From: Tolypothrix brevis GSE-NOS-MK-07-07A
Lineage (GTDB): Bacteria; Cyanobacteriota; Cyanobacteriia; Cyanobacteriales; Nostocaceae
DNA: 64,000 nucleotides
Direction: 5' to 3'
Assembly: GCA_019358985.1 (NCBI GenBank)
Contig: JAHHIJ010000018.1
Location: 1-64,000 of the forward strand
The position numbers and the translations under genes were made by a program. The notes beneath the pieces were generated by a model. That model ran no database searches, was not told where the DNA came from, and saw only the letters and a program-made list of their open reading frames with translations. Of the stretch, positions 1 through 64,000 are shown piece after piece. Positions within the stretch are counted from its first letter, which is position 1. Each line of letters opens with the position of its first letter.

Positions 1-345
1 ATTGTAAAGACGTTCCGGCGGAACGTCTCTACGATGTTTGCTATGATATTCTAGCCCGCGTTCGGCTTTGCCGTTGCCGAAGGCTAGGCGGGCTTCGTTT
101 GTATAGCCTGTAAGTATATTCAATGTCTATTAGACATCTCCAGAAATTAATTATGCGTTGCCCGAAACCCTTGTAGAGACGTAGCACTGCTACGTCTTTA
201 CCTCTTTTCCAACAGATGTCTATTGTAAAGACGTTCCGGCGGAACGTCTCTACGATGTTTGCTATGATATTCTAGCCCGCGTTCGGCTTTGCCGTTACCG
301 AAGGCTAGGCGGGCTTCGTTTGTATAGCCTGTAGGTATATTCAAT
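1..345. repeat. Duplicated 124-bp repeat flanking a MITE-like element
   Basis: Bases 1-124 and 222-345 are almost identical copies, differing at a couple of positions. Each begins with a palindrome of the AGACGTTCCG/CGGAACGTCT type and contains a second GC-rich inverted repeat (GCCCGC...GCGGGC). Between them, about 129-221, lies an element with ends AGACATCTCC and GATGTCT and a core AGACGTAGCA/TGCTACGTCT palindrome. I see no coding sequence here, and the repeat stops just at the end of the DUF1822 gene. Confidence 0.8.
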
Positions 346-1379
346 TACAACTCAAAATTTTCTCTAACACTAAGCTCGTCCAAACTAACTTGAATGCTAA
401 AGCGTTTACCTCTTTCGCCTTTAAAAGGCTTAAGTTGAATGTAATTATCTTGACCTCTAGCTTCAACTTCCTGAAGAATATTCCCTGTTTTAGATAATAA
501 ACTAAGTTTGATATTTCGTGGTAAATATTTTTCTTTACCCGTTGGATGCAATTGGATGGAAATAGATATTTTTTCTTCGGCTTCTTCGCTGATATTCACT
601 AGTAACGCGACAGTTTGATGATTTAATTCTATTCCTAAGTCAATTAATTTGCCTCGCTTTGTCGCTACTTCAACACTCCTAGTGCTGAAAGCTAAATTCA
701 TTTCTGGATTAAGAAGTGTATCAATAGCTTGCCAACTTTCGTCAATTACACCTTGTAACCATTGACTTAATTTAGTTGTAGTTTCTTGTAGAGATACTAC
801 AACTAAATTTTCTTCTGCTTTTGTTTTTGTGGCTACAGGTAAAGGAATAGCTGTTGGTTCTAAAAAACGCGAGTAAAATAATAGGTGATTTGGTTCTGGG
901 TCAAATTGCTCTAACGGTAGCCGATAAAAGCCATCTCGTGATTGTATTTTGATAGTATAACTAACTAGTTCATCGTAACGCAAAAAGCCTCTAATTATTA
1001 CTTCTTCTTGCTCTTCTAATACCTCAAGTAAGACATAAAAATGAGCCGCTAATTCTGGTCTTTGAATGATATCTACTGCTAATTTTACCTCTTCGTCAAG
1101 TATATTTTCTGTAGCAATTAGACAAACTTTAAATTCACCAACTTTGAGATAGCTGATATTTGAATCACGCTTGATTGGTTGCTGGCTAATGCGTGTACTT
1201 AGCCATTCTTCAAAGCCAATTAGCGCTAGTGCATTCAGATAGCTTTGCCATTTATCAGCTTCATTATTAGCTATCGCGCTGATTTTTTTCGCTTCTTGAA
1301 AATGTTCTGCTTCTAACCAAATCGATTCGGGTAGTAACAATCTTAGATCGGTGGAATTAAACATATTTTTAGTACTCAT
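345..1379 (-). CDS. DUF1822 family protein
   Basis: This 344-residue protein matches my memory of the cyanobacterial DUF1822 family: an N-terminal segment (LALIGFEEWL, about residues 51-60), a central strand-rich part (AAHFYVLLEVLEEQ, about residues 110-123) and a beta-rich C-terminal region. I see no signal peptide or membrane segment, so it is probably cytoplasmic. The molecular function is unknown. Its ATG overlaps the TGA of the upstream gene by four bases (ATGA), so the two are almost certainly co-transcribed and translationally coupled. In other cyanobacteria DUF1822 genes often sit beside sigma-factor-like or CHAT genes (family knowledge), which fits the sigma-like partner here. The 3' end abuts the duplicated repeat at the window edge. 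Confidence 0.7.
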   Translation of the reverse strand: MSTKNMFNSTDLRLLLPESIWLEAEHFQEAKKISAIANNEADKWQSYLNALALIGFEEWLSTRISQQPIKRDSNISYLKVGEFKVCLIATENILDEEVKLAVDIIQRPELAAHFYVLLEVLEEQEEVIIRGFLRYDELVSYTIKIQSRDGFYRLPLEQFDPEPNHLLFYSRFLEPTAIPLPVATKTKAEENLVVVSLQETTTKLSQWLQGVIDESWQAIDTLLNPEMNLAFSTRSVEVATKRGKLIDLGIELNHQTVALLVNISEEAEEKISISIQLHPTGKEKYLPRNIKLSLLSKTGNILQEVEARGQDNYIQLKPFKGERGKRFSIQVSLDELSVRENFEL

Positions 1380-2809
1380 GCAGATTTTTGATTATTTAAA
1401 CTAAATCGAAGTTCTTGTGCATATAAGCTATCCAGAGAACGGCTTTTTCCCGCTCTAATTTCTTCTGCGGCTTCTTGAAAAATTTCTGCATCAGCAAAAG
1501 CTTCAATTTGCTCAACCACAGTTTTGAGATATTCTATTTTTGGGGGAATTTCAGTTAGACCTTTTGAATGAGCCTCTGCTAAAATCTTTTCTATAACTTG
1601 TTGTATTGTCCGAGTGCGAACATTAGAAAGCAATTCTCCAGGATTTAATATTCGTCTAGTTTGATCCCAACTTGACATACCCAATTTAGTACCAACATCT
1701 TTCAAAGACATCTGCTGACAGTAATAAAGTTGCAATCCCGGAATGAATTGATCGGCAAAAGTTGCGTATTTTCGGCTTTTTTGTAACTCGCTTAAGCGAT
1801 GGCTAATCTGTTGTTCAATTGATTCAACTAACGCGGTTTTGAGTTGTTCATGCAAAAACTCTATCATTTCCCGCCGTTCTACATCTAATTCATCTTGGGA
1901 ATCATTGGGTAAATCCACTCTGGTTATATAATTACCCGTATCCGGATCTTGAATTTCCAGAGGTTCTCGGTAACTCCAAATGTCATATTGTCTGAGTTGG
2001 GTTGCTACATGTTTGAGTTCTTTTGTCAACTCAATCGGGGTGTTAATTACGACACCTCGTTGGTGCAAGCTTTTTAACATTTCTTGCAGTTGGGTATTAT
2101 TAGGGTCAGGACATCTTTTTGCCCCGGCTTGGCGATGATTTTGTCTGTCTCGACGATAAACTGAATGAAAGACTTCAACTAAATGGCGATCGCGTACAGA
2201 TAACCTTTGAATTTGTTTCGGTCTAACTCGATTCATCAAAGCCCAATCACTGAAATGCTGGAAACCAAACTCTGATAAAAAATCTTTAAGTTCGGTATTT
2301 TGTTTAGTTTGCAAATATGCCCAATTATCTAAGCTCATGCTAGAAGCATCAGCGTTATATGTTCGCAAAACCTCAACCGTAAAAAATTTAAAAGTTGATG
2401 TTTTCGTTTCACCGTTTGCATCCACCAGAAGTTGAGTTTTGCGATCGCTATCCAAGATAATCGGCGTTTTTCCATCATCATTTAGTACAAATGGGAGTAA
2501 ATCCCTATACGTAAACGATTTATCACCAATAAACAGACTATCTATCTTTTTACAAGCTTTGAGAATCGGTTCGCTAATATAGCAGCGCAAACAAAACCCA
2601 GCTTCAGCAAGAGTTGCAACATCAACTTTAGGCGAGTTGAAGCTGTAAAAATACGATAGCAGAAAAGCTTGCATCTCCCTAGTTTGGGAACCAGGAATTT
2701 TTTGCTGACAAAATTTTTCGGCAATGGGAACTAAACTATATTCGTATCCAGCCCTTTGACTCTTAAGACTAATTCGGCAAATGTGCCAGTATCTTGATGT
2801 TGCACTCAT
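1376..2809 (-). CDS. Sigma-70-like helix-turn-helix protein, uncharacterised
   Basis: A 477-residue protein without a clear enzyme motif. The N-terminal third has several cysteines (for example LRCYISEPILKACK). The C-terminal part, about residues 365-420, reads like sigma-factor region 4: a helix (LQLYYCQQMSLKDVGTKLGM) followed by an Arg-rich second helix (SSWDQTRRILNPGELLSNVR). This suggests a DNA-binding transcription factor related to sigma-70 proteins, but regions 2 and 3 are not obvious, so a role as a true sigma factor is an inference. GAGGAG and AGGA stretches precede the ATG. It is the first gene of a two-gene operon with the DUF1822 gene, which it overlaps by 4 bp. Confidence 0.5.
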   Translation of the reverse strand: MSATSRYWHICRISLKSQRAGYEYSLVPIAEKFCQQKIPGSQTREMQAFLLSYFYSFNSPKVDVATLAEAGFCLRCYISEPILKACKKIDSLFIGDKSFTYRDLLPFVLNDDGKTPIILDSDRKTQLLVDANGETKTSTFKFFTVEVLRTYNADASSMSLDNWAYLQTKQNTELKDFLSEFGFQHFSDWALMNRVRPKQIQRLSVRDRHLVEVFHSVYRRDRQNHRQAGAKRCPDPNNTQLQEMLKSLHQRGVVINTPIELTKELKHVATQLRQYDIWSYREPLEIQDPDTGNYITRVDLPNDSQDELDVERREMIEFLHEQLKTALVESIEQQISHRLSELQKSRKYATFADQFIPGLQLYYCQQMSLKDVGTKLGMSSWDQTRRILNPGELLSNVRTRTIQQVIEKILAEAHSKGLTEIPPKIEYLKTVVEQIEAFADAEIFQEAAEEIRAGKSRSLDSLYAQELRFSLNNQKSA

Positions 2810-3182
2810 AGATCCTGGTTCTCCTCATGATCGATGACTTTTATGTATCTTTCTATGCAATAAATAGATGCCTACATATTTAGCTTATGCAGCACCTATT
2901 GGACACAAAAGGTAGAAATTAATTATACCTTGCCCCAAACCCTTGTAGAGACGTAGCAATGCTACGTCTCATTGCCGAGAACGTAGCAACCGGACAAAAG
3001 ACACCAGAGCTAGCAGTGTCTGCATAGGATAGTCGATATTTTTCTTGATCGTGCATAAATTGATTCCACTTATGCCTATTAACGATGTAGATGAAGAATT
3101 TATGTTGTAGCCATTCCTTGCAAGGTACGTGGTGCGATCTTCTAAATTCATCTAACTCACATTAATAATAAAGAGGGCTTTC
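2810..3182. other. Intergenic region with a palindromic repeat
   Basis: The region separates divergent genes and must hold both promoters. A copy of the GAGACGTAGCA/TGCTACGTCTC palindrome lies at about 2948-2970, preceded by a carrier-like sequence (CCAAACCCTTGTA) seen at the other repeat sites. An AAAGAGGG ribosome-binding site lies just before the ATG at 3183. A 60-codon frame on the minus strand (2969-3151) has no protein character and was not called. Confidence 0.4.
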
Positions 3183-3433
3183 ATGGCTGAAAACAACCTA
3201 GAAGAAATCAAAATCTGTATTCAGATATTACCAGACATGTCTGAAGAAGCGCAAACAAAAGCGATTGAAGAAAATCCGCAAAACGCAAAAACCGGCTTGA
3301 ATTTTATCAAAAAATTTGGCGATACCGTTGAGTCGTCGCGAATGGCAGTGATCGCTGATAGAAAGTGGAAACCAGGTCGGACATTGCGCGTGCGCTTTTT
3401 GGATGGCGCACGCGTAGTTCAGCAGAAAATTGC
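3183..3433 (+). pseudogene. 5' remnant of a matrixin/astacin-type zinc metalloprotease
   Basis: The frame starts with a good ribosome-binding site (AAAGAGGG) and ATG. Residues 60-80 read KWKPGRTLRVRFLDG, which I recognise as the start of the catalytic domain in cyanobacterial matrixin-like peptidases. The family should continue through an HExxHxxGxxH zinc site, but here the likeness stops after about residue 80 (QQKIA). The frame then runs on as non-protein-like sequence to a stop near 3668 while a different protein takes over in another frame. No zinc site is present. The simplest reading is a deletion that removed the catalytic part and fused the 5' end out of frame to the next gene. Confidence 0.55.
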
Positions 3434-4285
3434 GGCAGTTTCTCGGTGTCTTTTCAACGCACTCTGCGAATACCTAATGATGGCATCTACCCTCTTCCTC
3501 CTGGGTTGGGTGCTTTCCCCATTCAGCGTGTCGCAGATTACCTGGATTGTGTCCCCCCTAAGTGGCGAAATCAAGGCGGTTATTTCATTCCCATGTATCA
3601 ACAAGAAGCATTGTGGCTGGGATTCGCCGGCACGAGTTTCAAGCCAAACGCAGTCAAAATTGCTATAGGTAAAATCAACGCAATTTCCGGCGAAGCTTTG
3701 GATGAAACACTCCATACCGACCCCCAAAACTATATCGTCTGTCCAGATCAACCCTGGTTAGATGGGATAAATGCAGGTGATAACTTTATTCGTCAGTTTG
3801 TCGCCATGCCCTTGGGACAAGGTTACACTGTTGAGGCGCAAGTTACTGATACAGAGGAATTTGGTGGAATTCAAATTTTAGTTTACGAACCCAAACCAGG
3901 AAGATTTCCCGACCAACTTCCAGAAACACGCAGCTTCAGTAATTTCGAGATGGAAGTACCACGAGGCGCCTCGATGGAAATGGGTTTGGGGGCAGGAGGT
4001 AAAATTCAGCAAAAAATCTACCCCGATTCTTACGGTCTTGATGTGTGGGATACTGAAAATTACGGCTCTGTTTTCGTGCATATTGTTAATAGCGAGCAGT
4101 ATCGGGAATTGACAAACCTCGAACCTCCGCCAACACCAATTACCGCTCAAGTCTACGCTCAGTATAAGTTGCCCTGGTTTGCTCTTTACGACGAAGCACA
4201 GGGAGATTTGCCAGCAGTTGACAAGCTAAGTAAAATCAAACCCAATCCAGACCAAGATAATCGGTCAGTTGAACAAGAACAGTAG
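3365..4285 (+). CDS. Conserved hypothetical protein with lost or altered 5' end
   Basis: The protein-like part begins at about base 3436 (FSVSFQRTLRIPNDG, then YPLPPGLGAFPI and PMYQQEALWLGF) and runs to the end. I recognise this as a conserved bacterial hypothetical family whose members start close to the xVxFQRTLRIPDDG motif; its function is unknown. I see no signal peptide or membrane span. The residues encoded between the outermost GTG (3365) and about 3433 belong to the metalloprotease remnant read in another frame, so the native start codon appears to be deleted. Expression would need the GTG at 3365 or the GTG at 3446, or a frameshift from the upstream remnant. It may be a pseudogene in practice. 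Confidence 0.5.
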   Translation: METRSDIARALFGWRTRSSAENCGSFSVSFQRTLRIPNDGIYPLPPGLGAFPIQRVADYLDCVPPKWRNQGGYFIPMYQQEALWLGFAGTSFKPNAVKIAIGKINAISGEALDETLHTDPQNYIVCPDQPWLDGINAGDNFIRQFVAMPLGQGYTVEAQVTDTEEFGGIQILVYEPKPGRFPDQLPETRSFSNFEMEVPRGASMEMGLGAGGKIQQKIYPDSYGLDVWDTENYGSVFVHIVNSEQYRELTNLEPPPTPITAQVYAQYKLPWFALYDEAQGDLPAVDKLSKIKPNPDQDNRSVEQEQ

Positions 4286-4344
4286 TAAGCGCTCTCTGCG
4301 GTTTACAGCAATTTTCGGGTAAATAGACCACAGGTAGAGACGTT

Positions 4345-4449
4345 ACATCAAATCCGGTAAATTACTGACAATGTAAAGACGTTCCGCCGGAACGTCTCTA
4401 CGACGGTAGGTAGGTTTTTATTACTGTTAATTAAACGGACATGATATTA
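4345..4449. repeat. MITE-like element with GTTCCGCCGGAAC core
   Basis: A palindrome AGACGTTCCG/CGGAACGTCT (about 4377-4398) is followed by TTAATTAAACGGACATGATATTA, cut here into TTAATTAAACGG plus ACATGATATTA. The latter is the inverse of ATATCATGTCCG, which begins related elements at about 32316 and 41330. It lies between two convergent genes (ends at 4285 and 4462). Confidence 0.55.
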
Positions 4450-4461
4450 CATGTAACGTCA

Positions 4462-5955
4462 CTAAATCCCTAAATCTACAGCAATGCGATGAGCGCAGGC
4501 AAACCCCGAAAACGCCACCGCATTTAAACCCTGACCGGGAAAACTGCTATCCCCCACGCAATAAAGTCCGGGAATATCTGTACGATTAAACGGCATCCCC
4601 AATAAACCCCGCAACTTGCGTCGGGGAATTGGTCCATAAGTGCCATCAACACGACCTAAAAATCGACGATGCGATCGCGGTGTTCCCACTTCTAAATAAT
4701 CCAATCCCGCATCCAAACCAGGAAAAATCTTCTCTAAGCGGTCAATAATTCGCCACGCAGCCTCTTCTTTCTTCGTCTCATACTCACCCGCTGATAAATT
4801 CTGCCAATCTGCAATCCAATGCGGCGTAAAAGCGTGAATTATACCATACCCTGTCGGTGCTAAATCTGGATCAAGTAGAGTGGGAATCGAAACAAAAATT
4901 GTCCCCTCGGCAGAAGCCATTTTTCCCCAATCTTCCAGCAAAATGTGATGGCATTCTGTCCCCTTTGGCAACACCGAATTTTTTACCCCCATGTGCAAAC
5001 TAAGAAAACTGGGCGATTTTTTATAACGTTGTTGCCATTTCTTTTCATTTATTGGGATTTCTTCTGCTGGTAGTAAATTTTCAAACGTATCCCAGCGTGT
5101 AGCATTAGAAACTATGCGTTTTCCCAAGTATATTTTACCGTTAGCTAGTTGCACACCCACCGCTCGTTGATTTTCTGTGATAATTTTTGTCACTCTCGCT
5201 TGATAGTGAATTTCACCCCCAGCCTTTTTAAGACCCTCAACCAGTTTTTGGGCAATTTGCCCCACCCCACCTTTAGGGTAGTTAACTCCTCCATAATGCC
5301 TGTCAGAGAACACCATTCCCGCATTAATCATCGGTGTCATGTCCGCGGTCACCACCGACCAGCAATAGCACTCAATATCGATAAATTGTAATACTTTTGG
5401 GTCTTTAATATAGCGTCGTGCCACGTCTCCGGCATTTTGAGGCAGATATTTAGCTAAACCCAGACACGAAGAAGGATGCTGGAAAAATGACCGCAACAAA
5501 TACCGAGGTTCTTCCAGAGACAGCAAATCCATGCGATTGAGGCAATTAAAGACTTTCCAGCATTCGTCATAAAAACGACGAATTCCTTCTTTTTCGTGAG
5601 GAAATTTGGCAGTCAGGTTTTGTAAAAATTTATCATAAACTTGATCAACTTTAAGAGAGAAGTTGTCGGGCAGATGATAATGGATCTGCACCGAGTCGGG
5701 AATTGTCTCTAAGCTGACATTTACGCTGTCAAGAGCGCGTTTTAATAAGTTGGTGGTGCCGCCATCGCCAAACCCGAAAATCATCGACGCTCCAACATCA
5801 AATTTATAGCCTTGTCTTTCAAAGTAACCAGCACTACCACCAGGAATTAGATAACGTTCCAGCACCAGCACTTTAGCACCCTTGGCGGCTAGTTGGGTTG
5901 CTGTCACCAAACCACCAATTCCAGAGCCAATGACGATTACATCGAATGAAAGCAT
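4462..5955 (-). CDS. crtH: Carotenoid (prolycopene) cis-trans isomerase CrtH
   Basis: A 497-residue FAD/NAD-binding protein of the phytoene desaturase/CRTISO family. The Rossmann motif [19 protein letters not shown] lies near residues 6-24, followed by [14 protein letters not shown] and [15 protein letters not shown], typical of carotene isomerases. The C-terminal FAD-contact segment is [20 protein letters not shown]. CrtH converts poly-cis lycopene to the all-trans form ahead of cyclisation, acting at the thylakoid or cytoplasmic membrane. Length and both end motifs match the cyanobacterial family, so the gene looks intact. It is transcribed alone, and its upstream side is a G-rich low-complexity stretch. 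A related phytoene dehydrogenase-like enzyme is the main alternative, but the isomerase signature is good. Confidence 0.85.
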
Positions 5956-6276
5956 GGAGACAGGGGACTAGGGGACAGGGGGACAGGGGGACAGGGGGAC
6001 AATTATATCCGATGCCCATTACCCATTATTACCTTTCCCCCTCCTAAAAAAAAGAGGGACGAGCCGTTATATTGCTGGCTAATCCCGTCTGTCGATCCTT
6101 AAAGAGAGGAGAACACTTAAGACCAATATAAACTTGATTGAGAATAAATGTCAATAGTTATTGAAATAAAGTTGCAATAATTTTGCGGATGTAATTTTAG
6201 CTTTCAGTGGTACGCCCGGAAAGAGTATTATGAGGTTTCAGTTGTTATATAATATATAGTCGTCAAAAATTGAGTT
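5956..6276. other. Divergent promoter region with G-rich low-complexity tract
   Basis: Between crtH (minus) and upp (plus). Bases about 5957-6001 are short imperfect repeats of GGGGGACA. Similar G-rich text recurs near 16730 and, in frame, inside tamB and ppsA. The upp ATG at 6277 follows a TATATAATATATAG AT-rich stretch. No ORF or RNA gene was recognised. Confidence 0.4.
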
Positions 6277-6927
6277 ATGACGCTCCAATTGCGTATTTAT
6301 GTTCCGCCCCATCCTTTAATTAAGCACTGGCTAGCAGTGGCTCGTGATGCTGCGACACCTTCAGTTTTATTTCGCAGTGCGATGACTGAGTTAGGACGCT
6401 GGTTGACTTATGAAGCTGCTCGCGAGTGGTTGCCAACTCTAGAAACAACTGTTGAGAGTCCTTTAGCTTCGTGTCCTGCGACTTTGATTGACCCAGAGAT
6501 GCCGATCGCAGTCGTGCCAATTCTCCGGGCAGGTTTAGGATTGCTAGAGGGAGCGCAGACGTTGCTACCTTTGGCTTCTATTTATCATCTGGGTTTAGTG
6601 CGAGATGAAGAAACTCTCCAACCTTCGTGTTATCTAAATAAATTGCCAGAAAAATTTGACCCCCAAACACGAGTGTTAATTACCGATCCGATGTTAGCAA
6701 CGGGAGGATCGATTATGGCAGCGATGGCAGAATTAACACATCGGGGTGTCGATCCGGCTTTAACACGGATTGTTTGTGTGGTGGCTGCTCCGCCAGCTTT
6801 GCAACAATTAAGTGCTGCTTATCCGGGTTTAATAATTTACACCGCCACAATTGACGAAACCGTCAACGACCAGGGGTATATTGTACCGGGTTTGGGAGAT
6901 GCAGGCGATCGCATCTTTGGGACTTAA
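6277..6927 (+). CDS. upp: Uracil phosphoribosyltransferase
   Basis: A 216-residue phosphoribosyltransferase that makes UMP from uracil and PRPP for pyrimidine salvage. The PRPP-binding loop is VLITDPMLATGGSIMAA (about residues 131-147), with Asp-Pro in place of the Asp-Asp of many type I enzymes, as is usual for Upp. The C-terminal uracil-binding segment is QGYIVPGLGDAGDRIFGT. PILRAGLGLLEG in the middle is also typical. The length matches the family (about 208-216). It is a soluble cytoplasmic enzyme and the gene appears intact. It is the first of three same-strand genes with loose spacing, so a shared transcript with the next gene is possible but not shown. Confidence 0.88.
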   Translation: MTLQLRIYVPPHPLIKHWLAVARDAATPSVLFRSAMTELGRWLTYEAAREWLPTLETTVESPLASCPATLIDPEMPIAVVPILRAGLGLLEGAQTLLPLASIYHLGLVRDEETLQPSCYLNKLPEKFDPQTRVLITDPMLATGGSIMAAMAELTHRGVDPALTRIVCVVAAPPALQQLSAAYPGLIIYTATIDETVNDQGYIVPGLGDAGDRIFGT

Positions 6928-6987
6928 GCTAGTATGCAACTATAACTAGTTGGGAGATGCAAAGCGTTTCATCAAGGCGGTAAAGAT

Positions 6988-7347
6988 ATGAGTCAGCGTG
7001 ATGGTTTTGCGAGTGGTTTTTTTGCTGGAGCAATTGTCGGCAGTGTAGTCGGTGGCATCGTGGGTGCCCTGATTACTCAACGACGCGATCTCCAATTAAT
7101 AGAAGAGGACACGGAACTGACAAATGGAACAGCAGAGGCTAAAAAAACAAATATTTTGAAACGGCGTACTATGAAAGCCGCAGAAAATGAAAGTATGGAA
7201 ATAGAAACGGCAAGGCGATCGCTTGAAGATAAAATTGCCCAGCTCAATGCCACAATTGATGAAGTCCGCAACCAGCTCTTAAATGTCAATACTAACTCTA
7301 CTGAGTCAATTAGCAATCAAGCCTCCCACAGCGATGAGCTTCGTTAA
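6988..7347 (+). CDS. Small membrane-anchored coiled-coil protein (unknown function)
   Basis: A 119-residue protein whose N-terminal part is a Gly-rich hydrophobic segment (GFFAGAIVGSVVGGIVGALI, residues 10-29), a likely single membrane span of the kind seen in YtxH-like stress proteins. The C-terminal half is charged and helical (ARRSLEDKIAQLNATIDEVR) and could form a coiled coil. I do not recognise a specific family beyond a conserved cyanobacterial hypothetical. A GGCGG stretch precedes the ATG. It lies 60 bases after upp and may be read through from it. Confidence 0.6.
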   Translation: MSQRDGFASGFFAGAIVGSVVGGIVGALITQRRDLQLIEEDTELTNGTAEAKKTNILKRRTMKAAENESMEIETARRSLEDKIAQLNATIDEVRNQLLNVNTNSTESISNQASHSDELR

Positions 7348-7509
7348 CGTCTAATCAAGACAGGGTAAGTGCGCCGCTCTTAAAAAAAGCTAATGTGGAG
7401 ATACCACTTGTGGTATATGTTAAAACAATCCGCACACACCATGACCCTGGTTCAATTAAAATCAAGATTAAGACCGATGCGTGACATATAGCAGAAAACG
7501 GACACACCC

Positions 7510-7788
7510 ATGAATTTACTGGTTACTACTCTGGCTACTTTCGTACAGATTTATGGCGCCCTGCTACTTATCAGGGTTCTGTTGACTTGGTTTCCCAACG
7601 TCAACTGGTACAATCAACCATTTTCTGCCTTGAGCCAGATCACCGACCCCTATCTGAATGTTTTTCGCTCAATCATTCCTCCATTAGGCGGCATGGATTT
7701 TTCACCAATGTTAGCGATTATACTACTTCAGGTTGTGGGTGGTGGTCTTGTTAGTTTGGCACAAAGTTTGCAGTTTGCCTCATTGTAA
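7510..7788 (+). CDS. YggT family membrane protein
   Basis: A 92-residue protein with two hydrophobic spans (about residues 5-27 and 66-88) and the YggT signature between them: RVLLTWFPNVNW, then ALSQITDPYLNVFRSIIPP and GGMDFSPMLAIILLQ. In cyanobacteria and chloroplasts this family (Ycf19/CCB3-like) is tied to membrane and photosynthetic complex biogenesis or cell division. That role is family knowledge and is not shown here. A short palindrome (ATACCACTTGTGGTAT, about 7401-7416) lies in its 160-base leader. The gene ends at a strong bidirectional terminator. Confidence 0.8.
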   Translation: MNLLVTTLATFVQIYGALLLIRVLLTWFPNVNWYNQPFSALSQITDPYLNVFRSIIPPLGGMDFSPMLAIILLQVVGGGLVSLAQSLQFASL

Positions 7789-7802
7789 AGTCAAAGATTT
7801 TC

Positions 7803-7826
7803 AGTCTGGGCTAACCAGCCCAGACT
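7803..7826. terminator. Bidirectional intrinsic terminator
   Basis: A perfect 10-bp stem AGTCTGGGCT/AGCCCAGACT with loop AACC, followed by AAAA on the plus strand and preceded by TTTT-rich sequence. It sits between the convergent yggT gene and the hypothetical gene that ends at 7835. Confidence 0.75.
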
Positions 7827-7834
7827 AAAACTGA

Positions 7835-8266
7835 CTAACGTCGGACTTGACCGCTAAATCCGGCAGCTTTAAACTGCTTGAGCTGCAATGGTGTAGGCTG
7901 ATTCGCAGGTACAGAAATTCTCAGGTCAAAATCACTTGTACCTGATGGTATTTCCGCAATTGAACCAAGACGGGTACGATTTTGCATTACCGAATCGCCG
8001 TTAGCATCATAGATGCGCCCAAAAATATCTGCATCGTAAACTGTTTTGTTAGTATCATTCTGAGCTTTCCCAGTCACAATAAAGCAGCTAGCTGCTCTAG
8101 AACCGCTACTGGTAACAGTTCCTTTTGCCAGTTCTGGTGGACACTCATGATAGGAAATATCAAATAGTTTAATCTGTGTCAGCGCAACAGCGGGCGGAGT
8201 AAACACCCACGAAAGAACCCCCATGACACAACAAATGAAAACAAGCCTGAATGAGCGCAACCGCAT
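7835..8266 (-). CDS. Secreted hypothetical protein
   Basis: About 143 residues from the ATG at 8266, which has AGGG at good distance. The longer frame to 8293 would need a TTG start. The N-terminus is a classic signal peptide (RLVFICCVMGVLSW followed by TPPAVALT), so the mature protein is probably periplasmic or outer-membrane associated. The mature part begins QIKLFDISYHECPPELAKG and has two or three cysteines (ECP, SCF) that could form a disulfide. It resembles small beta-rich cyanobacterial exported proteins of unknown function. No catalytic motif is visible. It is transcribed alone and ends at the terminator shared with yggT. Confidence 0.6.
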   Translation of the reverse strand: MRLRSFRLVFICCVMGVLSWVFTPPAVALTQIKLFDISYHECPPELAKGTVTSSGSRAASCFIVTGKAQNDTNKTVYDADIFGRIYDANGDSVMQNRTRLGSIAEIPSGTSDFDLRISVPANQPTPLQLKQFKAAGFSGQVRR

Positions 8267-8382
8267 AAAAGACACCCTAAATAAATTAAACAATAGGTAA
8301 CTTTCAAACTCAGCTTACAACAATTGAAGCAGAAAGCCCACGAGTAGCACGGTTCCTAAGTCACCCTGCTACGTCCGCAACA

Positions 8383-8637
8383 GAAGAAAGTTATACTTCC
8401 AAAGCTTCATTTTTAGATGGTGACTTCATACCTAAATTCGGTGAAAAACCTGAAGGGTATAAGCTATCTGGCAAGCGAATTAAGCGCGGTGTATATAAGA
8501 CGGCTCAAGGTTTTCAAGTTAACGCTGATTTAAACGGCGCTGCCAACATACTTTCAAAAGTAAGTACAAGACTGGGGTTAAATCTTAGTCGAGTAGATAG
8601 GGGTTGCTTGACGCAACCCGTGCGGTTCTACGCATGA
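8383..8637 (+). pseudogene. tnpB: 3' fragment of an IS200/IS605-family tnpB
   Basis: About 84 codons in one frame end at TGA 8635-8637 and match the C-terminal end of TnpB/IS1341 proteins: EESYTSKASFLDGDFIP, SGKRIKRGVYKTA, and the last RuvC-like piece NADLNGAANILSKV with its Asp, then LGLNLS. The upstream sequence in the same frame meets a stop at about 8287 and does not look like TnpB, so the first three quarters are gone. The right-end hairpin is still present just downstream. It is a dead copy. Confidence 0.8.
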
Positions 8638-8639
8638 AT

Positions 8640-8660
8640 CCCACGGCTTAAATCCGTGGG
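8640..8660. mobile_element. IS605-type right-end hairpin
   Basis: CCCACGG/CCGTGGG stem with loop CTTAAAT immediately after the tnpB fragment. It is the subterminal palindrome that IS200/IS605 elements keep at the right end. A second perfect hairpin (GGGTTGC/GCAACCC) lies inside the fragment at 8601-8619. In intact elements this zone also encodes the 3' part of the TnpB guide RNA (family knowledge). Confidence 0.6.
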
Positions 8661-8756
8661 TGCGTCAACTTGAATTTAACTCCAAAGGGAGTTGGAGAGT
8701 TGTATTCAAGATTTGTAATAATTAAGAAACATATTCTTTCAATTGCCGATTAGCTT

Positions 8757-9359
8757 ATGAGTTCTGATGAGATTGAAGCAGCCTTGCAAGCAGCCTTTAA
8801 TAGTTGTGATGCAGCCAGCTGTCCTCTCACCGAGATCCAGAAACAGATATTACTGCAAGTGATTTCGGAAATTCAGGAAAACTCTTATGCTGGTGTTGCC
8901 AATCCTTTAGACGAACTTACACCAGCGGAATTAGAAGCATTTTTAGAGTTCGTCAAAACACAAGAACAACACAATCGCACTTGGAAAGTACAATTACTTA
9001 ACGATTGGCTGCAACAGAAGGACTCTGGAAAAGTAAATTTTGTTCGCAAACGCTATGGTTTGCAGTGGCTAAATCGCGTTGAGCCATATCATTTTGAAAA
9101 GTATTCTTATTTTGAGGATGCACTAAAACTCAGGATAGGCGATCGCATCGAAATTTCCAATGCTTTATGGGAATGGGTACAAGAAAATGGTCCCTGTAGC
9201 CCCGAATGGTTTCCCTGCACAGTAATTCAAGTAAATCAAACTGGCAATGGCGATGATACATGCACCAATTGCATCATCAGCCTCAGCAATGGCACTGAAT
9301 ACGAAATTCAAGGAATTTATGAATGGAATCGTTATAATTGGCGCTGGCTGAGGAGGTAG
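8757..9359 (+). CDS. Conserved cyanobacterial hypothetical protein
   Basis: A 200-residue soluble-looking protein. The N-terminal half is helical (EIEAALQAAFNSCD, LTPAELEAFLEFVKTQ). The C-terminal half is beta-rich, with conserved-looking LKIGDRIEISNALWEWV-like text (here LRIGDRIEISNALW), a Cys pair (DDTCTNCI) and a tryptophan-rich end (EWNRYNWRWLRR). The C-terminal half may be a small barrel, but I do not recognise a named domain. It follows the tnpB remnant and converges with aroE, with only 34 bases between the stops. It has no obvious operon partner. Confidence 0.6.
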   Translation: MSSDEIEAALQAAFNSCDAASCPLTEIQKQILLQVISEIQENSYAGVANPLDELTPAELEAFLEFVKTQEQHNRTWKVQLLNDWLQQKDSGKVNFVRKRYGLQWLNRVEPYHFEKYSYFEDALKLRIGDRIEISNALWEWVQENGPCSPEWFPCTVIQVNQTGNGDDTCTNCIISLSNGTEYEIQGIYEWNRYNWRWLRR

Positions 9360-9393
9360 GAAGGCAGGGGAGGCTTATCTCCCCGTCACTCCC

Positions 9394-10272
9394 TCACCGC
9401 CAACCGAGGTGATTCAAGAGTGTTTGGCGCATTACGTCTACAGGGACGGATTCTAAATTTAACCAGATTCTTAAGGCTGATGCACCTTGCTGGACTAGCA
9501 TTTCTAATCCGTCAATAGCTGTTGCACCTTGTTGTCGTGCTAGTTGGAGAAATCGTGTCGGACTAGGATTATATATTAAATCGTAGGCGATCGCACCTCT
9601 AGGCAAATCCCTCATTTCCTGTGCACTTAAAGGCGACTGTTCAAGGTTGGGATACATTCCCACTGGCGTTGTGTTTACCAACAAGTGTGCTTGGGAAATT
9701 ATTCTTGACATTCCCTCCCATTTATGTATCTGCAAATTCACTTCTGGCGGTAAATTATCCCAACTATTGCGGAATTCTTTCAACTTCTGCTCATTGCGCC
9801 CAATTACATGAACGGACGTACAACCTAGCTGGATACAACCTGCTACAACTGCCCTGGCAGCGCCACCATTGCCTAAAATTACTGCTACCGTCTGCTGCCA
9901 ATTTCGTCTATACGTTGTTTGCAGAGGAGAGATAAATCCTTCTATATCAGTGTTTGTCCCAATCCAATGATTATCTTTACGAAGAACAGTATTTACAGCT
10001 CCTACAGATTTAGCAATTGGATGAATTGCCGACAAGCAACTCATTATCGCCTGTTTATGAGGAATTGTCACGTTAAAGCCTGTAACGCCAATAGCAGAAA
10101 AGCCTTGGATAGCTTTCGGCAAGTCATCTGGTTTGATGGGAAAAGGCAGATAAACGTAATCTACTCCCAAAAATTCTAGAGCTGCATTATGCATCAACGG
10201 TGACAGGGAATGTTCAACCGGATGCCCAATTACTCCTAACAGTTTTGTTTTTCCACTAATTAATCGTTGCAT
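9394..10272 (-). CDS. aroE: Shikimate dehydrogenase
   Basis: About 292 residues from the ATG at 10272. The longest frame reaches 10305 only through a TTG and adds 11 unlikely residues. The enzyme reduces 3-dehydroshikimate to shikimate with NADPH in the aromatic amino acid pathway. The substrate-binding segment is GVIGHPVEHSLSPLMHNAAL, followed by GFNVTIPHKQAIM with the catalytic Lys. The nucleotide-binding loop is VILGNGGAARAVV, NTTPVGM follows, and the C-terminal DGLEMLVQQGASALRIW motif closes the family pattern. The protein is cytoplasmic and intact. The gene is divergent from the alpha/beta hydrolase gene. Confidence 0.9.
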   Translation of the reverse strand: MQRLISGKTKLLGVIGHPVEHSLSPLMHNAALEFLGVDYVYLPFPIKPDDLPKAIQGFSAIGVTGFNVTIPHKQAIMSCLSAIHPIAKSVGAVNTVLRKDNHWIGTNTDIEGFISPLQTTYRRNWQQTVAVILGNGGAARAVVAGCIQLGCTSVHVIGRNEQKLKEFRNSWDNLPPEVNLQIHKWEGMSRIISQAHLLVNTTPVGMYPNLEQSPLSAQEMRDLPRGAIAYDLIYNPSPTRFLQLARQQGATAIDGLEMLVQQGASALRIWLNLESVPVDVMRQTLLNHLGWR

Positions 10273-10420
10273 TTTCGTAAATAATTTGAATGAGCAACGC
10301 GCCAAAGACGCCTAAAGATAGAAATTTAGTTGTTGGTGCTAAAAGGCATTGAATAACCAGCCTATCGCCTGAGAATGCCGAGCTACAATTATTAAAGGTT
10401 ACTTAACATTTCTTTATATC

Positions 10421-11356
10421 ATGCAGGCAACTACACGCCGAGCGACAACCCCGATTCCGGGAAAATATTGGCAGTGGCGAGGGCATAACGTTTACTACGT
10501 AAGAGCGGGAGAAAAAATAGAACAACGTCCACCCTTGCTGTTAGTGCATGGGTTTGGCGCTTCTACTGACCACTGGCGTAAGAATATCACAGGACTGTCT
10601 AATGATTTTGAAGTTTTTGCCATCGACCTTTTGGGATACGGACGTTCCGCTAAACCAAAATTGGAATATAGCGGTAATTTGTGGTGCAACCAACTTTATG
10701 ACTTTATCACTGAAGTAATTGGTGAAAAAGCGGTTTTAGCAGGTAATTCCCTTGGTGGGTACGCTTGCTTGTGTTTAGCAGCGCAACATCCTGACGCGGC
10801 AGCGGGTTTGGTCTTGCTTAACAGTGCTGGACCATTTAGCGAAAATCAGACTTCATCAGAACAGTCAGTGTTACAACCAGAAATTCAGCCTCCCAAGCAA
10901 ACAAATACACTGCAAAAATTATTGGGTGACGTTGTTAAATGGATTTTTCAACAAAATGCTGCTCAGTTTCTTTTATTTCAATATGTGCGACAGCGTTGGG
11001 TAATTCGCCAAACTTTAGAGAAAGTGTATCTTGACAAAAGTGCGATTACAGAACAGTTGATAGAAGAAATTTATCGACCCTCTAATGATCCTGGTGCATT
11101 GGATGTATTTGCTTCGATGTTTAGCACTCCTCAAGGAGAGAAAAATGATGTTTTATTGCAGCAATTAACTTGTCCGTTGTTGATATTATGGGGTGAAGCT
11201 GACCCTTGGATGAATGTAAGAGAACGTTCTAAGAAGTTTCACCAATACTATCCTCAACTGACGGAATACTTCTTGCAAGCGGGTCACTGTCCTCATGATG
11301 AAGTACCGAATCAAGTAAATCCACTTTTCCGAGATTGGGTTTTGTCTATTGCGTAG
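10421..11356 (+). CDS. Alpha/beta-hydrolase fold protein
   Basis: A 311-residue hydrolase. The oxyanion region is LLLVHGFGASTDHWR (about residues 39-53), the nucleophile elbow is GNSLGGYA with Ser, the acid is probably the Asp in LLILWGEADPWM, and the catalytic His lies in QAGHCPHDEVP. Thus the whole triad is present. The architecture with RNI..L..F.V.A.DLLGYG resembles the cyanobacterial/plant pheophytinase-like subgroup, but the substrate cannot be read from the sequence. There is no signal peptide. The gene is monocistronic, and a perfect palindrome immediately follows its stop. Confidence 0.75.
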   Translation: MQATTRRATTPIPGKYWQWRGHNVYYVRAGEKIEQRPPLLLVHGFGASTDHWRKNITGLSNDFEVFAIDLLGYGRSAKPKLEYSGNLWCNQLYDFITEVIGEKAVLAGNSLGGYACLCLAAQHPDAAAGLVLLNSAGPFSENQTSSEQSVLQPEIQPPKQTNTLQKLLGDVVKWIFQQNAAQFLLFQYVRQRWVIRQTLEKVYLDKSAITEQLIEEIYRPSNDPGALDVFASMFSTPQGEKNDVLLQQLTCPLLILWGEADPWMNVRERSKKFHQYYPQLTEYFLQAGHCPHDEVPNQVNPLFRDWVLSIA

Positions 11357-11359
11357 TGT

Positions 11360-11397
11360 TAGTAGTAAGTGCTTCAGCACTGAAGCACTTACTACTA
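11360..11397. repeat. Perfect 18-bp inverted repeat after the hydrolase gene
   Basis: TAGTAGTAAGTGCTTCAG is followed by CA and then its exact reverse complement. It starts two bases after the hydrolase stop and lies between convergent genes, so it could act as a terminator, but it lacks a T-tract. A related element (GTAGTAAGCAC...CCTTACTAC) occurs at 41409-41459, so it belongs to a dispersed repeat family. Confidence 0.6.
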
Positions 11398-11403
11398 GCA
11401 GAT

Positions 11404-12114
11404 TTATTTGATAATGTATGACTTAATTTCTTGATCTATTTGGTCGCTAATAATCTCAGTGCCAATCCCAGGTTTATTAAGATTAACTTTGATAAAATTT
11501 ATCTTGTCTCGTTCTGTAAATTTTTTGTCGTTATCAGAGTCTTCAAGAACTTTTAGAAAAATCGCACCAACACTTTGAACAATTGTCCAATTAATGAGTT
11601 GAGTATTGTTCGGGGTAATTTGCTGGAGATTCTTTCCTGACGAATCTGATATATATCCAATAATTGCATCTTGGGTGTTGAGTTTATTATCTTTGTTTGT
11701 ATCGGTTTCAATTATTCTATACAACCAAAATCTTGTTGATGGCTTTTTTTCTTCTTTTTTTTCCAAAAATTCAAAAGAAGTTATAATTGCTTTTTTCTTT
11801 AGTAATAGATGTGTTTCACTACTTTTTTTATTTGAAAATATAATATTATAAAATTGAATTCTTTTATCAGAATAATCTGAAGAAAAAGAAATTTGTCTAC
11901 TTTGACTATTCTGTTTGATAATAACTGGAATCATCAGATAATCTGATTGTTCTTTCAATATTAAATCGCCGTAGACAATATTGGGCTGTGACTTTTCCTC
12001 GGCAATTGCTTTTGTTTTTGCCTCTTCTGTTTTTCTAAAAATATTTGCCTGACATGACGAAGAAAGTATAGCGACGATAATAGCTATAGTAATTTTCAAC
12101 TTATAATTTATCAT
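11404..12114 (-). CDS. Putative lipoprotein with two EF-hand-like loops
   Basis: A 236-residue protein. The N-terminus has a positively charged start and a hydrophobic stretch ending LSSSC (residues 17-21), a plausible but imperfect lipobox. Two segments match the 12-residue calcium-binding loop pattern: DTNKDNKLNTQD and DSDNDKKFTERD, each with Asp/Asn at positions 1, 3, 5 and Asp at 12. This suggests a Ca2+-binding envelope lipoprotein; function is otherwise unknown. Base composition is notably AT-rich and Lys/Asn/Ile-rich compared with its neighbours, which may mean recent acquisition. It ends beside the palindrome at 11360-11397. Confidence 0.55.
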   Translation of the reverse strand: MINYKLKITIAIIVAILSSSCQANIFRKTEEAKTKAIAEEKSQPNIVYGDLILKEQSDYLMIPVIIKQNSQSRQISFSSDYSDKRIQFYNIIFSNKKSSETHLLLKKKAIITSFEFLEKKEEKKPSTRFWLYRIIETDTNKDNKLNTQDAIIGYISDSSGKNLQQITPNNTQLINWTIVQSVGAIFLKVLEDSDNDKKFTERDKINFIKVNLNKPGIGTEIISDQIDQEIKSYIIK

Positions 12115-12600
12115 TAAATTTCAGCCGGATGTCTTATCCTATTGTATTCGCGCTTGACAAAGTTGCAAGGGAAAAATAGCTTACATGTGGTAGCTAGTTG
12201 ACAGGTGAAATACCTTGAGCAAAAAGTTTTACACTTCTTTAACAGACTAATTTCTAATAGTTAGCCTTATCTTATTTCTGCCGTATAGATACAGCAGATT
12301 GCACTCTAATGGAATACACGTAGAGACGTAGCACTGCTACGTCTCTACAAGGTTTTGGGTTTTATACATGTACTTCATTTACCTGAAATCTGCTGTAATA
12401 ATCATCGTATTATTCATTATAAAAGCACTAAAACACTCAAAAACCTGATCAAGGTTGACCAGGTTTTCCAAAATTTGTGATTCTCAAATTGTTAAACTTG
12501 CTAAGTAATCAAATCAGTCAACAACTAGGGTGGATACAATAACGGGCAAACTCAGCATATTTACGTTTTTCCGTTTTAGGATTTGGCTTCCCTATTCAAC
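12115..12600. other. Intergenic region with a MITE and possible coding debris
   Basis: It contains the MITE-like repeat listed at 12290-12397. Read on the minus strand, about 12515-12595 gives a short protein-like run (KTEKRKYAEFARYC then IHPSC and a stop), out of frame with the aspartic-protease gene that ends at 12601. It may be debris of an older gene, but I could not identify it. Confidence 0.3.
12290..12397. repeat. MITE-like element, ACAGCAGATT ends, GTAGCA core
   Basis: The left end TACAGCAGATT and right end AATCTGCTGTA are inverted copies. The centre carries the GTAGAGACGTAGCA/TGCTACGTCTCTAC palindrome. Related copies lie at 13363-13471, 32453-32560 (with a different core) and 58028-58126. 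There is no ORF inside, so it must depend on a transposase elsewhere if it is mobile. Confidence 0.65.
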
Positions 12601-13296
12601 TTAGGGGCAGTGCCACTCATTTTTTATGCTGCTATTTGCTTGGGCTGATGACGGGGGACACGAAGTCATTCTTTTGCCCTTTGACTTTGGTTGTGGTTTG
12701 TTTGGTGTCCTACTATTTAAGTTATCACTCAAATCTGAGATTGGAATGGGTTGTTTAATAAAGTTAACGTTTCGTTTAATTTTGAAATATATAGTAGTTT
12801 TTTGAGAGACCGGCAAGCTAAGTGAGATATATTCAGAAGCGTAGACGTTGCATCGGCTTGTCGCGCTTACATCGCCTAAACACTTAATCATTGCCACTGG
12901 ATAATCAGGATTAGCTGGATTGGGTATCAAGCGCTGATTTTTGCAATCTACCAATAAATCTAACTTTTCCAAAATCACCTGACCAATCAACACCTCATTA
13001 CCTACAACCAATGCCTCATCTACAGTTGTACGTCCTTCACACTCAATAATTATAGGTCCAGTTACTCCGACAATTTCCTCACTTCCGTTAGCGTATTGAG
13101 CAAGCCGCTGACTTCTAATTCGCAAACCCAGCTGCTCTACAATAATAGTAGGAATTACTAAAGACACTGCCCCTGTATCAACTAATCCTTGAGTTTCATG
13201 CTCGCGTAATAACCTTGGTGCTAGCAAACCTCGATTTACTAACTCTTCATCTACAGCATTGGTTAACTTGACTTTAGCGTGAACTGCTCCCATCAT
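12601..13296 (-). CDS. Retropepsin-like clan AA aspartic protease with aberrant C-terminus
   Basis: Residues 1-140 match small bacterial clan AA aspartic proteases: the catalytic motif is LVDTGAVSLVIP (about residues 37-48), with the second-half motif LIGQVILEKLDLLVD and the C-terminal RLIPNPANPDYPVAMIK. Family members usually end near here, at 120-140 residues. This frame runs on for another 90 residues that are Cys/Ser/Lys-rich, have no family likeness and end KNEWHCP. I infer that the natural stop was lost, by mutation or by a 3' insertion, and that intergenic sequence is now translated. The protease core and its Asp are intact, so activity as a homodimer is still possible. Confidence 0.6.
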   Translation of the reverse strand: MMGAVHAKVKLTNAVDEELVNRGLLAPRLLREHETQGLVDTGAVSLVIPTIIVEQLGLRIRSQRLAQYANGSEEIVGVTGPIIIECEGRTTVDEALVVGNEVLIGQVILEKLDLLVDCKNQRLIPNPANPDYPVAMIKCLGDVSATSRCNVYASEYISLSLPVSQKTTIYFKIKRNVNFIKQPIPISDLSDNLNSRTPNKPQPKSKGKRMTSCPPSSAQANSSIKNEWHCP

Positions 13297-13362
13297 TTGT
13301 TTTACTAATACCTTCCTGTTTGATTATATCTCTGTTTTACTTCAAACAATTAATTCAATTAA

Positions 13363-13471
13363 TACAGCAGATTTCAGGTAAATCAAGTACATATATAAAA
13401 CCCAAAATCTTGTAGAGACGCAGCACTGCTACGTCTTGACGCGTATTCGATTAGAGCGATAGGCTGCTGTA
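13363..13471. repeat. MITE-like element, ACAGCAGATT ends
   Basis: Inverse orientation to the copy at 12290. It starts TACAGCAGATTTCAGG, carries a slightly decayed core (AGACGCAGCA/TGCTACGTCT) and ends GGCTGCTGTA. It sits in the 353-base space between the aspartic-protease gene and the zinc-ribbon gene, where I see no other feature. Confidence 0.6.
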
Positions 13472-13649
13472 AATACAAAATGTTGAGATAAATATAAGTA
13501 AAAATCAAGATTCAATTTATTCTTATTTACGAATAATACCCAATCAAAAATCAAAAATCAGACTTTCTGCAAAATCTTAAATCTCAAATCGACCCATCTT
13601 TTGCTGTAAATAGCTAAAATCAGAATGTTTATTTATTGATGTTCAAGTT

Positions 13650-14018
13650 TTGGCTACTGTATCTTGTCCCCATTGTCATCAACTAGTTGACAGCTTGACT
13701 GTCAACTGTCCCCATTGCCGCACAACTCTCAAAGCATTCGGACATCCGGGTATTCCCTTACATCGTGCCACAGGGAAAGAGTATTTGTGCGACAGTTGCA
13801 CCTACCATACTGATGATAGTTGTAACTTTCCTCAACGTCCTTATGCTAAAGAATGTACTCTCTATCAAAACATTGAAGAGAGTAAATTACAGTTGCAACA
13901 ACAGCGTGAAAACACCAGCTTTTCTACAACTGTCAAAAACTGGATTAAACGCAATCAAGCTTTGTTTATGTTACTAAGTTTAGTATTAGTTTGTTTGCTT
14001 ATAGCTCTATTAAGATGA
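13650..14018 (+). CDS. Zinc-ribbon membrane protein
   Basis: A 122-residue protein from a TTG start (no in-frame ATG fits). Two CxxC pairs at the N-terminus (SCPHC and NCPHC, about residues 5-24) form a zinc ribbon. A second Cys group follows (YLCDSCTYHTDDSC and KECTLY), which may bind another metal. A single C-terminal hydrophobic helix (ALFMLLSLVLVCLLIALL) anchors it in the membrane. Family knowledge suggests a conserved cyanobacterial protein with no assigned role. A zinc-binding domain on the cytoplasmic side of a tail-anchored protein is the best description. Confidence 0.6.
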   Translation: MATVSCPHCHQLVDSLTVNCPHCRTTLKAFGHPGIPLHRATGKEYLCDSCTYHTDDSCNFPQRPYAKECTLYQNIEESKLQLQQQRENTSFSTTVKNWIKRNQALFMLLSLVLVCLLIALLR

Positions 14019-14122
14019 TGAAATCTAGGAATCCGGTTTAAATGTAAGAGACTGAGGCAATGGAAATAGAGATTAAAATAGAGCTAGCAAAGGTAGGGTT
14101 TATTTGATTAGGAGGTTCTTTG

Positions 14123-14350
14123 ATGACTTTACAAGAAATTATTAGTTCTATTGAGAGTTTGCCTACAGAAGAACGGGACTATTTGTTTGAGTTTCTTTGC
14201 CAGCAACGAATTGAGAATCGACGGGTTGAAATTTTGGCTAATGCTCAGGAAGTGATGCAGGCTTTTAAGGATGGGACAGCTCATAGGGGAAGCGTTGATG
14301 ATTTGATCGCTGATTTACTAGGAGATGATGATGGAAGTTGTCTGGAGTAG
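14123..14350 (+). CDS. Antitoxin of a type II toxin-antitoxin pair
   Basis: 75 residues from the ATG at 14123, placed seven bases after a strong AGGAGG; a TTG three bases earlier is less likely. The sequence is acidic and helical (LQEIISSIESLPTEERDYLF, then EVMQAFKDGTAHRGSVDDLI), typical of small antitoxins paired with RelE/ParE-like toxins. Its last 26 bases overlap the toxin gene in another frame, so translation is coupled. The N-terminal part would bind DNA and repress the operon while the C-terminal part wraps the toxin; this is family knowledge. Confidence 0.65.
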   Translation: MTLQEIISSIESLPTEERDYLFEFLCQQRIENRRVEILANAQEVMQAFKDGTAHRGSVDDLIADLLGDDDGSCLE

Positions 14351-14612
14351 TGGATTTAAGCGGTCTTTTAGGAAGATTACAAAGAAAAATCCGCAATTAA
14401 AGAATCAAGTTCTTAAGGTATTAAGGCTTTTGGCAGATGATCCATTTACACCGTCTTTGAAGTCTCATAAGTTAACAGGAGATTTAGCGGGGTTGTGGTC
14501 TTGTTCTGTTGCTTATGATTGTAGAATTATCTTTAATTTATCGGAGGATGAGAATTTGTTAGCAATGGTTATTTTATTGATTGATCTTGGCAGCCATGAT
14601 GAAGTTTATTAA
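14325..14612 (+). CDS. RelE/YafQ-family mRNA interferase toxin
   Basis: A 95-residue basic protein with the RelE/StbE fold pattern: VVWSSGFKRSFRKITKKNP at the N-terminus, then RLLADDPFTPSLKSHKLTG, WSCSVAYDCRIIF with the conserved Arg, and the typical end LIDLGSHDEVY. The family cleaves mRNA at the ribosome and is neutralised by the upstream antitoxin. Start choice among three consecutive ATG codons (14325-14333) is open, since a GGAGATG stretch serves all of them. The two genes form an isolated operon that faces nblS. Confidence 0.75.
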   Translation: MMMEVVWSSGFKRSFRKITKKNPQLKNQVLKVLRLLADDPFTPSLKSHKLTGDLAGLWSCSVAYDCRIIFNLSEDENLLAMVILLIDLGSHDEVY

Positions 14613-14655
14613 ATGGGAAAGCTCTTTTTATCAGCCTATAATCACAGATGAGCAA

Positions 14656-14690
14656 GCTTTTTGCATTTTTTAGCATCAAAGGCAAAAAGC
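14656..14690. terminator. Possible bidirectional terminator
   Basis: GCTTTTTGC and GCAAAAAGC form a perfect 9-bp stem around a 17-base loop between the convergent toxin and nblS genes. The T-run lies inside the stem, so termination strength is uncertain. Confidence 0.35.
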
Positions 14691-14736
14691 AGCCGTACCA
14701 GACTCGTGTGTGCCAGTTGCGCTCATTCCTGAACCA

Positions 14737-16641
14737 TCAACTATCAACTATTTCATTAAAAACAGTTAAATCAAACCAAAAAGTTGTACCAACACCAACT
14801 TCACTCACGAGATGGACTTTACTGTGATGCTTTTCTTCGATGATATTTCTGACAATTGATAGTCCTAAACCTGTGCCTTCTAAAGTGTGAACTCGATTTT
14901 CAACCCGGAAGAAACGGTCAAAAATTGCTTTTTGGTCTTCTGGAGGAATGCCAATACCAGTATCGGAGATTTCTACGCGCACTTGACCAGGCTGCTTGTG
15001 ATTGGGTTTTGATTCTAATTGATAAGTGCGAATTGCAACCTTGCCACCAGCAAGAGAAAATTTTAGGCAATTACCAACGAGATTTGCTAACACTTGCAAC
15101 AACAAATCATAGTTACCGACTACTAGGGGTAAATCTGGGGCAACTTCTTGAATAAGTTCGATGCCTTTATCTCTAGCATTAAGTTGGTAAGTACGTAGAG
15201 TTTGGTCGATCGCTTGCGGCAAATCGACTCCATTAAAGTGATAATTGCGACCAGATTCTAGCTTAGACAAATCCAAAACATCATTAACTAGACGAGTCAG
15301 GCGATCGGTTTCATGGTTAACTGTCTCTAGAAATTCTCGCCGTTGATCTACACCCAAATCTTCACCGTATTCGTGCAGAGTTTCGATAAACGATTTGATA
15401 TTAAATAAAGGAGTTCGCAATTCGTGGGAAACGTTGCTGATAAATTGGCTTTTTGCCTCATTTAATTCTACTTCGCGGGTAATATCTTGGACGGTGATGG
15501 CAATACCTTTAATACTCTCGCGTTGCTGGTTGATAACTGTAGTTAAAAGAATGCGGATGGTGCGCTTGATAGGTTGGCTAATGGGGATGCGAAACTCAGC
15601 GCTTTCGCAATCACCTGCTGCCATTTCATACAAAGGACGGGTAATTTCCATTTGCACTGTTGAGGGCAAATGAGAGAATAGACTACTGCCTTCTACATGA
15701 CTATTTTCCCAGCCAAAAATTCGCCGCGCTGTGGGGTTGACCAATATCACCTGCATGTTATTGTCAATCAGTACTGCACCATCAGCAATAGTGGAAACCA
15801 AAGTTTCTAACTTAGCTTTTTCTGCCGTCAGTTCCTCAATATTTTGTTCTTCATAACTCTCCAAACGTTCAGCCATGTCATTAAAGCTTAAAATTAACCC
15901 TCCCAGTTCACCCCCTAGTGGTAAGTCAATTCGCTGCTGAAAATTTCCGGCAGCAATTTGTTTTACTCCCGCTAAAAGTTCTTTAATTGGCTTGGTAATG
16001 GTCAAAGCGTTGACTACTCCTGCCAAAATCACCATTACCCAAATCGTGATAAATACGGCAATGGTGACATCGCGGGTAAAATTTGTGGAAATGACTGCGG
16101 TTTGATTGGGATTAATACCGATCGCTAATACACCCAAATATTTTTTATTAACAATCAAAGGCACAAATACATCAGTGACTACCCCATCCGGGGACTGATG
16201 TTGTCGCACCATCGGCTGATCTGCATCGGCAGCATAATCATCTGGTAGCTTTATCCGACGCTCAATTGTTAGGGATGTTTCTACCTCTGGTTCGGAAAAG
16301 GGAATACCAAAAAAGATTTTCCCAGTTTCATCAGCGTAGAGCATATAGCGCACACTAGAAGTGCTGCTGTAAAAGCGTTGGGAAAATTGGGCAACTTCAG
16401 TGAGATTTTCGGCTTCTATTAGCGGTGCAATATTACCAGCTAGTAGCAGTCCGAGGTCACGACCGAAGCGAGTATCATTTAGACGCGCATCCTGCTGAAT
16501 CGTATTCACTGCCCAGAAGGTTAAACCACTCATAATTAAAGAAACCACTAAAGTGGCAGCAGCCAAAAGCTTGGTCTGGAGAGTGAACTCCGACCACCAA
16601 TTGACGATCGCTTCTCGGATTGTTTTAAAAAAAGCCAGCAT
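14737..16641 (-). CDS. nblS: Sensor histidine kinase NblS (Hik33/DspA type)
   Basis: 634 residues from the ATG at 16641; the longer frame needs a TTG. Order of parts: a membrane span (about residues 26-46), an extracytoplasmic sensor region, a second span (about 190-212), HAMP (TITKPIKELLAGVKQIAAG), PAS (about 285-390), then the kinase core with phospho-acceptor His in FISNVSHELRTPL (His406), N-box LVGNCLKFS, and G-boxes DTGIGIPPEDQ and EGTGLGLSIV. The protein tunes phycobilisome degradation and high-light, cold and nutrient stress genes through RpaB-type regulators (family knowledge). The neighbour purD is the usual partner of nblS in cyanobacteria, which supports the name. It is complete. 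Confidence 0.88.
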   Translation of the reverse strand: MLAFFKTIREAIVNWWSEFTLQTKLLAAATLVVSLIMSGLTFWAVNTIQQDARLNDTRFGRDLGLLLAGNIAPLIEAENLTEVAQFSQRFYSSTSSVRYMLYADETGKIFFGIPFSEPEVETSLTIERRIKLPDDYAADADQPMVRQHQSPDGVVTDVFVPLIVNKKYLGVLAIGINPNQTAVISTNFTRDVTIAVFITIWVMVILAGVVNALTITKPIKELLAGVKQIAAGNFQQRIDLPLGGELGGLILSFNDMAERLESYEEQNIEELTAEKAKLETLVSTIADGAVLIDNNMQVILVNPTARRIFGWENSHVEGSSLFSHLPSTVQMEITRPLYEMAAGDCESAEFRIPISQPIKRTIRILLTTVINQQRESIKGIAITVQDITREVELNEAKSQFISNVSHELRTPLFNIKSFIETLHEYGEDLGVDQRREFLETVNHETDRLTRLVNDVLDLSKLESGRNYHFNGVDLPQAIDQTLRTYQLNARDKGIELIQEVAPDLPLVVGNYDLLLQVLANLVGNCLKFSLAGGKVAIRTYQLESKPNHKQPGQVRVEISDTGIGIPPEDQKAIFDRFFRVENRVHTLEGTGLGLSIVRNIIEEKHHSKVHLVSEVGVGTTFWFDLTVFNEIVDS

Positions 16642-16781
16642 TTTAAACAAATTGTTAGTAGTTTCTCTTATCAACCCCAACAACTAAAAATTAACAGTTA
16701 ATTTGACAAAAATGTTAATGAGAGTGGAGGAGTGGGAGACAAGGAGAATAATTCTTCTTTCCCCCCCTCTCCCCCTCTTCT

Positions 16782-18053
16782 TTACATTACCCGATAACCA
16801 ATATCACGCCGATAATACATTCCGTCAAAGTGGATGCATTTGATGCCGGCGTATGCAGAAGCGATCGCTTGATCAAAATTCTCTCCTACGCCGGTGACAT
16901 TCAACACCCGACCACCATCTGTGACTACTTGCTGCTGCTGCAACTTTGTCCCAGCATGGAATACATTAGTTCCTGCGGATAAAGCTTGTTCAATGCCTGT
17001 AATTACTTTTCCTTTCTCATACGCCCCAGGATAGCCCCCTGCGGCAGCGACGACCGTCGCACATGCTCCCACCTTCCAAGAGATGGGCGGCATGTCTCCT
17101 AGACGTTGCTGGACGCAGGCAATCATTAATTCTTCTAGGGGTGTTTCCAATAGTGGGAGAATTACTTGTGTTTCTGGGTCGCCAAAGCGACAGTTAAATT
17201 CTAAAACTTTAAAATTGCCATCTGGTGTAATCATTAAGCCGGCGTAGAGAATGCCTCGATAGTCGATGTTTTTGGTTTTGAGGATGGCGATCGCTTTCTC
17301 CAAAACTTCTTTCTGCACGCGTTCCATAATTTGCGGTGTAGCGATGGGGGAAGGGGCATAAGCTCCCATCCCCCCAGTATTATCTCCTGTATCGCCCTCC
17401 CCAATCCGCTTATGATCCTGAGCGGGCAATAAAGGGCGAATCGTCAACCCATCCGTTAATGCTAAAACTGATACCTCCTGCCCAGTTAAACACTCTTCAA
17501 TAACTACAAATTCCCCAGCGCTGCCAAACTGCCCCTGGAAAATCGCCTCAATTGCCGCTTCTGCCTGTTCTAGCGTTGTTGCCACAGTTACACCCTTACC
17601 AGCCGCTAAACCATCAGCCTTGACTACAATTGGTGCGCCTTGTGATTTCACATATAATTTAGCTGCTTTTGCCTCCGTAAATACCGCAGCCTTCGCGGTG
17701 GGAATTCCCGCTTCCTGCATCAAAGCTTTTGCCCAAGCCTTACTTGCCTCAATTTGCGCTCCCGCTCTCGTCGGACCAAAAACCATCAAACCCTTATTTT
17801 GGAGATAGTCGGTAATTCCCTTTGCCAGGGGTACTTCTGGACCAACGACCACCAAAGAAATGTTATTTTCCAGACCATAACGGCTGATGCCTTCAAAGTC
17901 ATCTACCGCCAGAGGGAAATTTTGACAGCGTTCTAAAGAAGCCGTACCACCATTTCCCGGTACACACACAACTTGCTCAATTTGCTTAGATTGCAGCAGT
18001 TTCCATGCTAGAGCATGTTCCCGCCCTCCATTACCAACAACTAAAACTTTCAC
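16782..18053 (-). CDS. purD: Phosphoribosylamine-glycine ligase
   Basis: About 423 residues from a GTG at 18053 that is preceded by AAGGAAAG and gives the usual N-terminus VKVLVVGNGGREHALAWKL. An ATG at 18104 would add 17 basic residues. The ATP-grasp enzyme joins phosphoribosylamine and glycine in purine synthesis. Visible motifs: GPEVPLAKGITDYL, PIVVKADGLAAGKGVTVA in the ATP-binding fold, TGGMGAYAP, and LEFNCRFGDPETQVILP with metal ligands. Ninety-eight bases of C-rich low-complexity text separate it from the putative ATG region of nblS downstream. It is cytoplasmic and intact. Confidence 0.9.
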   Translation of the reverse strand: MKVLVVGNGGREHALAWKLLQSKQIEQVVCVPGNGGTASLERCQNFPLAVDDFEGISRYGLENNISLVVVGPEVPLAKGITDYLQNKGLMVFGPTRAGAQIEASKAWAKALMQEAGIPTAKAAVFTEAKAAKLYVKSQGAPIVVKADGLAAGKGVTVATTLEQAEAAIEAIFQGQFGSAGEFVVIEECLTGQEVSVLALTDGLTIRPLLPAQDHKRIGEGDTGDNTGGMGAYAPSPIATPQIMERVQKEVLEKAIAILKTKNIDYRGILYAGLMITPDGNFKVLEFNCRFGDPETQVILPLLETPLEELMIACVQQRLGDMPPISWKVGACATVVAAAGGYPGAYEKGKVITGIEQALSAGTNVFHAGTKLQQQQVVTDGGRVLNVTGVGENFDQAIASAYAGIKCIHFDGMYYRRDIGYRVM

Positions 18054-18323
18054 GCGCTTTCCTTGCTTGCGATGATTATGCCTTAAGTCTTTTCGGCGAT
18101 TCATTTTTCCATCAATTCTGATGCTAATGCAAGCCCCTCATCGGTAATTATATGTAAAATATGCAACCTTTGTTTTAAAGGACACTAATAAAGACATTTT
18201 CAAGGATTCAAATTTGGGTGCGATCGCTTTAAAGACTTCTCTAATTTTCAGCTTGGTTTGTTTTATTATTCTCTCTCCAATTTAATAAAATAAAATTACA
18301 CCCTTTCGCATAAGTGCATAATT

Positions 18324-18417
18324 GGGAGCATCCCAGTTTTGCAAAAAGCCTACAGGCTATAAGCCGCACCCTTCCAGGGTGTCGGGTAAAATATTTGTTC
18401 AAAAGTGGGATGCTCCC
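18324..18417. repeat. MITE-like element with GGGAGCATCCCA ends
   Basis: A 94-bp unit bounded by GGGAGCATCCCA and its exact inverse TGGGATGCTCCC, with a smaller inverted repeat inside (AGCCTACAGGCT). It lies in the 648-base space between purD and the CHAT gene. Only one copy was found in this window. Confidence 0.6.
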
Positions 18418-18437
18418 TGCATAATTCGACTTTACTC

Positions 18438-18552
18438 ATACCATTTCTGTGTGAAGATGCGCCTAATTTAGCCCACGCAGGTGGGCTTCGTTCGTTTAGC
18501 CGCGAGTTTACTCGTCGGGTTATTAAGCGCAGCCTCATAAAGAATTGGTATT
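18438..18552. repeat. MITE-like element, ATACCATTTCT ends
   Basis: The left end ATACCATTTCTGTGTGAAG and right end CATAAAGAATTGGTAT are imperfect inverted copies. Inside are two GC stems, AGCCCACGCAGGTGGGCT and CGCGAGTTTACTCGTCG. Related copies lie at 39807-39922 (about 116 bp) and, interrupted by another element, at 32428-32652. A single end lies near 59136-59163. Confidence 0.65.
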
Positions 18553-18701
18553 ATACCCATTACATAGTAAGAAAATATTTTTCCTCGAATTCTGGAAAAT
18601 CCTAAACTCAATCTGTATCACTATTTAGTCATCAATGTTCTTATGAGATTTCTAACAAAATTATACAAGTAGTTTTTCTACTTTTAGATTGATTACAAAT
18701 T

Positions 18702-19718
18702 ATGAAAAAAATCTTGATTCTGGCAGCAATTCCCCACGGTTTGCGCTTGGATAAAGAAATTAGAGAAGTTGAAGAATGTATCCGACGTGCCGTAAGACGG
18801 GATATGTTTGAAATTGATATTAGGACTGCTGTTAGACCCCAGGATATTCGACGTGCGATCGCAGAAGAAAAACCCCAAATTGTCCATTTCTGCGGACACG
18901 GTTTAGAAGATGGAAGTTTGCTGTTAGAAAATGATGGGGGACAGAACAAAGCTGTGCCACCAGAAGGGCTGGCATCGCTGTTTGAGTTACACGCAGATTA
19001 TGTAAACTGTGTGCTATTAAATGCTTGCCACTCTGTCAAATCTGCTGAGGCAATTAGTAAATATGTTAATTATGCCATTGGCATGAACCAGGAGATTCAG
19101 GATAAATCGGCAATCCAGTTCGCTCAAGGTTTTTATGATGGATTGGGTTACGCAACTTCGGAAATTCAAGATGTATTTCCAAGAGCCTTTCAGGAAGGTT
19201 TAGTAGCGATTAAATTAGAAAACCTTTCCCAAGCGGAGATTCCAGTTATTAAAACCAGAATAAATATAGATAAACCACATAAACCAATGGATATTTCTGT
19301 ACTAGTAAACTTTTTAACGCCCTGTCTGCCATTTTTACTGAATGTGGGAAATAAGGCAGTGGAAGGAGCATCTCAGAAGCTTGGTGAGGATGTTTGGCGA
19401 AAAGCGACTGTTGTTTGGGATAAGTTGCAACCAAAGGTAGAAGGTAAAGCAGCAGCTTTGGAAGCAACTAAGGATGTAGCAAATGACCCAGAAGACGAAG
19501 ATTTACAAACTGCATTGCGGGTACAACTGAAGAAAATTTTGGCAGAGGAACCCACACTGGCAGCAGAAATTGCTCAAATTCTATTAGAAAAATCCACTAC
19601 AGGGACTGGTGCTGATAATATCCAGCAGAATGTCAGTGGAACTGGCAACCAAGCGATCGGAAAAATAGAGGGTAATGCCAAGGCAATTGGTACAGTACAC
19701 GGCAACGTAAATATGTAA
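18702..19718 (+). CDS. CHAT-domain caspase-like effector protease with C-terminal Gly/Asn signalling motif
   Basis: 338 residues in three parts. Residues 1-170 are a CHAT protease with the catalytic His in VHFCGHG (His66) and the catalytic Cys in LLNACHS (Cys109). Residues 190-298 are a helical region (VNFLTPCLPFLLNVGNKAVE, then QTALRVQLKKILAE) seen in other bacterial signalling proteins. Residues 305-338 form a short repeat-like tail with GTGNQAIG and IGTVHGN. The tail matches the N-terminus of the next protein. The downstream STAND gene starts 19 bases after the stop, so the two form an operon. Family knowledge: CHAT proteases act as executioners in bacterial defence and cell-death systems, cutting partners when a STAND sensor is triggered. 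The target is unknown. Confidence 0.8.
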   Translation: MKKILILAAIPHGLRLDKEIREVEECIRRAVRRDMFEIDIRTAVRPQDIRRAIAEEKPQIVHFCGHGLEDGSLLLENDGGQNKAVPPEGLASLFELHADYVNCVLLNACHSVKSAEAISKYVNYAIGMNQEIQDKSAIQFAQGFYDGLGYATSEIQDVFPRAFQEGLVAIKLENLSQAEIPVIKTRINIDKPHKPMDISVLVNFLTPCLPFLLNVGNKAVEGASQKLGEDVWRKATVVWDKLQPKVEGKAAALEATKDVANDPEDEDLQTALRVQLKKILAEEPTLAAEIAQILLEKSTTGTGADNIQQNVSGTGNQAIGKIEGNAKAIGTVHGNVNM

Positions 19719-19737
19719 TTAGGGCTTGCTATAACTT

Positions 19738-22700
19738 ATGTCAACTGAGCTAACACCTCAACCGAAACAGCCTTCAACTGAGATTCAACAGGTTTTAGAA
19801 GGTAATAAAAACCAAGCTATTGGAGGGATGAGTGGCGGTACTGCATTTGGTACGGTCGAAGGCAGTATATCAATAATATACAACTACTATTACCGTGAAG
19901 ATAGCCAGGTAGTACCTGTAGAATCTACTGATGCTGCTGATGACAATCTTCCTTGTCCTTATCGCGGTTTGTTTCACTTTAGTCCCAATGATGCAGAGTT
20001 TTTCTTTGGACGTGAGGTATGTACAGGAGAACTTTTCGCAGCGACTCAATCCTGTAATTTTATACCCGTTTTGGGTGCTTCTGGAAGCGGCAAATCTTCG
20101 ATAGTTCTTGCGGGACTGGTGCCCAAACTTCAAAATGAAGGTCACTGGCTATTTACTCACTTCCGTCCCGATTCAGATCCTTTCCATGCTCTAGCTTTGG
20201 CATTAGTTCCCCTTTATAGCCCCCATCTGGATAATACTGATAAGATAATCCAAGCTCGTAAACTGTCAAAAGCTCTTGGCGAGGGTGAAATTCCTCTAGC
20301 TGATGTGTTTGCCCAGATTCACCAAAATCATCCCACGGATCGGGTGTTGCTAATTGCCGATCAATTTGAAGAAATTTACACTTTATGCACGGATCAGAAA
20401 ATTCGCCGTAGTTTCCTGGATACTTTATTAGCTAGCTTTCCATCTTTACCTTCTCAATCACAATACAAGCGTGTATTAGTTGCAACAATGCGGGCAGATT
20501 TCTTGGGAAATGCTCTGTTATATCCCCCTTTTGGAGATGTATTGAAAACTAATATCACGCTTATCAGGTCGATGAAGTATGAAGAACTTGAGGAGGTAAT
20601 TGTTAAGCCTACTGAGAAGTTGGGGGTAACTTTTCAAGAGGGACTGGTAAAACGGATTTTGGATGATGTAGATTCAGAACCAGGTAATTTACCTCTATTG
20701 GAGTTTGCGTTAACCGAGTTATGGAAACAGCGAAAGGGGAAGCAGTTAACTCATGCAGCTTATGAGGACATTGGTGAGGTAAAAGGTGCCCTAGCTCGCC
20801 ATGCTAATGAAAAATATGGCAAGTTGACAGATGACGCGAAGGAAAAAGTACGGCGAATCTTCATCCAATTAGTGCGCCCTGGGGAAGGAACCGAAGATAC
20901 GCGGCGATTGGCGACGAAAGCTGAATTGCCTGAAGCAAGCTGGGGATTGGTGAAACAATTGGCGGACGCGCGATTAGTAGTTACTAGTCGTAATCCTGAT
21001 GATCAAGAAACAGTGGAGGTTGTCCATGAAGCGCTGATTCGCAATTGGAGTGAATTACGACAATGGATGGACACAGACCGTAGCTTTCGCGCTTGGCAAG
21101 AGCGATTAAGGGGAGCAATGTATCAATGGAAACAAAGTCGACGAGACGAAGGGGCATTGTTGCGGGGTGTAGCGTTGGCGGATGCGGAAGAAAAGCTGAA
21201 ACAACGCCGAAAGGATCTGAGTGAAGGGGGACAAGAATTTATCCAAGCTAGTATAGCACTGCGCGATCGCGAACAAAAGGAGCGATCGCGCAGAAGGCGA
21301 CTGACTATTTCAGGGTTGGTTGGTGGTTTGGGAGTGGCTTTGTTTTTAGCAGGGCTAACGAGTATAGCCTGGGGAAATGCTGAAATCAGTGAAATTAAGT
21401 CCTTAGCTCAAAGTTCCGATGGGTTTTTGAACGTAGATGAACGCGAAGCTCTTCAATCAAGCGTAAAAGCTGCTGTAAAAATGCAAGGTAAACCCTGGAT
21501 AGATACAAATACCCGCGCTCTGGTAAAATTAACACTATTAAATACAGTTCACAATGTTGTCGCATCGAATACCTTGGGAGGACACGCAAACTCGGTTAAT
21601 GGGGTCAGCTTCAGCCCCGATGGTAAAATGCTGGCTTCTGCGAGTGATGACAAGACAGTGAAACTGTGGGATACTTCTACAGGCAAAGAAATTAAAACCC
21701 TGACTGGGCATACAGACAAGGTTTGGGGAGTCAGCTTCAGCCCCGATAGTAAAATAATAGCTTCTGCAAGTGCTGACAAAACAGTGAAACTGTGGGATAC
21801 CTCCACACACAAAGTAATTACAACTCTAACGGGTCATACAAACGAGGTTCATAGGGTCAGCTTCAGCCGTAATGGTAAAATGCTAGCTTCTGCAAGTGCT
21901 GACAACACAGTGAAACTGTGGAATACCTCCACACACAAAGTAATTAAAACCCTGGATGAGCATACAAGCGAGGTTTGGGGGGTCAGCTTCAGCCCCGATG
22001 GTAAAATGCTGGCTTCTGCAAGTGCTGACAACACAGTGAAACTGTGGGATACCTCCACACACAAAGTAATTAAAACCCTGGATGAGCATAAAGGCTGGGT
22101 TCGGGAGGTTAGCTTCAGCGATGATGGTAAAATGCTGGCTTCTGCGAGTGATGACAAGACGGTGAAACTGTGGGATACTCCCACACACAAAGTAATTAAA
22201 ACCCTGGAGCATAAAGACCGGGTTTTGGGGGTCAGTTTCAGCCCTGATAGTAAAATACTGGCTTCTGCAAGTGTTGACAAGACGCTGAAATTGTGGAGTA
22301 CGTCCACACACCAAGTAATTAAAATCCTGGCTGAGCATACAAACGAGGTTTGGGGAAGCAGTTTCAGCCCTGATAGTAAAATACTGGCTTCTGCAAGTGT
22401 TGACCACACGTTGAAACTGTGGGATACCTCCACTGGCACAGAAGAAATTAAAATCCAGACGGGTCATAGAGATGAGGTTTCGGGGGTCATCTTTAGCCCC
22501 GATAGTAAAATGCTGGCTTCTGCAAGTGCTGACTACACAGTGAAACTGTGGGATACCTCTACTAAAAAAGAAATTACAACTCTAACTGGTCATAGAGATG
22601 TGGTTTCGGGGGTCAGCTTCAGCTCCAATGGTAAAATAATAGCTTCTGCAAGTGCTGACAACACAGTGAAATTGTGGAATACCTCCACCGGCACAGAAAT

Positions 22701-23460
22701 TACAACTCTAACTGGGCATAAAAGGAAGGTTTGGGAGAGCAGTTTCAGCCCCAATGGTAAAATAATAGCTTCTGCAAGTGCTGACAACACAGTGAAACTG
22801 TGGGATACCTCCACACACAAAGTAATTACAACTCTAACGGGTCATAGAGATGCGGTTTTGGGGGTCAGCTTCAGCCCCAATGGTAAAATAATAGCTTCTG
22901 CAAGTGCTGACAACACAGTGAAACTGTGGGATACCTCCACACACAAAGTAATTACAACTCTAACGGGTCATAGAGATGTGGTTTCGGGGGTCAGCTTTAG
23001 CCCTGATGGTAAAATACTGACTTCTGCAAGTGATGATAGGACGGTGAAGCTGTGGGATACCTCCACTAAAAAAGAAATTACAACTCTAACTGGACATAGA
23101 AGCGAGGTTCATACGGTCAACTTCAGCCCTGATGGTAAGATACTGGCTTCTGCAAGTGCTGACAAAACAGTGAAACTGTGGGATACCTCCACTAAAAAAG
23201 AAATTAAAACTCTAACTGGTCATAGAGATGCGGTTTGGGGGGTCAGCTTCAGCCCCAATGGTAAGATGCTGGCTTCTGCAAGTGCTGACAACACAGTGAA
23301 ACTGTGGAGATGGGATTTTGATTATTTACTTAAGGAAGGTTGCAATTTTATGCATGAGTACTTTAAAACGAATCCCCCTGATAATGAAAGCGATAAGCAT
23401 CTGTGCGACGGTCTAGGTATTCGTGCAAGCGTCAACATACAAACAGAACTCAACGCCTGA
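19738..23460 (+). CDS. STAND NTPase sensor with 14 WD40 repeats
   Basis: 1240 residues. Residues about 15-47 form a Gly/Asn motif (EGNKNQAIGGMSGG, FGTVEGSISI) like the tail of the CHAT protein. The NTPase follows: P-loop GASGSGKSS at 113-121, Walker-B-like LLIADQFEE near 203-211, then winged-helix-type sequence (LPLLEFALTELW, EVVHEALIRNW). A hydrophobic helix near 522-545 (ISGLVGGLGVALFLAGL) could anchor it in a membrane. Residues about 615-1190 are fourteen WD40 repeats, enough for two seven-bladed propellers, with a short Cys-containing tail. The arrangement is that of bacterial NLR-like sensors: propellers read a trigger, the NTPase assembles, and the N-terminal motif recruits the effector. 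The trigger is unknown. The reading frame is intact despite the repetitive DNA. Confidence 0.85.
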   Translation: MSTELTPQPKQPSTEIQQVLEGNKNQAIGGMSGGTAFGTVEGSISIIYNYYYREDSQVVPVESTDAADDNLPCPYRGLFHFSPNDAEFFFGREVCTGELFAATQSCNFIPVLGASGSGKSSIVLAGLVPKLQNEGHWLFTHFRPDSDPFHALALALVPLYSPHLDNTDKIIQARKLSKALGEGEIPLADVFAQIHQNHPTDRVLLIADQFEEIYTLCTDQKIRRSFLDTLLASFPSLPSQSQYKRVLVATMRADFLGNALLYPPFGDVLKTNITLIRSMKYEELEEVIVKPTEKLGVTFQEGLVKRILDDVDSEPGNLPLLEFALTELWKQRKGKQLTHAAYEDIGEVKGALARHANEKYGKLTDDAKEKVRRIFIQLVRPGEGTEDTRRLATKAELPEASWGLVKQLADARLVVTSRNPDDQETVEVVHEALIRNWSELRQWMDTDRSFRAWQERLRGAMYQWKQSRRDEGALLRGVALADAEEKLKQRRKDLSEGGQEFIQASIALRDREQKERSRRRRLTISGLVGGLGVALFLAGLTSIAWGNAEISEIKSLAQSSDGFLNVDEREALQSSVKAAVKMQGKPWIDTNTRALVKLTLLNTVHNVVASNTLGGHANSVNGVSFSPDGKMLASASDDKTVKLWDTSTGKEIKTLTGHTDKVWGVSFSPDSKIIASASADKTVKLWDTSTHKVITTLTGHTNEVHRVSFSRNGKMLASASADNTVKLWNTSTHKVIKTLDEHTSEVWGVSFSPDGKMLASASADNTVKLWDTSTHKVIKTLDEHKGWVREVSFSDDGKMLASASDDKTVKLWDTPTHKVIKTLEHKDRVLGVSFSPDSKILASASVDKTLKLWSTSTHQVIKILAEHTNEVWGSSFSPDSKILASASVDHTLKLWDTSTGTEEIKIQTGHRDEVSGVIFSPDSKMLASASADYTVKLWDTSTKKEITTLTGHRDVVSGVSFSSNGKIIASASADNTVKLWNTSTGTEITTLTGHKRKVWESSFSPNGKIIASASADNTVKLWDTSTHKVITTLTGHRDAVLGVSFSPNGKIIASASADNTVKLWDTSTHKVITTLTGHRDVVSGVSFSPDGKILTSASDDRTVKLWDTSTKKEITTLTGHRSEVHTVNFSPDGKILASASADKTVKLWDTSTKKEIKTLTGHRDAVWGVSFSPNGKMLASASADNTVKLWRWDFDYLLKEGCNFMHEYFKTNPPDNESDKHLCDGLGIRASVNIQTELNA
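21580..23310 (+). repeat. Fourteen near-identical WD40-coding tandem repeats (about 126 bp)
   Basis: Each unit encodes about 42 residues around the frame SFSPDGKxLASASADNTVKL. DNA identity between units is high (for example units 10 and 11). The differences gather at the residues after each GH (TDKVWG, TNEVHR, KGWVRE, RDAVLG, RSEVHT) and a few positions in the Thr/His-Lys loop. All repeats stay in frame. Confidence 0.9.
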
Positions 23461-23660
23461 CGTGAGATCCTAGCGAAGTTAGAAACCTCAGATCGTAGTA
23501 AAATTGACAATACCTTTGAAAATACCCAAGAGGAGCTAGATATAAGCCACAACCATATAAAAACGAGGTGGATAAGGCATTAGATCGAGCTTTTAATTAT
23601 GCAAAGAAAGCCGAAGAGTTTGCTTCTATAGATCGCAAAACTTTAGCCACATATCACTAA
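23461..23660 (+). pseudogene. Possible degraded coding remnant after the STAND gene
   Basis: Directly after the STAND stop, and in the same frame, lies REILAKLETSDRSKIDNTF followed by ENTQEELD, reaching a stop near 23580. A shift of frame then gives VDKALDRAFNYAKKAEEFAS up to TYH and a stop near 23660. Both pieces look like a helical protein broken by a frameshift. It could be a third small gene of the locus or a lost extension of the sensor. I could not identify it. The rest of the gap to 23908 holds nothing I recognise. Confidence 0.3.
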
Positions 23661-23908
23661 CATTACTGCTTGGCTAAATGATAATATGAGGTTTATGTGT
23701 TTAACAAGCACAAAAAGCAGGCTAATCTTCCAAATAGAGAACTACTGCAAATTAATACCAAATACGAAAAAGTATGCTAGACATCGTTTTATTTGCCCTT
23801 AGCTCCCCATCTGCTGACTTCTCCATCTCCCCATCGATTAACTTGGTGCGAGCAAACTCTAAGTGTGTACAAAGACATGGCCAACATGGCCACACGTCAG
23901 TCTTAGCT

Positions 23909-24298
23909 ATGGGTATTCAACCGAAGATGATATCAATGGCTACGTCTAATATTGATGGAACAACGGCTTTAGATGAGGATGTAGAATTGAGTGATGAAGA
24001 GTTAGGATTAATAGCTGGTGCGTCAAGAGTTGCCACAAGCAAGTGTTCAGATGTCTTCGTAAATGGTCAACAAATAATATCTCTTGATTCTGTTCTGCGA
24101 TATGAGAACAACCACCAAGGACTAATTGACTACATCAAGAGACAATTTGGAGGTTCTATTTCAGATCTAGTAGCCGGAGAACTATCGCAGCATCTTAGAG
24201 CCGTAGCTCCCAGAGTGATAAAAGGTGAACGTGGGGGCTTTAAAATCAACCTTAATAATGGTCAGGTTTGCTATGAGGATACTCCGTGTCCATTTTGA
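23909..24298 (+). CDS. Putative RiPP precursor with double-glycine-type leader
   Basis: About 129 residues from the ATG at 23909; ATGs at 23927 and 23936 are also possible. An ATG at 23774 would add a Ser/Pro-rich stretch that reads like low-complexity intergenic DNA. The segment ALDEDVELSDEELGLIAGAS closely resembles the leader end of double-glycine-type peptides (ELSxEELxxIAGG/A) cut by C39 peptidase transporters. After it come about 90 residues with three cysteines (SKCS, QVCYE, TPCPF) and several Ser/Thr, long for a lanthipeptide core. It faces the LanM-like gene, with convergent 3' ends 528 bases apart. No transporter or protease gene is in the window. It could instead be an exported small protein that merely uses this leader. 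Confidence 0.45.
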   Translation: MGIQPKMISMATSNIDGTTALDEDVELSDEELGLIAGASRVATSKCSDVFVNGQQIISLDSVLRYENNHQGLIDYIKRQFGGSISDLVAGELSQHLRAVAPRVIKGERGGFKINLNNGQVCYEDTPCPF

Positions 24299-24489
24299 GG
24301 TTATTATCACTGACATTAACCCCATAAAACCCTGTTTTGGCACATTCAGTAGCTGACAAAATTTCAGAAATAAACGTAAAAATAAGGGTTTTATCCATCG
24401 TCACTTTTGGAGTATTTAGCATTCGTTTAATAGCGATTACCCAATAGCAGCTAGCACCGGAATGATTCGAGCCGTTGGTATTACTAAAG

Positions 24490-24632
24490 CTATCGCGTTT
24501 CCCGATAAGAGTGAAGTACATCTCAAAACCTCACCCCCAACCCCTCTCCTTGCTAAGGAGAGGGGAGATAAAGCACAGCTTTATCGGGGTGAGGTAATCG
24601 CGCTCACCTCAGTTGCTTAGGAAACGCTATAA
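24490..24632. repeat. Nested inverted repeats between precursor and lanM
   Basis: Outer ends CTATCGCGTTTCC (about 24490) and GGAAACGCTATA (about 24620-24632) are near-inverted. Inside, CCTCACCCC (24529) pairs with GGGGTGAGG (ending 24594). Nested within are CCCCTCTCC/GGAGAGGGG and ATAAAGCACAGCTTTAT. The structure is of the MITE kind common in these genomes. Confidence 0.5.
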
Positions 24633-24795
24633 TTCTCCAGAAGCATTTGTCACCGATAGAATTGAGCAAGGCTTACAAAAGCAAAATGCGGAACTACCAG
24701 AACTAGGCTTTGACCAAACCTGCTTAAGTAGTAACCCAGTTAAAGATCGAAGTGAACAACTTAAAATTTACTGTAAGGGGGGAAGCTCAACTTAA
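24613..24795 (+). pseudogene. Unidentified coding fragment
   Basis: From about 24630 a run of protein-like sequence (NSPEAFVTDRIEQGLQKQNA, then LPELGFDQTCLSSNP) continues to about 24775. It then shifts frame and continues as GEAQLKEEGLKKSHTVLKG to a stop near 24837, inside the end of lanM. It looks like a decayed gene piece behind the repeat. I do not recognise the family and the start is artificial. Confidence 0.25.
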
Positions 24796-24826
24796 AGAAG
24801 AAGGTTTAAAAAAGTCGCACACGGTA

Positions 24827-27800
24827 CTAAAAGGATAATACTGAAGGAAGCAAATCTTCAACCAATCGCAATAACTCATAACTTATCCCCGCAGTCCCCT
24901 GAAATAAACCAGGATTAAACACAGAACTTGGCAATTTCAAAAACTGATAACCTCCAGCAAGTTGAGCATCATTTACTATACAAGAAGCTCTTATAAGTGC
25001 CTCTTCTCGTAACTTTGGGCGGTCAAGTTTTTGTGCAGCTAATAATAGCATCTCTATCTTGCCAAAATTACCGCACTCAATAGAATCTACATCAATCAAA
25101 TCATTGGTGCGTGTAGTTCTTAAAACTAATTCTAATTCTTGATAAACATCATTTGTATTTAAAATAGATAAACTAGCTAAACGCGCTAAAAGTATTTCCC
25201 CTGCAATATCAAACCTGCTGGATTGAATATTTTCTTTTGGTTGTTGTAGAAACACACTCCGCTCATAAGTAATTGCTGCCTTTGCTGATGCTAAATAGGT
25301 TGAATCTGCGGTGACAGCATAGAGTCTGAGTAGAGCATAAGCAATTCCCCCTGCACCATGAAAGAAACCCGGATATTGCCCTTGTTGTAAAATATTCCAA
25401 GCTTGGGGTATTCCTGCCACCTTCACATGATGGTTTAATAAATGCTGACCGCAGTTAATAGCCCGTTCTAGAATCTTTGGCTCTTGAGTGTGCTGATAGA
25501 GGGACAACAACCCCAAAATAGCCCCAGATGCCCCATAAATAATATCAAATTGCTGGTCAGCCGCAATCAATTCGGGGGTAATGAGATTAGCAATCCCCAC
25601 TGCATCTTCCATAAGTGCAGGTTCCTTAAGAAATTGGCTAATTGTTACCAAACCGTAAATGAGGGAACCTAAACCCATACCACCCCCAATTCCTTGTCTG
25701 ACAAATCTGCGATGGGACTCAAAATCAAATGTCTGTAAAAACTTGCGGATAGAAAACAACGCTCCCATCACCAATTCTCGGAACTGGTTTGTTCCCCTCA
25801 CATAATCCAAAGCTGCCAAAAATAGAGCAATACCGCTATTACCGTTGTAGAGATTGTCACCCAAAGGTTCAAACTGAAAGCACTTAGCATTGGGAAAGTA
25901 GTTAAAACCAATCCACTGGACACTACCATCACTTCCCCAAATTGCCCGTGCTTGAATTTCCTCTGCCAGTCGCGTTGCTTCTTGAAGTAACTGTTCTTTT
26001 GTCAAAGAAACTAGGCGATCGCTCTGACTTTTCACAGAATCTGGAGGGATTGAATCTCTCTGTAAATTTATTGACTTACCTGGGGCATAAAAACACCCTT
26101 TAATAATATCTACTTGTCGCGCCAAATCTGCTTCACTCAAGTTTTCTAGCTGAGTCTGCACAGTTTTGTAACTTGGCTCCTGGAAATACTCTGCAATAGA
26201 TTCCCCTGGCTCTAACACCAGTTCATCGCTGCCAGGACAAGCACTAAAATAGGGAATATCTAACTGCTCCATTGCCTGGAGTTCCTTTGATAAAATCCCC
26301 CAATAGTGAGGTTTTTCGTCAACAACTAGAAAGGCTCGACTTAGGTGATCAATTTCTATACTTCTATCAATTCCATTACGCAGCCATTTTGGGGATTGAA
26401 TGTGTTGTAAAATTTTTGCATAAAGCTGCGACATCCTAAACATAAATCGTACCTGCACATTTTGCAATGCCGCCAAAGGGCTATTCTCAGCTAGTAAAAT
26501 ATGCTGCCGGGAGATTAACAAACGATACATCTGCTCAAATCCCCACACGATTTCATCAAGATAGTCGCCAGATTCCAGAGGTATACCATCTAACATGGGT
26601 ACGTTTGTTAGTGCAGGAGAGGGATGATTCTGACATCTGCTTAGGGCATTGTTTTGATAGGCAATGCAGCCATTTTCTAGAAAATCCCAACGAGGCAGAA
26701 GTCCGGTACGGACTACAGAATCCCAGAATTGTTTACCTACTATTTCCTCAACTTCCGTTACTTGGGGAAAGTCTGCCATCAGTTTTGCTTCTGGTTGCAT
26801 GAGGGTTTCCATATCCACCAGGACAAAATGTTCTCCATTGGCGACTAAATTCTCATGGTGACAGTCAGTTACTCTTAAGATATGCAGTAAACACAATAGC
26901 ATTCCCGATCGCTGGTAAAACCGTTGTGCTGCTGCTTGGTCTTTACAGGGTAGATGCTCAACATATTCTACCCAACCATAATCAGAGCGATCGCATATTT
27001 TCAAAACTTTGAAAGGTAAGGAAATATCCTGCTGATTGCACCAATCTAAGAACTGAGTAAAAGCTACTTCTGCCCCTAAACCTTTGGGTTTATATACTAG
27101 TTTTAGTCCCGACTCAAAGGTAAGGGCAATTACCGTTCTTCCTTGATGATGGGGATCGGAAAGGGAAGGCTTAATGTCAATGACTTTTCTTAGATGAGAC
27201 TGGGATGGTGAAAATATTTGCTGAATTGCTGCAATATCTGCTTGCAGACGCTGGAGAAAATCTGCTATTGCTTCCACCCAAAAATCAATAGCAGTTGCCA
27301 TTAAGCGTCCTAAAACGGGATATTGCTGGAAAAACCTTAACATTCCATCTTCTAAGAGGTTCTCCACAAAAGTATTGTATTCATCTTGAGGAGTAGTCTG
27401 GTTTTGTAATTGTATTTCCATCAGGGCAACAGAACGGGAATATTCTGCTGTCAAAGTTTTAGCACTGAGATTGAGTAGTTTTTCCAACAAGCTACACTCA
27501 AAAGTGAGGTAAGCGGACTTAGAGAGTATTTTTAAAGGTAGATGCTCGTCAGATAGGGAATTAGTACCCAGACGAGTTAATAACTGCTGTCGTGCCACAG
27601 AGATTGCCGGTAGCAATAGTTCTTGAAATGCTAAGGTTTGCGGATTAATCGGAGTCAATGATGGGGGATGAAAATTAGAAGCGGTTTCAATTATCGCCCT
27701 CAAAGTCTTTGCCCAAACTGGTAAAATTTGGCTATCCACCACAGGGAGCGATCGCAAAGCCTGCTGTACTTGCTCAACATCTAACCCGTCCCAAAGTAGC

Positions 27801-27970
27801 CGCTTCTGGAATTTTTCCCAGTTTCCGTGAGCACTTACCTTACACCACCCTTGAAGACGCGATGTTATCTGTTGTTCGCTATCAGTAACTTGTAACTCTT
27901 TGCCCAGACGTTCAGATAAACAGCTAGCTTGAGCAATAATCTGTGTTAAGTCAGATATTTTAACTTTCAT
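24827..27970 (-). CDS. LanM-type class II lanthipeptide synthetase with degenerate cyclase domain
   Basis: 1047 residues with the LanM two-part layout. The dehydratase half (DUF4135) has LVYKPKG (291-297), TDCHHENL (Asp369, His371, Asn374), VDMETL (Asp386) and the elimination-site pattern RFMFRMSQLY (Arg508, Arg512, Ser514 where Thr is usual). So Ser/Thr phosphorylation and elimination look feasible. The C-terminal LanC-like half (about 660-1047) keeps its toroid repeats (NGNSGIALFLAA, GASGAILGLLSLY, GFFHGAGGIAYALL, FQGTAGISYELL). The zinc ligands are not kept: the WCHG motif is replaced by RFDI (919-922), and the C[CH]G motif reads ECG (965-967). Thioether cyclisation by the usual zinc mechanism is therefore doubtful. 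It is transcribed alone, convergent with the putative precursor gene. Confidence 0.82.
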   Translation of the reverse strand: MKVKISDLTQIIAQASCLSERLGKELQVTDSEQQITSRLQGWCKVSAHGNWEKFQKRLLWDGLDVEQVQQALRSLPVVDSQILPVWAKTLRAIIETASNFHPPSLTPINPQTLAFQELLLPAISVARQQLLTRLGTNSLSDEHLPLKILSKSAYLTFECSLLEKLLNLSAKTLTAEYSRSVALMEIQLQNQTTPQDEYNTFVENLLEDGMLRFFQQYPVLGRLMATAIDFWVEAIADFLQRLQADIAAIQQIFSPSQSHLRKVIDIKPSLSDPHHQGRTVIALTFESGLKLVYKPKGLGAEVAFTQFLDWCNQQDISLPFKVLKICDRSDYGWVEYVEHLPCKDQAAAQRFYQRSGMLLCLLHILRVTDCHHENLVANGEHFVLVDMETLMQPEAKLMADFPQVTEVEEIVGKQFWDSVVRTGLLPRWDFLENGCIAYQNNALSRCQNHPSPALTNVPMLDGIPLESGDYLDEIVWGFEQMYRLLISRQHILLAENSPLAALQNVQVRFMFRMSQLYAKILQHIQSPKWLRNGIDRSIEIDHLSRAFLVVDEKPHYWGILSKELQAMEQLDIPYFSACPGSDELVLEPGESIAEYFQEPSYKTVQTQLENLSEADLARQVDIIKGCFYAPGKSINLQRDSIPPDSVKSQSDRLVSLTKEQLLQEATRLAEEIQARAIWGSDGSVQWIGFNYFPNAKCFQFEPLGDNLYNGNSGIALFLAALDYVRGTNQFRELVMGALFSIRKFLQTFDFESHRRFVRQGIGGGMGLGSLIYGLVTISQFLKEPALMEDAVGIANLITPELIAADQQFDIIYGASGAILGLLSLYQHTQEPKILERAINCGQHLLNHHVKVAGIPQAWNILQQGQYPGFFHGAGGIAYALLRLYAVTADSTYLASAKAAITYERSVFLQQPKENIQSSRFDIAGEILLARLASLSILNTNDVYQELELVLRTTRTNDLIDVDSIECGNFGKIEMLLLAAQKLDRPKLREEALIRASCIVNDAQLAGGYQFLKLPSSVFNPGLFQGTAGISYELLRLVEDLLPSVLSF

Positions 27971-28478
27971 TTTTCACGAAACATTCCTTGTGCGATCGCT
28001 ATGCAGGGAAAAATTTTTTGGTTTATCAATATTCCCAAAATTTACGTAAATAATAAATTGTTATTAACATTTTAACGCTTACTACGTACCCCACGACATC
28101 AACACTGAGTATTACACATTTGTCAATCATGTATTTTTTTGCTGTATTTAATATGATGTCTTGATAATTAACATTAATCAAAATATCGCAACCCTGGTAG
28201 AGACGTTCCGGCGGAACGTCTTTACATTGTAAGTAATTTACCGGACATGATTTAACTTCATCACTTAGTATATTCCGAGAGAGATTATTATCCCAACAAA
28301 TCAACAGATATACTGATATATTTGCCACCAAACCACAGTACTTAAGTATTTTCAAGTAATGACTTTCATCTGCAAATAATTGTTTAAAAAAATAATCCTA
28401 AAGTATTGGCATTTACCTGGGTGTAAAGATTAACCTGGGTATATTCGCTTTTAATAAAATATCCAAAAATCACAAAAC
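27971..28478. other. Intergenic region with palindromic repeat element
   Basis: It separates divergent lanM and epimerase genes. A repeat with GTAGAGACGTTCCG/CGGAACGTCTTTAC lies at about 28199-28226 and ends in the CGGACATGAT motif near 28250. A 109-codon minus-strand frame (28026-28355) runs across this repeat and has no coding character. No small precursor-peptide gene could be seen. Confidence 0.4.
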
Positions 28479-29426
28479 ATGGCTAAAGTTATTGTCACCG
28501 GCGCGGCAGGGTTTATTGGTTCTCATCTTACAGAAATATTGCTGAAACAAGGCGATGAAGTAATTGGAATTGATGAGTTTAACGATTACTACGACCCCAC
28601 TTTAAAACGCAAGAATGTTGCACACTTACATTGGTCTCCAGACTTTGAATTAATTGAAGGAAATATTCAGTTTTTAGATTGGCAAACACTCCTCAAAGAT
28701 GTTGAAGTAGTTTACCATCAGGCGGCGCAGGCGGGAGTACGTGCTAGTTGGGGTCAAGGTTTCCGTGCTTATACTGAACGAAACATCAGCTCTACCCAAA
28801 TTTTATTGGAAGCGGCAAAGGATGCTAAACACCTGAAACGGTTAGTATTTGCTTCAACTTCTAGCGTGTATGGTGACGCGGAAACTCTACCCACCCATGA
28901 GGGAATTTCTCCGGCACCGGTTTCACCTTACGGTATTACTAAGTTAGCAGCGGAAAGGTTGTGTGGACTGTATCAAAAAAACTTTGGCGTGCCTTTTGTG
29001 GCGTTGCGGTATTTCACAGTTTACGGTCCCAGACAGCGCCCAGATATGGCGTTTCATAAGTTCTTCAAATCGATTTTGCAGGATGAAGCGATTCCGATTT
29101 ACGGTGATGGGTTGCAAACGCGGGACTTTACTTTTATTAGTGATGCTGTTGCCGCTAATTTAGCCGCTGCCACTGTACCGGAAGCTGTGGGTGAGATTTT
29201 TAATATTGGTGGTGGTAGCAGGGTGGTGTTAAAAGAAGTGTTGGACACGATGGAGGAAATTGTCGGCAAACCGATTAAGAGGAACCATATTGAAAAAGCG
29301 ATGGGAGATGCGCGTCACACGGCAGCGGATGTATCGAAGGCACAGAGAATTTTAGGATATCAGCCAAAAGTTTCCCTCAGAGAAGGTTTGATACAGGAGT
29401 GGGAGTGGGTGAAAGCGTTGTATTAA
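28479..29426 (+). CDS. NAD-dependent sugar-nucleotide epimerase (extended SDR)
   Basis: A 315-residue extended short-chain dehydrogenase/reductase. The NAD-binding motif is VTGAAGFIGSHL (residues 6-17), the catalytic Tyr and Lys are in SPYGITKLAAE, and the Ser/Thr site is FASTSSVYGDAETLPTHE. RYFTVYGPRQRPDMAFHKF and YGDGLQTRDFTFISDAV are typical of UDP-glucose/UDP-glucuronate 4-epimerase-like proteins. It probably supplies sugars for polysaccharide or glycolipid synthesis; the exact substrate cannot be fixed. It stands alone with repeats on both sides. Length and motifs look complete. Confidence 0.8.
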   Translation: MAKVIVTGAAGFIGSHLTEILLKQGDEVIGIDEFNDYYDPTLKRKNVAHLHWSPDFELIEGNIQFLDWQTLLKDVEVVYHQAAQAGVRASWGQGFRAYTERNISSTQILLEAAKDAKHLKRLVFASTSSVYGDAETLPTHEGISPAPVSPYGITKLAAERLCGLYQKNFGVPFVALRYFTVYGPRQRPDMAFHKFFKSILQDEAIPIYGDGLQTRDFTFISDAVAANLAAATVPEAVGEIFNIGGGSRVVLKEVLDTMEEIVGKPIKRNHIEKAMGDARHTAADVSKAQRILGYQPKVSLREGLIQEWEWVKALY

Positions 29427-29951
29427 CCCAGGTATTGCATAATGTGCGATGAATCGTAGAGACGTAACACTGCTACGTCTTTACCTATGACTCTGGAGAT
29501 GTCTAAGAGGGTGTTTATAAATTCGGCAAAAAACCTAATTTGTCATGCTTCACTGCGCTATAGCTCCGTTCAGAGATGCTGAACGGAGCTTCAAACCATA
29601 GATTCTTCGTTCCTCAGAATGACAGATTTTATTTATAAACACCCTCTAATAGACATCGACCGAATTGAACTATCCGTTGCCCCAAACCTTGATTAGACGT
29701 AGCACTGCTACGTCTCTACATTGTTTTATGAAGATGTCTAATGTGGGATGAATCGTAGAGACGTGACCGTGGAACGTCTTTTTATAAGTAATATTTTTTA
29801 ACCAAAGTTAATATTTACCACAGCCAGAGTGCTTTGTGCGGTAATTTTTATTCATAAATCGGACTATTAATAAACTTTTAAGTAAGAAATGCACCCTGAA
29901 AGTAAGAATTCATGCACAACTGTAATTCTTCGGTTCAAATTGTCCACTTAC
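29427..29951. other. Intergenic repeat cluster
   Basis: It holds three or more palindrome cores (about 29457-29482, 29694-29720, 29755-29782), pieces of the AGACATC/GATGTCT carrier (about 29646-29742), and the MITE at 29506-29647. No gene is visible. The stretch 29800-29950 is AT-rich without structure that I recognise. Confidence 0.45.
29506..29647. repeat. MITE with 17-bp perfect ends (AGAGGGTGTTTATAAAT)
   Basis: AGAGGGTGTTTATAAAT at the left and ATTTATAAACACCCTCT at the right form a perfect terminal inverted repeat, 142 bp apart. A further inverted repeat (AGCTCCGTTC/GAACGGAGCT) is inside. It sits next to a carrier-type GATGTCTA end on the left and TAATAGACATC on the right. It appears to have landed among older repeats. 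Confidence 0.7.
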
Positions 29952-30632
29952 TTAAACCGGAGCAAAAGCCCCTGGTGGAATTGCCACAAGCTGAGGAGTT
30001 GATAAGCAGGTTCCCTGTCTGTACCAAATACCCTCAACCTCAAATGCCTCAAAATGGGTTGTTAAAATTGCCCAAGCTTGCTCGTTGAGTCCAGCAGAGT
30101 AAGTCCATGTAAACTCACTATTGGTATTTAGTCTTTGTTCTAGCTCTGCCAAATCTTCAGGAAGCCAAAATTGAGTCATTACTCTTTGGGTAGCAACCTC
30201 CGGGGGTGTATTTAACATGTCAGCCATTGGTTGGTTGACTATGATTTGCTTGCGATTGTCTTGTCTGACAATGCTAATTGGACGCTCGTTTTCAGCTGCT
30301 GCAACCATTCGGTACAATAACCCTTTTGGGATATGCACTTGGCTGCAAAAGACTGCACCCCCAGAATGCAAAATACGTTCGGCAGTTTCTGAGGGTGTGG
30401 GGGCACCAGACGAAGACATCCACCCGAAAAATTCGATTGGATTTTTACAGCCCCTCCATTTAATTCGCACCTTACCGTTTAGTTTTGCCGCAGTTTCGCT
30501 GAGAGCATCTCCGTAGCTTTGGGCAAGGTTGGTAGCATCTCGCTTTGTGGGAGCAAGGATGGAAACTCCCTCGTGGGACATCTTATAGTTCCAGCCCGGT
30601 AGGTTCAATATCCGAAGAATACTTGTGCTCAT
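29952..30632 (-). CDS. Hypothetical protein, possibly PAS-like, partner of the RHH gene
   Basis: 226 residues. The centre (RPISIVRQDNRKQIIVNQPM, then ADMLNTPPEVATQRVMTQFW) looks like a PAS-type sensing fold, with a tryptophan-containing end (TWTYSAGLNEQAWAIL). No membrane segment or catalytic motif is visible. The frame overlaps the upstream RHH gene by 50 bases if the first ATG (30632) is used. The second Met (base 30581) would start two bases after the RHH stop and is equally likely. Either way the two genes form one operon. A regulatory or signal-sensing partnership is an inference. Confidence 0.45.
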   Translation of the reverse strand: MSTSILRILNLPGWNYKMSHEGVSILAPTKRDATNLAQSYGDALSETAAKLNGKVRIKWRGCKNPIEFFGWMSSSGAPTPSETAERILHSGGAVFCSQVHIPKGLLYRMVAAAENERPISIVRQDNRKQIIVNQPMADMLNTPPEVATQRVMTQFWLPEDLAELEQRLNTNSEFTWTYSAGLNEQAWAILTTHFEAFEVEGIWYRQGTCLSTPQLVAIPPGAFAPV

Positions 30633-31068
30633 CTTCTTTTATACTTTCAGACTCTTTAGATATATTTACACCCCGAAAATCGGAAAACACGGAAATTTTG
30701 AAAGTTTCTTGCCAAATTATTTTCCGCTCTTCTTCAGGAATACCTAAAGCCGACGTGATGATGGCAAAGTCTCCTGGTGTCGGTAGTACTTCGGCTTTGG
30801 CGATCGCTCGCAAGTTTTTTACTCCACAACCCTTAAGTTTTGTCATGTTTACCTGAACTACCTCAGCAATTGTTTTTGGACGAGCAGGTTCGGGAATTAC
30901 TGTATGGACACCTGTTCTTTTGCCTAGCCACTCACGCGTCATCTCTTCTAATGCGTCGCTTTGAGATACACCTTCACGAGCGCAGATGCTTTTAAATTCC
31001 CGCGCTAAATCTATCGGAATGTAGCCGCTAACCTGCTTGTAGTCGTCAGAACGTCTTCTGTCAGTCAT
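30583..31068 (-). CDS. Ribbon-helix-helix DNA-binding protein
   Basis: 161 residues. Residues 12-45 fit a CopG/Arc-type ribbon-helix-helix: a strand (QVSGYIPIDLAREF) then two helices (KSICAREGVSQSDALEEMT). The C-terminal half has a second helical unit (GVKNLRAIAKAEVLPTPGDF, then AIITSALGIPEEERKIIW) resembling plasmid or phage-type regulators. It is basic at the N-terminus and acidic at the end. The upstream DNA carries a palindrome that could be its operator. It is co-transcribed with the overlapping PAS-like gene. This could be a regulator left from a plasmid or integrated element, but no other plasmid genes are nearby. Confidence 0.6.
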   Translation of the reverse strand: MTDRRRSDDYKQVSGYIPIDLAREFKSICAREGVSQSDALEEMTREWLGKRTGVHTVIPEPARPKTIAEVVQVNMTKLKGCGVKNLRAIAKAEVLPTPGDFAIITSALGIPEEERKIIWQETFKISVFSDFRGVNISKESESIKEDEHKYSSDIEPTGLEL

Positions 31069-31142
31069 AATTTGAACTTCTCAACACTACTCCTACCTTT
31101 TATTTTCTCTCATGACATCTCAAAAGCAGGACAATTTTGTTA

Positions 31143-31180
31143 GTCATTTTTAAATGACATATTGACAAATAAAAATGACA
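31143..31180. promoter_or_regulatory. Candidate operator for the RHH regulator
   Basis: GTCATTT-TT-AAATGAC is a perfect 7-bp inverted repeat (31143-31158), followed by a further AAAAATGACA at 31171-31180. It lies 75-110 bases upstream of the RHH start codon. RHH proteins usually bind such repeated half-sites in their own promoters. The rest of the 31069-31431 space is unremarkable. Confidence 0.35.
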
Positions 31181-31431
31181 AGCTTAAGATTAAGGTGTGA
31201 GGCGCTAGGTTACTTAAGCGGAAGAATCAAAAAAGGCAGATAACCCCAAAAGCTAGCTTTTAATTTCAGCTAAAGAATCCAAGGGTTTTTGTCCCTCTTC
31301 TTTTTCAGAACGTATTATAACACATATTTAGCAACATCACACAACTGAAAAATCTGTAGACGAAATCCCTCTGAGGTAAATCGGCGTTACCTGGAGTTTG
31401 AACTTATTCAAGTATCGATTTGACCAAAATC

Positions 31432-31743
31432 ATGACCCAATTAACTTTTGACCACTTCGTCCATCCTCTATCAAACTTTCCCCAAATTGTCAATAACAAT
31501 GGTGATGAGCCAATGTTAGATATGTACACTATGGCGGGAGTAGTGCTTTACACCGCTTGTGCAAATAATAATCTCAAGGCAAGTGAAAATACAGTGTTAA
31601 AATCAGCAATTGAGACGGGATTGGTGGATGTTCATTTGTTATTTGAGCGTTGCAAAACTGGTGATAGAGCCGCAATTTTACAGATGATTTCTTTGATAGT
31701 CTCTGGACTGGAAACAAATATTGAAAAGCTTAAGCTGATGTAA
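31432..31743 (+). CDS. Small hypothetical protein
   Basis: 103 residues from the ATG at 31432; a TTG at 31420 adds four. The sequence is helical and soluble (AGVVLYTACANNNLKASENT, TGDRAAILQMISLIVSGLET), with no motif I know. A short His/Phe-containing N-terminus (FDHFVHPLSNF) precedes the helices. It is preceded by about 360 bases without genes and followed by a repeat. Length, composition and a clean stop favour a real gene, but the evidence is modest. Confidence 0.45.
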   Translation: MTQLTFDHFVHPLSNFPQIVNNNGDEPMLDMYTMAGVVLYTACANNNLKASENTVLKSAIETGLVDVHLLFERCKTGDRAAILQMISLIVSGLETNIEKLKLM

Positions 31744-31970
31744 AAAAACACAGTTTGAGGATGGATTAAGAGCGCATAGGATCAAAAGGCAGAGGCATTT
31801 AAATTAATGTCTCTGTTTTTATTATGTTTTAAGCACGCTTTGTGATTACTACGAATCCCCAATACGCGAAAGTTAAAAAGAATAGACATAGGAGTGAAAA
31901 CAATGTAGAGACGTAGCAGTGCAACGTCTCTACAAGCGTTCTGGATAACGCATATTTAATTTGCTACGAA

Positions 31971-32270
31971 TTAATGAAATGTTTTACTTAGTTCCTCCAT
32001 TTTATTAGCCAGTTCTACGTCGAGGTTGCTGATGACATTACCTAAATCGTAGGTCATCAGATCAACCTGAACCAAGTTGTAAATGTTCAACCATATAGGA
32101 TGATGTTCTATTTTCTCGGTATAGATAGCGACGCTAACCATCCAACCCATTGCTTGAGCAAAGGTACTAAATTTATATTCTTTGTGCAATTTACCTTCTT
32201 TTACTGTCCAACCGGGCAGATTGGAGATTGCATTTTGTAGTTCTACTTCGTTTAGCTTGTATCCTGGCAT
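31971..32270 (-). CDS. Pterin-4a-carbinolamine dehydratase-like protein
   Basis: 99 residues matching the PCD/DCoH family over its length: LPGWTVKEGKLHKEYKF, then VAIYTEKIEHHPIWLNIYN with the signature EK-xx-HHP, and VELANKMEEL at the end. The family recycles hydroxylated pterin cofactors and can act as a transcription co-factor. The segment that normally reads T-H-D/E-x-G-G is MTYDLGN here, so the third catalytic His is a Tyr and a Gly is lost. Activity may be weak or changed. A core-A repeat is at 31903-31933, just beyond the 3' end. Confidence 0.75.
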   Translation of the reverse strand: MPGYKLNEVELQNAISNLPGWTVKEGKLHKEYKFSTFAQAMGWMVSVAIYTEKIEHHPIWLNIYNLVQVDLMTYDLGNVISNLDVELANKMEELSKTFH

Positions 32271-32315
32271 TAGAGACTTCCAAAAAATAAGTTATCCCAA
32301 ATTATTTTAAGACTT

Positions 32316-32425
32316 ATACCATGTCCGTTTAATTGACATTAATAAAAAAAATCCGAAATCCTTGTAGAGACGTAGCATTGCTACGTCTCTACATTATATG
32401 TAATCTAGCACGGACATGATATTAT
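32316..32425. repeat. MITE-like element, CATGTCCG ends, GTAGCA core
   Basis: The left end ATACCATGTCCGTTTAATTG and the right end CGGACATGATATTAT are inverse copies. The core is GTAGAGACGTAGCA/TGCTACGTCTCTAC. Relatives are at 4345-4449 and about 28183-28256, both with the GTTCCG core. A lone end is at about 41328-41350. Confidence 0.6.
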
Positions 32426-32427
32426 AA

Positions 32428-32652
32428 TACCAATTATATGTGAGGCTGCACATACAGCAGATTGCGTTATTATTAAATACACGTAGAGACGTTCCGCCGG
32501 AACGTCTCAGAGCGGGTTTTGGGTTTTACGCATGTACCTCCTAAGGAGTGAAATCTGCACATAACGCCCACAGAAAGAGAAGCCTGGGGCTACACAAACG
32601 AGAGCCCACCTGCGCGGGCTAAATTAGGCGCATCTTCATACAGAAATGGTAT
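32428..32652. repeat. ATACCA-type MITE interrupted by an ACAGCAGATT-type MITE
   Basis: The outer element starts ATACCAATTATATGTGAGGC (32428) and resumes at about 32561, ending CAGAAATGGTAT at 32652. Its internal stem GAGCCCACCTGCGCGGGCT matches the uninterrupted copy at 39807-39922 read backwards. Between them, 32453-32560, lies the TACAGCAGATT...AAATCTG element, itself carrying the GTTCCGCCGGAAC core. This gives three levels of nesting. Confidence 0.6.
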
Positions 32653-32665
32653 AAGTTGAAGTATG

Positions 32666-35600
32666 TCATTTCCACTCGCCTTGAAGTGTAAATCCTGCCC
32701 AATAATATGGGGCAGCATAGTTCTTATTTTTTAACATTTCTATTTGTGCTTGCCTTAAAGCTGCCGCAGGTTTTAATTTGTCTTGCAACATCTTCTGATA
32801 AAATTTTGTCATCAATTCTGATGTGGCTTCGTCATCGACACTCCACAAGCTGACGACGACTCGCGGGCTACCTGCATACATGAAGCCTCTTGTCAATCCT
32901 ACCAATCCTTCTCCTTTGATTTCTTTGCCTAAACCTGTTTCGCAAGCACTGAGGACGATTAATTCTGCTGGCAAGTTGAGGTTAAATATATCGTGAAGTC
33001 GTAAAAAACCGTTTTGCGGCATTCCTTTGTTGTCAAACAGCGACAGCACTACCCCAGACAATTCTGGTTGCGTGCTATTAATGATGCCGTGTGTTGCAAA
33101 ATGCACAATTCGGTATTGACTAAGTTCGGGACTGGTTGCGATCGCTCGACTAGCGGCAAAGTCAAAAGCCTCTTTACGTAAGGCATTGGGAACTAAAATT
33201 AAAATGCGGTCGGCTTCGCTGCGCGTAAATGGTAAGCGATTAAATGTTACGCCTACATTTCTTGCAGATCTTGATAAATCGAGGTCGTTGACATTACGTT
33301 TGTCTACTGCCTGTTTTTGTGGTAATTTTAAACGTGGATCGTCACTGCTAAAAACTGGATCGGCAAGAATTGCGATCGCTTTCGGTGCTGGTTGACGGTT
33401 ATTTACTTCTTTGCGTAAAACTGCTAAAGTAGATACCGAGGGTAAATATACTATTTCGTGTTCAACTAATAAAGGCGTTGATTGTGTCTTTCCTGTTTGG
33501 TCTTTCGGGTTCGGCAATGCTCCAAACGGCAAATACTGCAACGCACCATCACTAACAATCACTAAACGCTTATTTCCCAACTCTTTCGCGACTCTTTGCA
33601 AAAGCATCTGACTCAGTTTGCTTGCGACTTCCACATCTGTAGGTGAATTGGAATTAGATACCACCGACATTCTTCTGTGTTTCTTCAGCGATTGATAAAA
33701 TTGCTTTGCGGTAGTTTCTATTTCTGCACGTTTAGGTAATTCGTAACTGGTAATGCTTGTTTTACTGACTGCCCAAAGATAACTGCGTTCTTCGCCTAGA
33801 GAATATTCTAAAACTAGGGTATCGTTATCAAGTAACTGCTGCTGTTGTGCTAATGTAAGAGACTGAGGTTGTGTAAGTGCAGCGTAACGGGGACTTGAGC
33901 TTCTAATTTGTGCTTTGACTTGTCGATATTGTTCTAAAAGCGCAGAAATTTCTTTTTGTAGCGCTTGCAGTTGCGCTTCTGTATTTGGTTTGCTAGATAA
34001 TTGAATTTGGCGTTTTTCCGTAGCGTCTAATTTTTGCTGCAAGTTGCGTTCAAGTTCTAGCAACTTCGGATCTACACCTTGACGAATATCAGCGTTAGCT
34101 TCATTCAACAATTCTACCAGACTGCGGGCGCGAGCGCGTTCACTAACTTGTAGCGCCAAAGCGTTGTATCCTTTATCTGGCTGCTGTTTGTGCGATCGCA
34201 TCAATAAGTCGATGTAAAACTGATAATATTTCTGTATCGAGGCAAAATACGAGCTTCGCAAATCTTGACTGGTAACGTTAGTGCGGATATCTTCAACGAT
34301 CGCTATCACTGATTCTATTTGCTTTTGCGCTACTTTGAAGTTGTTGCGATCGCGTTCGGTGACAGCAATATTATAAAGCGTATCTGCAACACCTGTGCGA
34401 TCGCCTAACTTTTGCCGCAACTTTATTTCCTGATTGTAAAAGTTAATTGCCTTCTCTGGCTGCTTTAATGAATTGTAAGCTTTGCCAATATTGCCTAAAG
34501 CGTTAGCTTCTGCTATGGGAATGCCGATTTTGGCAAATCTAGATGCTGCATCTTGTAAGGTATTTATCGCTTTTTGAGAATCACCTGATGCTAGATACAC
34601 CCTTCCAATAAAAGCATAAGCTGAAGCTTCACTAAAGCTGCTTTGTTGCTTCTGAGATAATAAAAGTCCTTGTTTGGCAACTTCCAGCGCTTTCGGATAA
34701 TCTTTTAAAGATTCATAAACTCTAATTACCCCAGTGAGTGTAGCAAATTCTTTAAACACATCTTTTTGTTCGCGCCACAATTTCAGTGCTCGATTGTAGT
34801 ATTCTAGTGACTTGGGATAATATAAAGCAATGTGGTAAACTGTACCTATATTATCAAGAGTTTGCGCTTCGAGAGTGCGATCGCCTATTTTTTGAAATAT
34901 TTCCAATGCTTGGGCGTAAGTATCAATACTCAGTTGATAATCTCCTAACTCTCTGTATACTTGAGCAATACTTTTCAAACTCTTCGCAACTCCCGAACGA
35001 TCCTGTACTTGACGCTGGAGAGTTAATGCTTGATTATATGTATCTAGCGCTTTCTGATAGTCACCGAATGATTGATAAATATCGCCAATACTATCAAGGG
35101 TGAAAGCTTCTCTTGCGCGATCTTGACTAGCACGTTGAAGTACCAAAGCTTGATTTAAAGATTCCAGAGCTTTTTGTTTATCCCCCAATTCATCATACAC
35201 TAAACTAATTGCCGTTAAAACTTCCGCTTCCCCGTAACGATTTCCGGCTTTTTGTAAAATAATACGTGCATTATTGAAGTATGAAATCGATGAAGGATAA
35301 TCGCCTAAAGATTTGTAACTAGCTGCAATACCGATGAGAGTTTGCGATTGTTGAGAAAGATTAAAGACAAGGGCAGCTCCAGTCAGACTTCCCTGGGCTT
35401 GTTGTTTCAGTTTCAAAGCTTGATTGAACGAGTTAAGTGACTGCTGATTTTCACCTAATGAAAGATAAATCAAGCCAATTCTATCATAAATCTCAGCTTG
35501 TCCGCTAATATCTTTTCTCGAACGTTGAATTTCCAATGCTTGATTTAAGATTGGTAAAGCTTTTTGCGACTCACCTAATGTAGTGTAAACTAGAGCGATC

Positions 35601-36235
35601 GCATTGAGTGTACTAGCTTGAGAGGCAGCATCTTTTGTGGTACGCTGAATTTCTAAGGCTTGATTGTAGGCATTGAGTGCTTTTTGAGTTTCCCCTAAAC
35701 TAAAGTAAACTCCACCAGTACCGACTAGCGTCATCGCTGCAAAATCAAGTTTTTTCTCACGTTGAAATAATGACAGCGCTTGGTTGTAAGATTGTAATGC
35801 CTTTTGCTTATCGCCCAAATTCCAGTAAGCACCAGCAACAGACGAAAGCATCACAGCTTCACCAAAACTATCTTTGAGTTCCCGTCTGATAACTAAAGCT
35901 TGATTGTAATATTCGAGTGCTTTTTGGTTTTGGGAAATTGTATAGTAAAGAGTGCCGATGCTTAAAAGTGTAGTAGCTTCAGAATTGCGATCGCCTATTT
36001 TTCGCCAAATTAAAAGCGCTTGAGAGTAAAGTGCGATCGCTTTTTGTCGAGATTCTCCCGTACCTTGCTGCAAAAGCTTCTGTGCTTCATCTAACAGTTG
36101 CTGTCCCTGAGCGGATTCTGGGGAATTATTTTGCGATTGAGCAATTTTCACACCTGGGACAGATGCGATCGCCACTACTGGATGCGACAACATCAGAATG
36201 CTCACAATCGCCGCGAAAGAACGATGAATCAGCAT
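32666..36235 (-). CDS. Secreted TPR-repeat protein with C-terminal CHAT domain
   Basis: About 1189 residues from the ATG at 36235; a GTG at 36265 would add ten. A signal peptide comes first (HRSFAAIVSILMLSHPVVAIA). Some 14-16 tetratricopeptide repeats follow (ALEYYNQALVIRRELKDSFG and variants), then a coiled-coil stretch (LQKLDATEKRQIQL), and the CHAT protease domain at the end with IVHFATHG (His) and LIVLSACETG (Cys). The CHAT domain sits on the export side if the signal is used. Family knowledge: such proteins are numerous in filamentous cyanobacteria, but their substrates are unknown. A repeat array lies upstream. The frame is intact. Confidence 0.85.
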   Translation of the reverse strand: MLIHRSFAAIVSILMLSHPVVAIASVPGVKIAQSQNNSPESAQGQQLLDEAQKLLQQGTGESRQKAIALYSQALLIWRKIGDRNSEATTLLSIGTLYYTISQNQKALEYYNQALVIRRELKDSFGEAVMLSSVAGAYWNLGDKQKALQSYNQALSLFQREKKLDFAAMTLVGTGGVYFSLGETQKALNAYNQALEIQRTTKDAASQASTLNAIALVYTTLGESQKALPILNQALEIQRSRKDISGQAEIYDRIGLIYLSLGENQQSLNSFNQALKLKQQAQGSLTGAALVFNLSQQSQTLIGIAASYKSLGDYPSSISYFNNARIILQKAGNRYGEAEVLTAISLVYDELGDKQKALESLNQALVLQRASQDRAREAFTLDSIGDIYQSFGDYQKALDTYNQALTLQRQVQDRSGVAKSLKSIAQVYRELGDYQLSIDTYAQALEIFQKIGDRTLEAQTLDNIGTVYHIALYYPKSLEYYNRALKLWREQKDVFKEFATLTGVIRVYESLKDYPKALEVAKQGLLLSQKQQSSFSEASAYAFIGRVYLASGDSQKAINTLQDAASRFAKIGIPIAEANALGNIGKAYNSLKQPEKAINFYNQEIKLRQKLGDRTGVADTLYNIAVTERDRNNFKVAQKQIESVIAIVEDIRTNVTSQDLRSSYFASIQKYYQFYIDLLMRSHKQQPDKGYNALALQVSERARARSLVELLNEANADIRQGVDPKLLELERNLQQKLDATEKRQIQLSSKPNTEAQLQALQKEISALLEQYRQVKAQIRSSSPRYAALTQPQSLTLAQQQQLLDNDTLVLEYSLGEERSYLWAVSKTSITSYELPKRAEIETTAKQFYQSLKKHRRMSVVSNSNSPTDVEVASKLSQMLLQRVAKELGNKRLVIVSDGALQYLPFGALPNPKDQTGKTQSTPLLVEHEIVYLPSVSTLAVLRKEVNNRQPAPKAIAILADPVFSSDDPRLKLPQKQAVDKRNVNDLDLSRSARNVGVTFNRLPFTRSEADRILILVPNALRKEAFDFAASRAIATSPELSQYRIVHFATHGIINSTQPELSGVVLSLFDNKGMPQNGFLRLHDIFNLNLPAELIVLSACETGLGKEIKGEGLVGLTRGFMYAGSPRVVVSLWSVDDEATSELMTKFYQKMLQDKLKPAAALRQAQIEMLKNKNYAAPYYWAGFTLQGEWK

Positions 36236-36360
36236 TCTATCACTTTTAATTTTGGGGTTTATCACCGTAATTATACCTTATATAGATACTTTCTCACGTT
36301 GTATAAGTCAGATTAGCACCTATGTAGCCACTATCTTGGCACTGTTACATATTTGAGAAC

Positions 36361-36996
36361 ATTAGACATCTCCAAAAAAATGTAGAGACGTAGCATTGCT
36401 ACGTCTGTTGAGGTTGTGGGTAACGCATAATTAATTTATGTCGATGTCTATTAGACATCTCCAAAAAAATGTAGAGACGTAGCATTGCTACGTCTGTTGA
36501 GGTTGTGGGTAACGCATAATTAATTTATGTCGATGTCTATTAGACATCTCCAGATTCATACGTAAAGACGTTCCGCCGGAACGTCTCTACAAGGGTTTCG
36601 GGTAACGCATAGTTCATTTCTAGAGATGTCTATTAGGCATCTCCGGAAAAAATGTAGAGACGTAGCAATGCTACGTCTGTTGAGGTTGTGGGCAACGCAT
36701 AATTAATTTATGTCGATGTCTATTAGACATCTCCGGAAAAATGTAGAGACGTAGCAATGCTACGTCTGTTGAGGTTGTGGGTAACGCATAATTAATTTAT
36801 GTCGATGTCTATTAGGCATCTCCAGATTCATACGTAAAGACGTTCCGCCGGAACGTCTCTACAAGGGTTTGGGGCAACGCATAATTAATTTATGTCGATG
36901 TCTATTAGGCATTTCCGGAAAAGAGGTAAAGACGTAGCAGTGCTACGTCTCTACAAGGGTTTGGGGTAATGCATAATTAATTTATGGAGATGTCTA
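36361..36996. repeat. Seven-unit tandem array with alternating palindromic cores
   Basis: Seven units of about 88-95 bp, each starting ATTAGACATCTCC (or ATTAGGCAT) and ending GATGTCT. Units 1, 2, 4, 5 and 7 carry AGACGTAGCA/TGCTACGTCT. Units 3 and 6 carry AGACGTTCCG/CGGAACGTCT preceded by GATTCATACGTAA. The order is AAB-AAB-A. Flanking carrier text (GGGTAACGCATAATTAATTTA) is shared. No ORF crosses it. It lies between divergent genes at 36235 and 37081. Confidence 0.85.
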
Positions 36997-37080
36997 TATC
37001 AAGCGGCGTTGTAAATTAATAGTAACATCACCGAAAAATTGACCGTCGCTCGTGCGAAAATTAAGAAAAATAGATTAAAA

Positions 37081-38565
37081 ATGCTTACTGCTTCAGAAAC
37101 TCCTATTCTTACAGCAATCGTGCTGGTTTTTTTCGGTATTTTGGCTTGGGGCTTTTATCGCGCCAGACCATTTGGTAAACTCGGCATCTTAGCTTGGTTG
37201 CAGTCTGTGGTGTTGATGACTCCTTGGCTGTTGTTTTTTGGCTTGTTCGCTGCCGGGATTTACATCAATATAGTCGGTGTGTTATTTTTATTAGTTGGAT
37301 CGACTGTCTTATACATCTTTTTGGGAAGAAAATTGCGAGCAGCTGGACAAGATGCGATTCTCAAACAACGTGCGACAGAAAGATTAGCCGCTACCCTAGC
37401 AACAGAAACTCTACAAAATGCAGCAGTGAATGCGGAATTAAAGCTGGAAGATCCGCCAATTCCGGAAGAGGAATTGAACGCAATTAAAGGTATTTTCGGT
37501 TTAGATACATTTTTTGCCATAGAAGCGATCGCTTATCAACAAGGAGCGATTTTCAAAGGTAATCTGCGGGGAGAACCAGAAGAAGTTCACAATCGTCTCA
37601 CCATCAGTTTACAAGAACGTCTGGGCGATAAATATCGCTTGTTCCTCGTCGAAAACCAAGAGGGCAAACCTGTAATTATCGTCTTACCCAGTAGCAATGA
37701 CCCGCGTCCATTAACAGTATCACAAAAAATCTTTGCTGGTATTTTATTTCTAGCAACGATCGCCACCTGTTTAGAAGCTAGCGGTTTACTATTAAGATTT
37801 GATTTATTTGAGAATCCATCCCGCTTTGCTGAAACCTTACCCATCGGTGGAGGTATTTTGGCGATTTTGCTAATTCACGAAATCGGTCATTGGTTAATAG
37901 CACGTCGTCACCAAATCCGTTTAAGTTTACCATTCTTTCTTCCCGCCGTGCAGATTGGCTCATTTGGGGCAATTACTCGGTTTGAATCTTTATTACCCAA
38001 TCGCAAGATATTATTCGATATTGCCATAGCAGGTCCAGCCGCAGGTGGAATTACTTCTTTGGTAACATTGATAATAGGCTTGCTACTTTCTCATCAGGGT
38101 AGCTTGTTTCAATTACCAAGCGAGTTTTTCCAAGGTTCGATTTTGGTAGGAAGCTTGGCGCGGATAATTCTCGGTTCTGCGTTACAATCATCTGTGGTAG
38201 ATATTCATCCTTTAGTGGTGATTGGCTGGTTAGGATTGGTCATCACTGCGATAAACTTAATGCCAGCCGGTGTATTAGATGGTGGACGCATTGTCCAAGG
38301 GATTTACGGACGCAAAACCGCAGCAAGAGTCACAATCGCAACTTTAATTGTTTTAGGAATAGCATCTTTAGCGAATCCCCTTGCAATGTATTGGGCTATC
38401 GTGATTCTATTTTTACAAAGGGATTTAGAACGTCCCAGCTTGAACGAAATCACCGAACCCGACGACGCCCGCGCTGCCTTGGGTCTTTTAGCCTTATTCT
38501 TGATGATAGCTACCCTTTTACCTTTAACTCCCGCTTTGGCTGGACGTTTGGGAATTGGGGGGTAA
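37081..38565 (+). CDS. Site-2 protease family (M50) intramembrane metalloprotease, EGY-like
   Basis: 494 residues from the ATG at 37081; the frame opens at a TTG at 37039. The zinc site HEIGH lies in ILLIHEIGHWLIARRH, and the third ligand motif in NLMPAGVLDGGRIVQG, as in M50 proteases. At least seven hydrophobic spans are visible, with a soluble segment of about 100 residues (ELKLEDPPIPEEELNAIKGI onward) between spans two and three. The PEEELNAIKGIFGLDTFFA segment is typical of the chloroplast EGY1/cyanobacterial S2P-like group. It probably acts in the thylakoid or cytoplasmic membrane on membrane-bound substrates. The repeat array lies directly upstream. Confidence 0.82.
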   Translation: MLTASETPILTAIVLVFFGILAWGFYRARPFGKLGILAWLQSVVLMTPWLLFFGLFAAGIYINIVGVLFLLVGSTVLYIFLGRKLRAAGQDAILKQRATERLAATLATETLQNAAVNAELKLEDPPIPEEELNAIKGIFGLDTFFAIEAIAYQQGAIFKGNLRGEPEEVHNRLTISLQERLGDKYRLFLVENQEGKPVIIVLPSSNDPRPLTVSQKIFAGILFLATIATCLEASGLLLRFDLFENPSRFAETLPIGGGILAILLIHEIGHWLIARRHQIRLSLPFFLPAVQIGSFGAITRFESLLPNRKILFDIAIAGPAAGGITSLVTLIIGLLLSHQGSLFQLPSEFFQGSILVGSLARIILGSALQSSVVDIHPLVVIGWLGLVITAINLMPAGVLDGGRIVQGIYGRKTAARVTIATLIVLGIASLANPLAMYWAIVILFLQRDLERPSLNEITEPDDARAALGLLALFLMIATLLPLTPALAGRLGIGG

Positions 38566-38583
38566 TAGGTGACAACAGCGTTC

Positions 38584-38772
38584 TCAATGTCTCTGTCTTT
38601 GAATACTGTTCGGCTGGGGTAGCCTGCGAAGTTTGTTTACGATTTCTCGTTCACGATGAACAGTATGCGTAAATCCTTGATGTCGGCTGACTATAGCTTG
38701 TTTAAATAACTCTTCAACCCTTGAATATAGAGAACTTTGGTTCTTTTTTAAACTAATGATGTAATCTCCTCC
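38584..38772 (-). pseudogene. Remnant of an ISAs1-like transposase
   Basis: Read on the minus strand, about 62 codons give GDYIISLKKNQSSLYSRVEE, then LFKQAIVSRHQGFTHTVHRE, up to a stop at 38584. GDYxxxLKxNQ is the conserved stretch around the second DDE region of ISAs1/H-repeat transposases. A stop codon (38773) lies directly upstream in frame and the downstream part ends early, so only a piece of the gene remains. It is too short to have been flagged as a gene by length alone. Confidence 0.6.
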
Positions 38773-38805
38773 CTAGTCTTTAATTAACTTATTAACGTAA
38801 AATTA

Positions 38806-38902
38806 AATAGGACTTACGCATGGACTACGTATTTCCGTCATTGCGACGCAAGGAAGCAATCTCAAAGTCTTGTTTTCTCGTAACGAGTGCGTAAGTCCTA
38901 TT
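38806..38902. repeat. MITE with 15-bp perfect ends (AATAGGACTTACGCA)
   Basis: AATAGGACTTACGCA at 38806 and its exact inverse TGCGTAAGTCCTATT ending at 38902 bound a 97-bp non-coding unit. It lies only about 27 bases before the Uma2 gene, so it may affect that gene's promoter. Confidence 0.7.
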
Positions 38903-38928
38903 AAATTAAATTAGAGCATGATTCAACC

Positions 38929-39537
38929 ATGACGCAAGCACTACAAAAACTATTTACATTCGATGAATTTGTAGAATTTTTACAATTTCAAAATGAAAAT
39001 ATTTGCTACGAATTATATGACGGAAATATTATTCAAATGCCTCAACCAAAAGGAAAACATGAAGAAATTATTGCTTTTTTAACAGCAATTTTCGGATATG
39101 AATTTGTAAGACTTAACCTTAAATACGGCATATCGAATAAAGGATTATTGAAGCCTGAAAATAAACAATCTGGATACTTTCCAGATATTCTTGTATTAAA
39201 TCTCTCCAATTTAGTAAACGAACCACGCTGGCAAGAAGAGTCTATAGTCAGTAACCCTGAGTCAATACCTTTGGTAATTGAAGTGGTTAGTACTAATTGG
39301 AGAGATGATTATCTCAAAAAACTTGCCGATTATGTTCGCGTAGCGTCTCGAAGAGAGGAAATGGGAATACGCGAATACTGGATTGTAGATTATGGTGCTT
39401 TTGCTAATAAATCACTGATAGGAGAAGATAAACAGCCAACTATTACTATTTATTCTTTCAATGATGAAGGTGAATATCAAGGTAAACAATTTAGAGGAAA
39501 TGACCGCATAGAATCACCTACATTGCCGATAAAATGA
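38929..39537 (+). CDS. Uma2 family (DUF820) putative restriction-endonuclease-like protein
   Basis: 202 residues with the PD-(D/E)xK pattern of the Uma2 family: YELYDGNIIQMPQPKGKHEE at the N-terminus, the acid in YFPDILVL, the E-x-V strand PLVIEVVSTNW, then RDDYLKKLADY with Lys, and REYWIVDY. These proteins are abundant in filamentous cyanobacteria and their role is unclear. Between KLADY and EMGIREYW an extra VRVASRRE is present where relatives run directly on (DYExxGIxEYWIVD). The 24 bases encoding it match a dispersed repeat (see 39334-39357). The enzyme frame remains open. Confidence 0.75.
   Translation: MTQALQKLFTFDEFVEFLQFQNENICYELYDGNIIQMPQPKGKHEEIIAFLTAIFGYEFVRLNLKYGISNKGLLKPENKQSGYFPDILVLNLSNLVNEPRWQEESIVSNPESIPLVIEVVSTNWRDDYLKKLADYVRVASRREEMGIREYWIVDYGAFANKSLIGEDKQPTITIYSFNDEGEYQGKQFRGNDRIESPTLPIK
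39334..39357. repeat. 24-bp dispersed repeat inserted in frame in the Uma2 gene
   Basis: GTTCGCGTAGCGTCTCGAAG followed by AGAG; a near-identical copy (GTTCGCGGAGCGTCTCGAAG) occurs at 39963 inside a MITE. It adds exactly eight codons, so the reading frame is kept. It is the kind of small dispersed repeat known from Nostoc genomes. Confidence 0.65.
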
Positions 39538-39671
39538 TTGATTTACTCCGACAGCACAGAACAGATACAACAAGAAGAAATATGAATAAAATTATTGGAG
39601 TTGAGGATTTTTTAAAGTATCTTGAGCAAAAACTGACATGTCCTTAAAAGAAAGTTTAAAGTATTGTACCC

Positions 39672-39767
39672 AATAGACATCTCCAGAAATGAATTATGCG
39701 TTGCCCGAAACCCTTGTAGAGACGTAGCACTGCTACGTCTTTACCTCTTTTCCAACAGATGTCTAAT
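39672..39767. repeat. AGACATCTCC-type element, near-identical to the one at 129-221
   Basis: It starts AATAGACATCTCCAGAAATG and ends CAACAGATGTCTAATT with the GTAGAGACGTAGCA core. It differs from the copy at the left window edge by very few bases, so the two spread recently. The 39538-40082 gap holds this element plus two MITEs and no gene. Confidence 0.7.
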
Positions 39768-39806
39768 TATTTCTTTTGTTTAAATCCCGCTATCAACTCC
39801 CAACTA

Positions 39807-39922
39807 ATACCATTTCTGCATGAAGATGCACCTAATTTAGCCCACGCAGGTGGGCTTTGTTCGTTTAGCCCCAGGCTTTCAGCCTAAGGGCAATAAAGCG
39901 CAGCCTCACATAGAATTAGTAT
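39807..39922. repeat. Uninterrupted ATACCA-type MITE
   Basis: It starts ATACCATTTCTGCATGAAG and ends CATAGAATTAGTAT, with stems AGCCCACGCAGGTGGGCT and CAGGCTTTCAGCCT inside. It serves as the reference for the interrupted copy at 32428-32652 and the copy at 18438-18552. Confidence 0.65.
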
Positions 39923-39923
39923 A

Positions 39924-40070
39924 AGTGGTTATGCAAAAATATCTATGTCATTGCGAACGAAGTGTTCGCGGAGCGTCTCGAAGAGAAGCAATCTCAAACC
40001 CCTGCGATTGCGTCATTCCGCTTCGCTCCATTCGCAATGACAAATGTATGTTTAATTTTGCATAACTACT
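39924..40070. repeat. MITE with AGTGGTTATGCAAAA ends carrying a dispersed repeat
   Basis: Ends AGTGGTTATGCAAAA and TTTTGCATAACTACT match at 14 of 15 bases when inverted. A second inverted pair, TGTCATTGCGAA and TTCGCAATGACA, lies inside. The GTTCGCGGAGCGTCTCGAAG repeat (39963-39982) has landed within it. Confidence 0.65.
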
Positions 40071-40082
40071 TAACAACTCTCC

Positions 40083-41291
40083 TCAACCTTTCCAACCTGC
40101 GAGTAAATTCGGATACGCTTTTGGTGTGGGGAAAAGCTTCCCAAAGCTCGTTTGACGTTGTGGGGGTTTCTCCTTGGCAAGGTTCCATAAAGTTTCGTAA
40201 AAGAAAAAGGATACACCTGCAAACTTACGATCGCGTACACTCTGCACTTGTGTTTCAATTTGTTGCATCGGCACAAATCGACCTTTCAAACCTGATAGAA
40301 TGCCAATACTTACGGGAATGTGGCTGCGTGCTGCTTTGACTTCTGGATATTCTAATTCGCTGTTAAAGACATTCAAGTCATTCCGGTATATCTGCAAAAC
40401 TAATTCTTCAATTAGTCCCATGCGTTCCCACTTCTGCCAATCTGCTAAAAAGAAGTCATAAGAAAAGCGTTGGGGATTAGGTGCAATGGAAACGATGCAA
40501 TTCTTTTTCGTTGCTTTAATAGCTGTAAATACCCGCTTCATATAGTTGGTGATTTTGTTTGCTCGCCAACTTAGCCATTCTGGATTCTTAAAGTCTGTTG
40601 GTGGAACTTTGCCATTATGCTCTTTTTTGTAGAGTGCAACAGTATAGGCATCATATCCCAATTCTGATGGTAAACCAAAATGGTCATCAAATTGAATGCC
40701 GTCGATGTTGTAATTTCTGACAATTTCGACGATTAAGTTTTGGATAAATTGCTGTACTTCTGGGTGAAAGGGATTCAACCAAACGCGATCGTGAGTACCT
40801 TCTTTAAGAATTTGCGTACCGTTAGCGCGATTTGTCAGCCATTGGGGATGACGTTTAGCTAATTGGGAATCAGCCGGTGCCATAAAGCCAAATTCAAACC
40901 AGGGAATGACTGTTAAGCCTTTTTGGTGTCCGACATCGACAACTTCTTTGAGCATATCACGTCGTTGTAATCCTGGTGTCGGATCGAGCGATCGCCCAAT
41001 TACACTTTGCGCTACCTTACTAGGATATAACGTCCAGCCCCAATTCCAAACAGTGGGATATACAGTATTAAAGTTTAACTCATCTAGGCGTTGCAAAGCT
41101 TTATTCAGACGCGATCGCTCAAACAACACATCGCTATCAATATTAGTTAACCACACCCCCCGCAACTCCGCGCTTTTTCCCACAGACACATTTTGCGCGT
41201 TTAAAGGAAAAGACAACATCACTGCCGCTATTATACTTAAAGCTACCACCGCAGAAAAGAACGCCCTTTGTTTACTCACAAGCTTCATCAT
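40083..41291 (-). CDS. Glycosyl hydrolase-like 10 (GHL10/DUF187) secreted protein
   Basis: 402 residues. A signal peptide (FFSAVVALSIIAAVMLSFPL then NAQ) directs export. The mature part begins AELRGVWLTNIDSDVLF and continues with NFNTVYPTVWNWGWTLYPS, VIPWFEFGFMAP, IVEIVRNYNIDGIQFDDHFG and IAPNPQRFSYDFFLADWQKW. This is the full run of motifs of the GHL10 (DUF187, YngK-like) TIM-barrel family. A glycosidase acting on cell-wall or exopolysaccharide sugar is likely; the substrate is unknown. The candidate acids are the Glu in PWFEFGF and the Asp pair in QFDDHF. It lies downstream of tamB on the same strand, 214 bases away, with a repeat between. Confidence 0.82.
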   Translation of the reverse strand: MMKLVSKQRAFFSAVVALSIIAAVMLSFPLNAQNVSVGKSAELRGVWLTNIDSDVLFERSRLNKALQRLDELNFNTVYPTVWNWGWTLYPSKVAQSVIGRSLDPTPGLQRRDMLKEVVDVGHQKGLTVIPWFEFGFMAPADSQLAKRHPQWLTNRANGTQILKEGTHDRVWLNPFHPEVQQFIQNLIVEIVRNYNIDGIQFDDHFGLPSELGYDAYTVALYKKEHNGKVPPTDFKNPEWLSWRANKITNYMKRVFTAIKATKKNCIVSIAPNPQRFSYDFFLADWQKWERMGLIEELVLQIYRNDLNVFNSELEYPEVKAARSHIPVSIGILSGLKGRFVPMQQIETQVQSVRDRKFAGVSFFFYETLWNLAKEKPPQRQTSFGKLFPTPKAYPNLLAGWKG

Positions 41292-41408
41292 CTAGTTTCA
41301 GTAATTTAACACCCTCCGACTATTGCGTTATATCATGTCCGTTTAATTAACAGTCATAAAAACGTCGCAACCATCGTATTAGTGCCTCAAGATAGTTTTG
41401 AGGGTTTG

Positions 41409-41459
41409 TAGTAAGCACGAAGAGTGCTTGGGAAATAAGGACTTTAGTCCTTACTACGA
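41409..41459. repeat. GTAGTAAG-type dispersed inverted repeat
   Basis: GTAGTAAGCACGAAGAGTGC and AAGGACTTTAGTCCTTACTAC (the latter split AAGGACTTTAG and TCCTTACTAC) form two small hairpins bounded by GTAGTAAG/CTTACTAC. It is related to the palindrome at 11360-11397. It separates tamB from the GHL10 gene and may end the tamB transcript. Confidence 0.5.
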
Positions 41460-41505
41460 ACTTACTTACCCATCATTGCCGAACCTCTAAACAACAGTGT
41501 TAAAG

Positions 41506-44500
41506 TTAAAAGCGCTTTTCATACTCAAACACAGCATTAATCCCACATGAGTAAGTAGAAGTATTGTCCCCATTGTCACCATTTGTCGCAGAACAATTAG
41601 AGTTAGTGAATAAAGGTGCAGAACCACGCAGACGCAAATTATCGTTTATTCGGTAGTTAACACCCAATTGTAACGGGTCATCGGCAGTCAAAATCTTGAC
41701 ACCAGAAACAGAAATTCTCGGAGTAATATCAACTCCTGCCTCCGCTCCCAATTCCAGACTCGAAGAATTGCTGACTGCTGAAATAGTTGGGAATAAACGG
41801 AATTCACTTAAGCCAAATGCATTGCCAATCTGGTTAAAAGTTCCCTGAAGGTTAAGAGCAGAACCTGCGAGGTTGGCAAGTGCCAGGGTACTGTCCCCAC
41901 TTCCCAGCGTGTTGACAAAGCTACCACCAAGTAAAGCGACAATTTCAGTTTCAGTACGATTAGGAGTGCTTGTTAATTCTAAATTTTGGTCAAGTTGGCT
42001 AGCCAAACCTTGAACAACTGCTTCTACTCGAATAGTTCTAATCGGTTCAAAGTTCGGAATGATACCATCATTGTCGTTGATTTCCGATGATACTGATGTG
42101 GTACTCACCCTAGTGGGAACAGCATCCAGCACCTTGGCTAATAGCCGGACATCTAGTGCAGGGTCAAGTCCTCTTTCTGGAGTAAAGGTTGCCGTCTGTT
42201 CATAACCACGAGCAAGGTTAAATTGGGTAGTATACAAATTCACACCCCCATTTCGGAGGGTAATAACTCCAGAGGGTAGCAAATTACCCAAAGAGCCGTT
42301 GATGATAAGCTTACCAGTAGCTCCAAAACTGATAAGAGGTGGACGGACAACTTTTACATTTTTAGCTAGCTCAAGCTCTAAATTACTAAATCTGGTCGTT
42401 GTCATAGTGCCGTTGTTGGCGTCTTTGTTTTGCTTCAGCGTTTTAGCAGAGGAGGGTGGAACGCTTACATTGTTATTTGTCGGCTGATTAGCGTTGGTAG
42501 ATTCTGCTAACAAGACTTCACCATTTGTCAACTGTACTTTACCGCCAATTATTGGGCTAAGTGCAGCACCAGTAATTCTCACATCCCCGCTAGCACCACC
42601 TTGATACAATCCTTTGAGATTTAACGCCAACTGGTCAAGAGTAACCCTTAAGGGATTGCCTATTTTTACTTCCCGATTGGAAATAGGAATCTCTCCCGCA
42701 GCTGCTACCTTACCCCGGCTATAATTACCCTGGAGATTTTCCACTAAAATACTGTTAAAATTAAACAGCACTCTGCCGTTGACATCTGTCAGTTGTCCTG
42801 GCAAAGCTTGAGCCGAAAAAACACCATTGTTGATACTGGCACTTCCATTCACAATTGGATCTTGTCTTGTCCCCCGCACTCTTAAGTCTATTTCCCCCTG
42901 ACCATTTTCCAACGCCACTTGGTTAGTAAACAGATTTAATAACGCTAATCCTTCATTTTTCACCTTTACATCTAGCTGAATTTCATTGCTATCTGGTGCT
43001 ACTGATGCAAAAGGAAACTTGTAGGGAATGCTACCACTGATGTTGACTGGTTCTGGACCAGAAACCTTGAGTTGACTGCCAAAGTTAAGGCGCCCGTTAG
43101 CATAAGCAAAAGTTGCAGCTGCTGATTCTACCGGCTTTTGATTGAGAGTTCCTTCAGTAACTTGCAATTCCCCCCTAGCTTGGGGGTTCTTAGTACTGCC
43201 GGCTAAAGCTACTGAAGCGTCCAGATTACCTGTAAAACCAATTGGCAGTTTGACAAAATTATTCAGTATTCCTACGGGGAAATTATTAACTCGCAATTGA
43301 CCGGATTGTTCTTCACTACCGATCGCACCTGTAAAAGCGATCAGTCTGTTTTGAGACTCCAGTCGTAAAGGTAACAATGTTAGAACGTTATTTTCCAAGC
43401 TACCTTCGGCAATTACTTTTTCGGCACTATAACAACGATCTATTTCTAAACATTGATTTTGTTTGTCTTTTGCACCCAAAACAAAGTTTTGACCATTCAA
43501 ATCAAACTTCACAGCCAGTCCTTTTGCTGTACCTGTTTCCACAGCAACTTCACCGTTGAAAGTGCCAGTTAAATCTGCCAATGCTGGTAGAATAGAAGCA
43601 TTCTCCTGCTCTTGTTTTTGTGCTAAAAGTGCATCAATTTCATAAAAGCGCTGGAGTTGCGTAAATAAAGGCTGGCTTGGTAAACCTTGTGGGATGGTGA
43701 CTAAATCCGCAGCTTTACCATAAGTTGGTGCTTCGGAACCGCGTTGTAAATCTTGGATTTCAAATAACTCTGCTATAACCAAGACATCTTGAATGTTACC
43801 TTGATTAATGTTAACTTTACCTTGCAGTTGCGGTGTTTTGTCATTTTGCTTCAAAGTGCCGCTGAAAGCATAGCGACTGTTGCCTTTAGCAAATTCGCTA
43901 TCTGAGAGTGTTGCGACACCATTGTTGTAGTTAAACTGAGCAAAAAAGCGATCGCCTTTAATTCTGCCAACTTCTGGTTTATCAATATTAATATTACCCG
44001 TTGTCGCATACGTTCGCTGATTAACCTGTAAATCTCCAGTTATCAATCCTGCGATGGCATTTGCACCTAAACGAATATTTGCTGGTGGACTTAATTTTAA
44101 TACTTGCAATGGGAAATTATTGACTTGCACCGCCAAATTATCTCCTTGACTGCGACCAATTGCCGATGCTTGCTGCCACTGCACTACAAAGGATTCAGGA
44201 CGATTATTTGCATCTAGGTTAAAAGCAATGCGATCTGTAGAGACGCGATTAATCGCGTCTCTACCTATTAGATCCAAATTTAAACCACGTCCCTGCACTG
44301 ATTCAACTTTGCCACTCAACACTGGCTCAAAAGCCAAATTATTTACTACAAAGTCGCGTAAACTGAGTTGCCCTTGCACATTTGGCAAAGGCAACTTGCC
44401 GGTGACTTGTCCGCTAAAATCAGCCTTCCCTGCCAAGGCTACCGCATACGGCAACTTGAAAGGCAATTGTTGCAGATTGTAATTTTGTGCTTGTACATTC

Positions 44501-47500
44501 AGATTTAAATTAGTAATTTGCGGGATACTTGCGTTCGCGTTGACAAATATATCACCACTGACATTTAAATCGGGAGCCGTAGCTTTGACAATCGTCAGCT
44601 TTTGACCATTCCAGGCGATCGCAGCATTCAAAGGTTTCTCAAGTCCAGGAATCCCTTGAGATAATTGTACATCACCAGCCGCACGCACATCTGATAATTT
44701 GGGTGATACCACTGTTCCCGCTATTTGCAACTTACCGCCCAAATCCCCGCGTAATTGCTGATTAAAGCGGTTTAATTCTACACCCGAAGCCGCCACTAAA
44801 GCTTGATAGCGACCATTGGCAAGTTGAATATCTGAAGCTGTAACCGTCCCACCGGCAACATTTACCCGCGCTTGACCGGTAGCTTGAATATTTTGCCGCT
44901 GGGATGCTTCCAAACTTCCCGCTACATTAAATTGTCCGTTTAAATCACCTTGAAACTGCGATGGCACCTTTGCCAAACGCTGCAAAGGTACGTTATCTGC
45001 TATAATTTGAGCTTGATAGCGATTATTCGCAAGTTGAATATTTGATGCTGTAACCGTACCCTTGCCAAAATTCACCCTTGCTTGACCGGTAGCTTGAATA
45101 TTTTGCCGCTGGGATGCTTCCAAACTTCCCGCTACATTAAATTGTCCGTTTAAATCACCTTGTAACTGTGGTGGTACTGATGGCAAACGCTGTAAAGGCA
45201 CATTATTCGCTTGGACTTGCGCTTGATAGCGACCATTGGCAAGTTGAATATTCGCAGAGACGTTCCGGCGGAACGTCTCTACTGTACCCTTGCCAAAATT
45301 CACCCGCGCTTGACCGTTAGCTTGAATAGTTTCTGGTTGAAACGAACTTGCGCTACCTGCCACATTAAATTGACCATTTAAATCACCTTGGAACTGTGGT
45401 GGTACTGACGGCAAACGCTGCAAAGGCACATTATTTGCTTGGACTTGCGTCTGATACACCCCATTAGCAAGTTGAATATTTGATGCCGTAATTGTGCCAT
45501 TTCCCACATTCACCCGTGCCTGACCAGTTGCTTGGATGGTTTCTGGTGTAATTGATTCGGCGTTTCCTGCCACCTGAAACTGCCCGTTTAACCTACCGCG
45601 AAAATCCTTAGCTGCGGGTGCCAATTGTTGCACAGGTACATCACTTGCCCGCACTTGTGCTTGATACACCCCATTCGCAAGTTGGATATTTGTAGCTGTA
45701 ATCCCACCACCAACGGCTAAACGTGCATTGCCTGTTGCTTGGAGAGTTTTTATGCTAAAATTATCTCTGGTGGTTGCTATTTGGAATTTACCTGCTAAAG
45801 GTGCTTGTAAAATAGGTGGTGCCTTTTTCAGTACTCGTCCCAGTCGGACACCTTCTGCAATTAATTGAGCGGAAACGTTTTGCTCTTGGAGGTTGATGTT
45901 AGAAATTGCAACAGTACCACCACCAATTTGAACTTGTCCGTTTTCCGAGTCAATTTTGGCAATTTGAAACGGACCGGTAGTGCCGGATAATCTGAAACGA
46001 CCGTTTAAATCTACCCCAGCAAGAGAGACATTTTGCAGTGGAGAGACGCGATTAATCGCGTCTGTACGTTCTTCTTTGTTTACAAACGGTTCTAACTGCA
46101 CACCTTTAGTTTGAGCTACAGCTTGCCAACTTTGATTGGCAAAACTGCCCTTTGCGACTACTGTACCGCTAGCGACACTAGCAACCACATTGCGGAAAGA
46201 GACGCTTTTATCTGGTGCGATCGCTAATTGACCAGTTGTGGGATATGTAGCGCTTGGTGCTTTAAAGTTTACCACAGTTTGGACATTACTACCACCGCCA
46301 CTTAAATTAGCATTGCCAGAAACAGTCCCTATTTGCACATTTGATGTATTTACGTCATAAACCTTTGCAAATGCGTCTCCAGGCAGATTTTTGGCGCGGA
46401 AATTGACATTGATTTGGGGAACTTCACCAAGAGCGATGGTGCCACCACCAGTCACATCACCGCCTAATTTTACCTTACCTTGAATATCTTTCAGGGTAAT
46501 TAGGGAAGCAGCAGTGGAAAAATAAAATTTACTGCGGAAGCTGTCAAAATCAACTTTGTCAATTTTGGCAGATTTGGTGCTGACAACTGTACCTGAGAGA
46601 AATGGTTTAGAGATTCCCCCGCTAAGGAGCAAGTCGGTTTTTACTTCTCCACTTACAGCTAAAGGCGATTTTACCTTGAGAGTATCTATTGCATTGGCTA
46701 CACTTACTGGTTGCGATCGCGCTGTCAAATTAAATCCACTTGTTGTATCAATGATGCCATTAGCTACCAATGGAATTTTACCATAGCTAGTCGCCACATT
46801 ATCAACCTTAATTTGCGTACCTTGGAAATTAAGATTTCCTTGGGAATTGACAAATGCTTGTGGCACTTTGGGAATCTGAAATCGCACTCCCTGTAAACTA
46901 GCGCTTCCTTGTAATAAAGGTTGTTTTTTCCCGTTTAATTCAACTTGTAAATTACCATTAGTTCGCCCCGCCTCTAATATTAGTGGTAATTTGATCACAC
47001 CAGTGATATCAGAAGCAAGAAAATCTTGCGCTTGAACCTTTAACTTAGCTTGTTGTATCGCTCCTCCCTCTACACGCACATCTCCCCCAAGGGCAATTGT
47101 ACCCCCAGTATCTGGTAGCCCTTGCACGTCAAACCGAATCAGTTTGTTGTTTTCCAGAGGTTGGGCATAACCATTAAGCTGTGAAAACGCCACTGTTAGA
47201 GGAGTGGGAGAGGAGGGGAGGGGGGAAGCAGGGGAGGCAGGGGAGGCAGGGGAAGCAGAAGAAATTTCCCCTTGTCCCCCTGTCCCCCTGCCTCCTTCTC
47301 GATACGGTACTAAAACCAACTTGGCATTGCTAAAGTGAATTTTGTCTAAATCAGTCTTGATAGCGCCGCTTTTACTCGGTGGTGCGATGCTTGTAGTAAT
47401 CCAGCGTCCTTGTTGATCCTGTTCGATGTAGAGATCCGGATTGACAAGGGTGACATCTAGCTTTAAAGTACGCTTGATGACTAACTGTAATATATCAAAA

Positions 47501-47823
47501 CCTACATCCACGCCACCAATTGCAACTCGATCCGGATCTGTAGGTGTTGCCGGAATTGCTGAAGACTCAAAGCTGACTCCTGTAAGAGAAAATCCTTTAA
47601 CTTTTCCCAGTTTTACAGGACGGTTAAGTGAAGTAGTAAGATTTTGCTCTGCTAAAGGTGCTAACTCTTTTTGGACAAAAATCCACAATCTCCAAGCACC
47701 CAGGGTAAGTCCAATCAATAAAAGTCCGCCCAAACCAATACTACCGCGACTTAGCACTAGAAACCAAAAACGTCTATTAGCACGAGCATTAGAGTTAGGA
47801 TCTTGATGGGGAGAGTTAGCCAT
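41506..47823 (-). CDS. tamB: TamB/Tic236-like translocation and assembly module protein
   Basis: A 2105-residue protein with one N-terminal membrane span (SIGLGGLLLIGLTLGAWRLW), then a very long beta-rich repeat body, and the C-terminal TamB domain (DUF490) containing FSNLELELAKNVKVVRPPLI, NLYTTQFNLARGYEQTATF and ETEIVALLGGSFVNTLGSG. Family members span the periplasm and help insert outer-membrane proteins or move lipids; chloroplast Tic236 is the relative. The middle holds five or more tandem repeats of about 80 residues (IQATGQARVNFGKGTVTASN, GDLNGQFNVAGS). Several intergenic-type repeats are inserted in frame (44237, 45256, 46041) and a low-complexity tract at 47199-47302. The frame is intact. 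It appears to be transcribed alone or with the GHL10 gene. Confidence 0.85.
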   Translation of the reverse strand: MANSPHQDPNSNARANRRFWFLVLSRGSIGLGGLLLIGLTLGAWRLWIFVQKELAPLAEQNLTTSLNRPVKLGKVKGFSLTGVSFESSAIPATPTDPDRVAIGGVDVGFDILQLVIKRTLKLDVTLVNPDLYIEQDQQGRWITTSIAPPSKSGAIKTDLDKIHFSNAKLVLVPYREGGRGTGGQGEISSASPASPASPASPLPSSPTPLTVAFSQLNGYAQPLENNKLIRFDVQGLPDTGGTIALGGDVRVEGGAIQQAKLKVQAQDFLASDITGVIKLPLILEAGRTNGNLQVELNGKKQPLLQGSASLQGVRFQIPKVPQAFVNSQGNLNFQGTQIKVDNVATSYGKIPLVANGIIDTTSGFNLTARSQPVSVANAIDTLKVKSPLAVSGEVKTDLLLSGGISKPFLSGTVVSTKSAKIDKVDFDSFRSKFYFSTAASLITLKDIQGKVKLGGDVTGGGTIALGEVPQINVNFRAKNLPGDAFAKVYDVNTSNVQIGTVSGNANLSGGGSNVQTVVNFKAPSATYPTTGQLAIAPDKSVSFRNVVASVASGTVVAKGSFANQSWQAVAQTKGVQLEPFVNKEERTDAINRVSPLQNVSLAGVDLNGRFRLSGTTGPFQIAKIDSENGQVQIGGGTVAISNINLQEQNVSAQLIAEGVRLGRVLKKAPPILQAPLAGKFQIATTRDNFSIKTLQATGNARLAVGGGITATNIQLANGVYQAQVRASDVPVQQLAPAAKDFRGRLNGQFQVAGNAESITPETIQATGQARVNVGNGTITASNIQLANGVYQTQVQANNVPLQRLPSVPPQFQGDLNGQFNVAGSASSFQPETIQANGQARVNFGKGTVETFRRNVSANIQLANGRYQAQVQANNVPLQRLPSVPPQLQGDLNGQFNVAGSLEASQRQNIQATGQARVNFGKGTVTASNIQLANNRYQAQIIADNVPLQRLAKVPSQFQGDLNGQFNVAGSLEASQRQNIQATGQARVNVAGGTVTASDIQLANGRYQALVAASGVELNRFNQQLRGDLGGKLQIAGTVVSPKLSDVRAAGDVQLSQGIPGLEKPLNAAIAWNGQKLTIVKATAPDLNVSGDIFVNANASIPQITNLNLNVQAQNYNLQQLPFKLPYAVALAGKADFSGQVTGKLPLPNVQGQLSLRDFVVNNLAFEPVLSGKVESVQGRGLNLDLIGRDAINRVSTDRIAFNLDANNRPESFVVQWQQASAIGRSQGDNLAVQVNNFPLQVLKLSPPANIRLGANAIAGLITGDLQVNQRTYATTGNINIDKPEVGRIKGDRFFAQFNYNNGVATLSDSEFAKGNSRYAFSGTLKQNDKTPQLQGKVNINQGNIQDVLVIAELFEIQDLQRGSEAPTYGKAADLVTIPQGLPSQPLFTQLQRFYEIDALLAQKQEQENASILPALADLTGTFNGEVAVETGTAKGLAVKFDLNGQNFVLGAKDKQNQCLEIDRCYSAEKVIAEGSLENNVLTLLPLRLESQNRLIAFTGAIGSEEQSGQLRVNNFPVGILNNFVKLPIGFTGNLDASVALAGSTKNPQARGELQVTEGTLNQKPVESAAATFAYANGRLNFGSQLKVSGPEPVNISGSIPYKFPFASVAPDSNEIQLDVKVKNEGLALLNLFTNQVALENGQGEIDLRVRGTRQDPIVNGSASINNGVFSAQALPGQLTDVNGRVLFNFNSILVENLQGNYSRGKVAAAGEIPISNREVKIGNPLRVTLDQLALNLKGLYQGGASGDVRITGAALSPIIGGKVQLTNGEVLLAESTNANQPTNNNVSVPPSSAKTLKQNKDANNGTMTTTRFSNLELELAKNVKVVRPPLISFGATGKLIINGSLGNLLPSGVITLRNGGVNLYTTQFNLARGYEQTATFTPERGLDPALDVRLLAKVLDAVPTRVSTTSVSSEINDNDGIIPNFEPIRTIRVEAVVQGLASQLDQNLELTSTPNRTETEIVALLGGSFVNTLGSGDSTLALANLAGSALNLQGTFNQIGNAFGLSEFRLFPTISAVSNSSSLELGAEAGVDITPRISVSGVKILTADDPLQLGVNYRINDNLRLRGSAPLFTNSNCSATNGDNGDNTSTYSCGINAVFEYEKRF
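44237..44264. repeat. In-frame palindrome GTAGAGACGCGATT/AATCGCGTCTCTAC in tamB
   Basis: A perfect 28-bp palindrome that encodes RDAINRVST between normal tamB sequence (LIG...DRIAFNLD). It has the same GTAGAGACG arms as the intergenic palindromes but a GCGATTAATCGC centre. A second, slightly changed copy lies at 46041-46066. Confidence 0.7.
45256..45280. repeat. In-frame palindrome AGAGACGTTCCG/CGGAACGTCTCT in tamB
   Basis: The intergenic GTTCCG-type core occurs inside a tamB tandem repeat. The affected unit reads GTVETFRRNVSANIQLANG, whereas sister units read GTVTASNIQLANN, so the extra residues come from the inserted palindrome. Confidence 0.75.
46041..46066. repeat. In-frame palindrome GAGACGCGATT/AATCGCGTC in tamB
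   Basis: The second GCGATTAATCGC-type core in tamB. It encodes TDAINRVSPL between EERTD and QNVSLAG. One arm has a G in place of C (TCTGTAC), so it is older or has drifted. Confidence 0.6.
47199..47302. repeat. G-rich low-complexity tract in tamB
   Basis: Short repeats of GGGGAGGCA and GGGGGACAA translate to a Gly-rich run and ASPASPASPLPSS near the N-terminus (about residues 175-207). The same kind of text is intergenic at 5957-6001 and 16730-16780, and is found inside ppsA at 53251-53367. Confidence 0.7.
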
Positions 47824-48156
47824 TTAGTTTTACTATAATTATTCGGCGGATGTAGCTGGTACACAAAAGAAAGCTAACGGACACTCTGTTTGACATATCA
47901 TTACCAGGATACGCCAACTCAAGCAGTGATACAGGATAAAGTAAGAGGGCGCATAAACGAGAATTAATCACAAATAACCTTTAACAGGTTGATATATAGT
48001 GATATTCGGGTTGTCAAGAAAATCTTAAGAATTTGGGAATTGGGAATTGGGCAACCTCCCATTGGGCATTTCCCCTTTCCCCCTCTTTAAAATACCCAGC
48101 ACTATAGGGTATCTATCGCGCCATAATTTAAGAATAGATTCAAGATAAAAGGACTG
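47824..48156. other. Divergent promoter space without recognised features
   Basis: 333 bases between tamB (minus) and the DUF3110 gene (plus). There is a short run of near-repeats (GGGAATTGGGAATTGGG, about 48034-48050), but no repeat-family element, hairpin or ORF that I can support. Confidence 0.4.
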
Positions 48157-48585
48157 ATGATTACACCCATGCGTGTTTTTGTGTTAATTTTTAATGTGCG
48201 AACCGACAATGAGGGAATTCACTCGATTCGGGTCGGCGATCGCGATAAAATTCTGATGTTCGAGTCAGAAGACGACGCTACCCGCTACGCTCTGATGCTA
48301 GAAGCTCAGGATTTCGCCTCACCCACAATAGAAGCGGTAAACGCCGAAGAAATCAAAGAATTTTGTGAAAGTGCTAATTATGACTGGGAAATCGTCCCGG
48401 AAAACGGCGAATTAGCCATTCCCCCAGAAATAAATGTACCAGAAACCGACTGGCAACCAAATGCCCCGGAACAGAAAAATTTTGATGAAGAATCCCAGCG
48501 TCGCAACCAAGCGCAGTCAGAAGAACCAGAATTTTCTGATTCCGAAATAGACCGCATTCGTCGAAAATTTGAAGGATTGTTGTAA
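48157..48585 (+). CDS. DUF3110 domain-containing protein
   Basis: 142 residues. The N-terminal 90 match the cyanobacterial/plastid DUF3110 family (MRVFVLIFNVRTDNEGIHSI, then DDATRYALMLEAQDF). A second ATG four codons in (48169) gives the same N-terminus as most relatives. The C-terminal 50 residues are acidic, Pro/Glu-rich and probably disordered, ending in a short helix (SEIDRIRRKFEGLL). It is cytoplasmic. Function is unknown; the acidic tail suggests a protein- or nucleic-acid-binding role at most. It is followed by murQ 127 bases later, and the two may be co-transcribed. Confidence 0.7.
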   Translation: MITPMRVFVLIFNVRTDNEGIHSIRVGDRDKILMFESEDDATRYALMLEAQDFASPTIEAVNAEEIKEFCESANYDWEIVPENGELAIPPEINVPETDWQPNAPEQKNFDEESQRRNQAQSEEPEFSDSEIDRIRRKFEGLL

Positions 48586-48712
48586 TTAGGACTAAAGTTG
48601 CCTGTCAAAAGTCAAGAGTCAAGAGTCTAAAAAGTCTTGACCATTGACTGACCGGGCTTGAAGTATCTGTTAATAGTTAAGAGATAATTAATAGATGTAA
48701 CGGATGTAGACA

Positions 48713-49642
48713 ATGCAAAATTTGCAGGAGCGCGGGCATCTTTTAACCGAGCAGGTAAATCCAAATAGTCTAAATTTAGACCAGCTCAGTTGTTTGGAAT
48801 TTGTAGAACTGTTTAACAGCGAAGACCAAAAAGCTGTTGCTGCGGTTGAGAAAGCTAAAAATGAGCTAGCCCAAACCATTGAACGCACCGCAGAACGTTT
48901 GCGACACGGAGGACGCCTGTTTTATGTCGGTGCCGGGACTAGTGGTAGATTAGGAGTTTTAGACGCAGCCGAGTGTCCCCCAACTTTTTGTACACCTCCA
49001 GAGTTAGTACAGGGGATAATTGCCGGTGGTGCAGGGGCATTAGTACGCAGTTCAGAAGATTTAGAAGATCGATCGCAAGATGGAGAGAGTGCGATCGCTC
49101 AACGACAAATTACACAACTAGATGTAGTCATCGGTATTACTGCCGGCGGTACAACGCCTTTTGTTCATGGTGCGCTTTCCGCTGCTCGTCAGCGGGGAGC
49201 CACTACTATTTTTATGGCTTGTGTCCCTGAGGATCAAGTTAAGATTAATGTCGATATTGACATTCGCCTCTTAACTGGACCTGAGGTGCTAGCTGGTTCA
49301 ACTCGCTTAAAAGCTGGAACAGCAACAAAGCTAGCTTTAAACATCATTTCTACAGGAGTGATGGTCAAGCTGGGCAAGGTTTACGGCAATCGCATGGTTG
49401 ATGTCGCAGTGACAAATCAAAAGTTACGCGATCGCGCTTTGCGAATTTTGTCAGACCTTACAGGCTTAAGCCGTGAAGCCGCTAATTTGTTACTAGAACG
49501 CAGTGGCAAGTGGGTGAAATTAGCACTATTAATGCATTGGACTGGTTTGGAAAAAGAGGAGGGCGATGGGCTTTTGTCAGAACATCAAAGTAATGTCAGA
49601 GCAGCCATTGAAGCAACAAAGAAAAAGGAAGAAATCTCCTAA
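48713..49642 (+). CDS. murQ: N-acetylmuramic acid 6-phosphate etherase
   Basis: A 309-residue SIS-domain enzyme that cleaves the lactyl ether of MurNAc-6-phosphate in peptidoglycan recycling. The sugar-phosphate loop is GRLFYVGAGTSGRLGVLDAA (about residues 65-84), then VVIGITAGGTTPFVHGAL, and the catalytic Glu sits in the typical DLEDRSQDGE and GPEVLAGSTRLKAGTATKL context. It is cytoplasmic. The 3' end (LLSEHQSN...KKKEEIS) runs into a 98-bp tandem duplication, and the last six codons are repeated downstream outside the gene. Otherwise the length is standard. Confidence 0.88.
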   Translation: MQNLQERGHLLTEQVNPNSLNLDQLSCLEFVELFNSEDQKAVAAVEKAKNELAQTIERTAERLRHGGRLFYVGAGTSGRLGVLDAAECPPTFCTPPELVQGIIAGGAGALVRSSEDLEDRSQDGESAIAQRQITQLDVVIGITAGGTTPFVHGALSAARQRGATTIFMACVPEDQVKINVDIDIRLLTGPEVLAGSTRLKAGTATKLALNIISTGVMVKLGKVYGNRMVDVAVTNQKLRDRALRILSDLTGLSREAANLLLERSGKWVKLALLMHWTGLEKEEGDGLLSEHQSNVRAAIEATKKKEEIS

Positions 49643-49820
49643 AACCACGAACTATTAGATGTAGAGACGTAGCACTGCTACGTCTAATCAAGGGTTTTGG
49701 GCAACGCATAATTAATTTAAATAAGGAAGAAATCTCCTAAAACCACGAACTATTAGATGTAGAGACGTAGCACTGCTACGTCTAATCAAGGGTTTTGGGC
49801 AACGCATAATTAATTTAAAT
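49625..49820. repeat. Perfect 98-bp tandem duplication at the 3' end of murQ
   Basis: 49625-49722 and 49723-49820 are identical. Each holds the last murQ codons and stop (AAGGAAGAAATCTCCTAA), then the GTAGAGACGTAGCA/TGCTACGTCTA palindrome and GGGCAACGCATAATTAATTT. Identity implies a very recent event. Confidence 0.9.
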
Positions 49821-49824
49821 TCGA

Positions 49825-50619
49825 TCAATGTGTAAAAAGTTCGCCGCGTAAAACGGTGACTGCTTGTCCGCTTAAATAGACTCGTTCCCCTCCATAACGA
49901 ACTCGCACTACTCCACCTCGTGCTGAAGCTTGATAAGCGACAAATTCATTTTTACCGAGGCGATCGCTCCAATATGGTGCCAGACAACAATGAGCCGCAC
50001 CTGTAACGGGGTCTTCATTTATACCGAGTTTCGGAGCAAAAAAGCGCGAAACAAAATCATATTCTCCCGTATCGGCGCGACTGGTGACAATTACACCTTC
50101 GGTAGACAAAGTTTCTAATAAGGTAAAATTTGGTTGGAGATTTCGAGCGATCGCTTCAGATTCAACTTCCACTAAATAGGCAAAGTTATTTTTTCCTACA
50201 TATTTAAATTTCACCCCCAAAGCTTTAATTAACTCTTCAGGTGCGGTTGCTGTTTCTATCAGCTTGCTAGGAAAATTTAATTCAATCCATTCACCTTGTA
50301 GTCGCGCTGTTAACAATCCGCTGCGAGTATGAAATTGCGCTGTTTCTTCCGGCGATAAATGTCCTTCTGACCATAATACATGAGCGCTGGCTAAGGTAGC
50401 ATGACCGCACAAATCAACTTCCACACATGGCGTAAACCAGCGTAAATTGAATCCTTCGGCTTGTGGCAGCAAAAAAGCCGTTTCCGAAAGATTCATCTCT
50501 TGAGCGACATTTTGCATCCAGATGTCATCTTGTGGTGCTGATAATACACAGACTGCGGCTGGATTGCCAGCAAAAGGTTTGGCGGTGAAGGCGTCTACTT
50601 GGATGATGGTTTGTTTCAT
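49825..50619 (-). CDS. PhzF-family epimerase/isomerase-like protein
   Basis: 264 residues of the PhzF/diaminopimelate-epimerase-like fold. The N-terminus is IIQVDAFTAKPFAGNPAAVC, followed by MNLSETAFLLP with the active-site Glu, RWFTPCVEVDLCGHATLASA, and near the end APKLGINEDPVTGAAHCCLA, all family signatures. In phenazine producers PhzF isomerises a shikimate-derived intermediate, but most genomes carry such homologues without phenazine genes, and none are here. The substrate is therefore unknown. It is a soluble dimer by family knowledge. It lies between murQ (convergent) and ppsA (same strand, 130 bases upstream). Confidence 0.82.
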   Translation of the reverse strand: MKQTIIQVDAFTAKPFAGNPAAVCVLSAPQDDIWMQNVAQEMNLSETAFLLPQAEGFNLRWFTPCVEVDLCGHATLASAHVLWSEGHLSPEETAQFHTRSGLLTARLQGEWIELNFPSKLIETATAPEELIKALGVKFKYVGKNNFAYLVEVESEAIARNLQPNFTLLETLSTEGVIVTSRADTGEYDFVSRFFAPKLGINEDPVTGAAHCCLAPYWSDRLGKNEFVAYQASARGGVVRVRYGGERVYLSGQAVTVLRGELFTH

Positions 50620-50750
50620 TTTTTTGCCTCACGCAGAGAAAGAGCGCGGAAATAAGGACTTTTATAAGAAGACTATTAAACCACAGATTGATACAGATAA
50701 ATCATCTGCGTTCATCTGCGTTCATCTGCGGTTTATTTTCAACTTTCAAT

Positions 50751-53700
50751 TCAAGCTTCAAGATTTTCGACTTTGGCAATTTCCAACATTGTTTTCAAAA
50801 CCGAATCTGGATTTAAGCTGATTGAGTCAATACCTTGTTCAACTAAAAATTGAGCAAATTCTGGGTAATCGCTGGGTCCTTGTCCGCAAATGCCGATTTT
50901 GCGATTTTTCTTTTTTGCAGATGCGATCGCCATTTTAATCATTCGCTTTACTGCTTCACTTCGCTCATCAAATAACCGCGCTACTAACGCTGAATCTCGA
51001 TCTAATCCCAGTGTCAGTTGAGTTAAATCATTAGAACCTATTGAGAATCCGTCAAATACTTCGGCAAATTCTTCAGCCATAATTACATTACTTGGCAACT
51101 CACACATTACGTAAACTTGCAAGTTATTGACATTTTGTTCTAAACCATTTTTTGCCATTTCTGTCAATACCAAACGTCCTTCATCGGGAGTGCGACAAAA
51201 AGGAATCATCGGGATGACGTTAATTAAACCCATCTCTTCGCGTACTCGCTTAATCGCCTGACATTCTAAAGCAAAAGCTTCTTTATAGCCTTCATCATAG
51301 TAACGCGCTGCTCCTCGCCAACCAAGCATCGGGTTTTCTTCGTGCGGTTCAAACTGTCTTCCACCTAATAAATTGGCATATTCATTACTCTTGAAATCTG
51401 ACATCCGCACTATCACAGGTTTGGGATAAAATGCTGCGGCAATTCTTCCAATCCCTTGAGCTAATCTATCTACAAAATATTGCGGTTTATCGTCATAAAG
51501 TGCAGTGATTTCGTCAATTTTATCTTGAACACTTTTATCTTCTAACTTGTCAAAATAAATCAACGCCATCGGATGAATTTGAATTTGATTAGCAATAATA
51601 AACTCTGTCCGCGCTAAACCCACCCCATCATTAGGAATTGTAGATAAACTAAATGCTTGTTGAGGATTGCCCACATTCATTAAAATTTGGGTGCGAGTGC
51701 GGGGCAAGTTTTCTAATTGAATTTCGTTGACTTCAAAAGGCAATAAACCTTGATAAACTCGTCCTTCTTCTCCTTCTGCACAAGACACCGTAACCTCTTG
51801 ACCATTTTTCAATACTTGTGTTGCATTACCGCAGCCAACAATTGCCGGTAAATTCAATTCCCTCGCGATAATTGCCGAGTGACAATTACATACAATAACT
51901 GGCGTATATTTGCTTGTGAATACAACATAGTTATGATGTTCAGCAACTGTAATATTGTAAACATCACCATCTGTTTCTTCATCAACTAAAACCACTCGCT
52001 GCATACGTGTGTTTCCTGCAAGTAGTTCTTCAAACAAGCCTGTTTCCTGAAGCTGTTTATCTGAAATTAGTAAATTATTATCTCTTCTGAGTTTGATTTG
52101 ACCTGTAACATCGTCGCCAAAAAGTTGGTTAGTGGCAAAGAAGCGTGTTTGTATTGTTCTTTCGGTAACTTCTCCCTTTACTCGTTTAGTAAAGTTGAAT
52201 ATTTCTGTAATTTTTTCAACCAATTGTACATTAGATATTCCTCTATTTTTTGTTACTGAAGGAACAGTACCTATTTTCAAACAAGCCACTATGACAGCTT
52301 GCAATAAAAGGTTTTCGGAGATATATATATTAATGCAATTGTTGAAGTAACAGCCATTTCCATCTATCACTCCCGCAAGGAAATTGTAAGCAAATTCTAC
52401 CGAGTTGTTCAGCAGAATGTTAACAATATTTTGCTCTTTTTCATGTAATTCGTAGGCATTTTTTTTAGAGTATAGTCTGTAAGTTGTTGCTTGATCTACT
52501 ACTAACTGACCTCTAATATAACCAGAAGATGCATTTTTTAAAGAAGGAACAAAAGATTTATTGCAAACCGCATTCAAACATTGATTCATCGCAGCTATAA
52601 ATTGCTGCTTTTCCAAAGTATCTTTCTGTATAAACTGTACCTCCCCATGAGTGCGGCTTCTGTAAATTGAACCATCTGTAAAAATACCGCCTAATAAATA
52701 AGCTAACTCTATCTTTTCTTTTTCATTTTCTTGCAACTGCGGAACATGTTCTGCTACTACCACCATTTCCCTGTGTGCTAGTATCTCTTGAATTTCGGTT
52801 TTTACATATTCACCATCTCTAATATTAATCATCTTATGATCTGGAGTTAGGCGCAAACAGTTATCAGTAACTCTACCTGTTTGAGACACGCTAACACCAA
52901 TCATCTTTGATTGCCTTTTCATTGAGTCAATAATTGGTTGCCACTCTATTTTGCTTGTTTGTGGATTTAACGATAGAGTTAATAATCCTTCGTGACCTTG
53001 CTCATAAATATCCTGCAAGGTCATAAAACCTTTATTTGTTAAAACCTTTGTTTCTCCATCAAAACATGTGCGTCCACCAGAGTTAGTAATAATTGCACTA
53101 GCGCGTTTCATGATCGGTTCCCAATCGGGATCAGTTCTTTCTGTTACAAGAATTTCTCCGGCTTTAAATTCATGGATTTTATTAACATCTAAAATTAGGT
53201 GAACTTTACCTTGGCTAATAGCTTCACCGACAGCGCGACCGGTGATTAGGAGAGTGGGAGAGGGGGAGAGGGGGAGAGGGGGGGATGAGGGAGATGAGGG
53301 AGATGAGGGAGAAGGGGAAAATTCCTCCTTACCCCCTTGTCCCCCTGTCTCCTTGTCCCCTTGGGGAGCATCCACTAATTGATAACTCCGCAAGACATTC
53401 TGCGCTTTCTGAGATTGCACTGTTTCCGGACGCGCTTGCACAATAAATAATTCGTTGGTAATGCCATCTTTTGCCCATTCGATGTCCATCGGGGTGAATT
53501 TGCCGTGAACTTGGGAATAATGGTCTTCTATTAAACATGCCCAATTAGCTAGTTGTAAAATCTCGTCATCTGCAAGGGCAAATTGAGCTTTTTCGTTTGG
53601 AGAAGCTTGTATATTTTTGGTAAGTTTTGAGCCGTCATCGTAGACCATTTTTAATTCTTTACTACCCAATCTTTTATCGACGATTGGGCGGAAACCTGCT

Positions 53701-54476
53701 TTTAAAGTTGGTTTAAAAACTTGATATTCGTCGGGGTTAACTGTTCCTTGGACGACGTTTTCACCTAAGCCGTAAGCAGCTGTAATTATTGCTGCGTCTT
53801 TAAAGCCTGTTTCTGTGTCAATGGAGAACATCACCCCAGAGGTTGCTAAATCGGAGCGCACCATTTTTTGCACGCCCACGGCAAGGGCAATGTTAAAATG
53901 GTCAAATCCTTTGGTCTGGCGATAGGAAATAGCGCGATCGGTAAATAGGGAAGCAAAGCATTTATGACAAGCTGATAATACTCCTCGGATACCAGTAACG
54001 TTGAGATAAGTTTCTTGCTGTCCGGCAAAACTAGCATCGGGTAAGTCTTCAGCGGTAGCGCTAGAACGCACAGCTACATCGGTGTCTGCGTTGTAGCGAT
54101 CGCATAAAGTTTGATAAGCTTCAATAATCCCTTGCCGTAATTCTAGAGGAAATGGTGTGTGCAGCAATAGCGATCGCGCTTTTTTCGCAGACGAGCGTAA
54201 ATTTATTACATCCTCAACATCCAAGTCTTCAAGCACTTCTCGCAGCTTTTCTTCTAAAGATGCTGATTCGATGAAATACCGATATGCATAGGCAGTTGTC
54301 GCGAACCCGTTAGGAACGTTAACACCTTTGGGTGTGAGTTGTTGAATCATTTCTCCCAGTGAGGCATTTTTCCCACCAACTAGAGGAATGTCAGCAATCC
54401 CGACTTCATCAAACCAGAGAATGAGCGATCGCTCTTTTGCTGAAACAGATAAAGTATTTTTAGATACTGCGTTCAT
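50751..54476 (-). CDS. ppsA: Phosphoenolpyruvate synthase interrupted by an intein
   Basis: 1241 residues as translated. The N-extein (1-470) is the ATP-binding domain (VGGKNASLGEMI, VAVRSSATAEDLPDASFAGQ, FIVQARPETV) plus most of the swivelling His domain. It breaks in NSGGRT, just before the phospho-acceptor Cys-His. Residues 471-864 are a LAGLIDADG intein. The C-extein (865-1241) resumes CHSAIIARELNLPAIVGCG and carries the PEP/pyruvate barrel (IGRIAAAFYPKPVIVRMSDF, VMCELPSNVIMAEEFA, IGICGQGPSDYPEFAQFLVE). Exteins together are 847 residues, slightly longer than usual because of a Pro/Ser low-complexity insert (about residues 370-408). The enzyme makes PEP from pyruvate and ATP. Without splicing it lacks a contiguous active site. 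It is transcribed alone. Confidence 0.9.
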   Translation of the reverse strand: MNAVSKNTLSVSAKERSLILWFDEVGIADIPLVGGKNASLGEMIQQLTPKGVNVPNGFATTAYAYRYFIESASLEEKLREVLEDLDVEDVINLRSSAKKARSLLLHTPFPLELRQGIIEAYQTLCDRYNADTDVAVRSSATAEDLPDASFAGQQETYLNVTGIRGVLSACHKCFASLFTDRAISYRQTKGFDHFNIALAVGVQKMVRSDLATSGVMFSIDTETGFKDAAIITAAYGLGENVVQGTVNPDEYQVFKPTLKAGFRPIVDKRLGSKELKMVYDDGSKLTKNIQASPNEKAQFALADDEILQLANWACLIEDHYSQVHGKFTPMDIEWAKDGITNELFIVQARPETVQSQKAQNVLRSYQLVDAPQGDKETGGQGGKEEFSPSPSSPSSPSSPPLPLSPSPTLLITGRAVGEAISQGKVHLILDVNKIHEFKAGEILVTERTDPDWEPIMKRASAIITNSGGRTCFDGETKVLTNKGFMTLQDIYEQGHEGLLTLSLNPQTSKIEWQPIIDSMKRQSKMIGVSVSQTGRVTDNCLRLTPDHKMINIRDGEYVKTEIQEILAHREMVVVAEHVPQLQENEKEKIELAYLLGGIFTDGSIYRSRTHGEVQFIQKDTLEKQQFIAAMNQCLNAVCNKSFVPSLKNASSGYIRGQLVVDQATTYRLYSKKNAYELHEKEQNIVNILLNNSVEFAYNFLAGVIDGNGCYFNNCINIYISENLLLQAVIVACLKIGTVPSVTKNRGISNVQLVEKITEIFNFTKRVKGEVTERTIQTRFFATNQLFGDDVTGQIKLRRDNNLLISDKQLQETGLFEELLAGNTRMQRVVLVDEETDGDVYNITVAEHHNYVVFTSKYTPVIVCNCHSAIIARELNLPAIVGCGNATQVLKNGQEVTVSCAEGEEGRVYQGLLPFEVNEIQLENLPRTRTQILMNVGNPQQAFSLSTIPNDGVGLARTEFIIANQIQIHPMALIYFDKLEDKSVQDKIDEITALYDDKPQYFVDRLAQGIGRIAAAFYPKPVIVRMSDFKSNEYANLLGGRQFEPHEENPMLGWRGAARYYDEGYKEAFALECQAIKRVREEMGLINVIPMIPFCRTPDEGRLVLTEMAKNGLEQNVNNLQVYVMCELPSNVIMAEEFAEVFDGFSIGSNDLTQLTLGLDRDSALVARLFDERSEAVKRMIKMAIASAKKKNRKIGICGQGPSDYPEFAQFLVEQGIDSISLNPDSVLKTMLEIAKVENLEA
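51885..53066 (-). other. 394-residue LAGLIDADG intein in PEP synthase
   Basis: Intein numbering: Cys1 starts block A (CFDGETKVLTNKGF). Block B has the TPDH motif (Thr74-His77). The homing endonuclease motifs are LLGGIFTDG (124-132) and LAGVIDGNG (230-238). Block F is DVYNITVAEHHNYVVF (about 368-383). Block G ends VIVCN (390-394), followed by extein Cys. So nucleophiles Cys1, Asn394 and Cys+1 are all present. Two departures: the penultimate residue is Cys where His is usual, and the second endonuclease motif has Asn237 where the catalytic Asp belongs. Splicing is likely but may be slow. PEP synthase inteins are known from archaea (established knowledge). Confidence 0.92.
53251..53367. repeat. 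G-rich low-complexity tract in ppsA
   Basis: Repeats of GGGGGAGA, GGGAGATGA and GGGGGACAA encode GDKETGGQGGKEE and a SPSSPSSPSSPP run in the linker between the ATP-binding and His domains. It resembles the tract in tamB (47199-47302) and the intergenic tracts near 5957 and 54533. Confidence 0.7.
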
Positions 54477-55092
54477 GAGTATTTCCTCTTAAATCTATTT
54501 TTCGGTCAAGAGTGCGCTCTAATTCTTTATCGGGGAGGGGGAAAGGGTAAAGGAAAAAAGGGTAAAGGGAAGAAGTCGTTTAAAACACACATAGGGGAGG
54601 GGGAAAGGGCAAAGGAAAAAACACCCATCCAATTTCTTCCCCTTTACCCCTTCCCCCTCTTCATGAATTTGGCTAACTACTCTAAATTTTAATCTACTTC
54701 AGATTTAATGCAGTTTCACTATCCCTTTTCGCTAAAATATGGAATTTGTATTGGGTTCTCTTCTCAACAAATCGTCGATTTATCCAAGAATCACAAATAT
54801 AAAGCTATGTCAAATGTCTGAAAATATTAGCTATTAGCCAGTTAATTATATAACTTGATTATGTCATACATCTATGTTTCTCTTGGCAGACAGCGGCGGT
54901 TAGATTAATAAATCAAATTGAAATGTTTATTAAACTTAAAATAATTCTACCAATTAATCAAAAATTTTTTGGTAGGAATGTTACTTACCTGTGTACTATA
55001 GTTCCTAGTTGTGTTTCAGCATTACAGATACCTACTAATTATTTCAGTGACACTCACTTATCACTCATTAGCCATTTAAGGAGGAAGCAATC
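54477..55092. other. Long divergent promoter region with purine-rich repeats
   Basis: 616 bases between ppsA and the TerB-like gene. Two G/A-rich tracts start with GGGGAGGGGGAAAGGG (about 54533 and 54594), with a C/T-rich stretch at 54638-54660. The remaining 430 bases are AT-rich with no repeat-family element. A strong AAGGAGG precedes the ATG at 55093. Confidence 0.4.
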
Positions 55093-56142
55093 ATGGGCAA
55101 GTACGACAACATTTTTAACTCGCAACAGAAATCAGAACGAGCATTGACTCCAGAAGAGGCAGTAGCAGCGATCGCCGTTGTCACCGCAGCGGCTGATTCT
55201 TCTCTCAAAAATGTGGATGCAGAAACTATAGCCATGATCCTCTGGGAATTTGAGGTATTCGAGGAATACTCAGAAGACCAAATATCAGAAATTGTCGATA
55301 GACTAATGGGGATTGGTGAGGACGAAGGTTTGGGAACGTTATTTAATACCGCGAATGATTCTCTTTCAGATGAATTAATACTAGATGCTTTTGCTGCCGG
55401 CGTGTTGATGCTTATAGATGAAGAAGAACTAATTATTCCTCAAGAAAAAACGCCTTTGTTGAAAAAGTTACAGCAAGCTTTGGATCTTGAAGAGGAAGAA
55501 GCGCAGGAAATTATACAGGAGGTAATCGCTGCTTATGAAGAAGCAGAAAATGAAGAATATGAAGACGAAGACGAAGACGAAACAGTAGTAGACGCTAGCC
55601 TCCAAGTTTATGAATCACCTTTGGGTAATTTTAGTGTCTCAATTCCAGTTGACTCGCAACAAGGTGGTAGAATTCAAAGTCAAGAAGGAGTAGTTGGTTT
55701 TTCTGATGACTATGGTACTTTGTTGAGAATTGATTATTATGCTTTAACTCCCGAAGAGGAGGAAGAAATTGAGTCTATGGGACTGGAAAAATATCTGCAA
55801 TCAGTTCTAATAGATAAGTATGTACCTCAAGCAATTTCTGCTAGTTTACCAGATGCTAAGGTGGAACATAATGAATATTTAGAAGACACAATGGATGGGG
55901 CTTACTTTGCCTTAGTTAATATGCCCAAAGGTTCAACGATTTCTAAGCAAGAAAATAATGGAACCCCTACCAGTATGGATGCGTACCGAGGTCTTTTGTC
56001 ATTTTTTAATGGTGAATTTTTGTATATAGTCAGCAGTCAACGTGGCATTTTGCCAGATGAAAATCGCCATTCTCTAGAAGAACAAACAGATGAAATTAGG
56101 CAGAATATTTTGGCGTTTGTTGATACGATAGAGTTCAGTTAG
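55093..56142 (+). CDS. TerB-like domain protein with acidic linker
   Basis: 349 residues. The N-terminal 140 are helical (TPEEAVAAIAVVTAAADSSL, then AETIAMILWEFEVFEE and DRLMGIGEDEGLGTLFN) and read like a tellurite-resistance TerB/DjlA-type helical domain of the kind found in stress proteins. An acidic linker (EAENEEYEDEDEDETV) follows. The C-terminal 190 residues are a beta-rich domain (LQVYESPLGNFSVSIPVDSQ, SSQRGILPDENRH) of unknown type. There is no signal peptide or membrane span. The strong AAGGAGG site suggests good translation. The stress link is family knowledge and is not shown here. Confidence 0.55.
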   Translation: MGKYDNIFNSQQKSERALTPEEAVAAIAVVTAAADSSLKNVDAETIAMILWEFEVFEEYSEDQISEIVDRLMGIGEDEGLGTLFNTANDSLSDELILDAFAAGVLMLIDEEELIIPQEKTPLLKKLQQALDLEEEEAQEIIQEVIAAYEEAENEEYEDEDEDETVVDASLQVYESPLGNFSVSIPVDSQQGGRIQSQEGVVGFSDDYGTLLRIDYYALTPEEEEEIESMGLEKYLQSVLIDKYVPQAISASLPDAKVEHNEYLEDTMDGAYFALVNMPKGSTISKQENNGTPTSMDAYRGLLSFFNGEFLYIVSSQRGILPDENRHSLEEQTDEIRQNILAFVDTIEFS

Positions 56143-56317
56143 TTTGAAAATAGGGGCTAGGGACTGGTTGTACTGGGGATTAGGGAGTAAAAAGAGAATT
56201 ATTACCATTGCCCCACACTTCCATACTCCTACACCCCTGTATTTTTTGGAAGGCGATCGCATATCTTAACCGTTTTCTCATTTTCTATATTCATCGCCAC
56301 AATTGCCGATAATTGGA

Positions 56318-56650
56318 TTAACGCCAGTTGTTTTCTGCTTGTTCGAGAACGTATGTAGCTACATCTTGAATTTGTTGTTCAGTTAAGCGTTCTTTGTAAG
56401 CCGACATATTGTTTTTGCCGTTAGTTATAATGGATGCGATCGCCTCTATTGAATCCATATTGTTTTTCTTCAGCGCTTTCATTTTCAAGTTCTTACCCCG
56501 TCTGATAATATTGCTACCATTAATATGGCAACCAGCGCAATGAACACTAAAAATTTGTGTGCCGTTAATTGTATCGTCGGCTAAGGCAGGAGATATTAAA
56601 TTAATATTTACTAATAATATTAGTAATATTATTTTCACTAGCTTTTTCAT
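56318..56650 (-). CDS. Cytochrome c6-like c-type cytochrome
   Basis: 110 residues. A signal peptide (LVKIILLILLVNINLISPAL then ADD) is followed by the haem-binding CAGCH (residues 38-42) with axial His42. The probable second axial ligand is Met82 in NGKNNMSAYKERL. The VHCAGCHINGSNIIRRGKNL run and the C-terminal QQIQDVATYVLEQAENNW fit the c6 family, closest in feel to the c6B/c6C-type variants rather than the main photosynthetic PetJ. It is a lumenal or periplasmic electron carrier. The gene stands alone, with about 70 bases to the next gene upstream. Confidence 0.75.
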   Translation of the reverse strand: MKKLVKIILLILLVNINLISPALADDTINGTQIFSVHCAGCHINGSNIIRRGKNLKMKALKKNNMDSIEAIASIITNGKNNMSAYKERLTEQQIQDVATYVLEQAENNWR

Positions 56651-56719
56651 TTTTATAGCCCTTGAAATATCAGATAGAAATCCTGTCCTATTTTCGCAGT
56701 TTGCTCATCATTACCACTT

Positions 56720-56944
56720 TTAAAATGACTCAAAGTAAGCTGTAAATCCAGCTAAACTTGCACATTCATCATAAAAAGCTTCAACGTCGCTGACATCCTT
56801 AATTTTATATTCCATAATCCGCGTACCATCAGGCATTCTCTTAGAAGAAATACAATCGCCTTGATACTTATCTGTCATTGTCTTAAATTCAACACCAGAG
56901 TGTTTCCAAGCATCACTCGAACAAGTAACTTTTAGTAACCACAT
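56720..56944 (-). CDS. Small hypothetical protein
   Basis: 74 residues, soluble, with a beta-alpha-like pattern (WLLKVTCSSDAWKHSGVEFK, then TRIMEYKIKDVSDVEAFYDE) and two or three cysteines. I do not recognise a family. The start ATG and stop are clean and codon use matches the neighbours. It lies just upstream of the cytochrome gene on the same strand (69 bases), so co-transcription is possible. Confidence 0.45.
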   Translation of the reverse strand: MWLLKVTCSSDAWKHSGVEFKTMTDKYQGDCISSKRMPDGTRIMEYKIKDVSDVEAFYDECASLAGFTAYFESF

Positions 56945-57143
56945 AATTTACTTTTCTTTACTAGTAGGTAGATAATAATTATCTCACGAAGTGTAACGTC
57001 ACACAAGAGCCGGAAATTTTTAATATTTTTCTACCTAAAGGAAGTGCCAAACTCAAAAATACTGCGCCACAATGTATATATGCAAGATCATGCCTAAAAA
57101 TTTTAACTTTTAGAGATCCAAATTATCTACAGAGAAATTGACC

Positions 57144-57929
57144 ATGCCTAACAATATCAAAGAACAAATTACAACCGACATCAAACAAGCTAAAGAAGCG
57201 GGACAAGTTAGAAGCGATCGCATTCGAGAAATTGTCAAAGCCGCAGTTTCTCAAGTCACTTCCGAGTTTAAAGAAGGTTCCACAGAACTTCGCACAATTG
57301 TCAGAGAAGCTGTTTCTAGCGTCATCGAAAACTTACAAGAAAAAGGTGGTGAACTCAAAGAAGAAGTTACAGCCTCAATTGAAGGAGCGCTGGAAGCTAT
57401 TAATAGCAAAAGACATGAAGCCATTGCTAAAACTCAAGCAGAAATGAAGCAACTCCAGGCAAAATTGGATAACGAAGAAGAACAACTTCAGCAAGAAATC
57501 GATGGCATTTTAACAGATGTTGAAGAAACGGGCAAAGATAATGCTCATACCAAAACTGTTGTTGATTCGGCTGTAAACACGATCAAAAACAGTGATGAAG
57601 CTGCATTATTAAAGAAACGTTACGCTCAACTGCAAGCCCAGCTAGCCATTGTCAGAGCTAACTTGGCTGCACGCTACGGTGGACGCAGTGAAGAAGTTAA
57701 AGGCTATCTAGATGAGGCTAAGACTTGGTATGATAAAGCTCGTCCGCAAGCGGAAACAGTAGCAGCACAGGTAGCACAACAGCGATCGCAGTTAGAAGAT
57801 AAACTTGGTGAAGCTGGCTCAGAAATCGCTAAAAAAGAACGTCAAGTAAAACTAATTTTGCGGGAGTTGCTATCAACAGCGGTTAATTCTTTTAAAGAAA
57901 GAGAACATTCTGATAAATCTCACAAATAG
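57144..57929 (+). CDS. Long helical coiled-coil protein of unknown function
   Basis: 261 residues from the ATG at 57144; the frame opens at a TTG six bases earlier. Nearly the whole sequence is charged, Ala/Glu/Lys/Gln-rich helix with repeating patterns (KEQITTDIKQAKEAGQVRSD, VREAVSSVIENLQEKGGELK, AEMKQLQAKLDNEEEQLQQE). No membrane span or enzyme motif appears. It resembles apolipoprotein- or LEA-like amphipathic helix proteins from stress-tolerant cyanobacteria. That is a resemblance only. A MITE follows its 3' end. It appears monocistronic. Confidence 0.55.
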   Translation: MPNNIKEQITTDIKQAKEAGQVRSDRIREIVKAAVSQVTSEFKEGSTELRTIVREAVSSVIENLQEKGGELKEEVTASIEGALEAINSKRHEAIAKTQAEMKQLQAKLDNEEEQLQQEIDGILTDVEETGKDNAHTKTVVDSAVNTIKNSDEAALLKKRYAQLQAQLAIVRANLAARYGGRSEEVKGYLDEAKTWYDKARPQAETVAAQVAQQRSQLEDKLGEAGSEIAKKERQVKLILRELLSTAVNSFKEREHSDKSHK

Positions 57930-58027
57930 AACACCTACCCTTACAGAGTAGGCTTTTAGATATTAAGTCCGCGTAGGCGGACTTTGTTTTTGTAGTCGCG
58001 ACTTCAGTCGTCGGCTTTTTTGCAAAA

Positions 58028-58126
58028 TACAGCAGCCTATCGCTCTAATCAAATACACGGAGAGACGTAGCACTGCTACGTCTCTACAAAATTTTGGGTT
58101 TTATATATTTCCTGAAATCTGCTTTA
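58028..58126. repeat. ACAGCAG-type MITE with GTAGCA core
   Basis: It starts TACAGCAGCCTATCGCTC, carries GAGAGACGTAGCA/TGCTACGTCTCTAC and ends CCTGAAATCTGCTTTA. Upstream (57963-58019) lie two small hairpins, GTCCGCGTAGGCGGAC and CGACTTCAGTCGTCG, of the kind found inside the ATACCA-type MITE. Confidence 0.6.
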
Positions 58127-58216
58127 TATAACAGTTAAAAGGGCGAACTTAATATTAAGTCCACCCTAATTTCTTTCCTTGTTAAGAGAGAAGATTCATC
58201 CAGGGTAAAAACTTTA

Positions 58217-58405
58217 CTAAATCGGTTCCTGTCTATCTAAAGCTTCTTCACGTTTAGCGATGACCCAAACTGCATGAATACTACCGGGAACCCAACCTAG
58301 AAAGGTTAGCAAAACATTGATTAGCAAAGTTGGACCAACACCAACTGTTAAGAAAACGCCTAATGGAGGCACAAGAATACCAAGAAGAAAACGAATTAAT
58401 TTCAT
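58217..58405 (-). CDS. YqaE/Pmp3 family membrane protein
   Basis: 62 residues with two hydrophobic helices (LIRFLLGILVPPLGVFLTVG and LLINVLLTFLGWVPGSIHAV), the standard Pmp3/YqaE form. Proteins of this family help keep membrane potential under salt and cold stress in yeast and plants (family knowledge). The conserved PP-G-V-F and LGWVPGxIHA motifs are present. The gene is small and complete, on the same strand as the holin-like gene upstream (about 160 bases apart). Confidence 0.85.
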   Translation of the reverse strand: MKLIRFLLGILVPPLGVFLTVGVGPTLLINVLLTFLGWVPGSIHAVWVIAKREEALDRQEPI

Positions 58406-58561
58406 GGGATTGCTACTATTTCAAGTTTATTTACATTTTTTTGGAGTTTACCGAATTATCAACTCCATCTCAGGAATTATCTTAATTCGGAAGTTTTATT
58501 TATGCCTTCATATTTGGGGTAGAGACATAATGGCAAGTAACGTCTCTACTCCGACATACAC

Positions 58562-58963
58562 TTAGCTTGAAGGCAATTCGCCTTGGGTTTTAACATCACC
58601 ACTATTCAAAGCAAGATTTTTCTCGGCAAAGTATTTGCTAATGAAAGTGTTAGCGAAAGATAAAACAACTGGACCGAGAATAAAACCAATAATTCCGTGA
58701 ACACTAAACCCAGGAGCCAAAAATGCTGCTAATGTAAAACACACACCGTTTACAATTAGAGAGAATGCTCCAAAGCTTAAGAAGTTAAGCGGTAAAGATA
58801 AGGCAGACAGAACTGGCTTAACTGAACCATTAATTAAGCCAATTACTAAAGCAGCAATTAAAGCAGCTGGAAAGTTAGCTATATCAACACCCGGCACAAC
58901 TAAATCAACAATTAGCAGGCTTAAAGCTGTAGCTAGCGTTATAAAAAAGGTTCCCAACAACAT
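58562..58963 (-). CDS. Phage holin family (4-TM) membrane protein
   Basis: 133 residues with four hydrophobic spans (for example FFITLATALSLLIVDLVVPG and PAALIAALVIGLINGSVKPV). The VKPVLxxLSLPLNxLSFG stretch and FxLVNGVxFTLAA-like text are typical of the bacterial 'phage holin family protein' group, which is widespread in non-phage contexts. A role in membrane permeability is guessed from the name only. The last 20 residues are polar. No phage genes are nearby. Confidence 0.75.
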   Translation of the reverse strand: MLLGTFFITLATALSLLIVDLVVPGVDIANFPAALIAALVIGLINGSVKPVLSALSLPLNFLSFGAFSLIVNGVCFTLAAFLAPGFSVHGIIGFILGPVVLSFANTFISKYFAEKNLALNSGDVKTQGELPSS

Positions 58964-59030
58964 TTTTTTTCACCTAACAACCAAAGATTGTTTCAACGTT
59001 CTGAAACCATCTTCGACTAAAGGCTTAGGT

Positions 59031-59270
59031 TTAAACCTCCCTAAGAAGGTAGATTTTCTTTATGCCATTTGGCTGATATTTAAAAAAATTAAGCAAGTCG
59101 GTAGAATTAAAGTTAGCCTTCTGAAAGGGCGTTATGTGCAGCCTCACATAGAATTGGTATGAGGTATCAAATGCTCGAAAAAATAATCGATATCTTTGCG
59201 GTAAATCCATATTTCCACAGACCCATAAAGGCATTAAATCCTCTCCCCATGTCAAAATCACCAAAGGCAC
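59031..59270 (-). pseudogene. Gene fragment disrupted by a MITE end
   Basis: The first 30-odd residues (LVILTWGEDLMPLWVCGNMD, LPQRYRLFF) look like real protein. From residue about 36 on, the frame runs through CCTCACATAGAATTGGTATG (about 59141-59160), the right end of the ATACCA-type MITE. So an older gene has been cut by a repeat, and the remaining frame is accidental. I cannot name the original protein. Confidence 0.3.
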
Positions 59271-59330
59271 AGTATTAAATTTAACTGGTAATCATATATT
59301 TAACTTTTTGTTACATACTTAGAAATTTCC

Positions 59331-59541
59331 ATGCCGACTTACTTAGCGATGTATGATACTTATGCTGGTGTCATCAACGATTTAACCAATTTGCCACCTC
59401 ATATGCCTTCTTTGCCGTAGCCGTTCATTGGTGCATCGGTAAAAGTAGCGCAACTTTATCAAATTTATTTCCCAGCCAAAAAGCTTTTTTTGAGGGGTCT
59501 ATTGCTTAAACTTTTGTCAGTCAACCAGCTTGTTTACCTGT
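59331..59541 (+). pseudogene. Decayed N-terminal fragment of a vanadium haloperoxidase/PAP2-type protein
   Basis: A 29-codon frame (LAMYDTYAGVINDLTNLPPH then MPSLP) ends at a TAG at 59418. The same frame continues after the stop as PFIGASVKVAQLYQIYFPAK. Together these resemble the start of bacterial vanadium-dependent haloperoxidase-like proteins (AMxDAYAGVxN...LPPYLP...GASVDAAVA). No downstream domain follows; the tnpB element begins at about 59560. The likeness is from memory and short. Confidence 0.4.
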
Positions 59542-59561
59542 AGAATTGAGGAAGTGACATG

Positions 59562-59582
59562 ACTCCGACCTTAAGGTACGGA
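59562..59582. mobile_element. Right-end hairpin of the tnpB element
   Basis: CTCCG-ACCTTAAGGTA-CGGAG lies 12 bases beyond the tnpB stop, with an inner palindrome ACCTTAAGGT. The location fits the right-end structure of an IS605/IS1341-type element. Confidence 0.45.
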
Positions 59583-59593
59583 GCTTCTAAAAA

Positions 59594-60322
59594 TTACTTC
59601 TTAGACTTCCTAGTTGTTCCCTTGCGGGTTTTCGACTTTGACCTAGACTGAGACATCTCAATCCCCGGCAAACCGTCTGCATAGGCGTTTTGGATTCCGA
59701 CGTATCCCGCCGTACGTTGCAGTTCTATTCCTCTATTTCTAATTACTTGACCACTAGCAACATCCCTATCAGTCGTGTAATTACAGCTATGACAATGATG
59801 TACCCTAACACTCAAGTCTTTTTTAACTTCTACGCCACACTCAGGACACTCTTGAGAAGTCCCCCTAGAATTAACTTCACTGAAAAATTTACCCCGTTTC
59901 CAACAAACGTACTTGGTGATAGTTCGGAATTGTCCAAAGCCTGCGTCAAGCATCGCCTGACCAAGCATCCCTTTAGCCAGAGTCCGGTAATCCAAATCTT
60001 CCATGAAGATCATATCACCGGAATCACAAAGGGCATGTGCTTGTTTGAAGTGAAAATCCTTACGGGTATTATCAATCGCGTGGTGAAGTCTAGCAACTTT
60101 GATGCGTTGTTTCTTGTAATTTTTAGAGCGCTTGTTTTTTCTAGAAAGTCTACGTTGCAGCAATTTCAGCTTGCTTTGCATCACTTTCAGAAACTTGGGC
60201 GACTTTACGAGAACGCCGTCACTGGTTGCCAAAAACTTTTCAAGTCCAACGTCTACACCAATGGGGTGTCCATGTGGCATTGGCGACGGAACACTGGCAT
60301 TACATTTTTTCTGATAAGTTAT
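59594..60322 (-). pseudogene. tnpB: 5'-truncated tnpB (IS200/IS605, IS1341 type)
   Basis: The TnpB part starts at about ITYQKKCNASVPSPMPHGHP and keeps the RuvC-like acids: Asp in PIGVDVGLEKFL, Glu in MIFMEDLDYRTLA, and Asp in TTDRDVASGQVIRNRG. It also has the zinc finger CPECGVEV...CHSCNY. The frame upstream of about 60322 is antisense to the next gene and does not look like TnpB, so roughly the first third (the RNA-binding half) is missing. The cut lies right at the start codon of the 737-residue gene. It is probably an inactive element remnant. Confidence 0.8.
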
Positions 60323-62534
60323 GGCTCTCATTGATGAAGTTAAACAGGTTTGCTCCCGCCTAGCCTCCGTTGGCTGGCGAGACTTGCTACTCCGGCAAGG
60401 GCTAGATATCACGGCAACAAACCTCCAGCAGGAATTAACTAAAGAACTACCAGCTATCAATCGTCAGATAGCAGGGTTTGAAGATTTTGCCTTTGAAGGG
60501 AAACGAGCAATAGAACCAAGAAATCCATCTCGGAGCTTGCTGTTTCATGCCTTGGCTTCACCCAATGTGGTGAGTGCTAATCTCAGGGCATATCCCACCC
60601 TAGCAGAACTCGAAATCATTGAAAATTTTGTTTATGGAGTTGAGCCTCCTTCTTTGCAAGATTTGCAAGTTTTGGCTCAAAGACAGCCGTTAGCGATCGC
60701 CGTTTTTGCCTCAGAATATCGCCCTGCCTCGAAAACTGTCCACCGTCAGCACGCTGACATCTGTTTTTCGCGCACAGGTGTGGCGCGAGTCGGAACCGCA
60801 GAAGCGCTATATAATGAAAGACTGCGCGGATTTCTACCAGCCGTTGAAGGTGACTTAAAAGAAATTTTTCGCGTCTTGCCAGCCCGTTATTCTGCCTATA
60901 TTGCAGTTCAACGCACTGGTAATCGAAATACCTTTGGTCCATTGCGTTTTCGGGATGGAGATGATAGCAGATTATTCTGGGTTCCGCTCCACAAGCTATT
61001 TAACGGTACAGAATGCATTCGTGGCTTTAACTTACAAGTGGCTTTAAATGCTCATCATGTCAATCAAAAACTGCGGCGGATTCATTTAGTATTAAAAAAC
61101 GCAGGCTGGAGTGAACCAGACATTAGCAACCCGCCATTTATTTTTACAGAAGGCATTGCTGAATTTACAACAGTGTCTAACTTTGGCACAGGGCTTTTAG
61201 TTCCAGTTGTTCATCCAAATCTCATTGAAGCGGCTACTTACCAAGGAAAGCCCCTCACCTTTAAAGTTCCACCGAATAGTCCAACCTTATCTTCTAGCCT
61301 AGCAATTCCTGCGGATGAAACCACAGGAGCAAGACACGCTCCAGAGTATGTTCATGTCCGCCATAAAATATCGTCCAATGGTCAACAAGAAAATCTCAAC
61401 AACCAAAAAGATGTAGAAGCGGTTGTAAAAGCAGGTGGCTACAATGCTCAACACTACCTTGATTTTACAGGCGATGGGTCCATTGAAGCAATATGTCCAG
61501 AGTTGGCGGTGGCAATTCCTCGCAAGGTACCAGCCTATTCTCTAGTAGCCGCACCAGATTTTTTCCCCAGTTGCGACCAGCGAGAGCTATTAGAATGGAC
61601 GGAGCAGTCAGTACCTACCAGACTTAGGCAGAATCTCTGGCGAGTTTCCCCGGAAACCTTATCCGATAATCGCTTGGCTCCCAACCTGCAATTAAAGGAT
61701 GTTGATTTTCGACCAGAAGATAAAACTGTAACTGCAATTGTCTCGTTACCCCGTCAGCGTTCGGCACAACAAATGCCGTTGAATGCTTCCCCAACAATCC
61801 GACAAGGATATCTCCCAGATGCGGCTGCTGGTGTATTTGCTCCTGGTTGGGATGTCAGTTTTGATCGCACCAATGAAGTGGAACATTTAGCTTCCTACGG
61901 GTTAGGCAGTCCTTTTCCAGAGGACTCTAAACTTTGTGCTGCACTTAGTACATTTTGGCCCGCAGTGGCTCCTGATGCAGCCCGGACGTTTCAGCCAAAT
62001 CCCATTTGGCCCACCGTCAGCCCACTGACAGATACAGAAATTGGTCAGGTTGGCAATTTACCGTGGGATGGAATCCCCGGACCTCGACGCGTCACGAAGA
62101 ATGGCACAGAGTTGATGGAGTATGCAGATTTTGCCCATGCAGATTATGTAGAGAACTCTTTGCAGAAGAAATTTTCGCTCTCATTGACGGCTAAGGTTGA
62201 TGTGCGTGAATACCAAGCTAGAGTGTTGGCAATGGCGAATGTTTACCAAGTCTTAATGATCAGACCTGGAGATCGGGGAAAATGGAGTATATCTTCGTTC
62301 CAACCAGTGCAAGCAACCAATTCCGAATTGCAACAGGCACAAACTCAAACACGAACTAGGCTTGTTGGAAATATCTATCGGTTTGAGATTTATCGTCATG
62401 GAGATTCATCTTTAGACCCAGCAGATTCTCGAAAACGCTTAGTTAAAATCCAAGAAAGTGTGACGTTGTTTGTTACACCAGTCAATATTCTGTTAAAACG
62501 CGGTAATGGAACCTGGTCTAGAAGAAGTGTCTAA
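60321..62534 (+). CDS. Large uncharacterised protein, possible LodA-like quinone-cofactor oxidase
   Basis: 737 residues, with no signal peptide or membrane span. The N-terminus (VKQVCSRLASVGWRDLLLRQ) looks natural, so the gene is probably complete. Conserved-looking motifs include RSLLFHALASPNV, ADICFSRTGVARVG, GYNAQHYLDFTGDGSIEA and, near the C-terminus, KLCAALSTFWPAVAPDAART (Cys539) and NLPWDGIPGPRR (Trp582). The flavoprotein gene that overlaps its 3' end by 29 bases resembles LodB, the flavin protein that builds the Cys-Trp quinone in LodA oxidases. On that basis I propose a LodA-like oxidase, but the direct sequence likeness I can see is weak. Other roles are open. The promoter must lie within the truncated tnpB. 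Confidence 0.4.
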   Translation: MALIDEVKQVCSRLASVGWRDLLLRQGLDITATNLQQELTKELPAINRQIAGFEDFAFEGKRAIEPRNPSRSLLFHALASPNVVSANLRAYPTLAELEIIENFVYGVEPPSLQDLQVLAQRQPLAIAVFASEYRPASKTVHRQHADICFSRTGVARVGTAEALYNERLRGFLPAVEGDLKEIFRVLPARYSAYIAVQRTGNRNTFGPLRFRDGDDSRLFWVPLHKLFNGTECIRGFNLQVALNAHHVNQKLRRIHLVLKNAGWSEPDISNPPFIFTEGIAEFTTVSNFGTGLLVPVVHPNLIEAATYQGKPLTFKVPPNSPTLSSSLAIPADETTGARHAPEYVHVRHKISSNGQQENLNNQKDVEAVVKAGGYNAQHYLDFTGDGSIEAICPELAVAIPRKVPAYSLVAAPDFFPSCDQRELLEWTEQSVPTRLRQNLWRVSPETLSDNRLAPNLQLKDVDFRPEDKTVTAIVSLPRQRSAQQMPLNASPTIRQGYLPDAAAGVFAPGWDVSFDRTNEVEHLASYGLGSPFPEDSKLCAALSTFWPAVAPDAARTFQPNPIWPTVSPLTDTEIGQVGNLPWDGIPGPRRVTKNGTELMEYADFAHADYVENSLQKKFSLSLTAKVDVREYQARVLAMANVYQVLMIRPGDRGKWSISSFQPVQATNSELQQAQTQTRTRLVGNIYRFEIYRHGDSSLDPADSRKRLVKIQESVTLFVTPVNILLKRGNGTWSRRSV

Positions 62535-63549
62535 TCCTGATGTGCTTGTAGTTGGGGGTGGACCGGCTGGTTGCGCGATCGCTATTGGCTGCGCTCAACT
62601 AGGGCTAAAAGTTGTCCTGATTGAGTCGAAGCCATTTCCTCGTACACATCCTGGTGAAACATTACACCCTGGTGTTGAACCACTACTTAAGCAGTTAGGT
62701 GTATTTGAGCCAGTGTTAGCAGCTGGCTTTCTTCGTCACAAGGGAAACTGGGTGCAGTGGGAAGCCGGAAGCGAGTTTGTCCCCTTTGGCGAAGATGATT
62801 CGGGAGCATGGCTAGGATTTCAAGCTTGGAGAGCCGATTTTGATGCAATTTTGCTCAATCAGGCAAGAGGTCTTGGTGTTGAAATTATACAACCTTGCCA
62901 TGCTTCTAGCTTAGTTATGGATGGGTGCAGAGTAATTGGTGTTGAGACATCTCAAGGCACTTTTCGGGCAGCTAAAATCATTGATGCTGCCGGAGATCAT
63001 CATTGGCTAGCTCAACAATTAGGCTTACAAATCCAATATCATTCTCCGCGTCTGATTGCCTATTATGGTTATGTAACAGGGGAATGCCCAGTGCGAGATC
63101 ATGCTCCGGCGATCGCTGCTGATTTCTGCGGTTGGACGTGGACTGCTAAAGTGCGATTGCAACTTTATCAATGGACGCGCTTATCATTTGTAGACGAGAA
63201 AATCCCAAAAGACTGGCTACCCGATGAATTCCAAGGGTTAAAGATTTACCAACCAATGCGGGCGGCTAATGTCACCTGGCGAATCGTTTCACAACCAGCC
63301 GGATATGGTTACTTTCTTGTTGGAGATGCAGCAATGGTACTTGATCCGGCATCAAGTCATGGGGTTCTCAAAGCAATTATGTCTGGTATTTGGGTTAGCC
63401 ATGCGATCGCATGGGAACTATTAGGTAATCTTACAGAACAACAAGCTATTGACCAGTACTGTCTATGGATTCATAACTGGTTTCGACACGATGTGAAAAA
63501 CTTAAGTAGCCTAATTGCTAAGTTACCTAATCCTCCCTTTTGGATCTAG
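62506..63549 (+). CDS. FAD-dependent oxidoreductase, LodB-like
   Basis: 347 residues. The FAD-binding Rossmann motif is VLVVGGGPAGCAIAIGCAQL (about residues 12-31), followed by FPRTHPGETLHPGVEPLLKQ, the GES/GET motif of tryptophan-halogenase- and geranylgeranyl-reductase-like flavoproteins. The second FAD contact is YFLVGDAAMVLDPASSHGVL near the C-terminus. No halogenase WxWxIP motif is evident, so halogenation is unlikely. LodB-type partners modify the oxidase encoded next to them. The gene overlaps the upstream gene by 29 bases, so the two are translated together. It is soluble and complete. Confidence 0.65.
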   Translation: MEPGLEEVSNPDVLVVGGGPAGCAIAIGCAQLGLKVVLIESKPFPRTHPGETLHPGVEPLLKQLGVFEPVLAAGFLRHKGNWVQWEAGSEFVPFGEDDSGAWLGFQAWRADFDAILLNQARGLGVEIIQPCHASSLVMDGCRVIGVETSQGTFRAAKIIDAAGDHHWLAQQLGLQIQYHSPRLIAYYGYVTGECPVRDHAPAIAADFCGWTWTAKVRLQLYQWTRLSFVDEKIPKDWLPDEFQGLKIYQPMRAANVTWRIVSQPAGYGYFLVGDAAMVLDPASSHGVLKAIMSGIWVSHAIAWELLGNLTEQQAIDQYCLWIHNWFRHDVKNLSSLIAKLPNPPFWI

Positions 63550-63711
63550 ATTGAAAAAATGCTTTTTTCCACAACCTCCCACTCATTTACCCAAATGTGG
63601 TGCGATCGCAGCCATAATTAACAAAAAACCAATTTCCAAGACGTAGTTTATAAACACGCTAGGGTTTTTACTGAAGGTTGAAGCATTTATTTTTCATTAC
63701 ATCAAAATATC

Positions 63712-63751
63712 TTCAGTGCTTCATGCTTAAAAAAGCGCATAAAGCACTGAA
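63712..63751. terminator. Terminator-like hairpin between flavoprotein and cysC
   Basis: TTCAGTGCTT and AAGCACTGAA form a perfect 10-bp stem with a 20-base loop between convergent genes. The adjoining copies of GAAGCATT and GCTTCATGCTT may extend it. There is no clear T-tract. Confidence 0.4.
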
Positions 63752-63766
63752 TATTGGAAGCATGAA

Positions 63767-64000
63767 CTAAATGGCACATTCAATTATCTGCTCGTTATAA
63801 GGCACTAATATATAACCTTCTTTTGCCAGGTATAAGATGACTTTATTAACGCTTTCCTGTACGCTCTCCTCTTCAGTGTTGCAAATAATTTCAGGATTGA
63901 TCGGGGGTTCGTATGGATCGCTGATGCCAGTGAAATTTTGAATTTCTCCTGCTTTCGCCTTAGCATATAAACCCTTAACATCACGGCTCGCGCAGAGATC
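63767..64000 (-). CDS. cysC: Adenylylsulfate kinase, 3' part (runs off the window)
   Basis: The minus strand from the window edge gives 77 residues: [40 protein letters not shown], then [13 protein letters not shown] and a stop at 63767. RDxKGLYxKAxxGEIxxFTGxxxPYEPP is the signature of APS kinase (CysC), which phosphorylates adenylyl sulfate to PAPS in sulfate assimilation. Only the C-terminal half is present; the P-loop lies beyond the window. The tail is slightly longer than in some relatives ([10 protein letters not shown]). It is convergent with the flavoprotein gene. Confidence 0.85.

Follow-up and report, generated by a model that had tools for sequence, protein, structure and literature searches.

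The ppsA gene of Tolypothrix brevis, encoding phosphoenolpyruvate (PEP) synthase, is interrupted directly before its catalytic Cys-His pair by a segment of 394 residues. The locus raises the questions of what this segment is, whether the enzyme would have to be spliced before use, and how such an element came to lie in a cyanobacterial metabolic gene.

The insert in ppsA and its position

Within the window (the whole stretch of 64,000 nucleotides that was analysed), ppsA was found on the reverse strand as a stop-free frame of 1241 amino acids at 50751..54476. The frame consists of an N-extein of 470 residues (53067..54476), the insert of 394 residues (51885..53066; precursor residues 471-864), and a C-extein of 377 residues (50751..51884), and all features described below lie on the same strand. 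The first insert codon, TGT for Cys1, occupies 53066-53064 and the last, AAT for Asn394, 51887-51885; the flanking residues are NSGGRT upstream and CHSAII downstream. The extein scored 1199 bits with the PEP synthase profile NF005057 (cut-off 598) and 1175.6 bits with TIGR01418 (curated cut-off 739.75), identifying the host as PEP synthase. In alignment with the solved PEP synthase 2OLS, the N-extein covers the ATP-binding domain and the start of the mobile domain, whereas the C-extein carries Cys+1, the catalytic His at +2, the PEP-binding domain and the stop. As the two aligned halves (chain 355-422 with query 405-472, and chain 421-790 with query 865-1235) meet at chain 421-422, the insert was located at the Cys-His of the mobile domain, for which the PpsA residues at 51879..51884 are the counterpart. 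The preliminary description had placed the insert at 51885-53066, predicted a spliced product of 847 residues and held that the phospho-histidine motif is split; the limits are exact to the base, 847 is the length left after subtraction of 394 from 1241, and the site is indeed the Cys-His of PEP synthase.

Since the insert breaks the phosphohistidine motif, the unspliced precursor may fairly be expected to be inactive. The further proposal that gluconeogenic PEP would depend on splicing was weakened, because the same genome encodes a divergent, intein-free PEP-synthase-like paralogue of 783 residues with the sequence GGLTSHAA (TIGR01418, 441.9 bits against the cut-off of 739.75). A third protein of this genome has an ATP-binding domain similar to that of PEP synthase.

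Elsewhere in the window, a 1240-residue protein with an nSTAND1 NTPase domain and WD40 repeats in 14 matched stretches is encoded at 19738-23460, a LanM-like lanthionine synthetase of 1047 residues (DUF4135 and LANC_like) at 24827-27970, a TPR-CHAT protein of 1199 residues with a caspase-like CHAT domain at 32666-36265, and a TamB-family protein of 2105 residues at 41506-47823.

The nature of the insert was examined with profile models, conserved residues and structure prediction. Both NCBIfam terminus models scored above cut-off, intein_Nterm (TIGR01445) with 29.8 bits against 24.5 and intein_Cterm (TIGR01443) with 17.5 bits against 15.6, and both matched 14 of the 14 members of alignment A1 (E up to 0.1). 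Pfam Intein_splicing gave 35.0 bits on the insert alone, slightly below its gathering score of 35.8, and matched all 14 members, with a best E of 2.6e-10. LAGLIDADG_3 likewise matched 14/14 (E up to 0.1, best 3.9e-7), the Tolypothrix copy at E 0.0076, below the gathering score. Chance resemblance to inteins was rejected, as both terminus models are over cut-off and 46 copies occupy one site. The residues diagnostic of class 1 inteins, C1, T74, H77, H378, N394 and Cys+1, are invariant in 46/46 copies; after the junction, CHA follows in 44 copies and CHS in two. Block A reads CFDGETKVLT, with the nucleophile Cys1 at 53064..53066, and block B contains Thr74-Pro-Asp-His77 (TPDH, 52836..52847). Block F, VYNITVAEHHNY (51927..51962), also given as DVYNITVAEHHNYVV, has His378 at F:13 and Asn371 at F:4, a position usually held by Asp in inteins, both in every copy. 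The insert ends with Cys393-Asn394 in block G (51885..51890), so that the penultimate His, common but not obligatory in class 1 inteins, is replaced by Cys in 46/46. The placement of block F is our own; its position names follow PMC4031507, and the block names do so in part, as far as the sections consulted give them.

Two LAGLIDADG-like motifs were detected in the middle of the insert. Motif 1, AYLLGGIFTDGSIY (52662..52703), aligns to motif 1 of I-DmoI and retains Asp131 (Asp in 45/46 copies), whereas motif 2, FLAGVIDGNGC (52350..52382), has Asn237 (52356-52358) in place of its last acid. In the structure model, the middle (residues 131-320) was predicted with pLDDT of 51-89 per 10-residue block, mostly 70 or more, and the splicing domain, for which a HINT fold is expected, poorly, mostly below 50. 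A Foldseek search with the middle domain matched I-DmoI structures with a best E of 1.8e-8, in agreement with a LAGLIDADG fold. Taken together, the insert is, judged by its sequence, a class 1 intein with a LAGLIDADG-like middle at the catalytic Cys-His of PpsA. The original assignment of a 394-residue intein between NSGGRT and CHSAII is thus borne out by sequence and by the NCBIfam terminus models. Its blocks A, B and F stood as described and block G came with Cys for the penultimate His; both LAGLIDADG motifs are present, the second with Asn for its last acid.

Occurrence and movement among cyanobacteria

In a sample of the phylum, 19 of 386 genomes matched the intein, 15 of them with the PEP intein at 62-100% identity and the other four with two RtcB inteins, one PurL-like intein and one further match (G350), while a PEP synthase match over cut-off was obtained in 135 of the 386. 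In a sample of the order, matches were found in 54 of 388 genomes, 30 with the PEP intein (62-100%). When 84,980 named bacterial and archaeal species genomes were scanned by a method limited to close relatives, the 14 loci returned were all cyanobacterial: Plectonema radiosum (93% identity), five Nostoc (77-80%), one more Nostoc (63%), and copies in Argonema, Aphanothece, an Oscillatoriales MAG, three Crocosphaera including C. watsonii WH 8501, and Synechocystis salina. All 46 copies, 29 read first and 17 later (16 from the order sample and one extra), show the same arrangement of GGRT, the intein from C to CN, and CH. All 30 empty homologues fetched, which are the best-scoring ones rather than a random draw, have an uninterrupted site, and in one genus (g5) five genomes carry the intein while four listed genomes gave no match. 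Comparison with ppsA of other cyanobacteria, the check that had been proposed, thus returned the same intein at the same site in filled copies and an intact site in empty ones. These findings indicate that the Tolypothrix intein is a further member of a PEP synthase intein family scattered across cyanobacteria.

Among the empty homologues, L038 reads GGKT-CHAA, and L055 and L057 (genomes G153 and G103 of genus g5) read GGRT-CHAS, that is, an intein-free GGRTCHASII where other empties have CHAAII; Ser at +4 beside the insertion site might affect homing. An intein in a PurL-like protein was observed at L021 (G133), where AIRS domains and the FGAR-AT linker flank Intein_splicing and LAGLIDADG_3 matches, and genome G464 carries, besides the PEP intein, a second, candidate match of the RtcB-intein kind. 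By tblastn of the intein, no phage- or plasmid-borne copy was detected in 50,697 phage and 72,556 plasmid records; a viral-contig scan with two short peptide patterns returned two loci at 25-27% identity.

The history of occupancy was then compared with that of the host protein. On a ppsA tree of 27 filled and 27 empty proteins, the filled state takes 9 changes, at least 8 of them forced by well-supported (starred) branches, against 18.5 for shuffled labels on the same tree, and occupancy is therefore patchy yet also clustered. This tree omits the empties L038, L055 and L057, which were unmatched by the script motif and are all uninterrupted; the duplicates L007 and L016 were omitted from both trees, and the shortened copy L037 from the AU comparison. 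In AU tests on 26 filled copies, the extein tree was rejected by the intein sequences (p 1.2e-49), and so was the intein tree by the extein sequences (p 3.9e-7). Of 63 close pairs, which are not independent of each other, 53 show a lower dS in the intein than in the extein; the remaining 10 comprise two pairs of identical duplicates, four with L037, and four of which three involve N. calcicola. Low intein dS together with tree conflict is the pattern predicted by homing between related cyanobacteria. A co-conversion gradient, in which synonymous identity in the extein rises toward the site, was not seen.

A strictly vertical history, with an ancient intein lost many times over, finds its best case in the Tolypothrix and Plectonema copies, which are 93% identical in the intein and 94% in the extein (dS 0.16 and 0.22); as the two parts diverge alike, recent shared descent suffices for this pair, and vertical inheritance may hold for it. 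For the family such inheritance is largely refuted and extremely unlikely, since neither alignment accepts the topology of the other in the AU tests and intein synonymous divergence is far below that of the extein in several pairs, for example L008-L014 (0.354 against 1.047). Patchy occupancy and the conflict between intein and host trees indicate instead that the intein homes among cyanobacteria, its dispersal between ppsA genes presumably being driven by the endonuclease. This explains the distribution without an archaeal donor. A cross-domain origin, by homing of an intein from the same site of an archaeal PEP synthase, would be in keeping with the existence of such inteins in archaea, as in Methanocaldococcus jannaschii, and with the conservation of the mobile-domain motif across domains; it is unlikely, as all 14 loci among the 84,980 species genomes, a search of close relatives only, are cyanobacterial, and the non-PEP inteins found to be most similar, at about 30% identity, reside in cyanobacterial RtcB. 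The choice between an ancient shared site and cross-domain homing, as the preliminary description had framed it, is therefore unsupported for an intein that is widespread and patchy in cyanobacteria with a tree of its own.

Splicing, the penultimate cysteine and the state of the endonuclease

We consider it very probable that ppsA carries a splicing-competent class 1 LAGLIDADG intein that homes among cyanobacteria, by means of an endonuclease that would be active in its relatives and has probably been lost recently in the Tolypothrix copy. The 1241-residue precursor would be converted to the 847-residue PpsA by self-splicing in the usual four steps: thioester formation at Cys1, transfer to Cys+1, cyclization of Asn394 and acyl shift. 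Cyclization would take place without the penultimate His, using His378 at F:13 and perhaps the conserved Cys393 instead. The opposite view, that the insert is cleavage-prone or dead, fails to ligate the exteins for want of this His, and leaves PEP to another enzyme, could call on the two unusual residues (Cys at G:6 and Asn at F:4) and on the divergent paralogue. It is very unlikely, as the nucleophiles and the helper His and Thr of blocks B and F are invariant in 46/46 copies, zero stops were counted within the frames of 30 order-sample copies, and, among close pairs that differ at all in the splicing domain, nearly all have dN lower than dS there, even if a few show a dN/dS of roughly 0.5 or above. 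In addition, a residue other than His at G:6 is found in about 5% of functional inteins (PMC4031507, section 6).

The Cys-Asn end was read in all 46 copies (38 distinct). For the first 29 copies, one extraction script demanded this end, and an earlier BLAST reading free of that demand gave the same end; no such requirement was set for the 17 later copies. Codon 393 is TGT in 36 and TGC in two of the 38 distinct DNA copies, and since synonymous changes are seen in the adjacent codons and Cys is retained at 393 throughout, selection seems to preserve this residue. As a control, the ends of 30 loci scoring best with intein_Cterm, a draw that favors canonical ends, were inspected; of the 27 that could be read, 23 have His and four Ser at the penultimate position. 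The absence of the penultimate His is already known for inteins; the family-wide invariant Cys seems unusual, and is by itself no new mechanism.

The Tolypothrix genome (G000) itself has further inteins or intein parts, at L087, L100, L102, L101, L103, L104 and L106. Nine intein_Cterm matches are listed, the ninth of which, in a 38-residue frame with a stop, was excluded. The end is His-Asn in DnaX, DnaB (two), GyrB and a ribonucleotide-reductase-like protein (two), the last host being named by motif only, and Ser-Asn in the C part of split DnaE, named by fragment and motif.

For DnaBi1 of M. smegmatis, the part of PMC6195587 consulted reports that oxidized active-site cysteines pause splicing. 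By analogy, Cys393-Asn-Cys+1 together with Cys1 could place PpsA splicing under redox control, an oxidized cysteine pair blocking it and reduction freeing the enzyme, although we regard this as quite improbable. If it were so, reduction, for example in the light via thioredoxin, would release active PpsA, and the intein in Tolypothrix, with homing probably lost, would persist solely as a switch. The invariant-Cys family offers a natural test of asparagine cyclization without His, and also of a possible redox response of splicing through active-site cysteines.

The last acid of a LAGLIDADG motif is required for cutting. In motif 2 it is Asp in 44 of the 46 copies and Asn in the Tolypothrix copy and in L037. 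Because Asn237 replaces this acid, the endonuclease of the Tolypothrix copy is probably inactive, with the splicing residues kept. Tolypothrix alone shows changes at three columns that are invariant in 25 other copies (a set without L037 and two duplicates): A195T, D237N and R244C, each located in the endonuclease region. Such a count is ordinary, with three private changes in Plectonema and seven in L017. Between Tolypothrix and Plectonema, dN of the endonuclease region (0.04) is still low relative to dS (0.21), which fits recent loss or an assembly error; as a single residue change, Asn237 could be the latter. On the favored reading, mutation of Asp237 to Asn would have ended endonuclease catalysis recently and left a copy that is splicing-competent and heritable, probably unable to home, with splicing likely maintained because the host requires PpsA. 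A decaying endonuclease was also observed in Nostoc sp. NOS (L037:5001-6101), where the intein is 367 residues long, the motif 1 region is lost, motif 2 reads IDRNG, and the splicing residues checked are still present. The family is a mobile intein of a central metabolic enzyme rather than a replication protein, with natural copies that are empty, active-looking and decayed.

Comparison with known inteins

The predicted middle domain aligned with I-DmoI over 186 columns, with a TM of 0.69 by target length and 17% identity, and the structures matched include I-DmoI E117A. The Tolypothrix copy differs from I-DmoI in lacking the second-motif acid.

Archaeal PEP synthase inteins, such as that of M. 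jannaschii, reside in the same host enzyme as the cyanobacterial PEP intein, and the M. jannaschii PEP intein reportedly also lacks the penultimate His. The M. jannaschii control genome matched the PEP synthase and intein models. Within the sections of PMC4031507 and PMC5874633 consulted, the class 2 KlbA inteins, with the penultimate Ser given for class 2 in PMC4031507, and the cyanobacterial DnaE inteins, with Ser or Ala, share the absence of His at G:6 with the PEP intein, in which the residue is Cys. In contrast to the class 2 inteins, which have no Cys1, the cyanobacterial PEP intein retains it.

No report of a cyanobacterial PEP synthase intein was found in the parts examined of PMC4031507, PMC7765530, PMC3610870, PMC5874633, PMC3655853, PMC7664689, PMC3990103, PMC6195587, PMC10643990, PMC5987646 and PMC3403396, so that an existing one may be missed. 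In the parts seen of these sources, two inteins are tabulated for Nodularia spumigena with their genes unnamed (PMC3610870), and five intein genes are given for one lichen Nostoc (PMC5987646).

The nearest non-PEP matches found are the cyanobacterial RtcB inteins (L019, L020), 25-31% identical to the PEP intein. They share with it Cys1, the LAGLIDADG_3 match, VYN at F:4 and a similar TEYYTP end, and differ in the host, the RNA ligase RtcB, and in block G, which is His-Asn in both copies read. The closest counterparts among known systems are the PEP synthase inteins of other cyanobacteria, for example that of C. watsonii WH 8501 (L033), presumably the C. watsonii PEP intein listed in InBase: it lies in the same gene at the same site, is 66% identical and has the same Cys-Asn end, and the Tolypothrix copy differs from it by Asn237 at the second LAGLIDADG acid.
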